From: a virus
Length of the DNA stretch: 64,000 bases
Virus record (IMG/VR): IMGVR_UViG_3300022848_000011
Span: 21,363-85,362 of that record
Direction: 5' to 3' (one strand)
A program made the translations under genes and the position numbers. A model generated the notes under the pieces. That model saw only the letters and a program-made list of their open reading frames with translations, had not been told where the DNA came from and ran no database searches. Within the stretch, counting starts at the first letter, position 1. Each line of letters starts with the position of its first letter. Below, one piece after another: positions 1-64,000 of this stretch.

Positions 1-2996
1 TTAGCGACAAAATTGCAGAATTAGAAAGAATAAAAAACAAACTCGAAGATAGTAAATCAACACAAGAATGGTATTATAACTCGGTTTCAAATGTTATCAA
101 TTTAGGTTTAGAAAACCCAGCTTGGCTAGATTTGAATCAGGTGCCTAGTTTAGAACAATCTTCTGTAGCAAATAATAATGTGTTGTCACAATCAGATGTG
201 GGCGTTTTTTACTTTGACTGGAATAGTGATTTTAGAAAAGAAGGAGATTATTTTCTAACATGGGAATGGCAACCTTTAATTGCTGGAGATACTCTATTTG
301 GTCACGAAAAATTCACAGTTTTCCCAGATAATAAACTTACAGTTTCTAATCCTAAGAAAACCGTACCTGATGATAAATATGATATGTTGATGGAAAGATA
401 TCTTCCAAAACACATTTTAGAAAAATTTTCTTCTAACGATTTAAGTGCAGAGGTAATAACAGAATACAACAAAGCGGTTGGTAAATTATTTCTATTCTTA
501 GACAATCAAGCTAATCAATTATTAGGAATGATTGACCCTAATTCTACCAATGAAGAATATCTACCTTTATTAGCTAATTTATTTAACATTAAATTAAAAT
601 CACAAGATCCTGTAAGATGGAAAGCACAAATAAAAACAGCTATACCTCTATTTAAAAAGAAAGGTACATTATCTTGTCTTAAATCTAATTTAGATTATGC
701 TGGAATGAGATTAGTAAAATTTACCAATCTTTGGCAAATTAAGTCTAAATATTCTTGTCAAGAAAAATTCACGTATCTTACGAACGAATTTAAACTCAAA
801 TACGAACCTATCTTACCACTAAATCAAGATGTTTTTAAACTTTTTATTGAATTAGAAGATGGTTCTTGGAACGAATTAACATCTGATTATATTAATGTTA
901 ATTCAGATGGGACTTTCGAATGGATCGGAGATTCATTGAATGAAGACCCAATACAATTAAAACTAAATGACAATATTCGTATAATATATCAACATACTGA
1001 ATATCCAAATTATGAAGAAGAAACTATTGATTTATACACATTGTCATTACCTATATCAGACACACGATCAAGTATTGATCAAGAATTTCCTCCTATCGAC
1101 TGGAATACAAGGGTTATAGAAGAGAATGATGCAATGTTCGACATTATCATCAATGAAAAACATCCTTTTTTTGACTATTTTCCTTTCGGTAAAATTAGGA
1201 CTAAATTTCCGTATTCAGAAAATGCTTATAACATGGAAGAGTACAATGGTTCATTAAGAGATTCTTTTAATGCATGTGACATAGATAAGTATTTCACTGA
1301 ACCTTGTTATCACTGTTTGTCTAGTAAATATAACATAGAAGTGGAAATCGAAGAACTATCAGATGATAAAATTATAGAATTTACAAAAATACTGGAAGAA
1401 AATGTACCATTTCATCTTTTGCCACATACAATTAGACTTCATAGTTCTTTTCAAGATTTTATTAATGTTCAAGATAAGTCTTTAGATTATATTTTTAAAT
1501 ATAATATTAAAGATACTTTATTGATAAGCTCTCAATATAAATTCATGAGATCAATACCTTTCCAAGAGGCTAACGACAACTTCAAAAGAAATATCATTAG
1601 TAATATGGAATTGGAACTTGGACCAATAAATGTAAGTATAAAAAATAACGAAATCATATTAGTTTGTCCTGGAACTAGCACAACAGATGATATTTTTAAT
1701 AATAAAGGTAATTATAAAAATTTGCAAGAATTAGGTATAAATTTATCTACAACAAATTCTACAATACAAAATAATTCTAATATATTAGAAATAAAGAGTC
1801 CAAGTGTATTAGCTGGGAGTTACACATTGGATAATGTTATTAATAGTACAGCAACTATCATTAATCCAACCTTTGCGGAACCAGTAGATGAGTCTCAATT
1901 TGTTTTTAAAATTTCCAATAAAATTATTTCATCTAGTACTAGTAACATCACTCAAATAAAAACATTTAATTTAAGTGATAAAAATTTTAATCATGAGAAA
2001 TATTCAGTTGTGACACAATGGGATATAGATAAAGGTCATTCATCAGATTCTGTATGGGAAGTTAGAATTGGTATAAACAGTTTTGAAATAATTAACGTTA
2101 ATCAAAATGGTCAAATATTAATCAAAGATACTGGTGTTTTGTCTAATTCCAACCAAACAAATGTTTCTTGGGTTTTGTTAGATAGTAATAATGAAGAAGT
2201 ATTTCAAGGATTACAAGGAGAAATAAAAGTAGATTTTTTCGGAGAAATTGAACTAGATTCTAATAATTTTTTTAATATCACAGATGTCAAAAATATTCTT
2301 AAATTAAACGATGAATTAAAGTATAATTCTAATAATTATAAAATTATCAAATTTTTAGATGCTGAGAAAGTGTTGGTATCTAACTATAATTCTGGTGATG
2401 CTTTAGGGGTTGCCGTTGATGTATATCGTTGTTTAGCCGATAATTTAATTGGGAAATTGGAATACAAGGGACAAAAAATTCATAGTCCTTTAAATTTAGA
2501 ATCAATTTTAAATATACAAAATGGAGCAAATCCCCCAGTACAGCCTATTCGCAATTCTAATAAAGAAAATTATTTGATACTTCTAGGATCACAAAGTCCT
2601 GATTTAAATGATGAAACTTATGATTATTACTATATTAAAGATATAGATAATAATGATGTTGAAGTTGGTGGACCGAATAAAATTTGGACTCTTTCTAATC
2701 AAAACGTTATTTGCAGAATTTATAAATTCACAAAAGAGGATGTAGAAGTGTTCGAAAGAGAAAAACCGCCGATTGAAGGTCATATCTTTGATGATATAGA
2801 AGGTTTGCCTAAAGGGGTTGATAGATCATCTAGTAATGTAATTAAAATTGATTCTATCAATACAGTAAGTATGCTTAGTGATGTTCTGAATAAGAATGAT
2901 AAGGTCGAAGGTCAAAATGATTACTTAGAGCTTAATGAATCAATTAGTTTTAAAATAGAATATGATGATGGGAAAATACAAGAAGGTGAAATTTAA
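1..2996 (+). CDS. Baseplate/tail protein with P2 gpI-like domain (5' end outside window)
   Basis: The frame is open from the first codon at position 3, so the gene begins upstream of the window; the TTG at 132 is only the first possible start codon inside it. Roughly 375-720 encodes a segment typical of the phage tail protein I family (P2 gpI): a YDMLMERYLP start, a helical stretch with DPNSTNEEYLPLLANLF, then RWKAQIKTAIPLFKKKGT. gpI-type proteins sit in the baseplate wedge and join the baseplate rim to fibres. The remaining ~750 residues are Asn/Ile-rich and probably beta-structured, much longer than P2 gpI (about 175 aa). They are probably a virion extension that mediates fibre attachment. 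The stop overlaps the next start (TAATG), so the genes are translationally coupled. Confidence 0.6.
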   Translation, partial: SDKIAELERIKNKLEDSKSTQEWYYNSVSNVINLGLENPAWLDLNQVPSLEQSSVANNNVLSQSDVGVFYFDWNSDFRKEGDYFLTWEWQPLIAGDTLFGHEKFTVFPDNKLTVSNPKKTVPDDKYDMLMERYLPKHILEKFSSNDLSAEVITEYNKAVGKLFLFLDNQANQLLGMIDPNSTNEEYLPLLANLFNIKLKSQDPVRWKAQIKTAIPLFKKKGTLSCLKSNLDYAGMRLVKFTNLWQIKSKYSCQEKFTYLTNEFKLKYEPILPLNQDVFKLFIELEDGSWNELTSDYINVNSDGTFEWIGDSLNEDPIQLKLNDNIRIIYQHTEYPNYEEETIDLYTLSLPISDTRSSIDQEFPPIDWNTRVIEENDAMFDIIINEKHPFFDYFPFGKIRTKFPYSENAYNMEEYNGSLRDSFNACDIDKYFTEPCYHCLSSKYNIEVEIEELSDDKIIEFTKILEENVPFHLLPHTIRLHSSFQDFINVQDKSLDYIFKYNIKDTLLISSQYKFMRSIPFQEANDNFKRNIISNMELELGPINVSIKNNEIILVCPGTSTTDDIFNNKGNYKNLQELGINLSTTNSTIQNNSNILEIKSPSVLAGSYTLDNVINSTATIINPTFAEPVDESQFVFKISNKIISSSTSNITQIKTFNLSDKNFNHEKYSVVTQWDIDKGHSSDSVWEVRIGINSFEIINVNQNGQILIKDTGVLSNSNQTNVSWVLLDSNNEEVFQGLQGEIKVDFFGEIELDSNNFFNITDVKNILKLNDELKYNSNNYKIIKFLDAEKVLVSNYNSGDALGVAVDVYRCLADNLIGKLEYKGQKIHSPLNLESILNIQNGANPPVQPIRNSNKENYLILLGSQSPDLNDETYDYYYIKDIDNNDVEVGGPNKIWTLSNQNVICRIYKFTKEDVEVFEREKPPIEGHIFDDIEGLPKGVDRSSSNVIKIDSINTVSMLSDVLNKNDKVEGQNDYLELNESISFKIEYDDGKIQEGEI

Positions 2997-3466
2997 TGAT
3001 ATCAACAATTGAAACAAAAGGTTTCGTAGATGTTACCATCCAATATGATGATGGGACAACAGAAGTTTCCAACTTTACTAATGCAGTTATGGTTAATGGA
3101 AAGTTAGCTATTAGTAAGATTCTACTAAACCAAATAGGTGATGTAAATAGTTTCTTTATAAATAGGATGCTCTTCGGGGATGGTGGTAGAAATGGTGGAG
3201 TTCCACGTATTATTAACTCCACTAATAATAACCTATATGGAACTGTTAGGGTTGTGAAACCAGTGTCTTCATCGGTTAACCCAAATGATGCTACAGAAAT
3301 AAGATTTTCTTCCACTTTAGGAAAAGAGGATGGAAATGGAATACATATAGATGAGTTAGCATTACAAATGGAAAATGGCGATTTGTTTAGTATGACTACA
3401 TGGAGCGGATTTACTAAAACAAATAACATGCAAATCACATTTGGTTGGAAAATAGTACTTTTATAG
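2996..3466 (+). CDS. Hypothetical tail/baseplate-associated protein
   Basis: This 156-residue protein follows the gpI-like gene with a 1-nt overlap. The upstream protein ends in YDDGKIQEGEI and this one begins near residue 17 with YDDGTTEVSNFTNAVMVNG, so the two share a local YDDG-type element. Predicted composition is beta-rich with no signal peptide or membrane segment. A glycine-rich turn (FGDGGRNGG) lies near residue 60. Its place between baseplate and fibre genes suggests a small virion component, perhaps an adaptor. I do not recognise a named family. Confidence 0.55.
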   Translation: MISTIETKGFVDVTIQYDDGTTEVSNFTNAVMVNGKLAISKILLNQIGDVNSFFINRMLFGDGGRNGGVPRIINSTNNNLYGTVRVVKPVSSSVNPNDATEIRFSSTLGKEDGNGIHIDELALQMENGDLFSMTTWSGFTKTNNMQITFGWKIVLL

Positions 3467-3475
3467 GGGAAATAA

Positions 3476-4264
3476 ATGCCAGATTTATCTAATTTAGACG
3501 ATTCTTTTTATAAGCCAGAAGATCCTTATCATTTTCATTACGATAACCTACCAATAAAAAGTTTATTGGAGAAAATTCAATTAATTAATGCTCAAACTGA
3601 TATTAATGCTAATATTTTAAGAGGGTCAAATGGAAGTGTAGGCAGTTTGTCTATTCGGTTAAATGAATCATTGGAAGGTGATGGACGTTTAAAAACAGAA
3701 GCAGTCAATAATTCATTACATAATATTGCTTTCCATGAAGATGGAGAGAAAGATGGTGTTGATTATGTTAAAATGAAACTTGAAGAGAGATCTAAATTAT
3801 CATTAATTGAGAGTGGTGCAAATAATTTAACTATAGAAATTGAATCAATTTCATCAACTCCATTAATAAGCACTGGGCTGTTAAGATTAAAGACAACAGA
3901 CACTATTAATTATAATTACACTCAAAGTGGATTAGAAATTAATACTAACTTTCCTGTTAATTCTGCTCATATACATAACTATAATAAAGAACCAGTTCAT
4001 GCCAATGTGTCAACCCCTGACTATAAAAACTATAAAGTCAATTCTATCAGTTCAGATTATATTGCTGGGAGTCTTAGAGTATATGTAAATGGCATAAGAT
4101 TAAATTCAACCGATCCCGTTAGAGTACCAGAAGCAGATGATGTCAATATTTGGACTTTGACTTATATAGAATCAGAAAATAACACAAGTGGTACATTTTC
4201 TTTTAATAGAACTTTAAAATCAAGTGATATAATTTGCATTGATTTTGACGAAAATTATCTATGA
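3476..4264 (+). CDS. Hypothetical tail fibre/baseplate protein
   Basis: This 262-residue protein has an AGGGGAAA ribosome binding site 5' of ATG 3476. The N-terminal ~60 residues are helical (NLPIKSLLEKIQLINAQTD), the middle is charged and the last ~120 residues look beta-rich, ending with SGTFSFNRTLKSSDIICIDF. Phage fibre-tip and neck proteins often have such a layout, with an N-terminal trimerising helix followed by beta domains. No catalytic motif is visible. It overlaps the next start by 4 nt (ATGA), so both are in the same operon. The virion role is inferred from context only. Confidence 0.5.
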   Translation: MPDLSNLDDSFYKPEDPYHFHYDNLPIKSLLEKIQLINAQTDINANILRGSNGSVGSLSIRLNESLEGDGRLKTEAVNNSLHNIAFHEDGEKDGVDYVKMKLEERSKLSLIESGANNLTIEIESISSTPLISTGLLRLKTTDTINYNYTQSGLEINTNFPVNSAHIHNYNKEPVHANVSTPDYKNYKVNSISSDYIAGSLRVYVNGIRLNSTDPVRVPEADDVNIWTLTYIESENNTSGTFSFNRTLKSSDIICIDFDENYL

Positions 4265-4800
4265 CAGACCCCCAATTTTTAATTATTTCTCCTGAAATCA
4301 ACACTGGATTAATCAAAACAACTGTTAGTTCTTTAAAATTCAGGTATAAAAACCCTAGAGTTCTTTGCTCCGTACCTGAATCTGCTATAAAAAATGATAT
4401 TAATTTTATCAAAACATTATGCCCTGTAATTCGTGGCAAAAACACAATAACTTCTTTAATAAATACTGGTGTTAGTCGTATGAAAAAAGATTGGATTGTG
4501 TGGATAGTAGAAGGTGCTGTAGTAAAATGCCCATTTCATCTGAAATATCATAATTGGTTAGCTAGTGAGAACGACATTTTCTTTCCAGTAGGTTTACAGC
4601 ATAATAGACATGGTAAACCTATCAATATTACTACTTGTTTTGAAAATTCAAGTTTAAATGGAGTAATGTTTCATAAACAGATCTTTAATAGAGTAGGTAA
4701 ATTCTCAGATAATCCTTTAGAAATATCTAGAACGGTCTGGCGTCAGGAAGCTGAATCGAAGGGTGGTATATTCAAAGGAGTTTTAGGGGTAAGAATATGA
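4261..4800 (+). CDS. Glycosyltransferase-like protein (GT-A type, tentative)
   Basis: This 179-residue protein shows a layout reminiscent of short GT-A glycosyltransferases: an N-terminal beta/alpha start (FLIISPEINTGLIKTTVSSL), a central DWIVWIVEGAVV strand where an acidic metal/sugar motif is expected, then a C-terminal NGVMFHKQIFNRVGKFSDN segment like the acceptor-side region of GT2/GT-like proteins. A classical DxD is not evident, and it is short for the family. It sits inside the tail operon with 4-nt overlaps on both sides, which would fit virion or host-glycan modification. The function is uncertain; a non-catalytic structural protein remains possible. Confidence 0.35.
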   Translation: MTDPQFLIISPEINTGLIKTTVSSLKFRYKNPRVLCSVPESAIKNDINFIKTLCPVIRGKNTITSLINTGVSRMKKDWIVWIVEGAVVKCPFHLKYHNWLASENDIFFPVGLQHNRHGKPINITTCFENSSLNGVMFHKQIFNRVGKFSDNPLEISRTVWRQEAESKGGIFKGVLGVRI

Positions 4801-5492
4801 ACGAAATATTTGATCAGGCAACATCCATATTAGATAAAACAAAACAAAAAAATAGACACTCTTTATTTCAGTTGCGATATTTTATATTAGAAACAGAACC
4901 TACTATACAAGCCAAAATGATGAAATGTATAGAAGAAATAAAATCTCGACATTCAACACTCATGAATTTAAAATGGGGAATTGAAGAACAACAGGATAAT
5001 ATTAGGTTATCTGAATTAGAACTACAACAAAATAAAAATAATAAATCTGTAGACTCTATACAAGATGAAATTAACAAAATTATTAATAATAAAACTAAAC
5101 GTAAAATTGAAAAATTAAAAGATGATTTAAAAAATTTATATAACACAAAATTAAGTTGTGAAGAAGAATTAAGTTTTTTTGTAAGTGCTTTTAATAAAAT
5201 GAACGAAAAACATGATTTGCGTGATTTAGATGATTTTGATTCTAATTTAGAACTTTGGGACAATAAATATAAAGAAGACTTAAGCCTTTCATTCCTAGTA
5301 AATAAACCTATAAGTAATGAAGTAATACGTTGTATATTAGCCCTTCCAGATAAATCAAAAACCAAAAAAGAATTAAATTCTTTAATTAAAGCTAAATCAT
5401 TAGACAATGATATAGAAAGTGCTAAAAAAATTGAAAATGGAGAAGAATCATGCCAAATAAAATCGCATCAACAGATAAAGATTACTCAATAG
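4797..5492 (+). CDS. Coiled-coil hypothetical protein
   Basis: This 231-residue protein is rich in Lys, Glu, Leu and Asn. Long heptad-like stretches (about residues 55-135, including IRLSELELQQNKNN and KRKIEKLKDDLKNLYNTKLSCEEEL) predict an extended coiled coil. It overlaps the previous gene by 4 nt and the next by 43 nt (next ATG at 5450), an unusually long overlap in this operon. No membrane segment or catalytic motif is visible. A chaperone or assembly factor for the following fibre genes is possible, but this is inferred from position only. Confidence 0.5.
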   Translation: MNEIFDQATSILDKTKQKNRHSLFQLRYFILETEPTIQAKMMKCIEEIKSRHSTLMNLKWGIEEQQDNIRLSELELQQNKNNKSVDSIQDEINKIINNKTKRKIEKLKDDLKNLYNTKLSCEEELSFFVSAFNKMNEKHDLRDLDDFDSNLELWDNKYKEDLSLSFLVNKPISNEVIRCILALPDKSKTKKELNSLIKAKSLDNDIESAKKIENGEESCQIKSHQQIKITQ

Positions 5493-6493
5493 GTGATTTA
5501 TCTGTTTTCCCAGATCAAATAGATAGCACTAGAGAATTATATGAAGTAAGAAATAACGCTGAATCTAATCTAAAACAAAGTGTTTCTTATGATACAAAAT
5601 ATATAATTCTAGAAAATGGAAGTAATTTTCCATCACATGGAATTATCAAAATAGGGGAAACAAATCATCCTGGGGAATTAGTACACTATCAATTACGACA
5701 AGGTAATGTATTAAAGGAACTAACTAGAGGTTTCGCAGGCTCAAGACAAAATCCATGGCAAAGCGGGACACCAGTTAAAAACTCTGTAAGTGCTGAAACA
5801 CATAATGCTGTTAGAGATGCTATCTATAATATCCAAAATAAAAGTGGAACTAGTTATAAACCAGCAGATGGTTCTGTAAATAAATTACTAAAAGATGCAG
5901 AAATTAAATATTTGGCTCCCAAGGCACAATTTAGAGCATTTCCTAAAAAAGGTAGCCCACCACTGACTGTTAGGTTTCAAAGTACTTCTTCAGGAGATAT
6001 TGCTCGTTATCTTTGGGATTTTGGCGATGGTTCTCAATCAATAGACAAAAACCCTTTTCATGTATATAGAACAGAAGGCATCTTTACAGTTAAACTAAGT
6101 GTAGTCACAAGCACAGGAGCTAACGGGATTACTAAAAAAATAGATTATATTGATGTTTCGGATGATGAAAAATTTAAGTTTTTCTATCTTATCCAACAAG
6201 ATCAAACAAAGCCAGCATACTCAGAAAAAACAGCTTCAGAAAAAATATTATCTGGTGAAGATGTTAACGCAGAACCAGCAATCTTTGATTTTGTGGATCA
6301 AACTGACGGAGATATTACTCAAAGAATATGGATATTCGGAGATGGAGAAATAGAAACAGTAGATGATCCATCAATTCATTACACATCACATGTATATAAA
6401 AATCCTGGTAACTATGAACCTAATTTGTTACTCGTTTTTTCTTCAGATAATACTAAGAGAATTTTTTTACAAGACAACATATTGGTAGAATAA
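5450..6493 (+). CDS. PKD-domain tail fibre protein, first of three related paralogues
   Basis: This 347-residue protein has two modules. Residues ~40-145 form a module also found in the next two genes: a GELVHYQLRQG element, TRGFAGS, a G-T-P-V-K-N turn, then a helix starting AETHNAVRDAIYNI. Residues ~158-240 are a PKD domain (polycystic-kidney-disease Ig-like fold) with the signature YLWDFGDGS and HVYRTEGIFTVKLSV. A second, more divergent PKD-like domain (IWIFGDGE, HVYKNPGNY) ends the protein. PKD domains in phages decorate virions and bind surfaces or glycans. The stop overlaps the next ATG. Confidence 0.7.
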   Translation: MPNKIASTDKDYSIGDLSVFPDQIDSTRELYEVRNNAESNLKQSVSYDTKYIILENGSNFPSHGIIKIGETNHPGELVHYQLRQGNVLKELTRGFAGSRQNPWQSGTPVKNSVSAETHNAVRDAIYNIQNKSGTSYKPADGSVNKLLKDAEIKYLAPKAQFRAFPKKGSPPLTVRFQSTSSGDIARYLWDFGDGSQSIDKNPFHVYRTEGIFTVKLSVVTSTGANGITKKIDYIDVSDDEKFKFFYLIQQDQTKPAYSEKTASEKILSGEDVNAEPAIFDFVDQTDGDITQRIWIFGDGEIETVDDPSIHYTSHVYKNPGNYEPNLLLVFSSDNTKRIFLQDNILVE

Positions 6494-8775
6494 TGACAGA
6501 TATAGGAAAAACTAAGTATCCAAAACAAATTGATGATGACACCAATTTGTTTTTAGTACATGATGGTCTAAAATTAAATTTAGCAATTGATTATACTCCT
6601 GGAGATAACTCCATAGCTGTTTCTGGCGATGAAGCTATTTTTAATAGATTTCCTTCGTCTGGAATTATTACATTAACAGAACAATACTCCGAACCCAAAG
6701 AAAGAGCAATAAGTTTTTTTTATGAATCCAAAGGTGATTTATTGTTTAATCAAATACAATTAATCCCAGGATTCAAAGATGTAAAAAAAATAGCAGATCA
6801 TACTACTGTTACAATGAATGTGTATGACATGCATCATAATTCTCTTAAAGATGCCTTAATTGCCACACAGAACTTTATAGGAATCGAAGGTCAAATTGAC
6901 AACGCACCATTTGGTGGCACACTAGAAGGTCGTTTAAACTTTTTGAAAAAGCTTGTGTATTCTCCTAAAGCATGGTTCTCAGTCAATAACCAAATTGGTA
7001 TTGTTCCTTTCTGTGTCACTTTCAAAGATGAAAGTTTTAGATTAGGTGAAGGAGATGTTCAATATCATTGGTCATTTGGTAATGGAGAAGAATTTGACAA
7101 TAACCCCTCTACTCATGTAATTTCTGCAACAGACCTTGTTCCCGAAAGTAATATATCAAATATACCTATAGAGGTATTAGATGAAGATGGTGGAACAATA
7201 ACAAAATGTTATTCGGAACCAGGAGTTTTTGATGTTAAATTAAGAGTTTCTAACGAATATGGGGAAGATATAGTAGAATTCAAAAATCTTATTATTGCCA
7301 AAGTAGAAGCCCCAAAATTAGCTAAATTTAAAATCAAACCTAGATCTACACAATTATCTTATAACGATCCTCTAAAAATTAGGACTAAAACAAATATATT
7401 TGTAGATTTGGAATTAGAAAACGGAGAAGATCCTAATAATTTAGGATATTCTTTAAGAGGAGAGAAGTTGGATGATAGTAAAAATCCAATTGATCCTATC
7501 ATAGAATATACATGGGACATTGCTGATGATGTGAATCACAGAAACTTGCCAATAACTAAAGCTTTATTTTCAGTTGGCGGTATTTATGATGTTTCTGTAC
7601 GTGTTGATACTAAATTTAATAGTTATAGAATTACAAAATATGATAATGTAATTGATGTTATAGAAGATACTAATCTATGGTTGTGGAATTTTACCAATTA
7701 TAACGAGAATTCTTCAGGAGTCGTAAAAGGATATGAATTTGGTTTAGCAAGCGAAACATTCAAGACTCTAGGAAATCAATCTTTGGTAATAAATAGAGAT
7801 AACTCTTTTTTAGATTATCTGAGTGATAATACCTACGAAGATGGTACAGAAGCTAAGGCTAAATATGAATTTGACAGAAATACAAACTTCACCCGAAAAG
7901 GAAGCTTGAGTTCAGGCAATAATGGCATTAATTTAATGATGTATTCTTCAGGAGGTGATTTGAATTCTCAAAAAGTTAAAATAAATCAATATAACGGTTT
8001 TTCTGATGTTTACTCCAATGTAGATGATGTTAACAATAAACCCTGGAATTGGATAGCTTTAAATTCTGCTAGCAATACTCATTTTTTGCTTGGAACTGGG
8101 GAATTGTCGACGAATAATTTTGAAAATGATGTTGTTGACGAAATGCAACAATTTAATTTATCTGCCTTAGTAGCGACTAGCCCTAAACAATTAAACAGCA
8201 CTTATTTTGAAAATGGAGCAGAAGATCTCTTAAGAAACGTATCTGTATTTAACTCAAGTGGTATTCCTGTTAATGGTTATTTTTCATCTTACAGAAGTGC
8301 ATGGAAAGATAATTCTGGCTATATATTAAAAAATAGTGGTGTTAACAACTTCTTTAGGTTAGCGAGTTTTTATAAAACAAATGGATCTGTAGTAAACGAG
8401 ATTAACACAATAACTAAACTAAACGATTTATCTGGCAGAACCGTACTGGAAGGTCAATTAGTACCTATGAATAGCGGTTTATTTTTCTTTAATAACTCTG
8501 GTCAGGTTTCAGCTTGGAATATTAATTCAAATGTTTGGGAAACGCTTCGACAAAGCTCTGCCACTCTTGCATTTAGATCTTTACAAGATTCAAATGTTTC
8601 ATCTTTTGATAATGAATCTAATACTCTTTTGGTAGCTTCTGATAATAATTCAATGGCTTATCTTAGTTATGATTATAGCGAATCTTCTTTTATAAAATTT
8701 AATTTAACTAATAAAACGTTTTCTAGTGCAGGGGGAAGACCAATTGGTAAACAGTTTATGATGGGAATATTCTAA
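6493..8775 (+). CDS. PKD-domain tail fibre protein, second paralogue
   Basis: This 760-residue protein begins with the same module as its neighbours (LFLVHDGLKLNLAIDY, GIITL, then DMHHNSLKDALIATQNFI). It is followed by a PKD-like domain (~160-270: YHWSFGNGEEFDNNPSTH, then YSEPGVFDVKLRVSNEYGE) and a second one (~310-395: IEYTWDIADD, then SVGGIYDVSVRV). The C-terminal ~360 residues are Asn/Ser-rich with repeated S-x-L/F motifs and resemble a beta-propeller or lectin-like head (for example MYSSGGDLNSQKV, WNINSNVWETL), possibly kelch-like. Probably a receptor-binding or fibre protein. The intergenic gap to the next gene is only 19 bp and holds a GAGGA site. Confidence 0.65.
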   Translation: MTDIGKTKYPKQIDDDTNLFLVHDGLKLNLAIDYTPGDNSIAVSGDEAIFNRFPSSGIITLTEQYSEPKERAISFFYESKGDLLFNQIQLIPGFKDVKKIADHTTVTMNVYDMHHNSLKDALIATQNFIGIEGQIDNAPFGGTLEGRLNFLKKLVYSPKAWFSVNNQIGIVPFCVTFKDESFRLGEGDVQYHWSFGNGEEFDNNPSTHVISATDLVPESNISNIPIEVLDEDGGTITKCYSEPGVFDVKLRVSNEYGEDIVEFKNLIIAKVEAPKLAKFKIKPRSTQLSYNDPLKIRTKTNIFVDLELENGEDPNNLGYSLRGEKLDDSKNPIDPIIEYTWDIADDVNHRNLPITKALFSVGGIYDVSVRVDTKFNSYRITKYDNVIDVIEDTNLWLWNFTNYNENSSGVVKGYEFGLASETFKTLGNQSLVINRDNSFLDYLSDNTYEDGTEAKAKYEFDRNTNFTRKGSLSSGNNGINLMMYSSGGDLNSQKVKINQYNGFSDVYSNVDDVNNKPWNWIALNSASNTHFLLGTGELSTNNFENDVVDEMQQFNLSALVATSPKQLNSTYFENGAEDLLRNVSVFNSSGIPVNGYFSSYRSAWKDNSGYILKNSGVNNFFRLASFYKTNGSVVNEINTITKLNDLSGRTVLEGQLVPMNSGLFFFNNSGQVSAWNINSNVWETLRQSSATLAFRSLQDSNVSSFDNESNTLLVASDNNSMAYLSYDYSESSFIKFNLTNKTFSSAGGRPIGKQFMMGIF

Positions 8776-8794
8776 ATACATTTGAGGACTTAAC

Positions 8795-11700
8795 ATGAAC
8801 AGAATATTTCCACCATCTATAAATTATCCAAATGGACTTGACAATGATTATACATTGTTCCTAGTCCACAATACTACCGAATCTGTCTTATCTGAAAATA
8901 ATTCGGCTTGGGCTTTAGAAATAAGTATCGAGCCTGTTGATCCAGACCAATTAGAAATTTGGGCAGACAATGGGTTTGCTAATTTAAATGGGGAATTATT
9001 ATATTATGATACGGTAGAAAAAAACGAATTTGGCAAAGTAATTAAATTAAAAAATTGTGCTAGAAACATAGGTGGGAAACGAACTGTTTTTCAGAAAAAA
9101 GGAACTGATATACGAAGCTATGTCGTTGCTGAACACCATAACCAATTAACTCAATCTACTATTGCTACAGAAAGATTCTTAAAAGAAATAGAAGATCAGT
9201 TATTATTATTAAATGAAGAAAATACTTGTAAAGATGATGCTTTTTGCCCAGATGTTAATTTTAATATAGAAATCAATGAAGAATTAACTAATGATTGTGA
9301 TGGAATTGTTATTGATTATACAATAAACATAGATGGTGGGTTTTCTAATTTCGAGTTAGATTTTGGAGACGGAAGATCTACAAATAATCCTACTTCTGGA
9401 TCTTATACTTTTCCTAAAAACACAGTAATTGATCCTATCATTAAAATATCTAATAATAACTGCACAATAATACAATCTCCTTTAGTAAGAAATGAATCAA
9501 ATGAACCTCAAGAACAAATTGTCAATAATGTTAATTTAGTACCAATACCACAAATACCAGATTTGCCAGCTTTAACTGTTGGAGATTTAGATGTAGCTGT
9601 ACCGGAAATAGAATTTCCACAATTTTTTGGTCCATGTATCAATTTAAATGGATTTGAAATCAATCCAATTAATATACCTAGTATAATAAGCTTTGGTTCT
9701 CTTAATATTCCTAGTATTATAAATTTTAGTCCTCTTAATATACCAAGTATAATAAGCTTTGGTCCAGCCCCTAGTTTTAGTCCAATAGGCTTTGGTCCTA
9801 TAAGCATACCAAGTGTAATAAACTTTGGTATAGCCCCTAGTTTTAGCCCAATAGGATTTGGTCCTGTAAGTATACCAAGTATAATAAGCTTTGGTCCTGT
9901 AAGTATACCAAGTATAATAAGCTTTGGTCCAGCCCCTAGTTTTAGTCCAATAGGCTTTGGTCCTGCTCCTGAATTTAGTCCGATAGGATTTGGTCCTGCT
10001 CCTAGTTTTAGTCCAATAGGATTTGGGCCTGTAAGTGTACCAAGTATGATAAGTTTTGGACCTTTGAATATACCAAGTATGATAAGTTTTGGACCTTTGA
10101 ATATACCTAGTATAATAAGCTTTGGACCTCTTAATATACCAAGTGTAATAAGTCTTACTACAGTAGATTTCCCTAGTTTGATAGAATTTGGACCTGTTGA
10201 TTTCCCTAGTATGATTAACTTTGGGCCTGCTGATATTCCTTATATAATTACATTTGGACCTGTGGAAGTTCCTAGTATTATCGAATTTGGAACTGTTGAT
10301 ATACCTAGTATTATCGAATTTGGAGAAACGAATATACCTAGTGTTATTACATTTGGACCTGTTGATATTCCTAGTATTATTATATTTGGACCTGTTGATA
10401 TACCTAGTATTATTACATTTGAACCTGTTGATATACCTAGTATTATTACATTTGGACCTGTTGACATACCTAGTGTTATTACATTTGGACCTGTGAATAT
10501 TCCAGATGAAATTACATTTGGTCCTGTGGATTATATCCCAGATGAAATTGGTTTTGGTCCTGTTAATCTTCCCAGTGAAATTGGTTTTGGTCCTGTCAGT
10601 ATTCCCAGTGAAATTGGTTTTGGTCCTGTCAGTCTTCCCAGTGAAATTACATTTGGTCCTGTGGATATTCCAGACGAAATCACATTTGGAGAAGTAAGTA
10701 TTCCTAGTGAAATCACATTTGGAGAAGTAAGTATTCCTAGTGTTATTAACTTTGGCGAGGTAGCTTTTCCTAGTGTTATTAACTTTGGCGAGGTAACTCT
10801 ACCTAGTATTATAAACTTTGGTGAAGTGAGCATTCCTAGCGAAATCACATTCGGTGAAGTAAGTATTCCTAGTGAAATTAACTTCGGTCCTGCTCCTGAT
10901 ATTGGACCTGTTTCATTTGGTCCAGCACCATCTATAAGTGTCACTATACCTGATAGTATGGATTTGAATGTTGATTGGGGGACTATACCAATAATTACTA
11001 TAACTCCAACACACATTGATCCTATACATGTAAATGTTACCTTTGATCCAATGCCTCCCATCCCTCCCATATTAATCAGTTTCACGGGAGATGCTATTCC
11101 TGTTAATGTTGATTGGGGAATTATACCACCTGTAGGGGTGGTCTGGGGTCCTACACCTACAATCGATCCTATTCAATTTGGTCCTGCTAATATTTCACCT
11201 GTTCAATTTGGTCCTGCCAATATTTCACCTGTTCAATTTGGTCCTGCTCCACCGCTTACTGTTACTTGGGGTCCTACACCGACTTTAGAATGTAACGTAA
11301 CTGTTACTTGCCCAAACTCTGCCATGGCTGCACAATCGAATAAAAATTTCACTGAAGAAGACTTTGTAGATGATTTTGAATCGATGGAAATTGAAACTGA
11401 GGGAATTGGAATACCGTCAGAGATTATTATCAGGGCTCCTAAATTTCCTGAAATAAAAATACAGCATGATATTCCAGAATTCATCGAATTAAAAGCTCCA
11501 GATTCTATAGATCTTAATGTGAAACTAGAAAGCAATTTACCTAAATCGATTGAATTGAACTCTTCGAAACTGCCCAAATCAATCCAATTATTAACAAATG
11601 GATTAGAAAAAGGAATATTACTAGATTCTTCTAATGTTTCTATTAAACTTGAGATGCCTATGGAACTTCCAAAGTTACAAATAGATACAAGTAAATTATC

Positions 11701-11905
11701 AGAAGGCATACCTGTAACTGGAATTCCTGATTCGATCCAGGTAAATATGCCAAGTGAAATCACTGCAAAGTTTGAACTCCCTAAAGATTTAGAGGTTCCA
11801 TTAGTATTTAAGGGCGATCCCATTCCTCTTAAGCTCGACACTTCATCATTTAATGATGACGATGATGGACCTTGTTTTAGACTACAACCTTGTGGGAAAA
11901 ACTAA
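8795..11905 (+). CDS. Giant FGP/IPS-repeat fibre protein, third paralogue
   Basis: This 1036-residue protein starts with the module shared with the two upstream genes (TLFLVHNTTE, GELLYYDT, AEHHNQLTQSTIATERFL). A short Cys-containing PKD-like domain follows (~150-215, FELDFGDGRS). From ~residue 285 to ~820 it is almost entirely a ~10-residue repeat of the form [SIT]-F-G-P-[VA]-x-[IFL]-P-S-[IEV]-I. Such a strict Phe/Gly/Pro/Ile periodicity suggests a long fibrous rod, either a beta-solenoid or a polyproline-type assembly. The C-terminal ~200 residues are Lys/Ser/Leu-rich with repeating P-[KDS]-S-I-[QED]-L units. No homologue is recognised; the fibre role is inferred from operon position and repeat length. 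The last codon overlaps the next ATG (TAATG). Confidence 0.65.
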   Translation: MNRIFPPSINYPNGLDNDYTLFLVHNTTESVLSENNSAWALEISIEPVDPDQLEIWADNGFANLNGELLYYDTVEKNEFGKVIKLKNCARNIGGKRTVFQKKGTDIRSYVVAEHHNQLTQSTIATERFLKEIEDQLLLLNEENTCKDDAFCPDVNFNIEINEELTNDCDGIVIDYTINIDGGFSNFELDFGDGRSTNNPTSGSYTFPKNTVIDPIIKISNNNCTIIQSPLVRNESNEPQEQIVNNVNLVPIPQIPDLPALTVGDLDVAVPEIEFPQFFGPCINLNGFEINPINIPSIISFGSLNIPSIINFSPLNIPSIISFGPAPSFSPIGFGPISIPSVINFGIAPSFSPIGFGPVSIPSIISFGPVSIPSIISFGPAPSFSPIGFGPAPEFSPIGFGPAPSFSPIGFGPVSVPSMISFGPLNIPSMISFGPLNIPSIISFGPLNIPSVISLTTVDFPSLIEFGPVDFPSMINFGPADIPYIITFGPVEVPSIIEFGTVDIPSIIEFGETNIPSVITFGPVDIPSIIIFGPVDIPSIITFEPVDIPSIITFGPVDIPSVITFGPVNIPDEITFGPVDYIPDEIGFGPVNLPSEIGFGPVSIPSEIGFGPVSLPSEITFGPVDIPDEITFGEVSIPSEITFGEVSIPSVINFGEVAFPSVINFGEVTLPSIINFGEVSIPSEITFGEVSIPSEINFGPAPDIGPVSFGPAPSISVTIPDSMDLNVDWGTIPIITITPTHIDPIHVNVTFDPMPPIPPILISFTGDAIPVNVDWGIIPPVGVVWGPTPTIDPIQFGPANISPVQFGPANISPVQFGPAPPLTVTWGPTPTLECNVTVTCPNSAMAAQSNKNFTEEDFVDDFESMEIETEGIGIPSEIIIRAPKFPEIKIQHDIPEFIELKAPDSIDLNVKLESNLPKSIELNSSKLPKSIQLLTNGLEKGILLDSSNVSIKLEMPMELPKLQIDTSKLSEGIPVTGIPDSIQVNMPSEITAKFELPKDLEVPLVFKGDPIPLKLDTSSFNDDDDGPCFRLQPCGKN
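9658..11260 (+). repeat. Tandem ~30-bp coding repeat (FGPxxIPSxI)
   Basis: About fifty copies of a degenerate 30-bp unit encode F-G-P-x-x-I-P-S-x-I/E-I. Blocks of neighbouring units are nearly identical at the DNA level (for example 10360-10490 and 10800-10870), while variant cores (APSFSPIG, NIPSII, VDIPSII, SIPSEI, VSIPSEI) occur in runs. This points to stepwise expansion by slippage or unequal recombination. The frame is intact throughout. Confidence 0.9.
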
Positions 11906-12714
11906 TGAGAATAAAAAAATCTAATAATAACAGTTATGTTAATGAATCTGGATTTTGGATTAGGGATTTTACACAAATAAAAAATAGAAGTATTGATATA
12001 AATAAATTCTTTGATAAAGAAGATATGGATTTATTTATAAAAAACGAAAAAATGAATAAAAGATTAATGAAAGCAACTAAGCCTAAAGAACAAAAAAAAG
12101 TTTTGATTGTTTCTGATGGTTATGCTTTAAAGGAAAAACAATTATTTTTAGACAATATTGATAATAATACATATGTTATATTGACAAATAATTCTATTAG
12201 ATATTGGGAATTAAATCATAATATTTATTTGGTAAATAATCCATATGAAGATTGTCTCAAGTATATGTCTAGCAAGATTAAAAATTGTTTATCTTCATGT
12301 AGAACTAATCCTAATTACTTAAATAAAATTAAGTCAAATATTACTTTATATCAACCAACAAAAAATTCTTTTTATTCTGGGGTTTATGATTGGTATAATG
12401 TTAAATTAGATGATTATAGAAGTAGTATTACTGCTGCATTACATTATGCGTATTTAATGAATCCTGAAAGAATTTGTCTTTTATGTACTGATAGTTGCCA
12501 CGAAATTAAAAAACCTGGAATGGTTCAATCATTTTATGGTTTATATCAATATGAACAAAATTTTTTATCAGAAAAAATACTAGATACTATGTTGTTTTGG
12601 CTTCTTGATAAGGATGTAGATGTCAGAATTCATTCTTCTGGACATGAGTATAAAAACGCCAAATACATAGAAGAGGAAAATATATTAGATTTTATAGGTG
12701 GTAAAAATGAGTAA
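11905..12714 (+). CDS. DUF115/MAF-like glycan-transfer protein (tentative)
   Basis: The ATG at 11905, overlapping the upstream stop as TAATG, is preferred over an in-frame TTG at 11890. The ~269-residue protein has KVLIVSDGYALKEKQLFLDN, TYVILTNNSIRYW, then RSSITAALHYAYLMNPERICLLCTD. This order (a Rossmann-like strand with a glycine or aspartate turn, 'name' strand, then a T-A-x-x-A-A-x-x-L-x-P-x-x-I helix and strand) resembles the DUF115/6-hydroxymethylpterin-pyrophosphokinase-like fold of flagellin-glycosylating MAF proteins. Two SC cysteines (C-T-D-S-C) are present. It ends the fibre operon, so modification of the repeat fibre is conceivable, but the assignment rests on motif resemblance. 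Confidence 0.35.
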   Translation: MRIKKSNNNSYVNESGFWIRDFTQIKNRSIDINKFFDKEDMDLFIKNEKMNKRLMKATKPKEQKKVLIVSDGYALKEKQLFLDNIDNNTYVILTNNSIRYWELNHNIYLVNNPYEDCLKYMSSKIKNCLSSCRTNPNYLNKIKSNITLYQPTKNSFYSGVYDWYNVKLDDYRSSITAALHYAYLMNPERICLLCTDSCHEIKKPGMVQSFYGLYQYEQNFLSEKILDTMLFWLLDKDVDVRIHSSGHEYKNAKYIEEENILDFIGGKNE

Positions 12715-12976
12715 TTTCAGGGATTGGGAATTAGATCAACCAAATAAACCAAGTAAAAAACAGAATCGGTTAGTTGGGAGATACGTCGAGAGTAGAGTCA
12801 AATCGAAAAAGATTTACAATGAAATGGAAGAAGGCGAAGCAGATTCTTTAAAAGAACTGGTAATTGACTTTACTGGTAGTGGAGGAGTGATCAAGGAAGT
12901 AAATGGAGAGCATTATTTAATCGAAACAAAAGTAGGAAACTTCTTTATTCATAAACGATTCCTACGATTAATTTGA
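12707..12976 (+). CDS. Small hypothetical protein with F-R-D-W N-terminus
   Basis: The ATG at 12707 is preferred over an upstream GTG at 12698; it gives 89 residues beginning MSNFRDWELDQPNKPSKK. The gene overlaps the previous one by 8 nt. The N-terminus resembles, more weakly, the M-x-F-K-x-[WY]-L tag seen on several genes at 48.8-61.2 kb. The C-terminal half (VIKEVNGEHYLIETKVGNFFIHKRFLRLI) looks like a small beta-barrel. A weak terminator follows and the gene meets the opposite-strand gene tail to tail with a 28-bp overlap. Function unknown. Confidence 0.5.
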   Translation: MSNFRDWELDQPNKPSKKQNRLVGRYVESRVKSKKIYNEMEEGEADSLKELVIDFTGSGGVIKEVNGEHYLIETKVGNFFIHKRFLRLI

Positions 12977-13374
12977 TCGGAACCTTTTCTCAACATAGGT
13001 TTTTTTATATTAAGCTGATTCGCAACCACATTCGTAATTTTTGTGTTTGCGAATTTTTTTTGTGATCTAGATTCTAATTTGATTCCTTTCTTATTCAGAG
13101 AACTTTCCCAATCAGCTAAGTTTTTACCTATTTCTAGTTTTATTTCATTACTTCTTAAATCTTCTTTTGAAAGAGAGTTAATAAATTGGCTAACTTCCGC
13201 AGGAAGTAGTCGTAGATTACTTCCATTAATTTCTATTACACCTGTATTATTATTATCACAAGGAAAAGATTTAATTAATTTAGCTTCTTTTTGGTTTCTC
13301 TTTAGACTGTAAAGAAATAGGTAGTTCATAAATTTCTCGCAGGACGTAATCCAATACTTTTTGGGTGTTTTCAT
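12949..13374 (-). CDS. Hypothetical basic protein
   Basis: Up to 141 residues; the C-terminal part is strongly basic (KPMLRKGSDQINRRNRL). The first ~30 codons overlap a separate small - strand gene (13280-13441) in another frame, so the true start is probably internal: Met at 13329 (MNYLFLYSLKRN) or a later non-ATG codon. Helical segments (LLPAEVSQFINSLSKEDL) alternate with charged regions. No family recognised. It is convergent with the tail operon and slightly overlaps it. Confidence 0.45.
   Translation of the reverse strand: MKTPKKYWITSCEKFMNYLFLYSLKRNQKEAKLIKSFPCDNNNTGVIEINGSNLRLLPAEVSQFINSLSKEDLRSNEIKLEIGKNLADWESSLNKKGIKLESRSQKKFANTKITNVVANQLNIKKPMLRKGSDQINRRNRL
12981..13007 (+). terminator. 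Weak intrinsic terminator after the tail operon
   Basis: A 5-bp AACCT/AGGTT stem with an 11-nt loop is followed by seven Ts. It lies just after the stop at 12976 and inside the 3' end of the opposite-strand gene. The stem is short, so confidence is low. Confidence 0.35.
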
Positions 13375-13441
13375 CTTTATTAAAGTTAGACAGAAAAATA
13401 TTTAATGCTTTTTGGGATTCCTTAATGATATCTTTTTCCAT
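13280..13441 (-). CDS. Small 53-aa hypothetical protein
   Basis: Reading the minus strand from ATG at 13441 gives a 53-residue helical, charged peptide (MEKDIIKESQKALNIFLSNF, ending KEKPKRS). Its 3' end overlaps the start region of the 12949-13374 gene in another frame, the usual arrangement for coupled phage genes. It is divergent from the + strand gene at 13425. Coding status is suggested by composition and spacing only. Confidence 0.4.
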   Translation of the reverse strand: MEKDIIKESQKALNIFLSNFNKDENTQKVLDYVLREIYELPISLQSKEKPKRS

Positions 13442-13718
13442 TTTTCAACACACTTATAATAAAATTTGTATTTGTTACTTTGGTAATGATGCCTTAATTA
13501 TAAAACAATTATTCAAAATTATAAAAGAACTAGAAAAAAAACATCAAGATATAGTATTTAGTGTTTGTTTAAGAGATGATCTGGAAACCGAAGAAAAAAA
13601 CATAAAAAAAACAAATTTTAAAAAAAATGATTTTGGCTACACTTATGTATTAGAAGGAAGTCCGACAGACAACTTGGTAAATATTTTACGTAAAGATTTT
13701 GATATCTTTAATAAATAA
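13425..13718 (+). CDS. Small hypothetical protein
   Basis: About 98 residues from ATG 13425; an earlier in-frame start at 13365 would overlap the - strand genes heavily. It begins MISFSIFQHTYNKICICYFG, has a Lys-rich helix (LFKIIKELEKKHQD) and ends FGYTYVLEGSPTDNL. The layout of strand, helix, strand hints at a small alpha/beta fold. No family recognised. It lies alone between divergent small genes and the abundant-looking virion gene at 13772. Confidence 0.4.
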   Translation: MISFSIFQHTYNKICICYFGNDALIIKQLFKIIKELEKKHQDIVFSVCLRDDLETEEKNIKKTNFKKNDFGYTYVLEGSPTDNLVNILRKDFDIFNK

Positions 13719-13771
13719 TACCGAAGACGCAACAATTAAATAAGTTTTTTAAAATTCTATTGGAGAATTAG

Positions 13772-14347
13772 ATGAGTGTTTTTAAAGTTAAGTTAAGTAC
13801 TGGTAAGCAAGGTCGATTAGATATTGACCCAAGAACTAACGAGCCATTTGACGTTTCGAAGCAAAGAACCGTTTACGTAATGGGTCCTGGGAAAGTTAAT
13901 CGTAAATTGGTTGATGGTGAAACCTTCACCGATTGTAATTACTGGAAGAAGTTTGCTTATCCTGCTATGCCTTTGGATGAAGCATATCTTGAAGTCGTAA
14001 CTGATGATGGATCTGTTTACAGTGAAGATGGAAGTAATGTATATCCTAAGGTTTACGATCTTTCGGTTACTGCTACATCAACTTATGTTGATAATGCCGT
14101 TGATATCGTTGGTGATAATGGTAGTTATGCAATGTTTACACAAATCACTAACAAGCATGAAACTCAAGATTTAAAGATGAAGTTAAATGGAAGTGCTATT
14201 TTGGATCTTCCTGCTAACAGTGTCCAAGTTTTCAATGCAGGTGATTTGGATATCTCTAAGATTGAATTCGACAACAGTGAATCAGGTGCCGTTGGACCAG
14301 TATTAGTTCAAGTTGTTCTTTCAATTGCCTCTGGTTGTAACAGCTAA
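13772..14347 (+). CDS. Putative abundant virion protein
   Basis: This 191-residue protein has a good TTGGAGAA ribosome site. Codon use is shifted towards C-ending and GGT/GTT codons compared with the AT-rich neighbours, as also in the capsid gene and the 62.6-kb gene, which suggests strong expression. Residues 1-90 contain VYVMGPGKVNRKLVDGETF and YWKKFAYPAMP; the C-terminal ~100 residues look like a beta-sandwich (NGSYAMFTQITNKHETQD, NGSAILDLPANSVQVFNAGD). An intrinsic terminator follows directly, so it forms a single-gene unit. A head decoration or tail-tube-associated protein is plausible; the exact role is not identifiable from sequence. Confidence 0.55.
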   Translation: MSVFKVKLSTGKQGRLDIDPRTNEPFDVSKQRTVYVMGPGKVNRKLVDGETFTDCNYWKKFAYPAMPLDEAYLEVVTDDGSVYSEDGSNVYPKVYDLSVTATSTYVDNAVDIVGDNGSYAMFTQITNKHETQDLKMKLNGSAILDLPANSVQVFNAGDLDISKIEFDNSESGAVGPVLVQVVLSIASGCNS

Positions 14348-14370
14348 TTTCAGCTAATTAATCAAATACT

Positions 14371-14409
14371 ATAAGACTTGTGGATTATGTCTGCAAGTCT
14401 TATTTTTTT
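14371..14409 (+). terminator. Intrinsic terminator
   Basis: A perfect 10-bp stem, ATAAGACTTG paired with CAAGTCTTAT, with a 13-nt loop is followed by a T run (14404-14408). It sits 24 nt after the stop of the putative virion gene. Confidence 0.85.
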
Positions 14410-14425
14410 GTACTTTACTAAAATA

Positions 14426-15352
14426 ATGGTTAAAGTAATATCTAAGTCACCTATAATTAAAACAAAATTATCACCTATATCATATATAAAAAATTACAAT
14501 AAAATATTGTTAAAAAGACATACAGGTGGTCTTGGTGATATCTTGATGCATAGAATGTTATTCAAAAACATAAAAAAACAAATACCTAAATCCAAATTAC
14601 ACTTTGCATGTCCTTCTTACTATTTAAAGGCTGTTGAAGATTCTGAGTTTTTAGATCAAGTAATTGATGTAAATAATGTAAATGATTCAGAATATGCAGT
14701 TGTTTATACTACTACCCATCAAGCTAATAAATATGAATCATGCATAGCTCCAGAATCGGATAAACACAGATCTGATATTTGGGGGCAATCTTTTGGTTTA
14801 GAACTTAAATATCATGATATGGATTTTAACTTAAACCAAAATCTAATTAATCAATACAAAAATAAGTATGGAGATTTTATTTGTTTTTGCCCTGTTTCAG
14901 CTATATTAACCAAAAACCTTCTTAATCACCAAATAGATGTTTTTCTAGATAATTTCACAAATTTGATATGTTTGCATAAGAATAAAATAGATTATTTACC
15001 AAATAATCTTAAACAAATAAACAATACTTCTATAAGTGAGTGGATGCATATAATCGCTGCTTCAAAAGGTGTTATATCTGTTGATAGTGCAGCTTTTCAC
15101 ATGGCAGGTGGTTTAGGAAAGCCTTTACTTGGTATTTTTACATATGCAGATGGTACTATTTATGGCAAGTATTATGATCATATATTGATACAAAAACATA
15201 GAAAAAATGGAAATTGGGATTGTGGACCATGTTATTCTTGGTCTAATTGCTGTAAAACTAAACAAAATATAAAACCTTGTTTGACAGAAATTAGTAAATA
15301 TGAGTTGGTTGAAGGCATAAATACATTTAAAGATAAATATAATTTAAAATAA
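14426..15352 (+). CDS. Glycosyltransferase family 9-like (heptosyltransferase-like)
   Basis: ATG 14426 is chosen because an earlier in-frame start (14378) lies inside the terminator. The ~308-residue protein carries the GT9 hallmarks: an N-terminal RHTGGLGDILMHRMLF donor-loop motif (~residues 34-48) and, near ~225, GVISVDSAAFHMAGGLGKP followed by LLGIF, the S-x-D-x-x-x-x-H-[LM]-A motif of ADP-heptose:LPS heptosyltransferases. A C-terminal Cys cluster (WDCGPCYSWSNCCKTKQ) resembles that seen in some phage and bacterial GT9 proteins. Probable cytoplasmic transfer of a sugar to host LPS or a phage product. Similar genes occur in large phages near tail genes. Confidence 0.65.
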   Translation: MVKVISKSPIIKTKLSPISYIKNYNKILLKRHTGGLGDILMHRMLFKNIKKQIPKSKLHFACPSYYLKAVEDSEFLDQVIDVNNVNDSEYAVVYTTTHQANKYESCIAPESDKHRSDIWGQSFGLELKYHDMDFNLNQNLINQYKNKYGDFICFCPVSAILTKNLLNHQIDVFLDNFTNLICLHKNKIDYLPNNLKQINNTSISEWMHIIAASKGVISVDSAAFHMAGGLGKPLLGIFTYADGTIYGKYYDHILIQKHRKNGNWDCGPCYSWSNCCKTKQNIKPCLTEISKYELVEGINTFKDKYNLK

Positions 15353-15384
15353 TTGCTAAAGTTACTAATTTAAAGGTGAGGCTA

Positions 15385-15609
15385 ATGCCAAATTTAATTA
15401 AAACAGGAGATACAAAGATAATTACAAAAGATGGGGAAGTCTTTGTAAACATATCGTTGGAACTTAATATTAAATTAGATGGTAACAATTTGTCGATACA
15501 GGCAAATGATACTAATGAAATTAAAAAACAAGAAGATAAAACTGATTGGGTAATACCAAGTTTTAAAAGCAAAAATAAAAAGAAAATAAATTTTGGCGAT
15601 AAAGAATAA
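15385..15609 (+). CDS. Small hypothetical protein upstream of actin-like gene
   Basis: 74 residues from ATG 15385, preceded by AAAGGTGAG; an in-frame GTG at 15376 is less likely. It begins MPNLIKTGDTKIITKDGEVF, a short beta-rich region, then becomes Lys/Asp-rich (IKKQEDKTDWVIPSFKSK). It is 20 nt from the actin-like gene and in the same transcription unit. By position it could be an adaptor or DNA-binding partner, as in small plasmid partition cassettes, but no helix-turn-helix is apparent. Confidence 0.45.
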   Translation: MPNLIKTGDTKIITKDGEVFVNISLELNIKLDGNNLSIQANDTNEIKKQEDKTDWVIPSFKSKNKKKINFGDKE

Positions 15610-15629
15610 AATAATAGAAAGGTGATAAA

Positions 15630-16640
15630 ATGAATGTTTTGGGTTTCGATGTTGGTACTTACAATTTAATCTCTTGTTCAAGACAAGAAAACAATTACGA
15701 ATACAAAAGAGAAGTAAATGGTTTTGTCAAGTTAAATATTGAATCTAGAGCAATATTTAACATGATGGAAAAATCAGGCGTAAAATTAGTAGAATTCCCT
15801 GATGAAAACGTGGCTTATGCACTAGGAAAAAACGCTGTAGAAATGGCACGCACTTTACCTAATGTAGAATTGTTGCGTCCTATGAAAGATGGGTGTCTTA
15901 ATCCAAAAGAACATTATGCTCAAGAAATTATGAGTATGATGATTCACGGAATGATAGGAGAAATCGAACAAGACAATACAACTCTTTTTTATAGTGTCCC
16001 TGCGAATGCACTTAATGAAGAAACTGATGCTGATTACCATCAGAAAGTGTTACAACAAATTTTTGATGATTATGAAAGTGATCAGGGTTTTAAACTTGAT
16101 GCCAGACCAATCAATGAAGCATTAGCTCTTGTGTATGCAGAACTAGAAGAAAAAGCCTGGACGGGGATCGGGATCTCATGCGGGTCGGGGATGGTAAATA
16201 TTTGTTATTCTATATTTGGAGCACCCGTCTTCCAATTTTCTATTGTAAATAGTGGTGATTGGATTGATAAACAAGCATCAAAAGCATTAGGTGAAACAAC
16301 TACCACCTATGTAAATAGACAAAAAGAAAAAATCGACTTCACAATACAACAAGATGAGCTAGTTTTCAGAGCAATCAAAACTCAATATGAAATCATGATT
16401 CATAATACTGTTAATAAAATTGTTGAAGGATTCGAAAAAGCAGGACATAACACAAGAACAGATAAACCCGTTGATATTATTTTGGCTGGCGGAACCGCAA
16501 CTCCAAACGGATTCGAAGAATTGTTTAAAGAAGCATTAAATAAAGTTAAATTGCCGATTAAAGTTGGAGAAATTATCAAGCCCAAAGAACCAGTTAAATC
16601 AGTAGCAAGAGGTTGTTTGGTTGCTGCTGAAAATGCATAA
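15630..16640 (+). CDS. Actin-like ATPase (ParM/MreB superfamily)
   Basis: This 336-residue protein has the actin-fold signature motifs: phosphate-1 GFDVGTYNL (residues 5-13), connect-1 RPINEALALVYAE (~159-171), phosphate-2 GISCGSGMVNI (181-191) and the adenosine motif DIILAGGTATPNG (282-294). Length fits ParM/Alp proteins (320-360 aa). Such filaments move plasmids or, in phages, position DNA or shape the cell. Phosphate-2 has Cys-Gly-Ser-Gly rather than the usual D-x-G-G-G-T, a notable deviation. The DNA of this loop (about 16158-16195) is locally GC-rich, with GGG codons rare in the window. The neighbours are a 74-aa gene upstream and DUF5659-like and acidic-repeat genes downstream. Confidence 0.75.
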   Translation: MNVLGFDVGTYNLISCSRQENNYEYKREVNGFVKLNIESRAIFNMMEKSGVKLVEFPDENVAYALGKNAVEMARTLPNVELLRPMKDGCLNPKEHYAQEIMSMMIHGMIGEIEQDNTTLFYSVPANALNEETDADYHQKVLQQIFDDYESDQGFKLDARPINEALALVYAELEEKAWTGIGISCGSGMVNICYSIFGAPVFQFSIVNSGDWIDKQASKALGETTTTYVNRQKEKIDFTIQQDELVFRAIKTQYEIMIHNTVNKIVEGFEKAGHNTRTDKPVDIILAGGTATPNGFEELFKEALNKVKLPIKVGEIIKPKEPVKSVARGCLVAAENA

Positions 16641-16670
16641 TTAGTAAATTAAAAGAAAGAGAGAAAGAAT

Positions 16671-16904
16671 ATGGATAAGAAAGTTTCAGATTTAGGAGCA
16701 GGTGCCTATTTGTTAATGCATGGCTATAAAGTTATTGGAAGACAAGGCAGAGATATTATGTTTGAAGTAGAAGGTGAAAATGCAGATAGAGAATTCGAAG
16801 AAAGAAAGATGGAATACTTATCTAGCGAATTTCACAGATTTGATTCATATATAATGTCATTAAAGAAAATGAGTGATAATAGTTACTATGGTAAAAAAAG
16901 ATGA
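16671..16904 (+). CDS. DUF5659-like small protein
   Basis: This 77-residue protein has an AGAGAGAAAG ribosome site. The core AYLLMHGYKVIGRQGRDIMF (residues ~13-32) matches my memory of a small phage family (DUF5659): a helix with A-x-[FY]-L-x-x-x-G, then a strand and a basic residue. The function of the family is not known. It lies between the actin-like gene and the acidic-repeat gene, and overlaps the latter's start by 4 nt. Confidence 0.5.
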   Translation: MDKKVSDLGAGAYLLMHGYKVIGRQGRDIMFEVEGENADREFEERKMEYLSSEFHRFDSYIMSLKKMSDNSYYGKKR

Positions 16905-18232
16905 GTGAACAAAACAGTTTTGTAAATCCAATGGAACAATTAAAAGATAAGTTCGACAAAGAGATTGAAACATTAATTGATAGAGAGTTAATTGCAAAAT
17001 TGGAACCAATCATTAATCAACAAAGGCAACAAGTAAATCCGCAAGTTGATCAGCAACCTACGCAAAGTAGTATGGGGCGACCCACCACATCAACTGATAA
17101 TATGGCTAGATCAATTAACTCCACAGATCAACAAAGATCTTCACAGAGAAATAACCAAGGAGTGATTAAATCGCCTAAGTGGAAAGGAATCAGGGGCTTG
17201 TGGCGATCTATTTGGAAAGGTAATTCTTTTGATAATCCAGACTATCTTAATAATTTAAGATTAAACAATCAATTACCTTGGCAAAATAGAAAGAATGAAA
17301 ATTTAATTACCTTAGAAGAATATAGTCATTTGAAAGAATGTGCAAATATGTTCTTTGAAGATAATTTTGATTTCCAACACCTTAACGAAAACATGAGTCT
17401 TGCTGGACCAATTATAGCAAATTTCAAACAAGAATTAGTAAAAACCTTGAGAGATCAATATACCCGAATAACTAAGTTCCTCAAAGACCAAGATAACAAC
17501 ACTGAACAACCAAGTCATCCTGTCGCTGCAAGTATGCCACCTGCTTCGACAACTACAAGTAGATCTCAAGACGTAGAAATTGAAGATGATGACGATGATG
17601 ATGATGAAATAAAAGGAATCGAAAGAGAACTAGGAATAGATCCTAACATTAATGATTACTTGGATGATGAAGAAGACGATGATGATGAAGACACTACTCC
17701 AACTGTTCGAAATCAAACATCAGATGCAGAAGATAAAGCTAGAAAAGATGCAGAAGATAAAGCTAGAAAAGACGCAGAAGATAAAGCTAGAAAAGACGCA
17801 GAAGATAAAGCTAGAAAAGACGCAGAAGATAAAGCTAGAAAAGACGCAGAAGATAAGGCTAGAAAAGACGCAGAAGATAAAGCTAGAAAAGACGCAGAAG
17901 ATAAGGCTAGAAAAGACGCAGAAGATAAAGCTAGAAAAGATGCAGAGCCAGATGAGTTAGATGATATTGAAGATGATATTGAAGATGATATTGAAGATGA
18001 TATTGATCTTAGCAATGTAAGTATAGAAGATTTGATAGACAGGTTACCAGAAAGACATAAACTTACTGGGCAGAATAGTTATCAGGATTTAAAGCAAAAA
18101 TTAAAAAATAATAACATGTCTCAGGATGAATTTGACCAAGAATTAGATGATCTTAAAAACACATTTAGCAATCTTGCCCCATCAAAAAAATCCACCAAAA
18201 AAGATTACACAGACACTTTTGAAGATTTTTAG
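16901..18232 (+). CDS. Acidic protein with AEDKARKD tandem repeat
   Basis: This 443-residue protein starts with a Gln-rich helical region (MEQLKDKFDKEIETLIDREL). A conserved-looking centre (~85-190; WKGIRGLWRSIWKGN, LPWQNRKNENLITLEEYSHL) leads into Asp/Glu tracts (DDDDDDDE), about nine copies of an 8-residue AEDKARKD helix repeat, another DDIEDDIEDDI tract and a C-terminal domain (~385-443). The repeat is TolA-like and predicts a single long charged helix. Cytoplasmic, with no signal peptide. It may be a scaffold or partner of the actin-like protein, inferred from adjacency only. The stop overlaps the convergent 772-aa gene by 4 nt. Confidence 0.6.
   Translation: MSEQNSFVNPMEQLKDKFDKEIETLIDRELIAKLEPIINQQRQQVNPQVDQQPTQSSMGRPTTSTDNMARSINSTDQQRSSQRNNQGVIKSPKWKGIRGLWRSIWKGNSFDNPDYLNNLRLNNQLPWQNRKNENLITLEEYSHLKECANMFFEDNFDFQHLNENMSLAGPIIANFKQELVKTLRDQYTRITKFLKDQDNNTEQPSHPVAASMPPASTTTSRSQDVEIEDDDDDDDEIKGIERELGIDPNINDYLDDEEDDDDEDTTPTVRNQTSDAEDKARKDAEDKARKDAEDKARKDAEDKARKDAEDKARKDAEDKARKDAEDKARKDAEDKARKDAEDKARKDAEPDELDDIEDDIEDDIEDDIDLSNVSIEDLIDRLPERHKLTGQNSYQDLKQKLKNNNMSQDEFDQELDDLKNTFSNLAPSKKSTKKDYTDTFEDF
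17724..17946 (+). repeat. 24-bp coding tandem repeat (AEDKARKD)
   Basis: About nine in-frame copies of a 24-bp unit encode AEDKARKD. Copies differ by a few synonymous changes (gat/gac, aaa/aag), so the array is recent and likely length-variable. Frame is preserved because the unit is a multiple of three. Confidence 0.9.
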
Positions 18233-20547
18233 AACCATTTCTCCAGTTGTTGCCATCCTGGGGAGCGTGATGTATAGTACTTTTTAACATAGTTATGAAT
18301 TAAACTACTGTATTTCTTTGATTTTGGATCAATATAACTAGAGAATTTTGGATTTTGGATCAATTGTTTGATTTTTGGGTCCAGTTCAATCATACTTGAT
18401 TCATAAGATAATTTCTTTGATATTTCTTTTGCCTTCGTGTCAATTTCTTCTTCTGTAACTGAATGATTAGTTTGTTGTGCTATTTGTTGTAATGCATGTT
18501 TTGCTGCTAAAAAATATTTACCAGCAACTAATGTTTTTGCAGATATATCATTGTCAGAATGATCGTGTGTTACGGTACTTCTAATTTGATTCAAGAACTC
18601 TGGATTATTTGTTAATTTATCCCATCCTGCCTGAATCTGAGAATGAATCACGTCAATTCCGTGGGAAGTCTGTCCGTGTTGTCCATCTTTCCACATAGAA
18701 GGGTCGAAAGGTCTTGACTTTCTTCCCCATGTAATTCCCAATTCCTTTGCTTTATCTTCAAGACTTTTATCACCAGACAACAACTGTTCTAGATCTTCCA
18801 TTGATTGTCCTTTGTGAATTCGGTTTTTCAATTGAAAAACCATTCCTGCAAAGGTATATCCAGATTGGAAAGCAGATTTTCTCATTAATCTTCGAGCATT
18901 GTCCAATGCTGATTTTTGAACAGTACCTTTTTTATAATCTTTATAGATTTGAATAAATGGCATAAAGGCTCTAGAACCTAATCGATTTCTAAAATAGGTT
19001 GTTGCATTTTTGACAATTTCATCTTGTTTAATTTGCATGGTATGGTGTGCAACTTTTGAAGCAGTATACAACTTCTTGATGTATGCATCAACACCTCTGG
19101 TGATTTCGTCAGGAATTCCACCTGTGCTTCCAATTAATTCTTTAGCATCTTTCCAAAATTCATTTGGGTTAATTTTAAGTTGTTGTAATGCGCCATGAAC
19201 TGTTTCTTGCTGTTGCCAATTAATATTAATTGTTCCAAACCCTGACCATCTTGTGTGAGGGTTGTTTAATTTAGGGTTAAAGTGATGTATGTTCCAATCT
19301 TCTACGTCATATCTTGGAGCACTTTTCAAGACAGTTTCATATTCTTCTTTGTAACGATCCCTGATTGATTCTAGAATTTCAGAAAAGGTTTCGTCTGGTA
19401 CATCTAGAGGATCATTATAACCTGTTTGTTTTGTGGTCTTTTTAATGATATCAATCAAAGAAAACTTAATTTTTAATTCCTTTAATTTTTCTTTATATTT
19501 TTTTCTTTGGACATGTTTTGGATCTTTCCCAATAACTGGCTTTTTGTTTGATGGATCGTCTAACCAAGAAGTAATTTGTTCTATTTCTTTGTTTAAGTTT
19601 GAAAGATTTACTGGATTAAGCATACTTCTATACTTTGATATATCTTTATCAGAGATATCTACATCTAATTCATCATGAATATTTTTTGCTACGTTATGTT
19701 TTCGTATAGATTCACTAGGAATCATTTTAGCTGGTCTCAAGATGGGTAAATACTGTTTGATTTGAATCATTTCTCCTGAATCTGCCCAATAAGCATACCA
19801 TATTCTTTTTCCATCTTTTGTTCTACCATACTTTTCACCATGTCCAGGGAGTTTACCAAGACCTTCCTTTGTATGAACAACTTTATCAGAACCCTTACCA
19901 CCACCTATTTTTAATTTTTCTATAACTTCACTGTCTTCTGGATGTTCACCCAACCATCCATCTTTTATACCTTGATACAAACTAGACAAACGATCTCGTG
20001 CCACTTTTTCGGTCATTCCAACCATTCCTTTACTTGCACTTAAACCTTTTCCTCTTTTATTTCCGTCAAGTACATAACCTAATGACCCAAAGTTATTATT
20101 TTTAGCATGCTGAATGTATTTCTCTTTCTCTGTCGATTTCAGTTGAGAATACATGTGATCATCGACATCAGCAGTTACTTTATGAAGCAAGTGCTTTCCA
20201 TAAGTTCTAACTTTTGGAAAAATTAACTCTCCAGATTTCCTACCATGCCTATATGGTAACTTGGGATTTGCATACTTAGGAATATTACCATTATTTTTTG
20301 ATATTTCAAAAATATCATAAAGCAGCTTGTCATAACGATAGACTAAAGCTTTTGCCCATAATTCTGGCGGGAATTGTTGTAAAAAATCAATATCATGTTG
20401 ATCAATGAATATAGGAGTTTTTCTTTTCTCGTGAACTGTATGAATTTCATCTCCGTCACTATAATCAACAGCCGCCGCTGCCATTTCGTTAAGGTGATTA
20501 AAATCTAATGAATTGACGATGTTTTTGATGAAATTTCCCATAAACAT
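18229..20547 (-). CDS. Large hypothetical protein, possible internal virion protein
   Basis: This 772-residue protein starts at 20547 (MFMGNF) or at the Met two codons on (20541). It is rich in Lys, His and Trp. Recognisable features are a GRKSGELIFPKVRTYGKH segment (~100), a GKLPGHGEKYGRTKDGKR basic patch (~230), repeated helices and a Trp-rich tail (PGWQQLEKWF). The N-terminus reads LDFNHLNE then MAAAAVDY; L-x-E followed by a small or hydrophobic residue is the type of site cut by T4 gp21-like prohead proteases, and one is encoded at 40.9 kb. A packaged internal protein is therefore possible (inference). I recognise no enzyme family. Confidence 0.5.
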   Translation of the reverse strand: MFMGNFIKNIVNSLDFNHLNEMAAAAVDYSDGDEIHTVHEKRKTPIFIDQHDIDFLQQFPPELWAKALVYRYDKLLYDIFEISKNNGNIPKYANPKLPYRHGRKSGELIFPKVRTYGKHLLHKVTADVDDHMYSQLKSTEKEKYIQHAKNNNFGSLGYVLDGNKRGKGLSASKGMVGMTEKVARDRLSSLYQGIKDGWLGEHPEDSEVIEKLKIGGGKGSDKVVHTKEGLGKLPGHGEKYGRTKDGKRIWYAYWADSGEMIQIKQYLPILRPAKMIPSESIRKHNVAKNIHDELDVDISDKDISKYRSMLNPVNLSNLNKEIEQITSWLDDPSNKKPVIGKDPKHVQRKKYKEKLKELKIKFSLIDIIKKTTKQTGYNDPLDVPDETFSEILESIRDRYKEEYETVLKSAPRYDVEDWNIHHFNPKLNNPHTRWSGFGTININWQQQETVHGALQQLKINPNEFWKDAKELIGSTGGIPDEITRGVDAYIKKLYTASKVAHHTMQIKQDEIVKNATTYFRNRLGSRAFMPFIQIYKDYKKGTVQKSALDNARRLMRKSAFQSGYTFAGMVFQLKNRIHKGQSMEDLEQLLSGDKSLEDKAKELGITWGRKSRPFDPSMWKDGQHGQTSHGIDVIHSQIQAGWDKLTNNPEFLNQIRSTVTHDHSDNDISAKTLVAGKYFLAAKHALQQIAQQTNHSVTEEEIDTKAKEISKKLSYESSMIELDPKIKQLIQNPKFSSYIDPKSKKYSSLIHNYVKKYYTSRSPGWQQLEKWF

Positions 20548-20556
20548 ATTTATAAT

Positions 20557-20916
20557 TCAAAATACATTTTCTATATCATCAATATTTAATTTATTGTTTT
20601 CGACTACTGTTTTTTTTACTTTACCATTCATTTCTTCTTTTACTTGTTGAATAATCTTTGCATCCATAGGATCATTAGGGTTTAGTGATTCTTCTTCAGA
20701 AATACTTACAATATTATCTAAATTAAACCAGGATTTAGTTTTCTTTGGAGAAAATACATTTTCTAGCAACAAGCCTTTTTCGTCAACAGATATGACTTTG
20801 CCCATGAAGTAATTATGAATTGTTTCTATAAATTTATCACCATTCTCTTCTCGGTAATTTCGATTAATACCTAGCGTTGTTATTGTACAGATTTTATTTA
20901 CAAATATATTTTTCAT
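20557..20916 (-). CDS. Hypothetical small protein downstream of primase
   Basis: This 119-residue protein overlaps the primase stop by 4 nt and so is translated with it. Residues ~30-75 (HNYFMGKVISVDEKGLLLEN, then KSWFNLDNIVSISEEE) look like an Sm/SH3-type small beta-barrel; the C-terminus is an acidic-ended helix (NIDDIENVF). Such a tail is reminiscent of acidic C-terminal peptides that recruit replication partners, as in SSB, but there is no typical SSB motif. Its role in replication is inferred from coupling only. Confidence 0.45.
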   Translation of the reverse strand: MKNIFVNKICTITTLGINRNYREENGDKFIETIHNYFMGKVISVDEKGLLLENVFSPKKTKSWFNLDNIVSISEEESLNPNDPMDAKIIQQVKEEMNGKVKKTVVENNKLNIDDIENVF

Positions 20917-21932
20917 AGTAGATTTAATTGAATATCAAGGGGATCGAAGTTTTTTGTTTTAAGAACATATTCTCTTATCAACTTTGGATTAACTTTATTG
21001 ATAATTGAATTCCAGTCTTTGTAACCTTTCGGCGGGTTTATATATTCAATTTTATTGAACCCTAAAGATTGCATTTTTTTACCATTTTCTATTAAGGCAT
21101 CAACACCAGGACCATCGAAATCGAATGCTAAAACAGGATCATAATCTTTTAGTATTTTGAGTTGACCTTCAGATAAGTATTTTCCTCCACTCGCACAAGC
21201 CCACACACCGCATCTAAAGAGACTTAACGCATCAAACTCCCCCTCAGTCACATACACCTTAGAACCCTTCTCAGGCCAATCCGGGAAGAATAAGACATCT
21301 TCTTTAGTAACACCGCTTTCTTCCCCAGCAGCTAAATATTTTGGAGCTTTTTCATAAGAGCCAAAATATCTACCATTAAAAAAGATAAGTTTCTTATTTT
21401 TGTCATAATAAGGGATAATAATTCTATCCCGATAAAACCCTGAAGTACAAACAAAGAAAAAACTTGCTGTAAAGCCTCTAGATTTCAGATATATGTCACA
21501 TTTCCTTCGTATTGGACTAATAGTAGGTATATCACTAACTAAACAAGTTCCAGGTGGCAATTTACATTCTTTAAACTCTTTTTGTACTTTTACTTCTTTT
21601 TCGACTTGTTGATCTTGATTTAATAATTCTTGAAATCTAATTTGGAGATCATCTATTGTAGCATCTCTACAACCTAAGGTTTGTAACGCTTCCCAATAAT
21701 TACAGCCATCGACTTGCATTACTAAAGATATCAATGACCCTCTTTTGTCGGTTTTCCAACAACGAAAGACACCATGTTCTACATTTTTCTTTCCACCACT
21801 AGGATTACACCACAAGTGTTGTTTAGAATCATCACAAAACACTGAATTAATTTTTATTTCATCATTTTTAATCTTTACAGGATCGAACCTAGCGTTTGCC
21901 CATTCTAGGAATATTTCAAAAGGTATGCTCAT
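20913..21932 (-). CDS. DnaG-type primase (zinc-binding plus TOPRIM domains)
   Basis: The start at 21932 (MSIPFEIFLEW) is preferred; a longer frame reaches 21968 but lacks spacing from the divergent nuclease. Of ~339 residues, the N-terminal ~80 carry a CHC2-like zinc motif (C33, H39, C42, C58 in VFCDDSKQHLWC and GVFRCWKTDKRGS). The C-terminal half has TOPRIM elements: KVYVTEGEFDALSL with the catalytic Glu, then ASGG, and AFDFDGPG with the acidic metal motif. This is the domain order of bacterial DnaG and phage primases, which synthesise RNA primers. It is short for DnaG because no helicase-interaction domain is visible. A 79-bp gap separates it from the divergent nuclease gene. Confidence 0.75.
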   Translation of the reverse strand: MSIPFEIFLEWANARFDPVKIKNDEIKINSVFCDDSKQHLWCNPSGGKKNVEHGVFRCWKTDKRGSLISLVMQVDGCNYWEALQTLGCRDATIDDLQIRFQELLNQDQQVEKEVKVQKEFKECKLPPGTCLVSDIPTISPIRRKCDIYLKSRGFTASFFFVCTSGFYRDRIIIPYYDKNKKLIFFNGRYFGSYEKAPKYLAAGEESGVTKEDVLFFPDWPEKGSKVYVTEGEFDALSLFRCGVWACASGGKYLSEGQLKILKDYDPVLAFDFDGPGVDALIENGKKMQSLGFNKIEYINPPKGYKDWNSIINKVNPKLIREYVLKTKNFDPLDIQLNLL

Positions 21933-22011
21933 TTTTTTCTCTTTCAGATATTTTAAAGTAAAAGTCAAATCAAATCAAGATATTATTCGAGTTAAAGGAC
22001 TTTAATAGGTC

Positions 22012-22836
22012 ATGAACATTAATCATCTATCTGTTTCTAGATATAATCTGTACAAAGAATGCGAGCAAAAATACAAATTCAAATATCATTTAAAGGTGCC
22101 TTCTCCAAAAGAAGAGCAATTTCATTTTACTTACGGAAAAGTGATTCACAAAGTAGCAGAAGAGTTTATCGAACTAAAAGGTGAAAAAAGTCTGCAAGAT
22201 ATTTTGCTCAGTATTTTAACTGGAGAAATGTCTTTAGAAAGATCTGATCAACCTGGGAAACGTATAAACTTGCCGAAAGATTTCCAAGTAAGGGTTCCAG
22301 ACCACCTACGTTCTATTGAGAAACTTAATAAACAAGTAGGAGTAAGAGGAGAACTTGAATGGGAATTTAAATATGATTTAGATCCACCTAATGAGAAATT
22401 TGTATACGGTTTTATTGACAGAATTATTCAAGAAAAAGATCATTTTTTTGTATTAGATTATAAAACAACAAAAAAGGGTGGTTGGAGAAAAAATATCAAT
22501 ACAGTAAAAGATGATATTCAATTAAAAACATACGCTCTTATGGTAAGGGAACATTATAACGTCCCTGCAAAGAATATTTATACAGCTTTGTATTATCTTG
22601 AAGGGGCTGATTTAATTGGTGCTAGATTTACAGAAGATGATTTAGATAAAACTAAAGAAGAATTATTAAAAAGTTATAATAGCATACAAGATAAAAACCC
22701 AGATAAAGTCTGGGGTAACGTTGGCTTCCAATGTGAAAGATGTGATTATAAATCTTTATGTCCGTTTGTTGCTAACGGAAAAAATCGGATTTCCATTGGG
22801 GCAAAGGCGTATGAACTTCCTGAGGGATGGGTATAA
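22012..22836 (+). CDS. Cas4/RecB-like PD-(D/E)XK nuclease with Fe-S cysteines
   Basis: This 274-residue protein has the fold and motifs of the RecB/Cas4 exonuclease superfamily: an N-terminal SRYNLYKECEQKYKFKY helix with Cys17, H46 (GKVIHK), D136 (YGFIDRI), D149-x-K151 (LDYKTT) and the Q-x-x-x-Y motif (Q170, Y174). Cys241, Cys244 and Cys250 (CERCDYKSLC) complete a four-cysteine [4Fe-4S] set with Cys17, as in Cas4 and AddB. Such phage enzymes process DNA ends in recombination or replication. It is divergent from the primase. Its last 65 nt overlap the opposite-strand protease gene, an unusually long convergent overlap. Confidence 0.75.
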   Translation: MNINHLSVSRYNLYKECEQKYKFKYHLKVPSPKEEQFHFTYGKVIHKVAEEFIELKGEKSLQDILLSILTGEMSLERSDQPGKRINLPKDFQVRVPDHLRSIEKLNKQVGVRGELEWEFKYDLDPPNEKFVYGFIDRIIQEKDHFFVLDYKTTKKGGWRKNINTVKDDIQLKTYALMVREHYNVPAKNIYTALYYLEGADLIGARFTEDDLDKTKEELLKSYNSIQDKNPDKVWGNVGFQCERCDYKSLCPFVANGKNRISIGAKAYELPEGWV

Positions 22837-23731
22837 ATTCAGGGGGATATGTCTTATTTGGGGTTGCCCTGTCTAATATTTTTATATCTCTAGCCAAGTG
22901 GTTATTTATTTCAAGTAAATAATTAAATTTGTTTTCTTTGAACTTACTGTAAATTGCAGATAATGGAGTAAAATAACCAATACCAGATCCACTTTTGGTG
23001 TCAGAAGTACCCCAACATACACCTATGTAAATATTATCATTAGTAATCATACCACCACCAGAACGTCCAGGACGTGGACTATTACGCCTAAAAATAGCAT
23101 CAACACCACGATATTCTACAAACTCCATTTCATATCTAGCTACTTCTCTTCCGCCATCACAACCAACACTATTATATAAATTTCCTTTGTTTATAATATA
23201 GTCTTCTTTTGCAATAGGAAAATACCTAGGAACCCAATCTGGTTTAAAGCTTAATAAGCTTACGTCAAAACCTCTATCATTACTCCAAAATAAAACATCA
23301 GCATCATATTTTTTAGGACTGCTTAATTTTTTATTGTTTTGATACCAAAATATTAATTGAGCTTTTTGAGGATTTTTTTGCAATTCCACGGCTGTTTTAT
23401 TACCTGCCCATAGATGACCACAAGAAATAACGTATGCCGTATTATTTTTTGAGTTATAATAACAAATTGTCCCAGAACCTGATCCTTTTTGGACTTGAAC
23501 TTTAGGAGAAGCAGATAAAAATTTCCAGTATTCACTTTCTCTTTGTTCTTTTGGGGCTGATTGAAAAAATGATAATTGTGGAGTAGAGTTTTCAACAATC
23601 GGCATGTCGATTGTTCCCTTGTCGGCAATTTTACCAACAATAGGATCACTACTCCATTGTTTATGGTACTTGAAAACTATCAAGAAGATAATGCTTAATA
23701 TTAAGACTATGAGCGTTTTGTTTTCTTTCAT
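22772..23731 (-). CDS. Membrane-anchored trypsin-like serine protease
   Basis: This 319-residue protein begins with an N-terminal hydrophobic helix (residues ~7-21, LIVLILSIIFLIVF), a probable inner-membrane anchor that places the rest in the periplasm. The chymotrypsin-fold triad is visible: His106 in VISCGHLWAG, Asp156 in GFDVSLL and Ser224 in RPGRSGGGMI (the GxSGG motif). Intact active site and normal length argue for an active enzyme. This is not typical of phages, and it belongs to a run of envelope-directed genes up to 32 kb. Its 3' end overlaps the Cas4-like gene by 65 nt in antisense. Confidence 0.75.
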   Translation of the reverse strand: MKENKTLIVLILSIIFLIVFKYHKQWSSDPIVGKIADKGTIDMPIVENSTPQLSFFQSAPKEQRESEYWKFLSASPKVQVQKGSGSGTICYYNSKNNTAYVISCGHLWAGNKTAVELQKNPQKAQLIFWYQNNKKLSSPKKYDADVLFWSNDRGFDVSLLSFKPDWVPRYFPIAKEDYIINKGNLYNSVGCDGGREVARYEMEFVEYRGVDAIFRRNSPRPGRSGGGMITNDNIYIGVCWGTSDTKSGSGIGYFTPLSAIYSKFKENKFNYLLEINNHLARDIKILDRATPNKTYPPEFIPIPQEVHTPLPQWKSDFFR

Positions 23732-23769
23732 GATAATTATTTAAAGAGTAATTACACTATAATAGAGAT

Positions 23770-24324
23770 ATGAAATTATCAAATATAAAACCAGATACGA
23801 TTCTTTTTTGTTCTCATACAATATTCTTAGATAAAAAAGAACGAAAAATTTTATCTAACGGAAATGATTTAATAGCTGAAGGTGTTTATTCTTTTGTATG
23901 GTATATTTATAATATGGAATCTAAAATATTTCTATGCACTGAGCCAATTGAAGAATCATTTGTTACATATGAAATAATAGCAACCAAACCAGAACCAGAC
24001 ATTATACTAAATAAACAAAAGAATGGTTTCAAATTAATTCTCCCGCAATTACCCTCAGACTATAAGATCCCCCAACCAATTTCTATAGAATTATTGACAC
24101 AATTAACATTTGAAGACAAATTATTGTATGAAAAAAAGAGAAGAAAATGGTTTGTCGAAAACCCAATTCCTCCAAATATAGAAATGCTAAAAGACAAGAA
24201 AAAATATCCAGGAAAATTAAATTTTCAAATGAAAAAAAGATTTGTAATAAATAATAAAAATATAGACAACATCAACTTTATTGACATCAAATCCAAGGAA
24301 TCACTAGTAAAAAGTTTTATTTAA
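23770..24324 (+). CDS. Hypothetical protein
   Basis: This 184-residue Lys/Ile-rich protein has no signal peptide. It opens with KPDTILFCSHTIFLDKKERK, a beta-rich start, and has a charged helical C-terminus (PGKLNFQMKKRFVINNKN). It lies 39 bp from the divergent protease start and overlaps the convergent gene at 24321 by 4 nt. No family recognised. Confidence 0.5.
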   Translation: MKLSNIKPDTILFCSHTIFLDKKERKILSNGNDLIAEGVYSFVWYIYNMESKIFLCTEPIEESFVTYEIIATKPEPDIILNKQKNGFKLILPQLPSDYKIPQPISIELLTQLTFEDKLLYEKKRRKWFVENPIPPNIEMLKDKKKYPGKLNFQMKKRFVINNKNIDNINFIDIKSKESLVKSFI

Positions 24325-24818
24325 CTTGTACTATCTCTTAATGATAAACCTAATTGTAGACTGATAAATTCTGAATTAGCAACAATAGTTGAATTAGGAA
24401 GCCTTACAGATGAAATCAATAATCCCTCTGAAGAAGGAGATGTTGATAGAAAGAAATTGGTGACAGGACCCCAAGACCCACCATCAGACCTAAATGTAAT
24501 AATTGGTGAATTGATCTGAAAAGTCCCATTTTGCTCTTCAATTGTTTCAAAAGAACTACTCGTTACGAATTGTCTTTGATAACCGTTTATACTAGGCTCA
24601 GATTGTATTGTTGATAACGTATCATCTGCACTTAATGACGATCTAGCATCTAATCCAAAATAATAATTCAATGGTCTTGTTTGTAAACCAAAACATACTT
24701 CAAGCATAAACTTCTCTCCTTCATCATGCAATATGTTTTTTAAGTTTTTATAACTATACAAAAGTTCATTTTCTCTATAATGATTTAATTCTTTAATTGT
24801 TACTAGACCGCTCCACAT
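24321..24818 (-). CDS. Hypothetical phage structural-type protein
   Basis: This 165-residue protein begins MWSGLVTIKELNHYRENE and has NILHDEGEKFMLEVCFG near residue 27, followed by NYYFGLDARSSLS. The motif of a short N-terminal helix with N-x-L-H-x-E-G-E-x-F followed by a beta-rich domain (WGPVTNFFLSTS, LLISSVRLP) is one I associate with minor virion proteins in many tailed phages. The exact role is unknown. It is divergent from the C39-like gene across a 103-bp gap that probably holds both promoters. Confidence 0.45.
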   Translation of the reverse strand: MWSGLVTIKELNHYRENELLYSYKNLKNILHDEGEKFMLEVCFGLQTRPLNYYFGLDARSSLSADDTLSTIQSEPSINGYQRQFVTSSSFETIEEQNGTFQINSPIITFRSDGGSWGPVTNFFLSTSPSSEGLLISSVRLPNSTIVANSEFISLQLGLSLRDSTS

Positions 24819-24921
24819 TAGTTTATCCTCAAAATAATTTCTACTTACTTAAAGTAGTTAGATTTATTAAATTATGATAATGTAAAGACTAAATAAAATA
24901 ATTACTCTGTTTGGTATCACA

Positions 24922-25641
24922 ATGACCAAAAAGCTTCCAAAGATCATAGGTGCTTTATTTTTATTTGCAATGTTTACATTGTTTTTATCTTTAGAAACAC
25001 AAAAGAAATATTCTGTTGAAAAATATAGAAATACATATACTAATCAATATGTTTCAAAAACAGGTGTAATTAATCCTGTAGGAACCCAATCATCAATAGA
25101 GTACAAAAATAGAGTTCCAAACTATACAGGAATTCAATGTGTTTATTCATCTATCGAGACTTTAGGAAGACATGCTGGAGAAATAAAACTAATTGATCCA
25201 CCAATTACTTCTAGAAGTAATTGTAAATCCTATTCAGATCCTTATAGAGCAGGTAAAATTTTAACAGATCTTGGAGTTAAGTTTAAACAAGAATATAATG
25301 ATAGATCTTTATCTTTGGATTTATTGAAAAAATCCTTATCAGAAGGAAGAGGGTGTACTTTTTCTATACCAGGACACGTTATGGTAGCAGTACATTACTC
25401 AGAAGAAGAAGATAGATTTTGCTGGATAGATAATAGTGATAGATCACTAAAAGTTCAACAAACTAGTATTGCAAACTTTCACAAAATGTGGAATGGTTGG
25501 GTTTTAGTAATATACACTGATAATGATCTTTTTCATTTCAGAGAAAGAATCAAGAATATACCTATTATTGATAGATTAAACCTCAATTATGAGATACCCA
25601 AAGACTATGTTCCATTTCCAAAAAATAATGATTATAATTAG
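24922..25641 (+). CDS. Membrane-anchored C39-like cysteine peptidase
   Basis: This 239-residue protein has an N-terminal hydrophobic anchor (~8-24). The active-site order of papain-fold C39-like peptidases is visible: Cys73 in NYTGIQCVYSSIE (Gln-x-Cys, the oxyanion Gln preceding), His152 or His158 in PGHVMVAVHYS, and Asp170/Asn171 in CWIDNSD. The domain should lie in the periplasm. C39-like domains cleave or bind Gly-Gly leaders or cell-wall peptides; the substrate here is unknown. Its 3' end overlaps the lipoprotein gene, with the next ATG inside its last codons, so the two are co-translated. Confidence 0.6.
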   Translation: MTKKLPKIIGALFLFAMFTLFLSLETQKKYSVEKYRNTYTNQYVSKTGVINPVGTQSSIEYKNRVPNYTGIQCVYSSIETLGRHAGEIKLIDPPITSRSNCKSYSDPYRAGKILTDLGVKFKQEYNDRSLSLDLLKKSLSEGRGCTFSIPGHVMVAVHYSEEEDRFCWIDNSDRSLKVQQTSIANFHKMWNGWVLVIYTDNDLFHFRERIKNIPIIDRLNLNYEIPKDYVPFPKNNDYN

Positions 25642-26008
25642 TATTTTATTTTTATTATTACTTAATGCTAGTTGTGAACCAGCAATCGTATCTCCAATTG
25701 TGAATGGCTACATTACATGGCAAAATGGTGAAGCCCATAAATACTACGAAAATAATGATGTTATTATAATAAATGCAACTAAAAGAGCGTGTTTAGATTT
25801 AGGGTTAAAAATTAAGAAAAATATTAGAAGTCGCTATTATTATAATATAATAGCGACTTCTAAAAATGACTTTAATATCAAGATAAAAAAAATCAATAAA
25901 AATATATCTAAAGTTTCTATAAGGATAGACTTTATGGGAGATAAACCATTTAGTGAATTTATTTATAAAAAAATAGACGAAGAAATACCTAGAATAGTTT
26001 ACTATTAA
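25628..26008 (+). CDS. DUF3568-like lipoprotein
   Basis: The ATG at 25628 is chosen because it places a hydrophobic signal peptide right at the N-terminus (MIIISILFLLLLNASC), ending in a lipobox-like N-A-S-C; the -3 Asn is unusual. The mature part of ~110 residues has GYITWQNGEAHKYY then a helix with INATKRACLDLGL, the layout of the DUF3568 small lipoproteins (G-x-x-x-x-x-x-x-x, then A-x-x-A-L-x-x-L-G). It overlaps the C39-like gene by 14 nt and is probably co-expressed with it at the envelope. A 17-bp hairpin lies inside the coding sequence. Confidence 0.55.
   Translation: MIIISILFLLLLNASCEPAIVSPIVNGYITWQNGEAHKYYENNDVIIINATKRACLDLGLKIKKNIRSRYYYNIIATSKNDFNIKIKKINKNISKVSIRIDFMGDKPFSEFIYKKIDEEIPRIVYY
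25824..25863. repeat. Perfect 17-bp inverted repeat within lipoprotein gene
   Basis: TTAGAAGTCGCTATTAT (25824-25840) pairs perfectly with 25847-25863 around a 6-nt loop, TATAAT. It is entirely inside the coding frame and is not followed by a T run, so it is not a standard terminator. Confidence 0.9.
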
Positions 26009-27381
26009 GCGATCTTATTCCTAATAATTTTATCTTCTTCTATATTCCAATAGTTTTTATCTCCCAAAAGATCCTTTCTATTAATATAATCTATACAAAA
26101 TTTACTACTTTGAATTATAGACATAAAATCACTTTTTTCTATATCGATTAATTCATTGTTAGAATTAAAATAGTATGCATCGTCACTAGGAACATCTAAT
26201 TTATAATTTGCTAAATCATTACTTAAAGAAGAAATATCACCACTATCAATATAACTAGAAAGTTTAATCTCTCTTCCGTTATCTACTACAATAGATTTTA
26301 AATCACCTTCTTCTTTTATTTTTAATTTAGTATCATCCAACTGATCAATCACCTGATCTAAAGTTAATTTGTTGAATATTTTTACTTTAGGTCTAACAAT
26401 CTTCCAATCAAGAAAAACTTTATGTAAAATATCGTGTTTTTCTTGATTGTCTTGTATTTGTCTTAACATAGTTTTTGCGACAGATCCAAGAAACAAAATT
26501 TGTCTTGGAGCTTTAGTAGCAGCAGAAACTAAATCGAAATATGCTTCATCAATTGTTTTCAATAAAATTTCTTCTTTGTTTATTTTGTTTTTAGACCTTA
26601 ACTCGAACAATAAAATAAAATACTCATACCAAGCACTTAAAAACACTCTTCCGAAACTATGACATTCAGCAATCAATTGATTGTTTTTTCCTTCTTTGGG
26701 TAATAAAAGAGGGTCTTTATATTTAAACTTGACAGTTGCATCTCTTAACGAATGAGACAAAGATCCGTTTTGTCCATTTGACATTTTATGAAGAAGAATG
26801 CCGAACTCTTCAGCTAAACTAGAAGCAATATTTTTGTTCCTAATATTATCTTTTGTTTGTTTTATAAATAATTCTCTAGTTGCTTCGTATTGCAGAATCG
26901 AGAAAATAGCATATGCATCAGCAAATGTTTCATGAAATGACCATACTTCTAAACTCACAGTATTCCACAAGTCGGGTCTTATAGCATCTAATAATGCATG
27001 ACCTAATTCATGAGCAACAATGTCTTGAGAGTCACTTGTATATAAGATTGGTTGATTCTTACTTTTACCAACAAAGAAAGAAAGCGATCTTCTATCATAA
27101 TACGCATTATAATTATATCCTGCATTGGGATGAATCATGAGTCTTCTAGTTCCTGCCCAGCTTTTTACAAAAACATTAGACATACCAAGAAATTTATTTA
27201 TCCCGTTTGACAAAGTTACTTGTATATTATTTTTCCTATATAAATTATTTTCATTCAATTGATTTATAAATATTTTATAAGCAAGTCTACCAGTTATCTC
27301 ACGAGGCAGGTCCACTTCTTGTGTTAAGTCAGGTGTAGATGGGTCATTTATCAAATAATTATGTTTATTTTCCATTTTCAT
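26005..27381 (-). CDS. HExxH zinc metallopeptidase (gluzincin-like)
   Basis: This 458-residue protein has a strong AAGGAGAATG start at 27381. The zinc-binding HELGH (H124-H128) in SQDIVAHELGHALLDA is followed 22 residues later by HETFADAYAIF (E151, D155), which matches the thermolysin-type third ligand Glu with an Asp four residues later. The region before the active site (RRLMIHPNAGYNYNAYYDRR) is also typical of metallopeptidases. No signal peptide is visible, so it may act in the cytoplasm, in the virion or after lysis. It is convergent with the lipoprotein gene (4-nt overlap). A T4-type late promoter core lies upstream. Confidence 0.7.
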   Translation of the reverse strand: MKMENKHNYLINDPSTPDLTQEVDLPREITGRLAYKIFINQLNENNLYRKNNIQVTLSNGINKFLGMSNVFVKSWAGTRRLMIHPNAGYNYNAYYDRRSLSFFVGKSKNQPILYTSDSQDIVAHELGHALLDAIRPDLWNTVSLEVWSFHETFADAYAIFSILQYEATRELFIKQTKDNIRNKNIASSLAEEFGILLHKMSNGQNGSLSHSLRDATVKFKYKDPLLLPKEGKNNQLIAECHSFGRVFLSAWYEYFILLFELRSKNKINKEEILLKTIDEAYFDLVSAATKAPRQILFLGSVAKTMLRQIQDNQEKHDILHKVFLDWKIVRPKVKIFNKLTLDQVIDQLDDTKLKIKEEGDLKSIVVDNGREIKLSSYIDSGDISSLSNDLANYKLDVPSDDAYYFNSNNELIDIEKSDFMSIIQSSKFCIDYINRKDLLGDKNYWNIEEDKIIRNKIA

Positions 27382-27405
27382 TCTCCTTAATTAAAAAAAC
27401 CTAAT

Positions 27406-27413
27406 TATTTATA
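27406..27413 (-). promoter_or_regulatory. Putative T4-type late promoter core (TATAAATA)
   Basis: The minus strand reads TATAAATA, the exact T4 late -10 consensus, 25 nt before the metallopeptidase ATG, with a ribosome site (AAGGAG) next to that start. It fits a late gene in a phage with T4-type head genes. AT-rich DNA makes chance occurrence possible. Confidence 0.4.
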
Positions 27414-27424
27414 CATGGTGTTAC

Positions 27425-28030
27425 ATGGTTTCCTTCGAAGATAAATTTAATAGACTAAAAGAACAACGAGTTATAGAGGCTAATAATAAAAAATTAATTG
27501 GAAACAAAGGCAAAATAAGGTTTATTTTGAATTTATTTGGAGAAGAGATTTACGATCAAGGAGAAATTGATTTTAACCACAATACCGTTTATTCTAACCC
27601 TAATAATTTATTAGAAAGTATGCCTATGTTCGATATGTACGAATCTGGGACTAGTGTTAATGATAACAAAAGGTTTGAAGGAGATGTTTGGAAAAATTTT
27701 AATCCAAATTTTATACAAGGTCATACTAATATAGTTGGACTATACTTTGATGGGTTATCTATGGGAATGCATATAGAATTACAATATTATTCAATTGAAG
27801 AAAAACTAGAAGTTACTTGGCAAGGAAGAATTGTATTACAGGAAATTTCTGGGGATTTAATTCGATTCACGCCTGCCAAAGATTGGGAAGAAGCAATTGA
27901 TAAACTTCATCTATTAGCAACAAAGAAAAAGAAGATAACTACTAAGACAGACAAACAAAAAAATGCGACCTTACAAGAAGGTCGCAAAAAGAAGATCCTA
28001 GATCATATAAAAGATTTTTGGGGTGTTTGA
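27425..28030 (+). CDS. Hypothetical protein
   Basis: This 201-residue protein has an N-terminal charged helix, then a beta-rich centre (KIRFILNLFGEEIYDQGE, TNIVGLYFDGLSMGMHIELQYY, LEVTWQGRIVLQEIS) and a Lys-rich C-terminal tail (TKKKKITTKTDKQKNA). Near its 3' end an 8-bp GCGACCTT/AAGGTCGC hairpin (27964-27984) lies inside the coding region. It ends directly against the convergent tail-anchored membrane gene. No recognised family. Confidence 0.5.
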   Translation: MVSFEDKFNRLKEQRVIEANNKKLIGNKGKIRFILNLFGEEIYDQGEIDFNHNTVYSNPNNLLESMPMFDMYESGTSVNDNKRFEGDVWKNFNPNFIQGHTNIVGLYFDGLSMGMHIELQYYSIEEKLEVTWQGRIVLQEISGDLIRFTPAKDWEEAIDKLHLLATKKKKITTKTDKQKNATLQEGRKKKILDHIKDFWGV

Positions 28031-28648
28031 TTACATGACAAATAATACATAAATAATTCCTGCAACAATAGCAGCCATCACTCCGTACAATAACCAATCC
28101 ACCCAATCATTATTAGCAGAATTGCCATCATATTTTTCTTCAAGAGTACTTTGAACAGAAACCTTTTCTTTCGGTGCTGTTAAAGGACCAACTCGATTAA
28201 GATACTCATCAAAAGCATCCCGAATATCTTGTCTGACATCATCACGAGAAACACATTCTGAATTACGTACAACATCTTGTGATGTTATGGTTTTTTGTGA
28301 ATTAAGTGCTTGACGAGAAACAAGATGTTCTACAACCGTTAGAGGAGCACTTGGATCTGCTGATTCCTTGACCCTGTCAATGACTTCACCAGTAGCTTCA
28401 TCAATGTATTCTGTTTCTCTTTCATATACACAAGGACGGCGTTTCTCAACTACTCTTTGTGCTAAATTTTTCTGAATTGGCGGTTCAACATAAACCTCAG
28501 TTATAGTTTCACCGTCACATTCGGTACCTTCATCAAAAACATGTCTTTCTGCTCTACGACCATCTTCGTAAAGAAATTGTCTTTTATCTTTGCTCATTCT
28601 ATTCCTCTTTTTTACTATTGGATCTTCTTTTATATGATGCTTAGTCAT
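28031..28648 (-). CDS. Tail-anchored membrane protein
   Basis: This 205-residue protein is hydrophilic and highly charged for ~180 residues (RRAERHVFDEGTECDGETIT, a Val/Glu-rich KNLAQRVVEKRRPCVYE). It ends in one hydrophobic helix (WLLYGVMAAIVAGIIYVLFV), giving a C-terminal membrane anchor with the bulk in the cytoplasm. No enzymatic motif is visible. Its position among envelope-linked genes fits a role at the inner membrane, but nothing more specific can be said. Confidence 0.55.
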   Translation of the reverse strand: MTKHHIKEDPIVKKRNRMSKDKRQFLYEDGRRAERHVFDEGTECDGETITEVYVEPPIQKNLAQRVVEKRRPCVYERETEYIDEATGEVIDRVKESADPSAPLTVVEHLVSRQALNSQKTITSQDVVRNSECVSRDDVRQDIRDAFDEYLNRVGPLTAPKEKVSVQSTLEEKYDGNSANNDWVDWLLYGVMAAIVAGIIYVLFVM

Positions 28649-28704
28649 ATTAAAATAGTTGTTAAAATTCTAAAAACATCAATTAATATAATTATTTTTC
28701 TAAA

Positions 28705-29613
28705 TTATGGAGGTGTAATCAAATCGCCTGCCTCTAATGTATGAGGAACAGAAAATTCCCGTAAAACATTCCCACTTCCATCTAATTCTGTAATATTTTT
28801 TATTGAAAAATCGCCAGCTTCAGCACCAGCAGGATATACAATTTCTTCAACTGTTGATGCTGATGCAACATTGCTTCTAGACTTGAACATAAATGTCGTT
28901 GATTTACCTACAAGTAATTCCCAATCTGCCTTAGTTACAGATGAATTATAATTTTTTGATTTACCAAATTCATCTTGATTATTTTCGATCACATCATCAT
29001 CTACTTCAGAATCTCCTCCACTATTAGAAGGACTCAATTCCACAAGCATGTTATTACCGTCTTCAAACGCTAATAAACCATTAGAATTGCGATTAAAAAC
29101 AGTATGCCGCCTAAAGTAAGAAGGTAATTGTGCTACACCAGCCCTGTCATTAAAACCAAGAACTGATTCTGCTTGACCATTCATGATATAAAACTTCATT
29201 CTATCAGCACTTCTCTTCTGCTCAAGAACAATTTTATTATTTTGGAAAGACGCTTTAAAAAAGGTTGCAAATAAATCATTCTTGTTAAGACTATCAACAA
29301 TCTGATAAGGTTTAACATTAGATGAATCTATTGTGTAAGTCAATTCTGAATCTTCTGTTAAATCATATTCAGAAGTCATCCAATTCAAAAAATTTGAATC
29401 TATTGCATATCTGATTTTTAAAATATTATTGTTATTATCATCTGAATCCGTACCACTCAAATCATAACCATCTTCAGTTGGTCTCCAATTAGCAACTGAT
29501 GTCAATGATCTTCCTGAATTGATAGGACATTTAAAAACAGGGCTTAATTGCCTATCTTCTAATGATAAATTTCCATAAAAGTCAGCGAAAAATGGATTTT
29601 GAAACCATGCCAT
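28705..29613 (-). CDS. Hypothetical virion-type protein
   Basis: This 302-residue protein starts MAWFQNPFFADFYGNLSLED. The composition is Ser/Asn/Asp-rich with beta-type segments (LTYTIDSSNVKPYQIVDSL, KIVLEQKRSADRMKFYIMNG) and an Asp-rich linker (GGDSEVDDDVIENNQDEFGK). M-[AS]-W-F-x-N-P-F-F is a start I associate with phage virion proteins annotated as structural. The upstream 130 bp hold two hairpins and presumably its promoter. The function is not resolved. Confidence 0.5.
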   Translation of the reverse strand: MAWFQNPFFADFYGNLSLEDRQLSPVFKCPINSGRSLTSVANWRPTEDGYDLSGTDSDDNNNNILKIRYAIDSNFLNWMTSEYDLTEDSELTYTIDSSNVKPYQIVDSLNKNDLFATFFKASFQNNKIVLEQKRSADRMKFYIMNGQAESVLGFNDRAGVAQLPSYFRRHTVFNRNSNGLLAFEDGNNMLVELSPSNSGGDSEVDDDVIENNQDEFGKSKNYNSSVTKADWELLVGKSTTFMFKSRSNVASASTVEEIVYPAGAEAGDFSIKNITELDGSGNVLREFSVPHTLEAGDLITPP

Positions 29614-29688
29614 AATTGAATTACCTTATCAGTTAATTTAAAAACACACAATTATGTAGTGTTTTTGTTTTAATATAGTTTATATATT

Positions 29689-29733
29689 ACACAAAAATAG
29701 GGATAATATCAAACATTATCCCTATTTTTGTGT
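29689..29733. terminator. Perfect 19-bp bidirectional terminator
   Basis: ACACAAAAATAGGGATAAT pairs perfectly with 29715-29733 around a 7-nt loop. Both strands have a T run in the 3' arm, so it can stop transcription either way. It lies 10 bp beyond the stop of the 29743-30063 gene on the minus strand. A second weaker hairpin (AAAACAC/GTGTTTT) lies at 29640-29667. Confidence 0.8.
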
Positions 29734-29742
29734 CATTTATTC

Positions 29743-30063
29743 TTAAACACCTTCGGTCAAGACTGACAGAATTCCTGATTTTCGTAGTGTACTTAGTTCT
29801 AATTCTGATTTTTTAGCAGACTTTCGAAGGGGAAGACGCTTATCAACACTCTTGATTTTAGCTATTTTATCCAATCGGTAACTTTTAACGGGTGCCGTTT
29901 CTAAAGTAGAATAAACACTTTTTCCACTTCTCAATTCATATCCTGTAACTACATTGCCTGTTCGCTCAATAATAGCAACCACTTTCCTCACAGGATGTGA
30001 GTGCGATCCTTTGTAATAAAATCGCCAAATAGGGGTCTTCTTAACTAAATTAATATCATTCAT
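29743..30063 (-). CDS. Small hypothetical basic protein
   Basis: The ATG at 30063 (MNDINLVKK) is preferred: GGAG lies 7 nt upstream, whereas the longer frame would need TTG at 30075. About 106 residues, with IWRFYYKGSHSHPVRKVVA, then a beta pattern (GNVVTGYELRSGKSVYSTLE) and a Lys/Arg-rich C-terminus. A small beta-barrel RNA- or DNA-binding domain is possible. It ends at a strong terminator and follows the ferritin-like gene in one operon. Confidence 0.5.
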   Translation of the reverse strand: MNDINLVKKTPIWRFYYKGSHSHPVRKVVAIIERTGNVVTGYELRSGKSVYSTLETAPVKSYRLDKIAKIKSVDKRLPLRKSAKKSELELSTLRKSGILSVLTEGV

Positions 30064-30078
30064 TATATTCTCCAAAAT

Positions 30079-30624
30079 TTAAAATTTTCTTAACATTCGT
30101 AACATTTCATTCGCATCAGATCTAGAATGCATAATTTGATCTTCTAAGAAAATCTCAATATACTTTCCGTCTACTTTAACTTTATCAACGTTACTTTCCT
30201 GTAACAATTGTGTATCTTCAATTCTTTTTACATAATTATTTACAACCTCATCTTCAAGATTAATGGCTTGTTGTAACAAGGAACTAACATCGTTTTTTGC
30301 TATAATATTTTTAGGAATATCACAATTACTTAATTTTTCATTGATGTTATTTTTACCTGAAAAATTAACGTAAACACCATGCCTAATAGACAAGCTGAAA
30401 ATAAGATTTCGAAATTCATCCACATGACCCATTTCACTCTTAGCTTCTTCTAAAAAGAACTCTCTGTATTCTAATCTTTCAGGACCCGCTATAGAAGAAG
30501 CTGCCTCTAAATAGAATCTCATGTGAGACATTTCATTACAAAAATCATCGATTAACACATCAATCATTTTTGTAATTATTTTTAATGGATCATCAGTCGT
30601 CTTTTTTTGCAAAACCAATTTCAT
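30079..30624 (-). CDS. Ferritin-like diiron protein
   Basis: This 181-residue protein looks like a four-helix bundle with ligands in the ferritin-like order: DDFCNEMSHMRFYLEAAS (helix 1, Glu and His), FFLEEAKSEMGHVDEF (helix 2, E-x-x-x-x-x-H), LEDEVVNNYVKRIEDT (helix 3) and FLEDQIMHSRSDANEM (helix 4, E-D-Q-x-x-H). The paired E..E-x-x-H motifs are those that hold two irons in bacterioferritin and Dps/YciF-type proteins. It could bind iron or detoxify peroxide. The start may be ATG 30624, which overlaps the upstream gene by 32 nt and has AGGAG directly abutting, or a TTG two codons on with better spacing. Confidence 0.6.
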   Translation of the reverse strand: MKLVLQKKTTDDPLKIITKMIDVLIDDFCNEMSHMRFYLEAASSIAGPERLEYREFFLEEAKSEMGHVDEFRNLIFSLSIRHGVYVNFSGKNNINEKLSNCDIPKNIIAKNDVSSLLQQAINLEDEVVNNYVKRIEDTQLLQESNVDKVKVDGKYIEIFLEDQIMHSRSDANEMLRMLRKF

Positions 30625-30877
30625 CTCCTATAAGTACAAGCTTTACACGTTGTTGAAAAATAGCATTTACCAACAACTTACCACTTATTTTATCTTCAAC
30701 AAATCTAATCACTTTCTCTATATCATCTAATTCTGTTATATCCGACTCTATACACGTTTTTATTACAGAATCAATTTCTTCTTCAGAGATCAAACAAAAC
30801 TTATCGTCTTTTTCTACCCAATTCAAGTCATCCATTGGTATAATATCATTTAATTTTTTTAAATCTAAATCATTCAT
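30593..30877 (-). CDS. Small acidic hypothetical protein
   Basis: This 94-residue acidic helical protein (ISEEEIDSVIKTCIESDITE, IEKVIRFVEDKISGKLLVNA) is translated just before the ferritin-like gene, overlapping its start by 32 nt, and lies 6 nt after the M28 peptidase gene. No family recognised; it may be co-regulated with the ferritin-like protein. Confidence 0.5.
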   Translation of the reverse strand: MNDLDLKKLNDIIPMDDLNWVEKDDKFCLISEEEIDSVIKTCIESDITELDDIEKVIRFVEDKISGKLLVNAIFQQRVKLVLIGDEIGFAKKDD

Positions 30878-30883
30878 AATAAA

Positions 30884-32008
30884 TCAATGTTGGTGGAAAG
30901 GAACATCTGGGTGACCATGATCATGAACATAATCCATTCTTTGAAAATTACTGTAATCAAATACCAGATGTTTGTCATCTTGACTAATTTCCCAAGCTAA
31001 TTCAAGTGCATAGTTAGTAATTTTTTCCATGCCTTCATAATTAATTTTATCTGCCGTGTCACTAGGAGTGTGGTAGTGGGGGTGACCACCTGTATGTAAG
31101 AAAGCAACTGGAATACCCCTGTTGTAAAAAGGTGCATGATCGCTACCACCAGAACCTCGACTCGTTATTTTCTCAGCAAAATCATACTTTTGATTCAAAT
31201 TTTCTATTATTCTTTTCAAATCTAAAGATGATTCTCCTTCATTAAAACCAACACTAAACATACCCTTACCCAACCAACCCACCATATCCATATTAACCAT
31301 AGCAACATGGGATTTAATATCAGGATTATTCATTGGAAATAAAGGTTTAGAACAGTAATAACGAGAACCTAATAAACCCATTTCTTCAGCAGAATACGCT
31401 TGGAAAACAATGGTTCTATCTGGTTTTAATTGAGAAATACCTTTAGCAACTTCTAATAATACAGCAGTTCCACTTGCATTGTCATCAGCACCAGGATGAA
31501 TCTTATTACTTGTTCTTGATCTAGAATACTGTGGCCCGTAACCAATGTGATCCATGTGCGCCCCAACAATCACTACTTTATCAGGTGATTTACTGCCTTC
31601 TATCCAACCATAAATATTTTCTGTCCATAAATCACCCATTTCACGATTCGGACCAGGATTGACTCTTCGTATAGGAATTCTTTGCCTAATTGTTTTTAAA
31701 CCATAACTCTTAAATTTGTCTTCTATAAAACTAGCAGTAAGTTTATTCCCTGTTTTACCAGACATTCTTCCTTCAAATTCATCAGAAGCTAATTTATAAA
31801 CCACATCCTTTAGATTATCTAAAGAAATTTCCTCTAAAACATCTTGAACTGTCTTGTTTTGTGGCTTTTCTGCAATTGGAGCAGTTCTTTGTAGTAATGG
31901 AATTGTTTCATCGCTTGTTTTTTTTGATTTTGATACAAAAATAATAATCGAAAAAAACAATAAACTAAACATCATCAATATTATTTTGACTTTTTTGTCT
32001 TGACTCAT
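30884..32008 (-). CDS. Membrane-anchored M28-family zinc aminopeptidase
   Basis: This 374-residue protein has an N-terminal hydrophobic anchor (~9-26) then a linker, so the enzyme should be periplasmic. M28 motifs are intact: VGAHMDHIG (H151, D153), HPGADDNASG (bridging D174/D175), YSAEEMGL (catalytic E208, E209), NMDMVG (D241) and HYHTPSDT (H313). These five ligands coordinate two zincs in the M28 aminopeptidase/PA-like family. Length and order are as in bacterial M28 enzymes, suggesting an active peptidase acquired from a cellular source. It overlaps the upstream membrane gene by 44 nt and heads a run of three small genes. Confidence 0.75.
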   Translation of the reverse strand: MSQDKKVKIILMMFSLLFFSIIIFVSKSKKTSDETIPLLQRTAPIAEKPQNKTVQDVLEEISLDNLKDVVYKLASDEFEGRMSGKTGNKLTASFIEDKFKSYGLKTIRQRIPIRRVNPGPNREMGDLWTENIYGWIEGSKSPDKVVIVGAHMDHIGYGPQYSRSRTSNKIHPGADDNASGTAVLLEVAKGISQLKPDRTIVFQAYSAEEMGLLGSRYYCSKPLFPMNNPDIKSHVAMVNMDMVGWLGKGMFSVGFNEGESSLDLKRIIENLNQKYDFAEKITSRGSGGSDHAPFYNRGIPVAFLHTGGHPHYHTPSDTADKINYEGMEKITNYALELAWEISQDDKHLVFDYSNFQRMDYVHDHGHPDVPFHQH

Positions 32009-32225
32009 CTTGTTCCTCTTTTGGTTTTTCGGAGTTTGCTTTTTCTTTGAAGAAAAAACCTAAAATATAATTATTGAACAAAAAAGAAATACAAATTCCT
32101 CCAATTGTTCTTAGCAGCCACCAACCAAATGATGTTGCTGTGACTGGATCAACAAATTGTTTTTCAATTTTGTGATTTTCTTTATCTTCGTTAAATTCTT
32201 CATCACTCAAATTATTAATTTTCAT
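31965..32225 (-). CDS. Small membrane protein
   Basis: This 86-residue protein has charged ends (NLSDEEFNEDKENHKIEK and KPKEEQDESRQKSQ) and a central hydrophobic stretch (~33-60, WWLLRTIGGICISFLFNNYILGFFF, split here by residues 45-50), likely one or two membrane passes. It precedes and overlaps the M28 peptidase gene by 44 nt, so it may be translationally coupled to it and help anchor it. No recognised family. Confidence 0.5.
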   Translation of the reverse strand: MKINNLSDEEFNEDKENHKIEKQFVDPVTATSFGWWLLRTIGGICISFLFNNYILGFFFKEKANSEKPKEEQDESRQKSQNNIDDV

Positions 32226-32280
32226 TTATTTTTTTTGCGTTTTTACCAAATTGTGTGCTAAATAATATAAAAGGTTAATT

Positions 32281-33222
32281 ATGTCAGAATATAAAATAAA
32301 CAAAAGTTTGCAATATCCTAATGTAGAATTTCAAGATTATTACAACAAGTTCGAAACGGTTGAAGATATGCTGGCTGGTTTGGAGTGGAATGATTTTTTC
32401 TCTCACTTTTACGAAATTAGCAGAGAAGAGCAAGAAATACTAATTGGTGAATCTCTCCAAGAACTTAACATGTTCAATGAGGCAAAACAATCTGAAGAAC
32501 TTTCAAAATGCGCAAATAGTTTCAAGTATTGGTGTCATCGCTATGTTGAAATTTATCATTACAAACATGGACAAATCCCATTTATTAACTACAAATACCA
32601 AGATCGTGTAATAGAAGGTTTCGAAAACAATAAATTTAATATAGTTTCAAAATTCAGACAAGCTGGATTGACTACACTTAGTTTGTTGAAAAGCATACAT
32701 AATTGTTTATTCAAAAATGATCAAAAAATCAATATAGTATCCAGAACAGATCGTGAAAGCATTGATGCAAGTTATATTACCCAACAAGTTATGGATAATT
32801 TGCCTAAATGGATGTATGACCCAAAACAAAATAATACTTCAAAATATGAGAAAAAATTCCATACCACAAATTCTCGCATTTATTTCAATACCCCACTATC
32901 TACAATTGGACAATCTAGTACTTGCTTAATCTTCAATGAAGCAGCTTTCATTGAAGATATGGAGAAACATTGGGAAGCTATGTATCCAATTATTGCTAAT
33001 GGCAGTAGTGTACAAGTTTTTTCAAGTGTTAATGGAATAAATAGTTGGTATAACAAAATATACAAAGAAGCTATTAAAGGTAATAATCAATTTAATCCAA
33101 TTGCAGTTGACTATTGGGAACATCCTACGTTTTCAAATCCTGAGTGGGTTGAAACAGTAAAATCGAACTATAGTAAAAAAATATGGAAACAAGAATTCAT
33201 GAGAAATTCTTGCGCATACTAA
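32281..33222 (+). CDS. Truncated terminase large subunit paralogue (ATPase domain only)
   Basis: This 313-residue protein is colinear with the first ~315 residues of the adjacent full terminase, sharing the FKYWCHRYV block, the Walker A region SKFRQAGLTT (123-132) and EHPTFSNPEW. It ends right at the ATPase/nuclease boundary (KIWKQEFMRNSCAY), so the whole RNase H-like nuclease is missing. In the Walker B region it reads CLIFNEAAF (N219-E220) where the full copy has CLMIDEAAF, so the Mg-binding Asp is replaced by Asn and ATP hydrolysis is probably impaired. The coupling motif SSVNG is kept. It is most likely a duplication product; the frame is intact, so it may still be made, perhaps as a packaging regulator. 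Confidence 0.75.
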   Translation: MSEYKINKSLQYPNVEFQDYYNKFETVEDMLAGLEWNDFFSHFYEISREEQEILIGESLQELNMFNEAKQSEELSKCANSFKYWCHRYVEIYHYKHGQIPFINYKYQDRVIEGFENNKFNIVSKFRQAGLTTLSLLKSIHNCLFKNDQKINIVSRTDRESIDASYITQQVMDNLPKWMYDPKQNNTSKYEKKFHTTNSRIYFNTPLSTIGQSSTCLIFNEAAFIEDMEKHWEAMYPIIANGSSVQVFSSVNGINSWYNKIYKEAIKGNNQFNPIAVDYWEHPTFSNPEWVETVKSNYSKKIWKQEFMRNSCAY

Positions 33223-33232
33223 TGAGTATACT

Positions 33233-35062
33233 ATGTCTAAACACAAAAGCAATGAAGGACCACCAAAAGATTTAAAATACCCCACTATAGCCTTTGAAGA
33301 TTATTATCATAAATTTGAATTTGTCAAAGATATAATTAAAGATCCTGAATGGGATAAAGTATTTTCTAATTTCTACAGATTTAGTGATGAGGAAATGGAT
33401 ATTCCATGTGGCGAAACTGTACATGATCTCAACGTTTTTGAACCAAAACAACAATACCAAGAAATAATAAAATGTACTAATAACTTTAAATATTGGTGTC
33501 ATCGTTACGTGAAGATCCTTCACGCAAAATATGGCACAATACCTTTTATTATGTACAATTATCAAGAACGTGCTATTGATAATTTTGAAAATCATAGATT
33601 TAATATGATTTCTAAATTTAGACAAGGTGGATTAACTACTATTGGCGCACTCTGGGGTTTGCACAAATGCTTGTTCAGAAATGATCAACAAATCTATATG
33701 CTTTCCAAAACAGATCGTGAAGCCGTCGCAGCAGGTGATATTGTCAAAAAAGCAATGGATAATTTTCCTGAGTGGATGTATGACAAAGAACAAGCAGAAA
33801 TATCAAAACACGAAAAGAAATTTAATGATACTGCATCTAAAATTTGTTTTTATACACCCGAAGCCGCTCGGGGCAAAACCGCCACCTGTCTAATGATTGA
33901 CGAAGCAGCTTTTATTGAAAAAATGGACGAACACTGGGAAGCTATGTATCCAGTGGTATCAACTGGTGGTAGTGTTCAAGTTATATCTACAGTTAATGGT
34001 GTAGGCAACTGGTATGAAGAAACTTATAGTGAAGCTCTAGAAGGTAATAATTTCTTCAATATTATTGAATTAGATTACTGGGAACACCCAACATATGCAA
34101 ACCCTGAATGGTCTAAGGTTGCAAAAGCAAATATGGGTGAAAGGAAGTGGAGACAAGAAGTCTTAAGAGATTTCTTAGATTCAGGAAATACCTATTTTAC
34201 TTCAAATGTTATTCAAACTATAGACTTATTTACTCAGAAAATCAAACCACACAGAACGCTATTTGAAAAATGGCAAAACCCTAATTATGATAAACTAAAG
34301 TGGGAACCAGGAGCATTACATATATGGCAAGAACCTATTGAAGGACATGAATATTTACTAGCTGGTGACTGCGCAGAAGGTATAGGAGAAAATGGAGATA
34401 ATTCCTGTTTTCAGCTTATTGATATTAATCGAGTAGAACAAGTAGCTGAATTTTACAGTAACAATGTACCTCCTCACATATTTGCCCAAATAATTAACCA
34501 AATAGCACTGTATTACAATACATGTAGTGTCGTTATTGAAAATAATACTATTGGTGGTGCTGTTATAAATGTTTTACAACATGAAGTAAATTACGAAAAC
34601 ATCTATCATGAACCATTATCTAACAGACAAAGCAAGCCTGGGATAAGAATGTCCCCGCAAAATAGAAAGTTGTATCTAGAATCATTAGCCAAAAGATTAA
34701 CAAACGGTAGTTTCGTAGTTTATAGTAGAAGGTTTCTTCATGAATTAAATACATTTGTTTTTGATAATCAAAAAAACAGAGCAGAAGCACGTAAAGGAAG
34801 ACACGATGATGCTATTATAGCAATGTCAATAGCTATCTATACAAGAGATGAAGCAATAAGAGGGATGCCTGTAGGTGGTGGTGTAAGCACTACTACAAAA
34901 GATGTTATTAGTAGTAGTGTTTTCGAAGAAATCAAAAAAGAAATATTAGAAGATGATTGGGAGGATGAAGACTATGATTTTGAATCATCTTTAGAAATAG
35001 ATATACTTAGACCAATGTATGGGCAACCTCATTCAAAAATTCTTGAAGAGTTCGGGTGGTAG
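33233..35062 (+). CDS. Terminase large subunit (T4 gp17-type)
   Basis: This 609-residue protein is the DNA-packaging motor. The ATPase domain shows Walker A SKFRQGGLTT (127-136), Walker B CLMIDEAAF (D223, E224) and coupling motif STVNG (252-256). The nuclease domain (from ~365) has the three acidic residues expected for RNase H-like cleavage: LLAGDCAEG (D379), VVIENNT (E436) and GRHDDAI (D525). Length matches T4 gp17 (610 aa). It cuts concatemers and pumps DNA into the prohead through the portal. It follows the truncated copy after 10 bp and runs into the 35068 gene. Confidence 0.9.
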   Translation: MSKHKSNEGPPKDLKYPTIAFEDYYHKFEFVKDIIKDPEWDKVFSNFYRFSDEEMDIPCGETVHDLNVFEPKQQYQEIIKCTNNFKYWCHRYVKILHAKYGTIPFIMYNYQERAIDNFENHRFNMISKFRQGGLTTIGALWGLHKCLFRNDQQIYMLSKTDREAVAAGDIVKKAMDNFPEWMYDKEQAEISKHEKKFNDTASKICFYTPEAARGKTATCLMIDEAAFIEKMDEHWEAMYPVVSTGGSVQVISTVNGVGNWYEETYSEALEGNNFFNIIELDYWEHPTYANPEWSKVAKANMGERKWRQEVLRDFLDSGNTYFTSNVIQTIDLFTQKIKPHRTLFEKWQNPNYDKLKWEPGALHIWQEPIEGHEYLLAGDCAEGIGENGDNSCFQLIDINRVEQVAEFYSNNVPPHIFAQIINQIALYYNTCSVVIENNTIGGAVINVLQHEVNYENIYHEPLSNRQSKPGIRMSPQNRKLYLESLAKRLTNGSFVVYSRRFLHELNTFVFDNQKNRAEARKGRHDDAIIAMSIAIYTRDEAIRGMPVGGGVSTTTKDVISSSVFEEIKKEILEDDWEDEDYDFESSLEIDILRPMYGQPHSKILEEFGW

Positions 35063-35067
35063 GTAAT

Positions 35068-35358
35068 ATGAAAAAATATGAAACAATTTTAAAACTTCTC
35101 AATGAAGTTCAAAAACATACAAAAGATTATAAAGATAAAGAAATAAGAAAAACTGTATCTAAACTTATTGAAATCGTCGAGTCCAAAACTAAAATTAAAT
35201 CAAATTATGACAAAAAAATGACTCCATTAGAGAGTTGGAAACTTAATTTAGAAACAGGTAAATTACAGCATCCAATTAGTGATGAACTTGCACAAAACGC
35301 ATTAGATAATTTAGAAAATATGATCGAAATAGAACTAAAGAAAACTTCAAACAACTAA
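35068..35358 (+). CDS. Small hypothetical protein between terminase and portal
   Basis: ATG 35068 is preceded by GTAGGTAAT; an in-frame GTG at 35056 is less likely. About 96 residues of basic amphipathic helices (YETILKLLNEVQKHTKDYKD) and TPLESWKLNLETGKLQHP. It starts just past the terminase stop and is part of the head operon. It could be a small packaging or neck factor; no family recognised. Confidence 0.5.
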   Translation: MKKYETILKLLNEVQKHTKDYKDKEIRKTVSKLIEIVESKTKIKSNYDKKMTPLESWKLNLETGKLQHPISDELAQNALDNLENMIEIELKKTSNN

Positions 35359-35934
35359 TACATTATTTTTTTTACAAACATAAAGACAATTTTCATAACT
35401 ATTATTACAACTTTGAATTAAACTAGATTTAACATTAAATTCTACTGAATCTATTTCAATAGGATTTAAACTAACATTGGTATTAAACATATTGTTTATT
35501 GCTGAAGTAAACTCAGGTTTAGAAAATGACGACTCAGTCAATAAAATTTTATTAATTGATTTAACTGAAATTTCCTTAATCCTTTGTATTCTGCTTTGAT
35601 AATAATCAACAGCCCTTTGGGTCGCATAAGGTTCGGAAAAAGCATCTATGATTCTAGGCAAAGCTAAACTTGGTTTAGTAATGAAATTGATCATATATAC
35701 TATATCCAAAAGAGCTTTACACCTGATGCTGGAATTGTTTAGTATTATGTCACCATATATAGCAGCAGAGTTTTTACAAGTATGATGTGTACTAAACAAC
35801 CAATCTAAATCATCAGGATGTGTATATAATGAATGGGTTGTTTGTACAGAAAACAACTCATTTTGATTCAATTGATGAATTAATTCAGAAAATTTGCTTC
35901 CTATATGTGAATTAATAAAAGTTACTCTATTCAT
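35347..35934 (-). CDS. Hypothetical protein, possibly sulfotransferase-like
   Basis: This 195-residue protein lies on the minus strand inside the head operon. It begins VTFINSHIGSKFSELIHQL, which loosely resembles the N-terminal PAPS loop strand and helix of sulfotransferases, and has KALLDIVYMINFITKPSLALPRIIDAF, which could be the second PAPS-binding element. A proper P-loop (P-x-[RS]-[ST]-G) is absent, so activity is doubtful. It ends in a Cys-rich tail (SCNNSYENCLYVCKK). The overlap with the 35068 gene is 12 nt. The unusual opposite orientation in a head cluster may mark a late insertion. Confidence 0.35.
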   Translation of the reverse strand: MNRVTFINSHIGSKFSELIHQLNQNELFSVQTTHSLYTHPDDLDWLFSTHHTCKNSAAIYGDIILNNSSIRCKALLDIVYMINFITKPSLALPRIIDAFSEPYATQRAVDYYQSRIQRIKEISVKSINKILLTESSFSKPEFTSAINNMFNTNVSLNPIEIDSVEFNVKSSLIQSCNNSYENCLYVCKKNNVLVV

Positions 35935-35943
35935 AGTGATATT

Positions 35944-38499
35944 ATGGCTTGGTGGGATATTTATAAAACATGGAACTACAACCTTAGTAGAGATCCATTA
36001 AATCAACAATCAATAGAAGATCGTGCAATTGGAGGAGGATTAACCTCTCCCGGTGGTGTTCCTGATATTCGTGACCAAAATGTTGGAGGTATGACCGATA
36101 CAAACTTCCGACAATCTAATGATTTTATCGACCTTCAAACTGTAGAAGATAGATTATCTAGATATAAAGAATACGAAAGATTATTATCAGTTCCAGAAGT
36201 CGAAATGGCATTAACTGTCATTGCTGATGAAGCCTGTATTGCAGGCAACACTATGATATCAACACTGTTTGATGGATATAGAACCATAAGTTGGTTGGAA
36301 AAACGATGGCAACAAGATCAAAAACCGTTTTTAACCTATTGTTGGGACTTTGAAAAAGAAGACTATACTCTTGACTGGGCCTATAATCCAAGAAAAGTTA
36401 AAACAGAAGAAACTGTATGGGTTGCTCTTGATGATGGAAATCATTTTGTCACCACGCTTGACCATAGAATATTACTTAGTAATCAAGAATGGAGACATGC
36501 AGGTGATCTAAGAGAAAAAGATGAACTTATCCCTTTTTACAAAATGCCACCACATCCTGAATTAAATAACATTAAACACAATCAATTTTCTAGAATACGT
36601 ACAAATAAATATGGTTGGGTCAACGAAAGACAATTTGTTGATATATGGAAAGGTCAAGAACCAGATCAAAAAACATTAGAAACTCTTAGATATGGTAACT
36701 ATATCGCAAATGGATTCACTCGTGAACAAATCGCTCACATGTTCGAAAGAGATACAAGAAGCCATAATGAATGGGTTAAGGATATAGGATTTACACATAA
36801 AGAACTTAGATGGTTGGGGAAAAAAGAAAAAACCCGAAAAGTTATTGGCGTTTTTCCTCACAAAGTATTAGACGTATATGATCTATCAGTGAAAACACAC
36901 CAAAACTTCTGTACTGATGCAGTCGTTATGCACAATTGTCAAGAAGACGATGATGGTAATTTATTCAAAATATTATCAAAAAATGAGGAAGTGGTCAAGG
37001 AATTAGAAACGATTTGCTTTGGGAAAAGATATCTCAACCTGAATAGAAACCTAAGAGGGAAGATTAAACGACTTTGCCTAAAAGGCGATCTGTTTGTTGA
37101 ATTACTTTCTGCCCCAGAAATGCCGAAAAAAGGTGTTCTGAAACTAGCAGAATTACCACCAGAAGAAATGTTTAAAATTGTTACAAATAAAGATCGAGTT
37201 GTTGAATACCAACAATCAGGTAATGGACCCGATATTGATGTTTTGATGAAATCGACAGATGATGATATCGAATTACAAAAGAGTACTGCTATTAGATTTC
37301 ATCCAAAACAAATCATTCACTTCAAACTAGGTGACGAAAAATCATTCTTCTATCCATACGGTAAATCAATAGTAGAACCAGCTAGAAGTCCTGCTCATCA
37401 ATTAAGACTCATGGAAGATGCTGTAATGGTATATCGATTGGCTAGAAGCCCAGAAAGAAGAGTTTTTTATATTGATGTTCAACAATTACCTCCATTCAAA
37501 GCAGAAGCATTTGTTAGTAGATTTAAAGATCAATTCAAGAAAAAGAAAGTTGCTTTAGATAAAGGAAAAGGAGGAGCTTCTGCTGTCGAAGAAAGATGGC
37601 ATCCACCTGCTATTGATGAAGATATTTGGTTGCCAATTCGACCAGGATCAAATACTAGAATTGAAACATTACCTGGGGCTACGAATTTAGGTGAAATTGG
37701 AGACTTAGAATATTTCCAATCTAAATTATTTACAGCATTAAATTTTCCAAAAGATTATTTTAATACTGATGATATCTCCAAAACGAGAATTACCCTTTCT
37801 TCACAAGATGCTAGATTTGCAAGGATGATAGAAAGAATACAAGGAGATGTTGCTGATGGCATCCATCAATTATGCGAAACACATTTAGAAATGCGTGGAT
37901 TTCCATATGAAATGTACAGAGATATTAAAATAAAAATGACTCGTCCATCTCCTTATAAAGAAATAAGCGAAATGGAGGTAATTAATCATAGATTAAATAT
38001 TATAGCTCAATTAAAAGGTATGATGATTATGAGTGATTATGATCTATTAACAAGATATTGGAATGCTACAGAAACAGATGCTGAAGATATAATTGCTAGA
38101 GCTAAAGCTCAAAAAATGGAAGATATGAAATTTCAAATATTAGGGCAAAATCCAGCATTATTAGGAATGGGAATACCAGGACAAGAAGGTGATGAAAACG
38201 AAATGGGAACAGGTGCTGATGGGCCAAATCCAATGTTAGGACCTACACCTGATAAACAACCAGATGGTAACCAAGAAAATAAAGAATCTCCAGATGAACA
38301 AAATATTAATCCCGATAATCCCGAAAAAGATAATTTAAATAATCAAGATACAGACTCTCAACCTAATATGGATTCAAAAGTCGAACCTTTACCAATACCA
38401 TCTGATGAAGATCTTGAAAAATATAATCTAGAATTACAAGATTATGACAGATATCAAGATGCTGAAGATATTGATTTTGGTACCGAAGAAGGATTGTAA
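35944..38499 (+). CDS. Portal protein (T4 gp20-type) interrupted by an in-frame intein
   Basis: This 851-residue precursor gives ~617 residues after removal of the 234-residue intein (36235-36936). The extein N-part ends VEMALTVIADEA; after the intein it resumes CQEDDDGNLFKILSKNEEV, the usual D-E-A-x-x-x-D-x-x-G-x-x-x-x-[IV] region of myophage portals. Later segments (RFHPKQIIHFKLGD, SPAHQLRLMEDAVMVYRLARSPERRVFYIDV, LPGATNLGEIGDLEYFQSKLF, split in the protein) are typical of gp20-type portals. The C-terminus is acidic and Asn/Gln-rich. The portal is the dodecameric vertex for DNA entry and exit. It lies directly upstream of the head maturation genes; a terminator at 38526 closes the unit. Confidence 0.85.
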   Translation: MAWWDIYKTWNYNLSRDPLNQQSIEDRAIGGGLTSPGGVPDIRDQNVGGMTDTNFRQSNDFIDLQTVEDRLSRYKEYERLLSVPEVEMALTVIADEACIAGNTMISTLFDGYRTISWLEKRWQQDQKPFLTYCWDFEKEDYTLDWAYNPRKVKTEETVWVALDDGNHFVTTLDHRILLSNQEWRHAGDLREKDELIPFYKMPPHPELNNIKHNQFSRIRTNKYGWVNERQFVDIWKGQEPDQKTLETLRYGNYIANGFTREQIAHMFERDTRSHNEWVKDIGFTHKELRWLGKKEKTRKVIGVFPHKVLDVYDLSVKTHQNFCTDAVVMHNCQEDDDGNLFKILSKNEEVVKELETICFGKRYLNLNRNLRGKIKRLCLKGDLFVELLSAPEMPKKGVLKLAELPPEEMFKIVTNKDRVVEYQQSGNGPDIDVLMKSTDDDIELQKSTAIRFHPKQIIHFKLGDEKSFFYPYGKSIVEPARSPAHQLRLMEDAVMVYRLARSPERRVFYIDVQQLPPFKAEAFVSRFKDQFKKKKVALDKGKGGASAVEERWHPPAIDEDIWLPIRPGSNTRIETLPGATNLGEIGDLEYFQSKLFTALNFPKDYFNTDDISKTRITLSSQDARFARMIERIQGDVADGIHQLCETHLEMRGFPYEMYRDIKIKMTRPSPYKEISEMEVINHRLNIIAQLKGMMIMSDYDLLTRYWNATETDAEDIIARAKAQKMEDMKFQILGQNPALLGMGIPGQEGDENEMGTGADGPNPMLGPTPDKQPDGNQENKESPDEQNINPDNPEKDNLNNQDTDSQPNMDSKVEPLPIPSDEDLEKYNLELQDYDRYQDAEDIDFGTEEGL
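36235..36936 (+). other. Intein in portal gene (no homing endonuclease domain seen)
   Basis: A 234-residue intein runs from Cys1 (CIAGNTMISTLFDGYRTI, block A C-x-x-G-[DN]-T) to the terminal His-Asn before Cys+1 (VVMHN/C, block G). Block B is TTLDHRIL (T-x-x-H), and block F is VYDLSVKTHQNFCTDAVV. All splicing residues are present, so it should be active. The middle ~90 residues (after VNERQFVDIW) hold helices such as TREQIAHMFERDTRSHNEW but no LAGLIDADG or HNH motif, so it is a mini-intein or has a degenerate insert. It sits at a conserved point of the portal. Confidence 0.85.
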
Positions 38500-38525
38500 A
38501 TAATAATCTTCTAGAAAATTTAGTG

Positions 38526-38557
38526 AAAAGAGCAGTAAAATAGACTGCTCTTTTTTT
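38526..38557. terminator. Intrinsic terminator after portal gene
   Basis: An 11-bp perfect stem (AAAAGAGCAGT with ACTGCTCTTTT, 7-nt loop) is followed by Ts at 38551-38557; the 5' arm gives the minus strand a T run too. It separates the portal gene from the convergent small gene at 38562. Confidence 0.85.
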
Positions 38558-38561
38558 GTAA

Positions 38562-38819
38562 TTATTGCATAGAAGGATCTGATTCAACATCATTTGGATT
38601 CTGTAAAACTCTTTCTTCTTGATCCGTGGTTTCTTCGTCTTCTTCCGAAGAATTTTCTAATGCGTCTTTAATTTCATCATCTTTATCAGCAAGTGTTTGT
38701 AATAATTGCATCAATTCTGTTTTGTATTTTTCCTTGCATATATCTAAAGCTTTATCCATATTACCTTGGAAAAACTGCTCGTTTTCATATAATTTAACCC
38801 AATTTGTAAATTCTAACAT
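38562..38819 (-). CDS. Small acidic protein
   Basis: This 85-residue protein begins MLEFTNWVKLYENEQFFQGN, then is helical and strongly acidic (ALENSSEEDEETTDQEERVL). Size and acidity are reminiscent of T4 prohead core protein gp67, and the site next to portal and protease is the expected one, but it lies on the opposite strand and no clear similarity can be shown. The N-terminal F-x-x-W-V is loosely tag-like. A packaging or core role is a guess. Confidence 0.45.
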   Translation of the reverse strand: MLEFTNWVKLYENEQFFQGNMDKALDICKEKYKTELMQLLQTLADKDDEIKDALENSSEEDEETTDQEERVLQNPNDVESDPSMQ

Positions 38820-38998
38820 ATTATTTCCTTTTATGTGATTTTTAATAAATGAATGTATTTTATATATTAAAAAATAATATTTTTAAAATCTAGATGATAT
38901 ATAATATTAATTGTGGATTATTACTATTCCACTTAAACTTAGGTTTACCTATATTAAAAATAAAATAACACAAATTTGTAGTCAGGAGTTAAAAAGTC

Positions 38999-40849
38999 AT
39001 GCCAATAAAAAGAAGACTAATTGATTATAATGTGTTCGAAAATATTGAAAGAAATAGTCTTTCAAACTACAGAACCGAATTAGAAGCTGCTGCCCCAGTT
39101 GTTGCAAAAGCACTTGGATCAGCACAAGCTGAATTAAAGAGCTATGGAAATGAAACAGCATTATATGAAACCATTGAAGGTAATCATATTTATGCAACTT
39201 TCAATATTCAAGACGGTTATGTAAATTTCGAAAACATTGAAGAGTTGGTTTTGAATGAAGAAAGTGAAATTCAAAGTCGTAAAGAGATTGTCAAAGATCT
39301 TCTAGAAGCCTTATTGGCTAACAAACCAGAAGTTGCCGATCAAAAATTCAACGAATTCAATCATTTGCCAATTAGTAAAAGAACACTTGAAGAAGTTCGT
39401 AAACAGAGAGTTGTTCCTATTAGAAAAACAGTCAATGGCAAAACCAAAACTGTTGGTTATAAGAAAGCTAAGTGGGAAGTAAACCCTAAACACAAAGAAT
39501 CTTCTGCTCTTACCAACAAGAGAATGAAAAGCAAGAAGAAAAATAATAAAAAATTGACCGATGGTCAAAAGAAAATGCGGTCTTTGAAAAGAAAAGCTGC
39601 TGGGCATGGTATTAACGAATGGGTCAAGTTAATTGGAAATTTGAACAGCTACGTTGAATTTAGACTTATGACTCCAACCTTGAAAGAAACAAATGTCAAA
39701 CACGACGTTAAAGGTAATGTTGTAGGTTTAAGAATACCTACCAGACAAATCGTTAACGAAGCAAAATTACTTCAATTTGATTGGGATACAATTAATACTG
39801 ATTGCATTATCCTAAGAAAAAAAGCTAAGAAGTTGTCGGAAAATACCGAATTCTGTAATGCAGTTGCCAACCTCAAGAAACAAAATGCTCTATCCAATAA
39901 TGAAGAATTGATGGAATCTTTGGAAGCTATTGTTGTTCAATTCCCACAAGTAATCTATCTGACTGAATCAGAATTATCCGTAGTTATTAAAGAAAGTTTA
40001 GAGTTCGTTCAAGCTTCTAATTATGATGATAACTCTTGTGATTTTATGGCAGAAGGTATCTTGCGTACTGCGTATGACACTTATACTGATAAAGTAAATG
40101 ATATTTTAAAATTATCTGGAAGTCGCTTGTCGGAAGAAGCAGAAGATCCTTATTTAGATTTCTCGAAAACAGTTGCTGATTTTTATTCACACCTAGAAGA
40201 AGCATCCGAATTAGAAAAACAAGCTTTTGTTGATATCTACGAAGCACTTCGTGAAGTTTATCAAATGGCTTATGAAGATGAAAATGAAGTTGTTCAATAT
40301 GAAACAGCTACTCACTTAGATTTATTACTTCCAATTATCAGAAATGAATCAGTCGCTGATCTAGATGTAATGGAAGCTGCATCCGATTGGTTGAAAGAGT
40401 TGTTAGAAACTAACTTGGAAACCCAAGCTTGGAATGTTTCTAATAAACCTCACATGACTCTTAATGGAGATCACCCAGAATTAGCTAATAAAGCTAGAAA
40501 GTCATACTCGCCAGCTTCTGATTTCTCAGGAGATTGGGGTGATAATGCACCAGCTAGTGATGGAAGCAGCTACAGAGGAAGTGAAGCAGATGAAATGAGA
40601 TCTGGTTCATGGGGTAACTTGGGTGGAGATACTTATCCAGAATTAAGTAATCCATACGTTCCAAAACCTTTTGGTGATTATAAGATGAAAGGTGAAAAGT
40701 CTGTGGAAGACGATAATGATACCCTAGCTTATAAAGGTGGAAATGATACATGGCCTAGCTTGAAAAATACAGTATCTCCAAATGCAGAAACTCCACAAAG
40801 CTATAAAATGAATCATGGAAAAGAAGACGATTTAGTAGTTGACCAATAA
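38999..40849 (+). CDS. Putative prohead core / internal head protein
   Basis: This 616-residue protein begins the head-maturation operon, directly before the protease gene (15-nt gap, AAAGGAAGG ribosome site). Residues ~150-205 are strongly basic (KKAKWEVNPKHKESS, KRMKSKKKNNKKLTDGQKKM), the middle is helical and acidic, and the last ~110 residues are Ser/Gly/Asp-rich and low complexity. Candidate gp21-type cleavage motifs (L-x-E, I-x-E) occur repeatedly, for example VVIKE and LLETNLE. A core protein that is packaged and cleaved during maturation is plausible by position; no direct homologue is recognised. Confidence 0.55.
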   Translation: MPIKRRLIDYNVFENIERNSLSNYRTELEAAAPVVAKALGSAQAELKSYGNETALYETIEGNHIYATFNIQDGYVNFENIEELVLNEESEIQSRKEIVKDLLEALLANKPEVADQKFNEFNHLPISKRTLEEVRKQRVVPIRKTVNGKTKTVGYKKAKWEVNPKHKESSALTNKRMKSKKKNNKKLTDGQKKMRSLKRKAAGHGINEWVKLIGNLNSYVEFRLMTPTLKETNVKHDVKGNVVGLRIPTRQIVNEAKLLQFDWDTINTDCIILRKKAKKLSENTEFCNAVANLKKQNALSNNEELMESLEAIVVQFPQVIYLTESELSVVIKESLEFVQASNYDDNSCDFMAEGILRTAYDTYTDKVNDILKLSGSRLSEEAEDPYLDFSKTVADFYSHLEEASELEKQAFVDIYEALREVYQMAYEDENEVVQYETATHLDLLLPIIRNESVADLDVMEAASDWLKELLETNLETQAWNVSNKPHMTLNGDHPELANKARKSYSPASDFSGDWGDNAPASDGSSYRGSEADEMRSGSWGNLGGDTYPELSNPYVPKPFGDYKMKGEKSVEDDNDTLAYKGGNDTWPSLKNTVSPNAETPQSYKMNHGKEDDLVVDQ

Positions 40850-40863
40850 TAAAGGAAGGTATT

Positions 40864-41613
40864 ATGAAAATATTATTAGAACATAGTTCCATCCCTGGTA
40901 CTACTTACGAAGAAAGCTTGATTTGTGGAAGTGGAGGTTTCGTTTTTAATGAAATGGATTTCCACGAATCTTCTAATTCGGGAGTTTGTAAATTCCGTGG
41001 TAAGTTCCAAGAAGCTGGAGCCGTAAATAAAAATAAAAGAATCTATCCATACGAAGTCTTAGAATCAAATGTTAAAGGTTTGAACGAAGCTATTGCAAGT
41101 GGAGGATTATGTGGTGAATTAGATCACCCAACCGATAGTATAATTCACTTTGCTAACGCTTCCCATAAAGTTACCAAACTATGGTGGGAAGGAAAAGTTT
41201 TAATGGGTGAAGGAATTATATTAAATACACCTGCCGGTAAAATACTCAAGGCACTTATTAATGATGATGTAAGAATCGGAATTAGTAGCCGAGGAGTAGG
41301 AAACGGAAGAGTTAACGAACAAGGAATATTAGTTATTGGAGAAAGTTATAAATTAATAACTTTTGATGCAGTAGCTGACCCTTCGACGAATAAAGCATTC
41401 CAAAAAAGAATAAACGCTAACGAAAATATACTACCACAACAAATAATAACTAATAATTTTCAAGATAATTTTAATAAAAATGATAATACTTGTATAAATA
41501 ATAGACAACAAGAATCCAACGTAGCCAGCGGGGTTACAAAAGAATTGTTGTTAGCTGCAATCGGCGGCATCCTTAAAAAGGATCTTAACGAAACTAGGTC
41601 GAGGTTAAGTTAA
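40864..41613 (+). CDS. Prohead core protease (T4 gp21-type)
   Basis: This 249-residue protein has the herpesvirus-assemblin-like fold motifs of T4 gp21: GKFQEAGAVNKNKRIYP, catalytic His88 in CGELDHPTDS, and the nucleophile Ser141/Ser142 in VRIGISSRGVG, followed by LITFDAVADPST. gp21 cleaves scaffold, core and capsid proteins after [LI]-x-E during prohead maturation. The last ~60 residues are Asn/Gln-rich linker and then a helix. The order protease, scaffold, capsid is that of T4-like phages. It abuts the scaffold gene with a 1-nt gap. Confidence 0.9.
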   Translation: MKILLEHSSIPGTTYEESLICGSGGFVFNEMDFHESSNSGVCKFRGKFQEAGAVNKNKRIYPYEVLESNVKGLNEAIASGGLCGELDHPTDSIIHFANASHKVTKLWWEGKVLMGEGIILNTPAGKILKALINDDVRIGISSRGVGNGRVNEQGILVIGESYKLITFDAVADPSTNKAFQKRINANENILPQQIITNNFQDNFNKNDNTCINNRQQESNVASGVTKELLLAAIGGILKKDLNETRSRLS

Positions 41614-41614
41614 C

Positions 41615-42541
41615 ATGGAAAAATTAATAGAAGCTCTCACTAAACTTCTGCCAGAAGATCAACTGCAACAAATCGATGAGATTAAAGCAGCCGTCGAGCA
41701 GGAGTTATCTTCTTATAAAGAAGAACTTGAGAAAGAATACAACGCAAAACTTGATGAAGCTTACGAGCAATTGCAATCTGAAATTAAAGAAACAGAAGAT
41801 ACTGCTACTAAAGGTTATCAAGAAGCCCACACAATTATTGAAGACCTTCGTAGAAGACTTCAAACACAACAAAATGAATTTGAAGCTACTATGCATGAAG
41901 AATATGAAGAAGCTTACAAAGTTATTGAAGAAGAAAGAAAGAAGAATGAAACCATTGAAGAAGACTTGTATTCAAGATTCGAAAATGATCTCACCGAAAT
42001 GAAGAGTTATATGGTTGAAAAAATCACTGACTATCTAGAATTCAAAAATATTGACATCTACGAAAATGCTCGAAGAGATATTTTGAATGATCCAAGATTG
42101 GTCGAACATAAAGTTGTTCTTGATAGAATTACTAATGAATTGTCCGATTATATTGACCATGATCAATTTGCTATTATCAATTCAAATAAGATTGAAGAAG
42201 CTACTAAAGAAAACGAAACACTTCGCTCAACCTTAAGAAGATTAGAAGCAAAGAATATTAACCTTGATACAAGAAACAAGAAACTCGATGAAGCTGTTCG
42301 TGGTCTTCAAAGTGTTATCAATGAAAGCAAAGTGAATGAAGAGAAAGAAAGAGAAGTATTGGCAGAGAATGTGTCGGGGAGAGGTAATACCGTTTCTAAA
42401 GATCGTTTAGAAATCGTCAAGGAATCAGTTAGTCCTACAGTCGAAACTGTAGAAGGAACCGATTCTACATTGTCAGAAGCATTCAATCAAGCTGACTTAG
42501 AGCAGATGAGAAGAATTGCCGGTGTGACAAACAAAAACTAA
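41615..42541 (+). CDS. Prohead scaffold protein (T4 gp22-type)
   Basis: This 308-residue protein is almost entirely Glu/Lys-rich helix (ALTKLLPEDQLQQIDEIKAA, a long coiled coil to ~residue 120 and again ~185-230), as expected for the main scaffold. The C-terminus (AFNQADLEQMRRIAGVTN) matches the short conserved C-terminal helix of gp22-like scaffolds that binds the capsid protein. It lies between protease and capsid genes, the canonical order, and should be degraded by the protease. Confidence 0.85.
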   Translation: MEKLIEALTKLLPEDQLQQIDEIKAAVEQELSSYKEELEKEYNAKLDEAYEQLQSEIKETEDTATKGYQEAHTIIEDLRRRLQTQQNEFEATMHEEYEEAYKVIEEERKKNETIEEDLYSRFENDLTEMKSYMVEKITDYLEFKNIDIYENARRDILNDPRLVEHKVVLDRITNELSDYIDHDQFAIINSNKIEEATKENETLRSTLRRLEAKNINLDTRNKKLDEAVRGLQSVINESKVNEEKEREVLAENVSGRGNTVSKDRLEIVKESVSPTVETVEGTDSTLSEAFNQADLEQMRRIAGVTNKN

Positions 42542-42563
42542 TAATTTTTTCTAGAGGAAAATA

Positions 42564-44012
42564 ATGTCTAATTTTAACGCAGAATTTTTTAATGAAGCTA
42601 CTAAGCTTGAAAGCAGTTGGAAACAGACTGGTCTTTTAGAGGGAATTGGAGACAGACACGAAAGACTCTGCACCTCAATTCTTCTCGAAAACCAGAGATT
42701 GGCTAACCTTTTGATGGAGAATGCTACAGGAACTGATGATATCGCTGGATTCAAAAGAATCAGCATTCCAATGGTTCGTAGAATTTATCCACAATTGATC
42801 GCAAACAAAATTGTTTCCGTTCAACCGCTATTAGGTCCTACTGGACTTGTATACTACCTACGCTTCCGTTATTCATCGAATAAGGGTGCTGTACGTGGTG
42901 GTGATAATAATGGTGGTTATCCTGGAGATGATGCCAATTCCTTGCAACAACTTGCAAGTGGTGATGGAAATCTTCACGAAATGTACTCTTCACAAGTTGT
43001 GGAGAATGAAACCACTAGCACTGATGCTGGTGATGACACACTCTCAGTCTATAGCCCACTTGAACACACTCCAATCCTTCCTGGTACCATCACTGGTACT
43101 GTTTATGATGGAACCGATGCTGTTCAAAACTTCATCGTTGATCAAAATGGTGCCTTCAACTTCAGTGACATTGGGGCTCCTTCAGCTAAGGTCACCGCTG
43201 CTACCCTTGATCTTACCAATGGTGAAATGACCTTCACTTGGAATGTTGCTCCTGGTCCTAACCACGTTGTTATGAGCTATGAGTATAACATGGAATGTAA
43301 TCAAGATATTCCTGAAATCAATCTTGGTGTCGAAGATGAATCAATCACAGCTAAAACTCGTAAGTTGAAAGCTGTTTGGTCATACGAAGCACAACAAGAT
43401 TTGAGATCACAACATAACTTGGATGCAGAAGCTGAATTAACTTCGGTTCTTGCCCAAGAAATTAATCTTGAAATTGACCGTGAAATCATCCGTGACCTTC
43501 GCCAAAATGCTGGTACTGTCTCCTCATGGGACTTCTCAACTTCACTTGGTGATACCATCAAGGAAAAGTATGAAGCTCTATATGTGAAACTTATGGAAGT
43601 TTCGGCTGTTGTTCACCGTAAAACCCTTCGTGGTGGTGCTAACTGGGTTATCTGTAGCCCTGAAGTGGCAAGTATATTTGAGACCGCAACCGCCGGATTT
43701 GCGCCAAGTCCAAGTGATACATTCACTTCGTCATTGGGTATCCAGTATGTCGGTACTGTGAATCAGAAGTTTAGATTGTACAAAGATCCATTGTTCCCGA
43801 CTTCACAAGTCCTTATGGGATATAAAGGAGAAAGTTATATGGATTCAGGATATTTCTTCTGCCCTTATGTTCCTTTAACTCAAACACCTACTGTGTTGGA
43901 CCCAGAATCGTTCTGTCCAAGAAAAGGTATATTGACACGTTATGGTAAGAAACTACTTAGAGAAGGTGCAAAATTTTATGCAAGGGTATCAATTCACAAT
44001 TATTCAATATAA
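42564..44012 (+). CDS. Major capsid protein (T4 gp23-type)
   Basis: This 482-residue HK97-fold protein contains the gp23 hallmark IPMVRRIYPQLIANKIVSVQPL (split: PMVRRIYPQLIANK then IVSVQPL) and LGPTGLVYYLRFRYS, equivalent to the T4 segment at the mature N-terminus. Upstream, LLMENATGTDD offers an L-M-E cleavage site for the gp21-type protease (inference). The C-terminal part (VICSPEVASIFETATAGF, FRLYKDPLFPTSQVLMGYKG) is conserved in the family. Codon use is clearly more C/GGT-rich than neighbours, consistent with the most abundant virion protein. A terminator follows at 44050. Confidence 0.92.
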   Translation: MSNFNAEFFNEATKLESSWKQTGLLEGIGDRHERLCTSILLENQRLANLLMENATGTDDIAGFKRISIPMVRRIYPQLIANKIVSVQPLLGPTGLVYYLRFRYSSNKGAVRGGDNNGGYPGDDANSLQQLASGDGNLHEMYSSQVVENETTSTDAGDDTLSVYSPLEHTPILPGTITGTVYDGTDAVQNFIVDQNGAFNFSDIGAPSAKVTAATLDLTNGEMTFTWNVAPGPNHVVMSYEYNMECNQDIPEINLGVEDESITAKTRKLKAVWSYEAQQDLRSQHNLDAEAELTSVLAQEINLEIDREIIRDLRQNAGTVSSWDFSTSLGDTIKEKYEALYVKLMEVSAVVHRKTLRGGANWVICSPEVASIFETATAGFAPSPSDTFTSSLGIQYVGTVNQKFRLYKDPLFPTSQVLMGYKGESYMDSGYFFCPYVPLTQTPTVLDPESFCPRKGILTRYGKKLLREGAKFYARVSIHNYSI

Positions 44013-44036
44013 TTAGTGCATAAGTACACCGTACTC

Positions 44037-44044
44037 TATAAATA
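44037..44044 (+). promoter_or_regulatory. TATAAATA motif downstream of capsid gene
   Basis: This exact T4 late-promoter core lies 25 nt after the capsid stop but immediately before a terminator, with no gene until 44211, so it is more likely a chance match than an active promoter. Confidence 0.2.
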
Positions 44045-44049
44045 GTAAT

Positions 44050-44085
44050 AAAACCTCGTTGATTTTCGGATTAACGGGGTTTTTT
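44050..44085 (+). terminator. Intrinsic terminator after capsid gene
   Basis: AAAACCTCGTT pairs with AACGGGGTTTT (one G-T pair), a 12-nt loop, then a T run to 44085. It ends the protease-scaffold-capsid unit and separates it from the homing-endonuclease genes. Confidence 0.85.
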
Positions 44086-44210
44086 CGTAGAAAAACTGTA
44101 CTTACGAAAACATTTGTATGCTTACTACAATTAATTTGATTTAATTTTCGAATAATCATTGAATTGGTGTAGTTGATTCACTATATTAAAGCATTCACAG
44201 GTGTTTATGA

Positions 44211-45380
44211 ATGAAAATAGAAAAAATCGAAAAAAAGTTCAGTGAAAATAACTTGAAACTTCTTGAAAAAGAATATTTAGGCAAATATGTCCCTCTTCAA
44301 TATGAATGTAGTTGTGGTAATTTGGATGAGGTAACATGGGGAAGTTTTTGTAGAAGAAAATACAAAGAGACATGTAAAAGTTGCAGATGGGAAAAAGTCG
44401 GAAAAGATCCAAGTAATAATCAAAATAAACGAATGGGTTACTGGAAAAATTGGGATAATGTTAAAAAAGAACTTGAACAAAGATTTCCTGGTCTTATAAA
44501 TCAAGGTATTTTTCCAACATTTAATATGTTAAGAGAGCATGGAATAGATGGACAGCTAATGAGAAATCACGGAACATTAGCTTCTATATCTAAAAAAATG
44601 AATTGCAAAATATTATCAAGTTATTTAACTAGAGATCATCACACGGTTAGAAGTTATGCTGAATTAATTCTAGATGAATATTTGTATAGCAGAGATATCC
44701 AACATGTGCCAGAGGTTAAAATAGGTAACTATAGATGTGATCAAAAAATAGGCAAATACTATATAGAAATATGGGGGTATACGAACAGCAACCACCCTCT
44801 AGCTAAAGAATATAACAACAAAAGACTACTAAAAGAAAAATACTATCACGAAAATAATCTTGATTTGATTTCTATCGAAAGAGAACAACTGACACGTAGC
44901 TTTAATGATGCTGAATTGTTTTTAAATGACATGTTTGCAAATCTTGGTTTTTGTGTTGATAAAATAATAAATTTTGACGTTAATGTTTTGAATGAAATTA
45001 AAGGAAGTTTTTGGTCTGAAGATAAAATAGTAAATGAACTTCAAATCATGTGGGACACAAATGGTATATTTCCTAATATCAAAAAAATTAAAATGGTAAA
45101 TGGTTTATTTATGTCTTTGTATGACTATGGCGGATTGAAATATTTCAAAGAAAAAATGAATGTTCCTGAACAAGATAAGACAATAAAATGGACACAAAAT
45201 AAAATATTAGAAGATTTGAGAACAATTACTCTAAAAAAAGGTAAATTTCCATATACAACAGAACTTCCAAGTGATTTAAAACATGCTATTTATAGAATGA
45301 GCAAAAAATTAAAAATAAACTATCAATGGTATCGAGCAAAAATAGAAGATCAATATGCCAAACAAACTGACGATAGATGA
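44211..45380 (+). CDS. Homing-endonuclease-like protein (zinc ribbon plus Vsr/PD-(D/E)XK-type)
   Basis: This 389-residue protein begins with a repeat-type zinc ribbon shared with the next two genes (LLEKEYLGKYVPLQYECSCG, then CKSCRW). A nuclease-like centre follows (~145-225): YAELILDEYLYSRDIQ, EVKIGNYRCDQKIGKYYIEIWG, then KEKYYHENNLDLISIE, which matches the order E-x-x-[IL], D-x-x-I, E-I-x-G and K of EDxHD/DUF559-type endonucleases. The C-terminal third has repeated small helical units (KIVNELQIMWDTNGIFPNIK, like MWDTNGIFP and KKGKFPYTTEL), probably DNA-recognition modules. It overlaps the next gene by 26 nt. Stand-alone homing enzymes commonly lie next to head genes. Confidence 0.6.
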   Translation: MKIEKIEKKFSENNLKLLEKEYLGKYVPLQYECSCGNLDEVTWGSFCRRKYKETCKSCRWEKVGKDPSNNQNKRMGYWKNWDNVKKELEQRFPGLINQGIFPTFNMLREHGIDGQLMRNHGTLASISKKMNCKILSSYLTRDHHTVRSYAELILDEYLYSRDIQHVPEVKIGNYRCDQKIGKYYIEIWGYTNSNHPLAKEYNNKRLLKEKYYHENNLDLISIEREQLTRSFNDAELFLNDMFANLGFCVDKIINFDVNVLNEIKGSFWSEDKIVNELQIMWDTNGIFPNIKKIKMVNGLFMSLYDYGGLKYFKEKMNVPEQDKTIKWTQNKILEDLRTITLKKGKFPYTTELPSDLKHAIYRMSKKLKINYQWYRAKIEDQYAKQTDDR

Positions 45381-47112
45381 AGTATTAAGAAGATATGCTG
45401 ATAAAAACTGGCAGCTTCTTGAAAAAGAATACAAGGGTGCAAGAGAAAATATGAAGTGTATATGCCCAAATGGTCATAAGACACAAATATCATTAAATAA
45501 TCTACAGAAAGGGCAAGGATGTGCTAAATGTAGTGGTCAATACCAAATGACCTATGAAGAAGTTATTGAACTTTTCGAAAAGAACAACTGCAAAATAATA
45601 TCTTCAAAAGAACATTATCATAGCTATAAAGGCACTAATAATTGGGTTTATTATACTTGTGAATGTGGAAATGATTCAAAAGTATCTTTACATCAATTCA
45701 AGAAAGGAACTCGATGTATTAGATGCAAAGGAGAAAAAATATCAAAACTCTTAACAAAAGAATTACCTATAGATAAGATCAAAGAGACTTGCAAGGATAG
45801 AGGTTGTGAGTTAATTGAAGCTTACAGAAAACGAACTGAAGCTAGTGGAATTAGAATACGTATAAAATATAAATGTGAATGTGGTAATATTGCAGATGTA
45901 TTATGGAGCAATTTTAAGAAAAACAAAGATCAACTCTGCTGGGAATGTGGCAAAAAAAAGAAAGCTGGAGACAACTGTTATATGTGGAATCCAGATCGAA
46001 ATCTGGTTGAACAGAATAAACGTTCATACAATTTAGTCAACAGATTGTTCAAAAAATTCAATTTGGATAAAAATGAGACTAAGTCCAGTATTCTTGGGTA
46101 CAATGTAGATGATTTACATAAAGCGATATATAATCATCCATTAATGAATGAGGGGGATTTTGAAATAGACCATGTTTTCCCTATAAATCAATTCAGTTTA
46201 AATAACATAGATGATATGAAACTAATCAATCATCTTAATAACCTAAGACCATTACACAAAAGTTTAAATTGCAATAGAGTTAAAGTATTGCCAGATTACT
46301 GTTTTAATTCTTGGGATACTAATATTTCCGCAGAGCATCATATTATTTCTTGTATTGAAAAAGATTTTTACACAACGATTACTTCAGAAAAAATTGATGC
46401 ATATTTAATCGGGCCTAAAGAATGTACAGAAATACATTATTTATCTAAAAGACTTAAACAGTGTCTAGAACAAAACAAAAAACCTTTCTATTTACATTAT
46501 GGAGAATGGGTTAAGTTTAAAGACAAGTTAATCTCAAGATATAATTCGATTATTGGCGAAAACAACAAACGTTATTTTGGTCGTAAAGGAGAAATCAAAA
46601 GGATAACGTCTCAAATTTGTAAAGACTTTACAAATGAATATCATATTCAAGGTCATTCTGGTGTGACTAAAAGTGCATTAGGCATGTATTTTGATAATGA
46701 ATTGATAGGTCTAGTGTCTTTAGGTGGTCACCCAAGAGATAATTCTAAATTAATTATTGATAGATTGTGTTTTAAAACAAATTGTTATGTCATAGGAGGC
46801 TCTGAGAGGCTTTTTAAAGCCATTGAAAAAGAGGCAAGGGATTTATCATGTGATACATTAATCACTTATTCAGACAGTCGTGTGACGTGTGGTGAGGTAT
46901 ATGAAAGATTGGGGTATAACCCAACTCAATTGAGACCTGATTATTCATATGTATTGAAAACTGATTACAGCCTACATAGAAGTAAGCAAAGTCAGAAAAA
47001 AGGCAACGTAAATTGTCCTATTAATATGACTGAATTAGAATGGTGTAATTTAAGAGGATTGGTTAGAATTTATGATGCTGGTAAAATTCGTTGGGAAAAG
47101 GAATTAAATTGA
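45355..47112 (+). CDS. HNH homing endonuclease with zinc ribbons and GNAT-like C-domain
   Basis: This 585-residue protein has three N-terminal zinc-ribbon units (for example MKCICPNGHKTQISLNN then CAKCSG; YTCECGNDSKVSLHQF then CIRCKG; YKCECGNIADVLWSNF then CWECGK). An HNH domain follows (~260-310): FEIDHVFPINQFSL, LNNLRPLHKSLNCNR. The C-terminal ~180 residues (DFTNEYHIQGHSGVTKSALG, IGGSERLFKAIEKEARD, LITYSDSRVTCGEVYERLG) form a domain shared with the next gene and reminiscent of a GNAT-type acetyltransferase fold. It may nick DNA at a site near this locus. It overlaps both flanking genes. Confidence 0.65.
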   Translation: MPNKLTIDEVLRRYADKNWQLLEKEYKGARENMKCICPNGHKTQISLNNLQKGQGCAKCSGQYQMTYEEVIELFEKNNCKIISSKEHYHSYKGTNNWVYYTCECGNDSKVSLHQFKKGTRCIRCKGEKISKLLTKELPIDKIKETCKDRGCELIEAYRKRTEASGIRIRIKYKCECGNIADVLWSNFKKNKDQLCWECGKKKKAGDNCYMWNPDRNLVEQNKRSYNLVNRLFKKFNLDKNETKSSILGYNVDDLHKAIYNHPLMNEGDFEIDHVFPINQFSLNNIDDMKLINHLNNLRPLHKSLNCNRVKVLPDYCFNSWDTNISAEHHIISCIEKDFYTTITSEKIDAYLIGPKECTEIHYLSKRLKQCLEQNKKPFYLHYGEWVKFKDKLISRYNSIIGENNKRYFGRKGEIKRITSQICKDFTNEYHIQGHSGVTKSALGMYFDNELIGLVSLGGHPRDNSKLIIDRLCFKTNCYVIGGSERLFKAIEKEARDLSCDTLITYSDSRVTCGEVYERLGYNPTQLRPDYSYVLKTDYSLHRSKQSQKKGNVNCPINMTELEWCNLRGLVRIYDAGKIRWEKELN

Positions 47113-48722
47113 AAAAAATTAATTTAGAAGATATTCAAGAGTGTTTCAAATTGTCTGGATTTACTTGTCTGGAAGATGTTTATATTAATCAAAATTCTCC
47201 ATTAAAATTTAAATGTGAATGTGGAAAAGAAGATACTATTACTTGGAATTCATTTAAAAAGAGAAAGTTTCAATCAGGTTGTGTGTTTTGCAGAAGAGTG
47301 AAATCTATTGATTCTTTTATAGTAGATGCTCATAAAATTCATGATAATGTGTATGATTACTCAAAGTCTAACTACACAAATGCACATACAAATATTGAAA
47401 TTATCTGTAAGGAGCATGGCAGCTTTCTTCAACGTCCTGATGCACACTTACACCAAAAACAGGGGTGTCCAAAATGTGGCATGAAAAATAGGATTAAAAC
47501 TAATAAAACAAATTCCACATTTATTAGCCAAGCCAAAGCTATTTGGGGAAATAAATATTCATATGATCTTACTAAGTATATTTCAAAAGAAATAAAAATT
47601 AAATATGAATGTCGAGAACATGGAGTTATAGAACAATTACCGTCCTTACATTTAAAAAACGGCTGTAATTTTTGTAGCAAAAGAGGACCAAATAAATATT
47701 CTTTAGTACAATTTATCGACAAAGCTAATTCAGTTCACGGAAATACATATGATTATTTCAAGGTTAAATTCAAATCGGTTAACGATAAAATCATTATTAT
47801 CTGCAATGAACATGGAGAATTCGAACAAAGAGCCTCCAATCATATTAATTTAAAGAATGGTTGTCCTCAATGCAATAATTCAAAATTAGAATTAGAATTA
47901 TCATCTTTTGTAAGTGATATTTACCAAGGAGAGATACGATTAAATGATAGAAAGATTATATCTCCTCTAGAGATTGATATCTATTTACCTAATGAGTCTT
48001 TGGGTATAGAGTTTAATGGTAACTATTGGCATAGCGATTTATTTTTAGATAAAAATTATCATTTAACAAAGACAGAAATAGCTGAGTCCTCTGGGCTAAA
48101 ATTGATTCAGATATTTGAATATGAGTGGGACTCTAAGAAAAAGATTGTTCAGTCTAGATTAAACAATCTTCTTGGAAAAAGTAATCGTATTTTTGCTCGC
48201 AATACGACAATAATTAAATTAAATAAAAAGCAAAAAGATGAATTTTTAAATGACCACCACATACAAGGAACCGATTTTTCTTCATGGTACTATGGATTAG
48301 TCCACAACAACAAATTAGTTGCTTGTATGACTTTTGGCAAATCCAGATTTGACAAATCATATAATTATGAATTACTCAGATATTGCAATCGATCAAATTT
48401 AGTTGTAGTGGGTGGAGCAAGTAAATTACTAAATCGTTTCACAAGAGAACATAACGGCTCTATAGTTTCCTATGCCGACCGAAAATGGTCGAGTGGTAAC
48501 TTATACAGAAAACTTGGTTTTTCTTTTATAACAGATACTACTCCTGGTTATAGGTACTATCACATACCTTCTAAAAAAACATTCCATAGATTAAAATTTC
48601 AAAAACATAAAATCGAGCATATGCCATATTATGATGATAAGTTAAGTGCAAACAAAATCATGAAACTTAATAGTTACACAAGAATATGGGATTGTGGAAA
48701 TAGTAAATGGGAATTACGGTAA
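47109..48722 (+). CDS. Hef-type homing endonuclease (zinc ribbons plus PD-(D/E)XK)
   Basis: The TTG start at 47109 overlaps the previous TGA (TTGA) and has AAGGA upstream; no ATG fits. It has one ECSCG-type ribbon followed by three units of the form [KN]EHGxFxQ...H...GCPxC (near residues 110, 170 and 235), then a PD-(D/E)XK region (~265-340): SPLEIDIYLPNESLGIEFNG, NYWHSDLFLDKNYHLTKTEIA, GLKLIQIFEYEWDSK. The C-terminal ~190 residues are the same GNAT-like domain as in the previous gene (FLNDHHIQGTDFSSWYYGLV, VVGGASKLLNRFTREHN, SYADRKWSSGNLYRKLGF). The composition resembles phage Hef-like enzymes. Confidence 0.65.
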   Translation: MKKINLEDIQECFKLSGFTCLEDVYINQNSPLKFKCECGKEDTITWNSFKKRKFQSGCVFCRRVKSIDSFIVDAHKIHDNVYDYSKSNYTNAHTNIEIICKEHGSFLQRPDAHLHQKQGCPKCGMKNRIKTNKTNSTFISQAKAIWGNKYSYDLTKYISKEIKIKYECREHGVIEQLPSLHLKNGCNFCSKRGPNKYSLVQFIDKANSVHGNTYDYFKVKFKSVNDKIIIICNEHGEFEQRASNHINLKNGCPQCNNSKLELELSSFVSDIYQGEIRLNDRKIISPLEIDIYLPNESLGIEFNGNYWHSDLFLDKNYHLTKTEIAESSGLKLIQIFEYEWDSKKKIVQSRLNNLLGKSNRIFARNTTIIKLNKKQKDEFLNDHHIQGTDFSSWYYGLVHNNKLVACMTFGKSRFDKSYNYELLRYCNRSNLVVVGGASKLLNRFTREHNGSIVSYADRKWSSGNLYRKLGFSFITDTTPGYRYYHIPSKKTFHRLKFQKHKIEHMPYYDDKLSANKIMKLNSYTRIWDCGNSKWELR

Positions 48723-48781
48723 ATAAATTAAAACTTTAACCAAAACCAGCTAAATAATAAAAACATGTTTAGGTAATCAAA

Positions 48782-49105
48782 ATGGAATCATTTAAAGTTT
48801 GGTTAGAAAAAAAAGATAATAAAAAACCATATAAAGGATATGATAAAGACGATAATCATCCTGAAGGTGGATTATCAAGAAAAAAAGCGAAAAGTTTAGG
48901 GATTCGGGCTGGAATTGACACTAAAGATGAAGCTAAGAAAAAAGGCGGTTTTGGTAAATTATCAGATAAAACACAAAGTCGAAGAAAAAGTTTTTGCAGT
49001 CGAATGTGTGGTCACAAAAAGAAAAACACTTCATCAAAAACTGCAAATGATCCCAAGAGTAAAATTAATGCATCATTAAGAGTTTGGGGATGTCGCTGTA
49101 ATTGA
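48782..49105 (+). CDS. Small basic phage protein with MxFKxWL tag (DUF6321-like)
   Basis: This 107-residue, very basic protein begins MESFKVWLEKKDNKK. The core GGLSRKKAKSLGIRAG (~29-44) and SRRKSFCSRMCGHKKK (~67-82) followed by RVWGCRC match a small phage protein type that I recall as DUF6321 (G-L-S-x-K-x-[AK], R-R-K-S-F-C-x-R-M). Function unknown; a DNA- or RNA-binding role is likely from charge. The N-terminal tag is shared with other genes in the window. It lies 11 nt before the next tagged gene. Confidence 0.55.
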   Translation: MESFKVWLEKKDNKKPYKGYDKDDNHPEGGLSRKKAKSLGIRAGIDTKDEAKKKGGFGKLSDKTQSRRKSFCSRMCGHKKKNTSSKTANDPKSKINASLRVWGCRCN

Positions 49106-49115
49106 GGTAATAATT

Positions 49116-49259
49116 ATGATCAAATTTAAAGAATGGTTAGAAGGTAGATGTTGGAAAGGATACGAACCAGTCCCAGGAAAGAAAGCTTATGCTGATGATT
49201 CTTGTCAACCAAAGAAAAAAGAAGACAAGAAAGAGAAAGGAAAAAAGAACAAAAAGTAA
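49116..49259 (+). CDS. 47-aa tagged peptide with CWKGY motif
   Basis: This small ORF encodes MIKFKEWLEGRCWKGYEPVP, followed by GKKAYADDSCQPKKK and a poly-Lys end. The ribosome site is TTGAGGTAAT. The pattern C-W-K-G-Y-x-x-x-G-x-K...D-S-C-Q-P is a widespread motif at the end of small proteins in large phages (C-W-x-G-Y-x-x-x-G-x-K, then N-C-V-P). It carries the MxFKxWL N-terminus of its neighbours. No function is known to me; a role as a packaged basic peptide is inference. Confidence 0.6.
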   Translation: MIKFKEWLEGRCWKGYEPVPGKKAYADDSCQPKKKEDKKEKGKKNKK

Positions 49260-49299
49260 TTTCGTATTAAATGTAATTGGCACATATTTTGCTTTTTAT

Positions 49300-49388
49300 C
49301 CATCGGCGGCGAGAAAACCCCTACTTTCGTAGAAAGTTTGGGTCGGTACTCCGACCCAAACCTCTTTAGGGTAGGGGATGAAACGCCG
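49300..49388 (+). mobile_element. IS200/IS605-like left-end hairpin, copy 1
   Basis: An outer stem (CGGCG with CGCCG) encloses an ACCCCTA/TAGGGG stem and an inner TTTGGGTCGG/CCGACCCAAA hairpin. A near copy lies at 63658-63748. Nested GC-rich palindromes with a GGCGGCGAGAAAACCC start are the kind of end structure seen in IS200/IS605 elements carrying tnpB. No transposase follows; a truncated ribbon-helix-helix ORF and another hairpin end are all that remain before 49695. The stretch 49389-49541 has no other feature. Confidence 0.55.
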
Positions 49389-49541
49389 TGAACTAAAATT
49401 ATCATAAAACATGACGCAAATTAACGCAAGATGAAGCTGATCTCATCAGACTCACTACCTCCAAATTTTCTTCCCCTAAAATTCGGATAAAAAATCAGTT
49501 TCTTTCTCTTAAAAATTATCCGTGGATACTATATAAGATGT

Positions 49542-49670
49542 ATGAATAATCCACAGAAAGAAAAACTGACAAAAGAAATTGTAGTGATGATACAACCATC
49601 ACTTTACGAACAATTCAAAGACAAATGTTCCGAGAACTATGTTTCAGTCAGTCAACTACCCCGACCCTAA
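49542..49670 (+). pseudogene. Truncated ribbon-helix-helix accessory protein of an IS605-type element
   Basis: A 42-codon frame encodes KLTKEIVVMIQPSLYEQFKD, then KCSENYVSVSQ, which reads like the first half of a CopG/Arc-type ribbon-helix-helix protein (strand, helix A, start of helix B). It then runs into the GC-rich hairpin at 49651 and stops (LPRP). The reading looks like a small regulator gene cut by insertion or deletion. Small RHH genes do accompany some IS605/IS1341 elements. The start position is uncertain by a few bases. Confidence 0.45.
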
Positions 49671-49695
49671 AGAGGTCGGGGCTTGTCATTTTTTA
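49651..49695. mobile_element. IS605/HEARO-type end hairpin
   Basis: CAACTACCCCGACC, loop CTAAA, then GGTCGGGGCTTG. This is nearly the reverse complement of the element ends at 53969-54003 and 63966-64000. On the minus strand it would be a tnpB-type right end finishing GTAGTTGAC; on the plus strand it resembles the 5' hairpin of IscB-associated (HEARO-like) RNA. With the T run after it (49689-49694) it may also act as a terminator in front of the sulfotransferase gene. Confidence 0.5.
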
Positions 49696-49789
49696 GTTTT
49701 TTCTTTCAAAAAGGAATGTTATCTTATTTTAAGGCACTTGTCAATACTATAATGTTTTAGTTAAATACTTTTAAGGAATTTTCTCAATA

Positions 49790-50626
49790 ATGAAAAAAAT
49801 AATCTACAATTCCAGTATTCCGAGATCAGGAAGTGAGCTTTTGCAAGTAATATTGCACCAAAATCCTCAAATCTACGGCTCTACTACTTCTCCTCTGCTG
49901 GAATACATGTTTGCGGCTAGGAGTAATTATAATTTGCCTGAAGTTCAAAGCCAAGATCCTGAATTAATGCAGAAATCTTTCCTTTCTATGTGTCAGGGGA
50001 TGCAACAAAGTTATTATTCCGCAATTACAAATAGACCTATTGTAATCGATAAAAATAGAGGATACTTGCATTATTATGAATGGATAGAGCAATTTAATCC
50101 AAACCCAAAGATGATTTGCATGGTTCGTGATCTTAGATCAATTGTTGCGTCTATGGAAAAGATTTTCCGTAAAAACAGGCACACCCCTGTAGGTCCAGAT
50201 AATCCATCAACAATGCAAAATTTAACAACAGAGCAAAGAGTCGAACACTGGTTGAATACTCAGCCAATTGGATTGGCTCTCCAAAGAACAAACGATTTGT
50301 TTCAAAGAAATTTAGACAAACATGTTTTATTTGTGAGATATGAAGACCTTTGTAATTTTCCTATCGATACTATGAAAAATGTTTATGATTATCTAGGCAT
50401 TGAGCTTTTTGATCACAACTTTAATTGTATAGAGAAAGAAGTAGTTGAATATGACTCGCACTTTGGTGTATATGGAAAACACAATATCCAAAGACAATTA
50501 GTTCCAGCAGAACTAGATAATTGGAAATCTTACTTATCTGAATTTTCTGGTAAACAAATTCAAGAAAGATTCCAGTGGTATTTTAATAACTTTTACAGTG
50601 AGCAAAAAAATGAGCTTTTTAAATGA
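49790..50626 (+). CDS. Sulfotransferase (PAPS-dependent type)
   Basis: This 278-residue protein shows the two PAPS-binding elements: the 5'-phosphosulfate loop SSIPRSGSELLQ (8-19) and the 3'-phosphate motif CMVRDLRSIVASM (110-122, R113 and S117). A LFVRYEDL strand (~182-189), typical of sulfotransferases (R-Y-E-D-[LM]), precedes IELFDHNF. It should transfer sulfate from PAPS to a sugar or protein, acting in the cytoplasm or on a virion protein. Sulfotransferases occur in several marine and giant phages. It precedes the collagen-like fibre gene, so fibre modification is an option; the target is unknown. Confidence 0.7.
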   Translation: MKKIIYNSSIPRSGSELLQVILHQNPQIYGSTTSPLLEYMFAARSNYNLPEVQSQDPELMQKSFLSMCQGMQQSYYSAITNRPIVIDKNRGYLHYYEWIEQFNPNPKMICMVRDLRSIVASMEKIFRKNRHTPVGPDNPSTMQNLTTEQRVEHWLNTQPIGLALQRTNDLFQRNLDKHVLFVRYEDLCNFPIDTMKNVYDYLGIELFDHNFNCIEKEVVEYDSHFGVYGKHNIQRQLVPAELDNWKSYLSEFSGKQIQERFQWYFNNFYSEQKNELFK

Positions 50627-50936
50627 TGATATAAAAGATGTTGGCCCTTCAGTAAGCAGAGCCGCAATTCAACAAAAGAATGAGGCGACCAGAGCCTTTC
50701 AACAAATGGTAAGAACTTATGAGAAAGGTTTAATAGATTTTTGGCAACATCCAAGATTTATTCCTCAAGAAATCGCTGATGAATTAGGTGTCGATGCCAG
50801 TGAAATGTTTCGTCTACACGGACTTCTTGCTCTAACTATTATGGAAGCGAATCCTACGCAAGTTTTGACTGATGTTGCATCTTTAGGGACTTTTGTAATT
50901 AATGAAGATGGAACAGTAACCGCAGCTAGGATTTGA
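50610..50936 (+). CDS. Small phage virion-associated protein
   Basis: ATG 50610 is chosen; the GTG at 50598 lies within the upstream gene. About 108 residues; the core FWQHPRFIPQEIADELGVDA (~residues 40-60) and FRLHGLLALTIMEANP match a widespread phage structural family I recognise by its P-[QE]-[ED]-I-A-[DA]-x-[LM]-G-x-[DN]-A and R-L-H-G-x-[LI] pattern. The family function is unknown to me. It overlaps the sulfotransferase end by 17 nt and is followed by the fibre gene, whose ribosome site lies in a hairpin. Confidence 0.55.
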   Translation: MSFLNDDIKDVGPSVSRAAIQQKNEATRAFQQMVRTYEKGLIDFWQHPRFIPQEIADELGVDASEMFRLHGLLALTIMEANPTQVLTDVASLGTFVINEDGTVTAARI

Positions 50937-50947
50937 AAATTAAAACA

Positions 50948-50991
50948 CCTCTTGTTGTTATATATATATATGAATACACAATAACAAGAGG
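50948..50991 (+). promoter_or_regulatory. Hairpin sequestering the fibre gene ribosome binding site
   Basis: CCTCTTGTTGTT (50948-50959) pairs with AATAACAAGAGG (50980-50991) as a 12-bp stem with one G-U pair and a 20-nt AT-rich loop. The 3' arm contains AAGAGG, the Shine-Dalgarno sequence 8 nt before ATG 51000, so folding would mask it. It is not followed by a T run, which speaks against a terminator. Confidence 0.6.
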
Positions 50992-50999
50992 TAATCGAG

Positions 51000-53372
51000 A
51001 TGTATGTTTGTGAAAGAAATAAAGATGGCACCTTAACTAAAAACAATTGGTTATTGGTAAAAGGTGCTTACGTTTCAGCAGTAACCGTTTGTAAAAACAA
51101 AATAGTTAGAACTGTTGTCCCAGATCCTAATGAATTGCCATTTCAAGAAAATCAAGGAAATCAAGGTCCACAAGGTCCACAAGGTCCACAAGGTCCACAA
51201 GGAACACAAGGTCCACAAGGTCCACAAGGAACACAAGGAACACAAGGAACACAAGGAACACAAGGAACACAAGGTCCACAAGGTCCACAAGGTCCACAAG
51301 GATTAGCAGTAGCAGCAGACTCTTATTGGACTTTAACTGATGGAAAGCTACATCAAGATACTGGAGTCAATGTAGGAATCGATACAGATGACCCTACTGA
51401 GCGTTTACACGTTGTTGGTAACATAAAACTAGATAACGGAAGGATTCTGCTGGGTTCTGATCCTAACCTACAGTCTATTGGAAGGGGAACTTTCGATACG
51501 AATACTGGTGGTCAAAACGGCGTATCTTTGTTTTGCACGGCAGGTTACGAGCTTAATTGGCAAACAGGTAGGCTTTCGAACTATAATGGTGCTTATCAAG
51601 ATTTCTATATTGATACGCCTAATTTATTTGTCAATCCTTCTGTTGGAATTGGTAACACAGCCAGCGGTGACTACTCAAGTGCAATGGGTCGTAGTAATTC
51701 AGCCAGCGGCAACACCTCAAGTGCATTTGGTTATTCCAACACAGCCAGCGGTGAAAACTCAAGTGCAGTTGGTTATTCCAACACAGCCAGCGGTGACCGT
51801 TCAAGTGCAGTTGGTTACCTCAACACAGCCAGCGTCAACTACTCAAGTGCAGTTGGTTACAGCAACACAGCCAGCGGTGACCGTTCAAGTGCATTTGGTT
51901 TCGGCAACACAGCCAGCGGTGAACGTTCAAGTGCAGTTGGTTACCGAGCAAACGCCGGGGCTTTGAACTCACTAGCGGTTGGAATAAATGTATTTACCCA
52001 TACTACTGGTCTAGCCTCAGTTAATTTTGGTGTGTTGAACAACAGCGTTGGTGGAACACTTAATGGCAGCACCGGCGATATAACCGGTACGATTACAGCC
52101 TTAACAACCCAAGGTAGGTTAACTACTGCGGTTGGGATCAGAAACAGCACTACGGGTAACCAATCAAGTGCAGTAGGTTACCTCAACACAGCCAGCGGTA
52201 CTGATTCAAGTGCAGTTGGTCACCAGAATACAGCCAGCGGCAACTACTCAAGTGCAGTAGGTTACCAGAATACAGCCAGCGGCAACTACTCAAGTGCAGT
52301 AGGTTACCAGAATACAGCCAGCGGTACTGATTCAAGTGCAGTTGGTCACCAGAATACAGCCAGCGGCAACTACTCAAGTGCAGTTGGTTACGGCAACACA
52401 GCCAGCGGTGACCGTTCAAGTGCAGTTGGTGTTACCAACACAGCCAGCGGTTACCAATCAAGTGCGGTTGGTCGCCTCAACACAGCCAGCGGTTACAACT
52501 CAAGTGCGGTTGGTCGCCTCAACACAGCCAGCGGTAGCCAATCAAGTGCATTTGGTTACCGAGCAAACGCCGGGGCTTTGAACTCACTAGCGGTTGGAAG
52601 AAGTGTATTTACCCATACTACTGGTCTAGCCTCAGTTAATTTTGGTGTGTTGAACAACAGCGTTGGTGGAACACTTAATGTCACCACCGGCGTTATAGCC
52701 GGTTCGATTACAGCCTTAACAACCCAAGGTAGGTTAACTACTGCGGTTGGGATCAGAAACAGCACTACGGGTAACCAATCAAGTGCAGTTGGTTACCTCA
52801 ACACAGCCAGCGGCAACAACTCAAGTGCAGTTGGTTACGACAACACAGCCAGCGGTGACCAATCAAGTGCAGTAGGTTACCAGAATACAGCCAGCGGTAC
52901 TGATTCAAGTGCAGTTGGTCACCAGAATACAGCCAGCGGCAACTACTTAAGTGCAGTAGGTTACCAGAATACAGCCAGCGGTGAACGTTCAAGTGCAGTT
53001 GGTACCTACAACATAGCCAGCGGTTTGCGTTCAAGTGCATTTGGTCACCTCAACACAGCCAGCGGTGACCGTTCAAGTGCATTTGGTTACCGAGCTAGAA
53101 CTACAATTGCCAATTCAACCGAAATAGGTTACTGGAGTAATAGTACAACTCGTGGCAGTGCTATGAGACTTCATGGTGCTACTGGTATGGCTTCTCATAC
53201 ACTGCAAAATCGAGCAACAGCTTACACTGACGGTGGATCAACAGCCGGTAGTGAAGCAGATGACAGTTTATCAAGAGGCATGTACTCGGTCAGAAGAGAC
53301 GGAGACGTTATACTGATCGATATAAATATTGCTGGAACTATTAAAACACTAAGTCTAGGAACAGCAATCTAA
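51000..53372 (+). CDS. Collagen-like and YadA-head-like trimeric tail fibre
   Basis: This 790-residue protein has an N-terminal ~50-residue domain, then ~16 collagen-type G-x-y triplets (GPQ and GTQ; ~51150-51302). From ~51645 to 53100 it consists of ~15-residue YadA-type head repeats of the form S-S-A-V-G-x-x-N-T-A-S-G-x-x, split by two copies of a longer unit ([30 protein letters not shown]). The C-terminus (~730-790) ends [18 protein letters not shown]. Collagen triplets plus YadA repeats are trimeric, left-handed beta-roll adhesins; in phages they form fibres. No chaperone domain is seen. Translation may be controlled by the upstream hairpin. A terminator follows at 53403. Confidence 0.8.
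51150..51302 (+). repeat. Collagen-like 9-bp repeat tract
   Basis: Tandem 9-bp units encode G-P-Q and G-T-Q. The tract is GC-richer than the surrounding sequence, and all units keep the frame. Length changes by multiples of 9 bp are possible without frameshift. Confidence 0.9.
51645..53100 (+). repeat. YadA-type ~45-bp repeat array with an internal ~230-bp duplication
   Basis: About 25 tandem ~42-48-bp units (each with the cores aacacagccagcgg and tcaagtgcagt) encode the head repeats. The segment at 51938-52166 is almost identical to 52553-52782 (differences INVF/RSVF and [20 protein letters not shown]), showing a recent internal duplication. It resembles CRISPR spacing but has no unique spacers. 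Confidence 0.9.
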
Positions 53373-53402
53373 CATTTTGGGTTTATAGCTGCGGTCCAGA
53401 TT

Positions 53403-53437
53403 AAAAGCCAATGAGTTAAAATCTCATTGGCTTTTTC
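53403..53437 (+). terminator. Intrinsic terminator after fibre gene
   Basis: AAAAGCCAATGAG pairs with CTCATTGGCTTTT around a 7-nt loop, followed by TTC. A 13-bp stem lies 30 nt after the fibre stop. The 5' end of the tnpB remnant starts ~85 nt further on. Confidence 0.85.
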
Positions 53438-53520
53438 GTTGAATCAATAAATTCTTGAAGATTTTCTGGAACAATTACAACATTTGTATCTTAATCGTCC
53501 TCAATCAATGCAGCAATGCT

Positions 53521-53607
53521 ATGAATGCCGACCTTAACGCTGCTCGGAATATTGTTACTAATCTTAGACCTAAGTGTAGAGTCTATGCTTGCAAAAGTGA
53601 GTCCTGA
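53521..53607 (+). pseudogene. tnpB remnant A (C-terminal tip)
   Basis: A short frame reads NADLNAARNIVTNLRPKCRV, the D-x-N-A-A-x-N-I motif of the third RuvC element of TnpB. It stops at 53605. The preceding codons (53470-53520) contain no stop but little clear similarity. It overlaps remnant B in another frame, so the region looks like two collapsed copies. Confidence 0.55.
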
Positions 53608-53968
53608 TGAACGAGATGAAGCACGTTGGAAAGAACGCAAGCGTCATCGAGACATACAAGATTGTGGTTGGTCAAGTTTTGTCAACAAGTTGAAATACAA
53701 GGCTGAATGGTATGGACGAGAGTTCATACAAGTCAGTCGTTGGTTTCCAAGTTCTCAATTGTGTAATAATTGCAATTACCAAAACAAGGAATTAAAGCCA
53801 ATAGACAGAGAATGGACCTGTTGGAATTGTTGGGAACACAATGATCGTGATTTTAATTCAGCAAAGAACATTTTGGCTGAAGGATTAAGAATAAGAACCT
53901 CTGGAACAGAGGGGATAGCCTATTGTCCTGATGTAAGACCCGCTTTTAGTGGGCTATTGGTTGGATAG
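53590..53968 (+). pseudogene. tnpB remnant B (IS200/IS605 RNA-guided nuclease, C-terminal third)
   Basis: About 125 codons encode the TnpB C-terminal region: RHRDIQDCGWSSFVNKLKYK, AEWYGREFIQVSRWFPSSQL, the zinc finger C-x2-C...C-x2-C (LCNNCNYQN, EWTCWNCWEH), then DRDFNSAKNI (third RuvC acidic motif) and RTSGTEGIAY...CPDVRP. The N-terminal two thirds, including the first catalytic Asp, are missing. TnpB is an RNA-guided nuclease guided by an RNA from the element's right end, which is intact here at 53969-54003. The gene is dead, but its end structure is not. Confidence 0.75.
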
Positions 53969-54003
53969 GAAGCCCCGACCCTAAAGGGTCGTGGGTAGTT
54001 CAC
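53969..54003 (+). mobile_element. IS200/IS605 right end (reRNA 3' boundary)
   Basis: The sequence AAGCCCCGACC, loop, GGTCGTGGGTAGTTCAC directly after the tnpB stop is the typical right-end hairpin and terminal TTCAC of this element class. In intact systems the guide of the reRNA is the ~16-20 nt just past the end, here TAGTAATTACTGGAAC, which lies in the broken hsp20 gene. Confidence 0.65.
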
Positions 54004-54215
54004 TAGTAATTACTGGAACAATGCCTGAATACGAGAATAGGGAATATTTAACAAGAGGCAGAAAGTCAGAATCATTCACACGTACTATTAAACTATCTGA
54101 GAAGTTAGGGGAATTCAAAGAACCTAGTAGTACAAGTTTGGTGAATGGAGTTTTGAAGATTCAGTGGAGACCGGAGGACAGAATAGATAAAAAAATTAAC
54201 ATAAAAATCGAGTAA
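54004..54215 (+). pseudogene. Small heat-shock protein (Hsp20) 3' fragment interrupted by the element
   Basis: The frame continues directly from the element end: LVITGTMPEYENREYLTRG, then SFTRTIKLSEKLG, SLVNGVLKIQWRPEDR, KKINIKIE. This is the C-terminal half of the Hsp20 alpha-crystallin domain (L-x-[IV]-x-G, S-F-x-R-x-x-x-L, N-G-V-L-x-I). The N-terminal half is not found upstream of the element within the window. Hsp20 genes occur in T4-like phages. A start at ATG 54021 could make a short fragment, but the domain would be incomplete. Confidence 0.65.
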
Positions 54216-54234
54216 AAAGAGTTGGTTTCTGCTG

Positions 54235-54273
54235 AAACGCAATGTGTGATTTATTTCCACATTGCGTTTTTTT
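54235..54273 (+). terminator. Intrinsic terminator
   Basis: AAACGCAATGTG pairs with CACATTGCGTTT around an 11-nt loop, then more Ts. It closes the broken hsp20 unit 20 nt after its stop. Confidence 0.85.
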
Positions 54274-54295
54274 ATTAATAAGAATAAATAAATGT

Positions 54296-55045
54296 ATGAT
54301 AAATACATTGATTTGTTCTTACAAAAGTGGCGATGTTTTGCCATACACTTTGGGTCAACTAGTGGAATGTGATTATATTAATCGCATTTTGGTTACTGAT
54401 GGTCCTCATTTGGGTAACATTAAACCTGGATTTAAAACAGAAAAACCTACGGTTAAAGAAGTTGTTGATTCTTTTTCTACACAAAAGATACATTATGAAT
54501 ATAGTGACGACTGTGAAATTCGTGGTGAGAAAAATAATCGAATCTTAAAGAATGTTTTGGATTGTCAATGGATACTTTGTGTAGACTCTGATGAAGTTTA
54601 CCATGAAAACGATTTGGTTAAATTGGCGGAATTTTTAAAGAATGATCCTGAATGGGATCGATATGAAATTAAAACAATTAATCCATTTCCTGATTTTCAT
54701 CATTGTTTTGAGATTCCTGATTGGAAACCAAGATTGTATCGTTGGTATGAAGGTGCTCAATGTCATCCAAAAGCAGATCGATTGCATCAATACGTGAATC
54801 ATTCTAGTCAAAAATACAAACCTAATGCAGTTCATGGGATGGCTAGACTTCCAAGTGAAATAGCTCAGATATATCATTTGAATGCTTTGCGGGACAATTC
54901 AAAGGGTGATAGAAGAGTTAGGTATATTTCAGATGATACAATTACTTGGAAAGGTGGTCATCAAAAACACACATCTAAAATTTTACCATTAGATATTTCA
55001 TGTTCTCCTAAGTGCATTAGAGAAAGCAAGAAAGATTCTTTATAA
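54296..55045 (+). CDS. Glycosyltransferase, GT2/GT-A-like
   Basis: The ATG at 54296 is chosen; the longer frame starts inside the terminator. The 249-residue protein begins MINTLICSYKSGDVLPYTLG, the N-terminal strand of GT-A enzymes. An acidic motif WILCVDSDEVYHENDL (~93-108; D-S-D) matches the DxD metal-binding site, followed by DWKPRLYRWYEGAQCHPKAD, resembling a GT2 acceptor region. It is shorter than most GT2 enzymes. It could glycosylate host or virion glycans. It stands alone after a terminator, 13 nt before the ART-like gene. Confidence 0.6.
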   Translation: MINTLICSYKSGDVLPYTLGQLVECDYINRILVTDGPHLGNIKPGFKTEKPTVKEVVDSFSTQKIHYEYSDDCEIRGEKNNRILKNVLDCQWILCVDSDEVYHENDLVKLAEFLKNDPEWDRYEIKTINPFPDFHHCFEIPDWKPRLYRWYEGAQCHPKADRLHQYVNHSSQKYKPNAVHGMARLPSEIAQIYHLNALRDNSKGDRRVRYISDDTITWKGGHQKHTSKILPLDISCSPKCIRESKKDSL

Positions 55046-55058
55046 CATATATAACTCT

Positions 55059-55592
55059 ATGAATTTTAAAACATATCTTAATGAAAATATTTTTGGAGAT
55101 GACTTCGATATTACTAAAATACGGGCACAACTAAAAGCAAGAGGCAAAATGGTTAGCGTAAAAAAGAAATCGAAAAAGAGTTTCATTGAAATTTATCATG
55201 GATTCAACCAAGATCCAAAATTTTTTAATTACGAATTTGACCCTATTAAATCAGAGCAAGGTTTGTTGTGGTTCACTCATAAATATATTAGAGTTTATAA
55301 TCCAATAGAATATGCTACTGGTAAAGGGGATTATCTTTTAACTATAAAGTTGCCAACTACATTACATTGTAATGTAGTGACATATGAAAATGGTGAATCC
55401 GAGGAAAAAATTGGTGATGAATTAAGAGATATGGCTAATCCTTATGAGAACTGTCGTTATTATTTAGATTTTGATAAGTTGATAGAGTTACCCCAAGGAT
55501 GGTTTTTTACATATAAGCATGAAAAATTTATTGGAACGAACAAGCAATTTAAGGCAAATCCTGGTGACATCACGAAAAATCATTCAATTTAA
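55059..55592 (+). CDS. Tagged protein with possible ADP-ribosyltransferase-like fold
   Basis: This 177-residue protein begins MNFKTYLNENIFGDD, an M-x-F-K-x-Y-L tag followed by L-N-E, a match to the [LI]-x-E site of gp21-type proteases. The core FIEIYHGFNQDPKFFNYEFD, then GLLWFTHKYIRVYNPIEYATG and DYLLTIKLP, resembles the order of ART folds (x-Y-H-[GS], F-F-T, A-x-x-Y-A, V-x-L). The catalytic Glu is not evident. T4 packages an ART (Alt) with a cleavable N-terminal peptide, so the parallel is suggestive. Convergent with the PcfJ-like gene (overlap 23 nt). Confidence 0.4.
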   Translation: MNFKTYLNENIFGDDFDITKIRAQLKARGKMVSVKKKSKKSFIEIYHGFNQDPKFFNYEFDPIKSEQGLLWFTHKYIRVYNPIEYATGKGDYLLTIKLPTTLHCNVVTYENGESEEKIGDELRDMANPYENCRYYLDFDKLIELPQGWFFTYKHEKFIGTNKQFKANPGDITKNHSI

Positions 55593-56667
55593 TAAAATGA
55601 ATTCCATTTTGTAGTAGACTTTCTTTTTCGTAGATGGGTAGGAGAAACATAGATTTTAATGCAGATTTGAAATTTTTGATTTGTTTCAAATCTGCAACTT
55701 TTTTTGCATCAATTTCTGATATAATCCAATTTCCATCTGTGTAGAATACTTGTGTTTGTTTATTAAATTTATATATTTTTTTATAAATATCCGAGTCTAT
55801 TATTTCTATGTTACTGATTAATCCTTTGAATTTATATTTTAGTTTCAATAAATCAGATTTACTTTTAACATAATCAAATTCAGCATTAAGCACTGTTGCA
55901 AGATCTAAAATATAATCGTGATATTTTTCTTTTACTTCTGTGGAAGCCGCTCCTTGATCACCACTAATTCTTTTTTCATTTGGCGAGTATGTGACCATAA
56001 CATGAGGTTTATTACCTTTGCTGAAAAGAGCTAAAATTGTTTTATCTTTATCATAGGACATTAAACCCGCACTTCCACAATTTTTCATTTGTGTTCCTAG
56101 CAAACCACATTTTGGTCCTACATTTATCCATTTATACCCATTTGGGTATGTTTTGAGAGGTTTAGTTTCTTTAAAAACTCTTTGTTTGTCATATTTATCA
56201 GATGCTTCATGGAAGGTCATTTTTTTATAAGGAGCTAAATTAGTTAATTTTCCACTCTTTATGTCTTGAATAACAACATTTCTAAAGAATGTGTTTTTTG
56301 AAAACATATCTTTCAGTTCTTCTAATAATTCTTTTCTTTGGTCTTCTAGGTCATAATCACTGTAATTTTCTTCATCTTCATAGTCCATATCAAAATATTT
56401 TAAGGCTTTAATATAATTGTCTTTGTTAAATGTAGAATCATAGAAATATGCAAGTTCATATAAGGAGTTTTCAGATCCATTAATTGGTCTAATTTGCCTG
56501 AACCAATTGTCATTTTTACCGTTATAATATTCTTTAAACCATCTTGCAATCAAGGTTGCGTGTTTAGGGAAATCGATATAAAATAATCTTGCTATAGTTT
56601 CTGGGTAGCCTAATCCTGTTATTATTTCTTTTGATTCTTTTATTAAAATCCAATTCTTAAAATTCAT
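55570..56667 (-). CDS. PcfJ-like protein with MNFKNW tag
   Basis: ATG 56667 (MNFKNWILIKESKE) is preferred because it places the tag at the N-terminus; two codons upstream (56673) is another ATG. 365 residues. The core INVGPKCGLLGTQMKNCGS (~190-208), with GNKPHVMVTYSPNEKRISGD following, resembles PcfJ-type proteins of large phages and plasmids (G-x-x-M-x-[NH]-C-[GV], then V-M-T, then a G-x-x-N pattern). PcfJ is a conjugation-linked protein of unclear biochemistry. The start is basic and the rest mixed alpha/beta. Convergent with the ART-like gene. Confidence 0.45.
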   Translation of the reverse strand: MNFKNWILIKESKEIITGLGYPETIARLFYIDFPKHATLIARWFKEYYNGKNDNWFRQIRPINGSENSLYELAYFYDSTFNKDNYIKALKYFDMDYEDEENYSDYDLEDQRKELLEELKDMFSKNTFFRNVVIQDIKSGKLTNLAPYKKMTFHEASDKYDKQRVFKETKPLKTYPNGYKWINVGPKCGLLGTQMKNCGSAGLMSYDKDKTILALFSKGNKPHVMVTYSPNEKRISGDQGAASTEVKEKYHDYILDLATVLNAEFDYVKSKSDLLKLKYKFKGLISNIEIIDSDIYKKIYKFNKQTQVFYTDGNWIISEIDAKKVADLKQIKNFKSALKSMFLLPIYEKESLLQNGIHFIKLNDFS

Positions 56668-56730
56668 AATCATTTACCAGTTAATTGTACATATATAGTT
56701 TGTTCATTGACATAAACTAACGTAATTATA

Positions 56731-57741
56731 ATGAAACATATAATAATAGCTTCTGATGCTTGGGAGCCTCAAATAAATGGTGTTGTCAGAACTTTAAACA
56801 ACACCGTAGACATTCTCCGAAGAATTGGTCATAAGGTATCTGTGATAAATCCTTATTTATTCAAGACAATTCCTGTACCGTTTTATAAAGAAATACCTAT
56901 AGCGTTATGCTATAATTTTGATAAAATCAATAATGTGATTGAAGATATAGATAATACTTATTTCCATATAGCAACAGAAGGTAATGTTGGTAGATTATTA
57001 AGAAGATTTTGTCATACTAATAATTATAGGTATACGACTGCATATCATACAATGTTTCCTGAATATCTTCAAAAAATCCTTAGAATACCTCCTGAATGGA
57101 GTTATTATTATTTTAAGAGATTTCATCAAAGATCATCATGTGTCATGGTCCCAAACAATACATTAATTCAGAAACTAAATGAGTATGGTTTTAATAATGT
57201 AAATTTATGGTCAAGAGGTGTTGATATTGATGTTTTTCATCCTTGTTATCGTCCTCCAAACGAAAAGCCTGTTTTAGTGTTCGTAGGGAGAGTTTCCCAT
57301 GAAAAAAATATAGAAGAATTTCTTAAAATTGAGGGCAATTACACAAAGAAAATCATTGGTGATGGTCCTTTAAGACATAAATTAGAAAATCAGTATCCAG
57401 ATGTAATTTTCACAGGTTATAAACAAGGATATGATTTAAAGAAGGAATATTGTAGTGCTGATGTGTTTGTATTCCCTAGCAAGACGGATACATTTGGTTT
57501 AGTGATGTTAGAGGCTTTAGCTTGTGGTGTTCCTGTAGCAGCATTTCCAGTTAATGCATCATTAGACATATTTAAAAATCAGTCGGGTGTTGGTTTTTTG
57601 AATAATAATTTAAAAATCGCAATAGATACTGCAATCAAAGAAGGTGACAAAGTAAAAAGTAGACAATTTGCACTTAATCATTCATGGGAAAAATGGACAG
57701 ATGTTTTCTCGAATTATCTTGTAAAGGCTAAAAATGAATAG
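56731..57741 (+). CDS. GT4-family glycolipid glycosyltransferase (Agt/SQD2-like)
   Basis: This 336-residue GT-B enzyme has an N-terminal DAWEPQINGVVRTL motif (residues 9-22), RGVDIDVFHP (162-171), GRVSHEKN (186-193), GDGPLR (210-215) and the donor-binding SADVFVFPSKTDTFGLVMLE (242-261). The T-D-T-F-G-L-V-[ML]-L-E-A signature is typical of diacylglycerol-glucosyl or sulfoquinovosyl transferases such as Agt and SQD2. It overlaps the following metallophosphoesterase gene by 8 nt. In marine bacteria agt and plcP lie adjacent and together swap phospholipids for glycolipids under phosphate starvation. The same pair here suggests membrane-lipid remodelling, an inference from family and synteny. Confidence 0.7.
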   Translation: MKHIIIASDAWEPQINGVVRTLNNTVDILRRIGHKVSVINPYLFKTIPVPFYKEIPIALCYNFDKINNVIEDIDNTYFHIATEGNVGRLLRRFCHTNNYRYTTAYHTMFPEYLQKILRIPPEWSYYYFKRFHQRSSCVMVPNNTLIQKLNEYGFNNVNLWSRGVDIDVFHPCYRPPNEKPVLVFVGRVSHEKNIEEFLKIEGNYTKKIIGDGPLRHKLENQYPDVIFTGYKQGYDLKKEYCSADVFVFPSKTDTFGLVMLEALACGVPVAAFPVNASLDIFKNQSGVGFLNNNLKIAIDTAIKEGDKVKSRQFALNHSWEKWTDVFSNYLVKAKNE

Positions 57742-58510
57742 AATCAAAACTGTATTTGTTTCTGATATTCATTTAGGATCTAAATATTCTAAAACAAAAG
57801 AATTTTATACTTTTTTAAGATGGGTTGATAAACAGAAACCAGAGAATGTTTATATAGTCGGAGATTTTATTGATGGATGGAAATTGAAAAGAAATTGGTA
57901 CTGGAGTCCTGAATCAAATTTAATACTAAGAAAGTTATTTAGTTTAGCAAAACATGGATCAAAGATATTTTATGTAGCTGGGAATCATGACGAATTTTTG
58001 CGTCATTTTATTGATGAGATTTCAATTTCTGATTTTGCTGGCATTAAAATTGATGACGAGTTCATTTATAAAACAGTTAAAGGAGATAGATTATTAGTAA
58101 TACATGGAGACCAATTTGATGCTGCAATTCAATATGATTTAATTGGAAATAAATTTTGGTTTTTACTAGGAGATTACAGTTATGATTTTTTAATTTCTTT
58201 AAATAATTTTATAAACAAAATTAGAAATATCTTTCATTTAAAGAAGTGGTCTTTAAGTAAGAGTATTAAATTTAAATTTAAACAGGCTGTCAAATTCATT
58301 AGTGATTACGAAGTAATCTTGAGTAATTATGCTAAAGAAAAAAAATGCAATGGTGTTGTGACAGGTCATATCCATTGTCCTGACATCAAAGTAATTAATG
58401 GAATTGATTACTATAATTGTGGAGACTGGGTAGAGTCAAATACAGCTTTAATTGAATATTATGATGGTAGTTTTAAGATATTTTATTTTGATGAAGAATT
58501 AATGTTTTAA
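57734..58510 (+). CDS. Calcineurin-type phosphoesterase, PlcP/LpxH-like
   Basis: This 258-residue protein has the metallophosphoesterase motifs in order: VSDIHLGS (D11, H13), VGDFIDGW (D44), GNHDE (83-87), HGDQFD (124-129) and GHIHCP (211-216). The HGDQFD spacing and a hydrophobic middle are as in the UDP-2,3-diacylglucosamine hydrolase (LpxH) family, to which phospholipase PlcP also belongs. PlcP splits phosphatidylcholine or phosphatidylethanolamine to diacylglycerol, the substrate of Agt encoded just upstream. The two genes overlap (ATGAATAG region) and are probably one transcript. It converges with the amidoligase gene, 12-nt overlap. Enzyme choice between LpxH and PlcP cannot be settled from sequence alone. 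Confidence 0.7.
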   Translation: MNRIKTVFVSDIHLGSKYSKTKEFYTFLRWVDKQKPENVYIVGDFIDGWKLKRNWYWSPESNLILRKLFSLAKHGSKIFYVAGNHDEFLRHFIDEISISDFAGIKIDDEFIYKTVKGDRLLVIHGDQFDAAIQYDLIGNKFWFLLGDYSYDFLISLNNFINKIRNIFHLKKWSLSKSIKFKFKQAVKFISDYEVILSNYAKEKKCNGVVTGHIHCPDIKVINGIDYYNCGDWVESNTALIEYYDGSFKIFYFDEELMF

Positions 58511-59806
58511 TTTTTTTATTACTTTCAACATCTTTTGTTTGTATATTGAATTTAAAGAAGACCATAATTGATTGACTGTGTATTTTTTAAATTCCTTATC
58601 ATTTGTAAGATTGAAATTATTCATTAATTGTTTCTTAACTGAAAGGTCTCCTGAAATAAATAAAATCCACAGTAAACCATCTACCTGTTGATGTCCATAA
58701 CGTCTTAAAAAATTTCTTTCTATTAAATCTGCTGGTAAATTAGCTTGTCTTAATTCGGATGGAGATTCTTGAGATTGTTTTGAATTTTTATTTCTTGTTA
58801 TTTTAACATTGCTTCCTGGCATTCTTGTAAGAGTAAAGAAATTTCCTTTGAACTCAATCTTTATTTGTTTTCTAGATTGTGCAATATTGGGCAATATCAA
58901 ATAATACTGAATATATTCAAAGAATTTGTTGATATCCTTCAGAATTTCAGAAGAAAGGTATCTAAATTCAACAGTTCCTAATTTACCAAACGATCTTAGG
59001 TTGGTTCCATGATATTTTTTGGTATTAATTGCTAAATTTTTAATATCTTCATCACCCACAATTACTTCTTGTTTATTTTTAATTAATTCGTCGATCATAT
59101 ACCAAATTTGTTTATGATTCATAGTTCTGAGGGCTGCCCAATCTTCAAAATTACGATTACGACCTGCATCTTTTTTTAGCTGTTCTTCATCGGCTAACGT
59201 AGTCATTGCTAGTAGATCGAATCCATTTGTATTACTAGGCATCCCTATATGAACGTGTGCAGAACCCTCTCCTGAGAGGGTTTCGTGTTTAAGTTTATCA
59301 AATATTTTTCTAAGTATAGGAAAATCTTTTGTAGTGCAGATAGGAGTTCTTAATTCTATAAATCCTGCATCAAAGCCAATGCCAAATTCTGTTGCTGTGG
59401 CTTCATCAGGTTTAATCAATGAACCAAGAGATTTTATAAATGAAATATATTCATCTATTTTGTTTTGGTGATCTCTACTATTTACACCACTTGATTTTAT
59501 ATTGTATTTAGTTAATGCTACATCTCTGGAGATTCTACTTATGAAGTCATTCAATTTTTCATCATATTCTTCTTCATCCATTTTATCAGGAGATTTACCT
59601 ATTATTTTTAATGATGCTAAAAAATCCTTATATACATCACTACTGTTACGAAGAAGCAGGTCTAGATCATCATTTGAATTATTATTTGCTGGCTTAAATT
59701 CAATTTCTACACCAAAGGTTCCTGGTTGATATTTTTTCAATCCTTTCTTAATGGTTTTGGTTTTGTCGAAATTAACAAATTCAAGGTATCTTTTAAAGTT
59801 TATCAT
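58499..59806 (-). CDS. Amidoligase-family protein with MINFKRYL tag
   Basis: This 435-residue protein begins MINFKRYLEFVNF. Amidoligase (COOH-NH2 ligase, glutamine-synthetase-like fold) motifs are present: FGVEIEF (31-37, metal-binding E34, E36), FIELRTPI (~149-156), AHVHIGMP (183-190) and GTVEFRYLSS (277-286, with R282). These catalyse ATP-dependent amide-bond formation between a carboxyl and an amine. Phage and bacterial examples often lie in surface-modification or peptide-tagging contexts. The N-terminal tag is shared with other genes. C-terminal residues (~340-435) are helical and of unknown role. Confidence 0.6.
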   Translation of the reverse strand: MINFKRYLEFVNFDKTKTIKKGLKKYQPGTFGVEIEFKPANNNSNDDLDLLLRNSSDVYKDFLASLKIIGKSPDKMDEEEYDEKLNDFISRISRDVALTKYNIKSSGVNSRDHQNKIDEYISFIKSLGSLIKPDEATATEFGIGFDAGFIELRTPICTTKDFPILRKIFDKLKHETLSGEGSAHVHIGMPSNTNGFDLLAMTTLADEEQLKKDAGRNRNFEDWAALRTMNHKQIWYMIDELIKNKQEVIVGDEDIKNLAINTKKYHGTNLRSFGKLGTVEFRYLSSEILKDINKFFEYIQYYLILPNIAQSRKQIKIEFKGNFFTLTRMPGSNVKITRNKNSKQSQESPSELRQANLPADLIERNFLRRYGHQQVDGLLWILFISGDLSVKKQLMNNFNLTNDKEFKKYTVNQLWSSLNSIYKQKMLKVIKKLKH

Positions 59807-59873
59807 AATTTATATATTAATTCAAAATAATAAAAATTAGTTATGTTTAAGTAACTATCAAATTATTTATAAA

Positions 59874-60350
59874 TTACGAAACCGTATAATCATATCCTGT
59901 TCGTCCATCAAACGAGAATGGCAAAATACACTTAGTGCCCGGTAGTGTAACGAAATAATCATATGGGGCGGGGAAATCAGAAAATTGGGGCGCAGTGATT
60001 TCTATATGCCAATTGTTGTTGAAATTACATGGATAAATGATGACCTGAATGATCTCGACGACTCCCCAATTTTCTAGATCAACAAGTTTAACAGGGGGGA
60101 TATTATCTAGACGATATTCATTGTCGATTGGCACCCAAGGTACCTCGACTGAGTATGCGACACCATTATATGTCCATGAAAATGTAAGAATATCAGGTAA
60201 TAATCCTCCACAACATGGAACAGAGCAGCAGTTACAGCATTCGTCCCAACAATCGGTTGATTGAGCTTGGACGTATTGCTGTTTTTTTTGCAACAAACGT
60301 TTTTGAATCTTTTTTTTATTTAATTTTATTACAAATTCTCTATTGGACAT
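59874..60350 (-). CDS. Cys-rich protein with beta-sandwich domain
   Basis: This 158-residue protein has basic helix-forming N-terminal ~25 residues, then a dense cysteine cluster (CWDECCNCCSVPCCGG, residues ~34-49) suggesting metal binding or disulfide cross-links. The rest (FSWTYNGVAYSVEVPWVP, IIQVIIYPCNFNNNWHIEI) looks like a small beta-sandwich. The codon use is less AT-rich than in the neighbours. No family recognised. A virion surface or metal-binding role is conceivable. Confidence 0.5.
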   Translation of the reverse strand: MSNREFVIKLNKKKIQKRLLQKKQQYVQAQSTDCWDECCNCCSVPCCGGLLPDILTFSWTYNGVAYSVEVPWVPIDNEYRLDNIPPVKLVDLENWGVVEIIQVIIYPCNFNNNWHIEITAPQFSDFPAPYDYFVTLPGTKCILPFSFDGRTGYDYTVS

Positions 60351-60470
60351 GTTTTATATAGGAATAAAAACTAGCTTTTTTTTTGAAATAAAGGTTTTAA
60401 ATATTTTATTCATTTCACAAAATATTATACTATAACTATATATTTTAAACTACACTTATAATACGATAAA

Positions 60471-60743
60471 ATGAATTTCAAAGAATATTTAATGGATATA
60501 GATAACTTAACAGAGAAGAAGTTAACTACTTATAAGATAATATGGTTTATTCCTAGTGAAAGTAACTCTGGTTCTGTGTATACTACATTTTTAGAAGGAT
60601 TTTCACAACAAGAAGTTCAAAAAGAATTCAAAAATTCAGATCGAATGTGGGTACTTGGGAAGAATAATAAGAAAAAATTGGTTCATTTTGGCGGGGAGAA
60701 TCCAGTCATCACCTCTATTACTCCGATTAATCTAAAAAAATGA
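60471..60743 (+). CDS. Small tagged protein (MNFKEYL)
   Basis: This 90-residue protein starts MNFKEYLMDIDNLTEKKLTT; the tag is followed by L-T-E, a candidate gp21-type cleavage motif. The rest (YKIIWFIPSESNSGSVYTTF, SQQEVQKEFKNSDRMWVLGK) looks like a small alpha/beta fold. No family recognised. The upstream 120 bp is a gene-free AT-rich stretch that may hold its promoter. Confidence 0.5.
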   Translation: MNFKEYLMDIDNLTEKKLTTYKIIWFIPSESNSGSVYTTFLEGFSQQEVQKEFKNSDRMWVLGKNNKKKLVHFGGENPVITSITPINLKK

Positions 60744-60793
60744 TTATATTTCAACTATTTAATAGTAGATAACTGTTAAATATAGAGGTTATA

Positions 60794-60976
60794 ATGCAAA
60801 ACAAAAACAAGCCTAATAAATTCACCCAAACTTCTAATCTTACTCGAAAACAGACTTGGTTGTTTTATCACGAAGGGTTTGGTTCTGAATTATCTTTAGA
60901 ACCATCTAAAGAAGAACCTCAAAAAAAGATGCCTTTAGATATTGAATTCAATCAAGAGTTAGACAATAATTTCTAG
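60794..60976 (+). CDS. Small hypothetical protein
   Basis: 60 residues, Asn/Lys-rich at the N-terminus (MQNKNKPNKFTQTSN) and acidic at the end (PLDIEFNQELDNNF), with the ribosome site TAGAGGTTATA. It overlaps the convergent gene by 4 nt. No function suggested. Confidence 0.45.
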   Translation: MQNKNKPNKFTQTSNLTRKQTWLFYHEGFGSELSLEPSKEEPQKKMPLDIEFNQELDNNF

Positions 60977-61194
60977 TAAGAATCTTTAATTGCTTTGTCT
61001 ATTTTTGCAGAACGATTACCTTTTCCATCTTTTTTCTGTTTATGGGCACCTGTACGAAAAGACGGTTTTTGATGTCCTGCCCCGCTTTTAATTTCACCTG
61101 CTTTGATGATAAACGAATTATCATCTTTTTTGGGCTGAGGTGTTAGTTGTGGTTTCTTGGTCATTTCTTCATACCATTCTGTGAATTTCTTCAT
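60973..61194 (-). CDS. Small basic tagged protein (MKKFTEWYEE)
   Basis: This 73-residue basic protein begins MKKFTEWYEEMTKKPQ, a variant of the F-K-x-[WY]-L tag. The body is Lys/Gln/Gly-rich (KSGAGHQKPSFRTGAHKQKK), without hydrophobic core, so probably disordered and nucleic-acid binding. It lies 8 nt downstream of the 61203-61409 gene. Confidence 0.45.
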   Translation of the reverse strand: MKKFTEWYEEMTKKPQLTPQPKKDDNSFIIKAGEIKSGAGHQKPSFRTGAHKQKKDGKGNRSAKIDKAIKDSY

Positions 61195-61202
61195 CTCAGA
61201 CC

Positions 61203-61409
61203 TTACAATTTAACGTTATCATTTTTATTTAGTTGGTCTACGATTTCTTTTTTAGTATTTTGTAAAATTTCTAAGGCATTTGAAAACAACTCAATATTAT
61301 GTTTTGGGATTTCTAAGGTAACTGGGTGTTTACTGATCACATTACCTTCTTCGTCAACTATTCCATAAACACATTTAAGGGTTGTTTCAAGGTTTATTAT
61401 TTTATTCAT
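61203..61409 (-). CDS. Small hypothetical protein
   Basis: 68 residues with a beta start (LKCVYGIVDEEGNVISK) and a helix (IELFSNALEILQNTKKEIVD); the start has a CTGGAGAA ribosome site. It is the upstream member of a two-gene operon with the 60973-61194 basic protein. No family recognised. Confidence 0.5.
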   Translation of the reverse strand: MNKIINLETTLKCVYGIVDEEGNVISKHPVTLEIPKHNIELFSNALEILQNTKKEIVDQLNKNDNVKL

Positions 61410-61466
61410 TTTTTCTCCAGGTAATCAATACTATATTAGTATGTTTTAAATCAAAATGGTTATAAA

Positions 61467-61898
61467 TTGAAAAGTAAATTATTCATTGAAAAGAGTCCAA
61501 TGTATTGGATTTCACCTTCTGGTAAGGTCACGGGTATATCTAATGGATATAGGCACATTGAACATGTCATTTCAAATCCATCTTATTTTAACTTAAAGCC
61601 AGAGTACTTAGAAGAGGTGTATAAAAAATATGATGAAAAAATTCCTTCTGAGGGAAAAGCCAGAGAAGAAATCATGATAGAATTAATGAAGAAAGGCTGG
61701 ATTAGAATTCGTTTAAATAAAACACCTTATAGCTGGGTTTTGCAAACTTACCAATTTAGTCATTCTGTAAAAAGAAACATTGCTGAATGGATATTTTCCA
61801 TGTTATTGATTGGTTACACTCAAGAAGAAGAAATGCGATTAATGAACATTTCTTCTTCTGAAGAGAGAATATCATTCAAAGATTGGTTAACTGTTTAA
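61467..61898 (+). CDS. Hypothetical protein
   Basis: Up to 143 residues from a TTG at 61467; Met at 61500 (MYWISPSGKV) is a possible alternative start. It contains YWISPSGKVTGISNGYRHIE, YFNLKPEYLEEVYKKYDEK and helices. The C-terminus, RISFKDWLTV, interestingly ends with the F-K-D-W-L pattern seen at the N-terminus of other proteins. The overlap with the convergent LAGLIDADG gene is 12 nt. Function unknown. Confidence 0.45.
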   Translation: MKSKLFIEKSPMYWISPSGKVTGISNGYRHIEHVISNPSYFNLKPEYLEEVYKKYDEKIPSEGKAREEIMIELMKKGWIRIRLNKTPYSWVLQTYQFSHSVKRNIAEWIFSMLLIGYTQEEEMRLMNISSSEERISFKDWLTV

Positions 61899-62462
61899 GT
61901 TAAACGCTTTATGTTTAAAAGGTGGTAATTGTGATGTTACTAAATTATAAATTTTGTACGCATTTTCTATTTCGAAATTAATTTTGGTTCCTCGTGAAGT
62001 AATTTTAAGGTTTGCTTCGATATCAATTGCTTTAAAATATTTGACAATTTTCTTACTTCCTTCTTCACCCCAGATATGGGTATTTAAAATTATTTTCTTA
62101 TTTTTAACTTTGGCAGCATCAGCAAACCATACAGAGATTGCAACATCTTGGAGCATATCCAATGTTTCTGATAAAAGTCTTCTTTTATCATCTTTATCAT
62201 AGAAGGTAGTCCTCAATTCTGAGAAAATAGGGTAACACATTGAGTGCCATCTATATGTTCCATCATTTGTAATGTTTCCTTTTGTAGATAAGGATTCAAG
62301 TTCAGATGCTTTCCATTGCAGCCATTCTAAGTCTTTTGATCTCATTGACAAGTAGATGTTTTTGCCTTTTTTGGGTCTAACTAAGGAAGATCCGCCTAGA
62401 ATTGCTCCTTTTATAATATTTGACTGTCTATTAGACAATTTAGGATTAAATAAATGAGTCAT
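61887..62462 (-). CDS. LAGLIDADG-type homing endonuclease, possibly inactive
   Basis: This 191-residue protein has the single-chain LAGLIDADG_2 layout: a first motif region IIKGAILGGSSLVR (~16-29), where the family has G-D-G-S-L, and a second LQDVAISVWFADAAK (~104-118), where it has [LV]-x-x-W-[FY]-x-D-D-G. The first-motif Asp is replaced (GGSSL) and the second retains one Asp. DNA-contact strands (YLSMRSKDLEWLQWKASE, LNTHIWGEEGSKKIVKYF) are kept. If activity depends on both Asps it would be dead. It sits between a small gene and the 62.6-kb virion gene. Confidence 0.6.
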   Translation of the reverse strand: MTHLFNPKLSNRQSNIIKGAILGGSSLVRPKKGKNIYLSMRSKDLEWLQWKASELESLSTKGNITNDGTYRWHSMCYPIFSELRTTFYDKDDKRRLLSETLDMLQDVAISVWFADAAKVKNKKIILNTHIWGEEGSKKIVKYFKAIDIEANLKITSRGTKINFEIENAYKIYNLVTSQLPPFKHKAFNLNS

Positions 62463-62498
62463 AGTTCACCTTGTTTAAAATTTTAACCAAACTATTCA

Positions 62499-62506
62499 TA
62501 TTTATA
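62499..62506 (-). promoter_or_regulatory. Putative T4-type late promoter core (TATAAATA)
   Basis: The minus strand has TATAAATA 36 nt before the LAGLIDADG gene start, a distance similar to the 27.4-kb case. Exact match to the T4 late consensus, but AT-rich background makes it uncertain. Confidence 0.35.
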
Positions 62507-62575
62507 CATTTAGGATTCATATATTCTTATGTAATTTAAATTATTTTGATGGTTCAAACCACAAGGAGATATAAA

Positions 62576-62929
62576 ATGGGAGTTACTACTACTACTGGAG
62601 CAGGTGCTGGAAATTCTTACGGTGGAATTAAAGGTCCTCACAACAAAAGAAATTTTTACGTTTCTAAACTTACCCCACACGTTGTTGCTGCTGGCAAGGT
62701 CACCCTAGTTGGTGGTGCTGCCACTGTCACATTCCCATCGGCATTAGCTGGTGGTGCTGCAAAATACAGTGTTCAATTGACTGTCATGGCTTCTGCTGGT
62801 GCTGGTCACGAAGTTTCTGTCACTGCAATGACTGATAATTCAGACGGTGATTTAGCTTCGTTTGCAGTTGCTGGAGCAGGTGCTACCGACGTTGTTATGT
62901 GGTCCGTTGTAAGATTAGGAAATGCATAA
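62576..62929 (+). CDS. Small abundant-looking virion protein
   Basis: ATG 62576 is chosen because of the strong AAGGAGATATAAA site; the longer frame from 62546 is not supported. About 117 residues, Ala/Gly/Val/Thr-rich (TGAGAGNSYGGIKGP, KVTLVGGAATVTFP, SAGAGHEVSVTAMTDNS). Codon use is C-ending and GCT/GGT-rich, as in the capsid gene. A compact beta domain typical of decoration or head-surface proteins is likely, with strong expression; a terminator follows immediately. Exact role unknown. Confidence 0.6.
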   Translation: MGVTTTTGAGAGNSYGGIKGPHNKRNFYVSKLTPHVVAAGKVTLVGGAATVTFPSALAGGAAKYSVQLTVMASAGAGHEVSVTAMTDNSDGDLASFAVAGAGATDVVMWSVVRLGNA

Positions 62930-62972
62930 TTATAAAATCTTTTAAGGTTGGTCGAGACCTTATTAGTTGCTA

Positions 62973-63004
62973 AAGGGGGTTAGAGTTTTTCTAACCCCCT
63001 TATT

Positions 63005-63005
<1 letters not shown>
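62973..63005. terminator. Intrinsic terminator shared by convergent genes
   Basis: AAGGGGGTTAG pairs with CTAACCCCCTT (11 bp, 7-nt loop) followed by TATTTTA. It stops the 62576 gene and, in the other direction, lies just after the stop of the 63005-63604 gene. Confidence 0.8.
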
Positions 63006-63604
<599 letters not shown>

Positions 63605-63657
63605 TATAAACCTCTCTATTTAAATTGCGATACGGAGCTTGTAACATTATTATTTAT

Positions 63658-64000
63658 CCATCGGCGGCGAGAAAACCCAAACTTTCTACGAAAGTTTGGG
63701 TCGGTACTCCGACCCAAACCTCTTTAGGGTAGTGGGATGAGAGCCGCCAATTAGAAAAAACATAATTAAACTTGTTTTTTAACAATATGTTACTATAATA
63801 TGTTACTATAATATATTTGCTATGATAACCAAATGGCAAACACAAAAACGATCCTTTAGTTAGGATCAAATCTTCAAGGCGGGAACCGCCCGAAGTAAAA
63901 AGCCTGTGGACATGATATTAGACTTGTATCCTTAATTGGAAATAAAGCAATTGTGAGTGAAGCAGGAAGCCCCTACCTCTTTAGGGTCGGGGTAGTTCAC
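63658..64000 (+). mobile_element. tnpB-less IS200/IS605-like mini-element with reRNA-like 3' part
   Basis: The left end at 63658-63748 is a nested hairpin (GGCGGC/GCCGCC outer stem; CCAAACTTTC/GAAAGTTTGG and GGGTCGG/CCGACCC inner stems), nearly a copy of 49300-49388. The right end (63966-64000: AAGCCCCTACC, loop, GGGTCGGGGTAGTTCAC) matches the tnpB remnant's end at 53969-54003. Between them ~215 bp lack any ORF but contain AAGGCGGGAACCGCCCGAAG and GTGAGTGAAGCAGGAAGCCCC, the type of structured sequence that forms the reRNA (omega RNA) scaffold in this family. The window stops exactly at the terminal TTCAC, so the guide position lies outside. Confidence 0.55.

Follow-up and report, generated by a model that had tools for sequence, protein, structure and literature searches.

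A shared N-terminal peptide resembling the T4 capsid-targeting sequence on unrelated proteins of an uncultured T4-superfamily phage lineage

In the window, the whole stretch of 64,000 nucleotides of viral DNA analysed here, seven genes begin with nearly the same residues, which raises the question of whether a common N-terminal tag directs their products to a common destination. A sequence-only reading of this DNA had pointed to these N-termini and to a looser one at 12707, and had likened them to the capsid-targeting sequence (CTS) of T4. All eight were present at their start coordinates; three of the seven genes lie on the minus strand, where the position quoted is the 5' end. The seven genes are given below with their scores in a weight matrix (PSSM) trained on relatives of the source contig only.

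48782..49105, plus strand: tagged gene, MESFKVWLEKK..., 107 aa, DUF6321 (Pfam E 3.2e-7); PSSM 12.5, p 3.9e-4; CTAAATA starts 32 nt upstream
49116..49259, plus strand: tagged small gene, MIKFKEWLEGR..., 47 aa, lysine-rich; PSSM 10.5, p 5.5e-4
55059..55592, plus strand: tagged gene, MNFKTYLNE followed by N..., 177 aa, possible ADP-ribosyltransferase (ART); PSSM 11.1; TATATAA 4 nt before ATG
55570..56667, minus strand: tagged gene, MNFKNWILIKE followed by S..., 365 aa; PSSM 16.2; no Pfam match
58499..59806, minus strand: tagged gene, MINFKRYLEF..., 435 aa, amidoligase (Amidoligase_2 3.7e-6; PHROG amidoligase 8e-9); PSSM 14.8; TATATAA 3 nt before ATG
60471..60743, plus strand: tagged gene, MNFKEYLMDIDNLTE followed by K..., 90 aa; PSSM 9.7; LTE; TATAATA 7-8 nt upstream of ATG
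60973..61194, minus strand: tagged gene, MKKFTEWYEEM..., 73 aa; PSSM 10.4; CTAAATA starts 38 nt upstream

The near-identical pattern proved to be real. With gene starts picked blind to the motif, the expression ^M.{0,3}F[KRT].[WYF][LIM] matched 10 of the 87 N-termini of the 85,362-bp source contig compared with 1 of 449 internal methionine positions, and shuffling residues 2-20 in 300 trials produced 0.09 matches on average and never more than 1. The weight matrix placed 11 of the 87 genes above 99.9% of the null, where 0.1 was expected. Four further strong tagged genes were found on the contig outside the window, and weak candidates within it:

contig 2789-3526, minus strand: tagged gene, MNFKEFLYK
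contig 3523-4815, minus strand: tagged gene, MINFKVFLEE, PolyA_pol domain
contig 4828-5643, minus strand: tagged gene, MKFKKWLKERMLAEA
contig 7823-8314, plus strand: tagged gene, MENSFKRFLSL
window 12707..12976, plus strand: weak tag candidate, MSNFRDWELDQ..., 89 aa; PSSM 7.6, p 1.9e-3
window 38562..38819, minus strand: weak tag candidate, MLEFTNWVKLYENE, 85 aa, in the head region between the portal gene and the next head-region gene; PSSM 8.2, p = 1.3e-3

A near-DNA search of a phage collection gave no match. One family of 339-351 aa (MSIPFEIFLEW, minus strand, 5' end at window position 21932, and MAIEFERFLDW) fits a loose regular expression and was rejected as tagged; it was excluded, with a few other matches, because the whole proteins are conserved.

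Across eleven contigs of the gp23-related lineage to which the source contig belongs (2113 genes), N-termini of the form [FY]-x-x-[FWY]-[LIM] occurred in 130 genes, compared with 7 at the control position (residues 41-44). All other aromatic spacings gave 11-17 N-termini, and only i, i+3 was enriched. The tag was enriched at residues 2-8, the extreme N-terminus, and no such excess was seen at internal methionines or at residues 41-44. The motif is enriched over its controls in the contig and in its relatives, including GC-richer ones (43-49% GC). In an alignment of 84 candidates conservation was limited to Mx(x)FKxxLE, and when the tag was removed, 147 candidates were grouped as 114 singletons plus 14 small clusters. 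The tagged proteins are otherwise unrelated. In one relative (G003), about 13 tagged genes stand in a single run.

Similar to the CTS of T4, which is carried by IPI, IPII and IPIII and by the propeptides of Alt and gp24, the tag is N-terminal, comprises about ten residues and precedes unrelated mature proteins. T4 IPII and IPIII begin with MKTYQEFIAE and IPI with MKTFKEF, and mutagenesis of the IPIII CTS assigned targeting to residues 4 and 7 and processing to residues 8 and 10 (PMC9026906). The aromatic, aromatic and aliphatic residues of the tag share the identical spacing of Y4, F7 and I8 in IPIII, and many tags have glutamate at the position of E10. A matrix trained without T4 ranked gp61.1 and IPI, an annotated internal virion protein, among the top three T4 genes, and the same relative-trained matrix placed zero genes of lambda and LIS04 above 99.9% of the null. 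The two systems differ in scale and detail: about 3-5 genes are tagged in T4, whereas most contigs of the lineage carry about 10-24; the lineage consensus, F-[KR]-x-[WF]-L, favours tryptophan; and many of its cargo proteins are enzymes in a far longer and more varied list. Capsid-targeting signals as such are already known from T4. Also shared with T4 is a gp21-type protease, which the earlier reading had placed in the window and which is encoded there together with gp20- and gp23-type head genes:

35944..38499, plus strand: portal protein of the T4 gp20 family with an intein (Portal_T4 1.3e-71; Intein_splicing 3.2e-9; phrog_213)
40864..41613, plus strand: prohead protease, T4 gp21-type (phrog_207, head maturation protease, E 1.5e-47)
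41615..42541, plus strand: presumed scaffold or core protein in the gp22 position, between protease and major capsid protein; charged, coiled-looking, no PHROG match
42564..44012, plus strand: major capsid protein (MCP), gp23 family (phrog_138, E 2.3e-83)

The N-terminus of the MCP contains MSNFNAEFFNEA and LLENQ...LLMEN, and its FLNEA and LLENQRLMNE are kept in most relatives. The T4 protease gp21, whose substrates are proteins of the head and core, cuts after L/I-x-E, and the cleavage residue is not required for targeting in T4 (PMC9026906). An [LI]xE within 16 residues after the tag was found in 74 of 130 cases, compared with 12% internally (shuffle z 6.7). LNE at 55059 and LTE at 60471, into which the sequence-only reading had seen the N-termini run, are both present. 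In contrast to T4, the candidate site occurs in two registers or is missing: about 43-50% of the tags lack a close [LI]xE, and four of the seven window tags are among them.

Virion proteomes of cyanophages provide a comparison with particles. In S-CREM2, F..[FWY][LIM] at residues 2-5 is found in three genes, all of them encoding non-structural virion proteins detected by mass spectrometry (a SAM hydrolase, a kinase and an NMNAT), and in none of the 151 undetected genes (Fisher 3.5e-3), a test that involves distant relatives (MCP about 30% identity), small numbers and a regular expression relaxed at the K position. In other cyanophages, tags are likewise carried by the detected NMNATs of S-SM1 (MKKFSAFLNEA) and S-SCSM1 (MKSFLQFLKEA) and by the detected kinase of S-CRM01 (MISFDQFLSE); the S-N03 kinase homolog has no recognisable tag. 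Other hypothetical proteins detected in S-CREM2 have no tag, so the tag is not the sole route into the virion. Between them, the four phages S-CREM2, S-SM1, S-SCSM1 and S-CRM01 carry the tag on SAM hydrolase, kinase and NMNAT; the cargo of the lineage likewise includes a SAM lyase. Cyanophages have few tagged genes per genome compared with the lineage (3-7 in S-CREM2, about 2 in S-SSM4), and their motif is more often F-[SDA]-x-F-L-[TN]-E-A. For the S-CREM2 authors the virion enzymes were indistinguishable from contaminants, and the available portions of the literature on these enzymes make no mention of a targeting sequence; the tag, if it marks packaged proteins throughout the T4 superfamily, would offer a ready explanation for their presence in the virion proteomes.

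The T4 spacing, the head genes, the [LI]xE excess and the cyanophage virion enzymes strongly support the earlier proposal that a peptide of the T4 capsid-targeting type serves as a module on numerous cargos. We consider it highly likely that the shared N-terminus is a T4-type CTS with an expanded repertoire of cargo, and the tagged proteins very probably travel inside the virion and are delivered to the next host cell together with the DNA.

The regions upstream of the tagged genes were compared with T4-type late genes, defined by an upstream TATAAATA/CTAAATA core. In ten contigs a late-promoter core adjoined the ATG of 24 of 125 tagged and 42 of 1791 untagged genes (p 2.6e-13). Strict TATAAATA within 100 nt was not enriched (2 of 138 tagged vs 16 of 1881); the enrichment was confined to the core at a short, constant spacing. 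A control 7-mer, [CA]ATAAAT, likewise matched tagged genes because it overlaps with ATAAATA. In the relatives CTAAATA often stands 4-5 bases before the ATG of tagged genes without a ribosome-binding site, which suggests that these genes give rise to leaderless late mRNAs. The signature is weak in the window, where a TATA-like core near the ATG was found in 3 of 11 tagged genes.

The tag might instead be a docking peptide for the replication or late-transcription machinery or for a host protein, marking proteins that act in the producing cell. The cargo includes many enzymes and transcription factors (sigma-70, PolyA_pol, GNAT, kinases) for which action without packaging would be sensible too; however, the crucial residues of the tag fall on those that mutagenesis identified in the T4 CTS (PMC9026906), tagged enzymes are present in purified cyanophage virions, and late-promoter cores precede many tagged genes, which makes this reading very improbable. 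It is similarly improbable that the tag targets another compartment of the virion, such as the tail tube or baseplate: whole-virion mass spectrometry is blind to compartment, but the T4 precedent is head-specific and the hydrophobic-x-E sites after the tag suit a head protease. Chance, composition or common gene descent is scarcely credible and was rejected by the shuffle, internal methionine, spacing and alignment controls, for although the AT-richness of the contig (32% GC) biases codon content towards F, K, N and I, neither shuffles nor internal methionines reproduced the N-termini, GC-richer relatives carry them as well, and a single spacing is enriched in front of unrelated mature parts.

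For the capsid-targeting reading, the steps from binding at the core through cleavage to injection, and the task of every cargo, are inferred as follows. Tagged proteins would be made late, and the two aromatics three positions apart (F and W/F/Y) would bind their N-terminal peptide to the prohead core, so that the cargo could be enclosed as the gp23-type shell forms. The gp21-type protease would then clip many of the tags after a nearby hydrophobic-x-E. The cargo would stay in the head, enter the next host with the DNA and act before phage gene expression, with putative jobs in counter-restriction, host modification, tRNA repair and early transcription.

The predictions for individual cargos of the window varied in strength. 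The amidoligase-like assignment of 58499-59806 was confirmed (Amidoligase_2 E = 3.7e-6, 27.4 bits vs a curated cut-off of 22); none of 24 related records contained a homolog. For the ART-like protein at 55059-55592, the YHG..GLxWFT motif and the homologs stood: those in two relatives (G009 and G007) are also tagged, with YHG(T) and GLxWFT conserved in the alignment. Neither an ART profile, with weak Pfam matches only, nor a fold match was obtained, the structure model being of low confidence (pLDDT 58). The PcfJ-like call for 55570-56667 found no backing from any Pfam family at E <= 0.1, and its structure model (pLDDT 33) was unusable for comparison with PcfJ. Exact-stretch searches of IMG/VR with these last two proteins and the tRNA nucleotidyltransferase returned no relatives; an alignment query was needed.

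The tagged cargo of the lineage includes domains of tRNA nucleotidyltransferases, SAM lyase, ArdC-N, ART/PARP, sigma-70, kinase, PolyA_pol and GNAT. ART/PARP domains were found among the tagged proteins of relatives. The product of contig 3523-4815 has a PolyA_pol head domain (E 1.6e-18) and aligns with solved CCA-adding enzymes. An N-terminal tag was present in 53 of 79 related IMG/VR tRNA nucleotidyltransferases, and most of the others were near-matches. Here the tag is part of an extension absent from the enzymes of other phages, for which the match begins at about residue 51-69 in most of the matches listed. The SAM lyase homolog of G003 is untagged, with no tag in any upstream frame, and a PADLOC scan of the tagged proteins gave five weak, scattered matches only.

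More tentatively, and with slightly less than even confidence, we propose that this uncultured T4-superfamily lineage maintains a large and rapidly changing set of effectors delivered by the virion. It would consist of stand-alone cassettes, each joining a late-promoter core immediately ahead of the start codon, for which a leaderless late mRNA is predicted, to a capsid-targeting peptide and an exchangeable effector domain. One conserved member would be a packaged tRNA nucleotidyltransferase, which on entry could repair tRNAs of host or phage that defence toxins had damaged. The association of the late-promoter core with the tag hints at a way for such genes to be exchanged as preassembled units. 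Should the tag label packaged proteins throughout the T4 superfamily, sequence alone would suffice to predict injected effectors; the eleven contigs yield more than 100 candidates, most of them without an assigned function. New anti-defence candidates among them are the SAM lyase, ArdC-like and ART proteins, the tRNA-end enzyme and the sigma factors, whose action would fall within the first minutes after infection.

Phage P1 likewise uses a short N-terminal signal to send the anti-restriction protein DarB, found in tail-less heads, into the head; unlike the lineage tag, the signals of the P1 Dar proteins have no common consensus (PMC9024508). The polyvalent proteins (Iyer et al. 2017, PMC5512222), also predicted to be injected, share the effector domains ArdC-N and ART with the lineage; they combine many domains in one large polypeptide, whereas the lineage mostly has one domain per small tagged protein.

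The window spans bases 21,363-85,362 of an 85,362-bp contig, an IMG/VR virus with 32% GC, and carries a T4-type head module:

35944-38499, gp20 portal with intein
40864-41613, gp21-type prohead protease
41615-42541, presumed core protein (assigned by position only)
42564-44012, gp23-family capsid protein

The gp21-type protease named in the sequence-only reading is present. The capsid protein shares 73-79% identity with that of 80 IMG/VR loci and ~27-31% with cyanophage gp23 across most of its length. The relatives' capsid proteins conserve FLNEA around residues 6-10 and, more distally, LLENQRLMNE, which fits a protease recognizing hydrophobic-x-E. The intein in the portal gene (CIAGNTMIST...VVMHNC) spans approximately residues 101-336.

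All N-termini quoted in the sequence-only reading were recovered from the sequence. Gene starts were assigned with a simple caller from codon score, start codon and Shine-Dalgarno match, ignoring the motif. The tag pattern M(0-3)F[KRT]x[WYF][LIM] occurred at 10/87 gene starts of the contig versus 1/449 internal Met positions, and the enrichment over shuffled controls, proposed earlier as a check, was evident (shuffle mean 0.09). A tag weight matrix trained on relatives only placed 11/87 contig genes above the 99.9% null. Four strong tags lie beyond the window, at contig positions 2789-3526(-), 3523-4815(-), 4828-5643(-) and 7823-8314(+). The PcfJ-like identity suggested for the tagged gene 55570-56667(-) was not confirmed. 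Untagged genes amid the tagged ones encode a sulfotransferase, a group 1 glycosyltransferase, a metallophosphatase and a LAGLIDADG endonuclease (window 49790-50626, 56731-57741, 57734-58510 and 61887-62462).

Adding ten more contigs from this lineage, each covered in full or almost in full, brought the set to 2113 genes on 11 contigs. Near the start, [FY]x2[FWY][LIM] was found in 130 genes versus 7 in control positions, and other gaps between the aromatics (0, 1, 3-7) gave 11-17 each; gap 2 alone rises above the other spacings, indicating selection for a single spacing. Behind the tag the proteins are unrelated (114/147 candidates were singletons), and conservation among 84 aligned tagged proteins was limited to M-x-(x)-F-K-x-x-L-E. 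In the related contig G003, ~14 tagged genes (13 by the strict list) form a run on one strand at 83.6-98.3 kb.

The lineage tag is very probably a capsid targeting sequence of the T4 type, found here in a variant lineage whose cargo is unusually large and diverse. In T4, packaging of IPIII requires its first ten residues, MKTYQEFIAE, with residues 4 and 7 important for targeting and residues 8 and 10 for processing, and gp21 cleaves after L/I-x-E (PMC9026906). The lineage tags have aromatics and aliphatic at identical spacing. [LI]xE started within the residues following the tag in 74/130 cases, compared with 12% for internal windows (z 6.7 against composition shuffles), most commonly as W-L-x-E or W-L-x-[LI]-x-E. 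Applied to T4 genes, the lineage matrix ranked gp61.1 (MKTFKEFIKE) first and IPI (MKTFKEF) third; no gene of lambda or Listeria phage LIS04 exceeded the threshold. By analogy with T4, tagged proteins would bind the core, be cleaved and be injected. The uncharacterised gp61.1 (T4 18966-19130) begins MKTFKEFIKED and is therefore a candidate bearer of such a sequence.

Virion data from cyanophages, though few and from phages distant from the window, support packaging of tagged proteins without proving it. The account of the Synechococcus phage S-CREM2 virion proteome names SAM hydrolase, APH-like kinase, cytidylyltransferase/NMNAT and Cas9 among other non-structural proteins, and there leaves their contaminant status undecided (PMC10665884). 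The SAM hydrolase, the kinase and the NMNAT start with MKDFDSFLEE, MKRFDAFLTEE and MKNFSSFLTEA, respectively, and are exactly the 3/203 S-CREM2 genes with F..[FWY][LIM] at residues 2-5 (3/28 non-structural proteins detected by mass spectrometry, 0/24 structural, 0/151 undetected; Fisher 3.5e-3). A looser pattern gave 5/28 versus 4/151 (p = 5e-3). Tags also start the NMNATs of S-SM1 (T4-GC190; MKKFSAFLNEA) and S-SCSM1 (MKSFLQFLKEA), both listed as detected by mass spectrometry (PMC3037559; PMC9602691), and the S-CRM01 kinase (MISFDQFLSE), cited as virion-detected in PMC10665884. The Cas9-like nuclease of S-CREM2 virions (OR473000 7704-10313(-)) has RFASFMAEA ~18 residues from its start and is a possible packaged effector. 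Within the literature collection searched, no paper other than a T4 review combined 'capsid targeting sequence' with cyanophages.

Many tagged genes of the relatives have [CA]TAAATA 4-5 bases upstream of ATG. In G003, TAAATA lay within 18 nt of ATG in 14/19 tagged genes versus 1/157 others, and this one other gene reads MNNSKTFSFKEWFF. At gene level across ten contigs, the core was near ATG in 24/125 tagged versus 42/1791 untagged genes (p 2.6e-13); a DNA-side scan for core plus start found the strict tag in 25/82 cases versus 6.5% of genes overall. Untagged genes with the core include baseplate and tail-fibre homologs, recognized from their likeness to window genes 5450 and 8795 rather than by profile. 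A Shine-Dalgarno match accompanied 1/24 tagged genes with the core versus 1050/1749 untagged genes without it. In T4 the late promoter TATAAATA occupies -13 to -6, and Aeh1 uses CTAAATA starting at -12 (PMC1524935); with this spacing, a core 4-5 bases before ATG would start the transcript at or adjoining AUG. Core-bearing tagged genes without a ribosome-binding site, in the G003 run and other relatives, thus probably yield leaderless late mRNAs, as we infer post hoc. TATA-like cores near the start occur in the window only at the tagged genes for a possible ADP-ribosyltransferase (55059), an amidoligase (59806) and a 90-aa protein (60471), which are 3/5 such genes in the contig.

Pfam matches of tagged proteins included PolyA_pol, SAM lyase, ArdC-N, ART-PolyVal, PARP, Zeta toxin/AAA kinase, GNAT, sigma-70 regions 2 and 4, S-adenosylmethionine decarboxylase, DnaJ, FMN reductase, GP88 and Amidoligase_2; several of these domains could plausibly act in the first minutes of infection, to counter restriction or to take over the host. 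Selection on a tag shows best in the tRNA nucleotidyltransferase: six orthologs (~29-37% identity to the contig protein) retain F4 and E9, with the rest of the N-terminal extension variable. Its catalytic part matches solved CCA-adding enzymes, and similarity to other phages' tRNA nucleotidyltransferases starts only past the extension. The loose-regex tag was present in 53/79 IMG/VR relatives, a descriptive count as starts could be picked by tag and some loci are near-identical; most of the remainder showed a near-match such as MSLFSRYFRIREES. This family with a conserved N-terminal tag (contig 3523-4815(-) and many IMG/VR contigs) is a candidate virion-packaged tRNA-end enzyme.

A 770-aa protein (window 18229-20541(-)) has the N-terminus MGNFIKNIVNSLDFNHLNEM, a TATAAATA core directly before its ATG and possibly an LNE cleavage site; it may also be packaged, by means of a divergent signal. 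In Flavobacterium phage immuto (MW353176), at least two proteins, at 1803 and 118588, begin MENFDLKKFLVEN, possibly a different targeting-tag family in a T4-like phage of Bacteroidetes.
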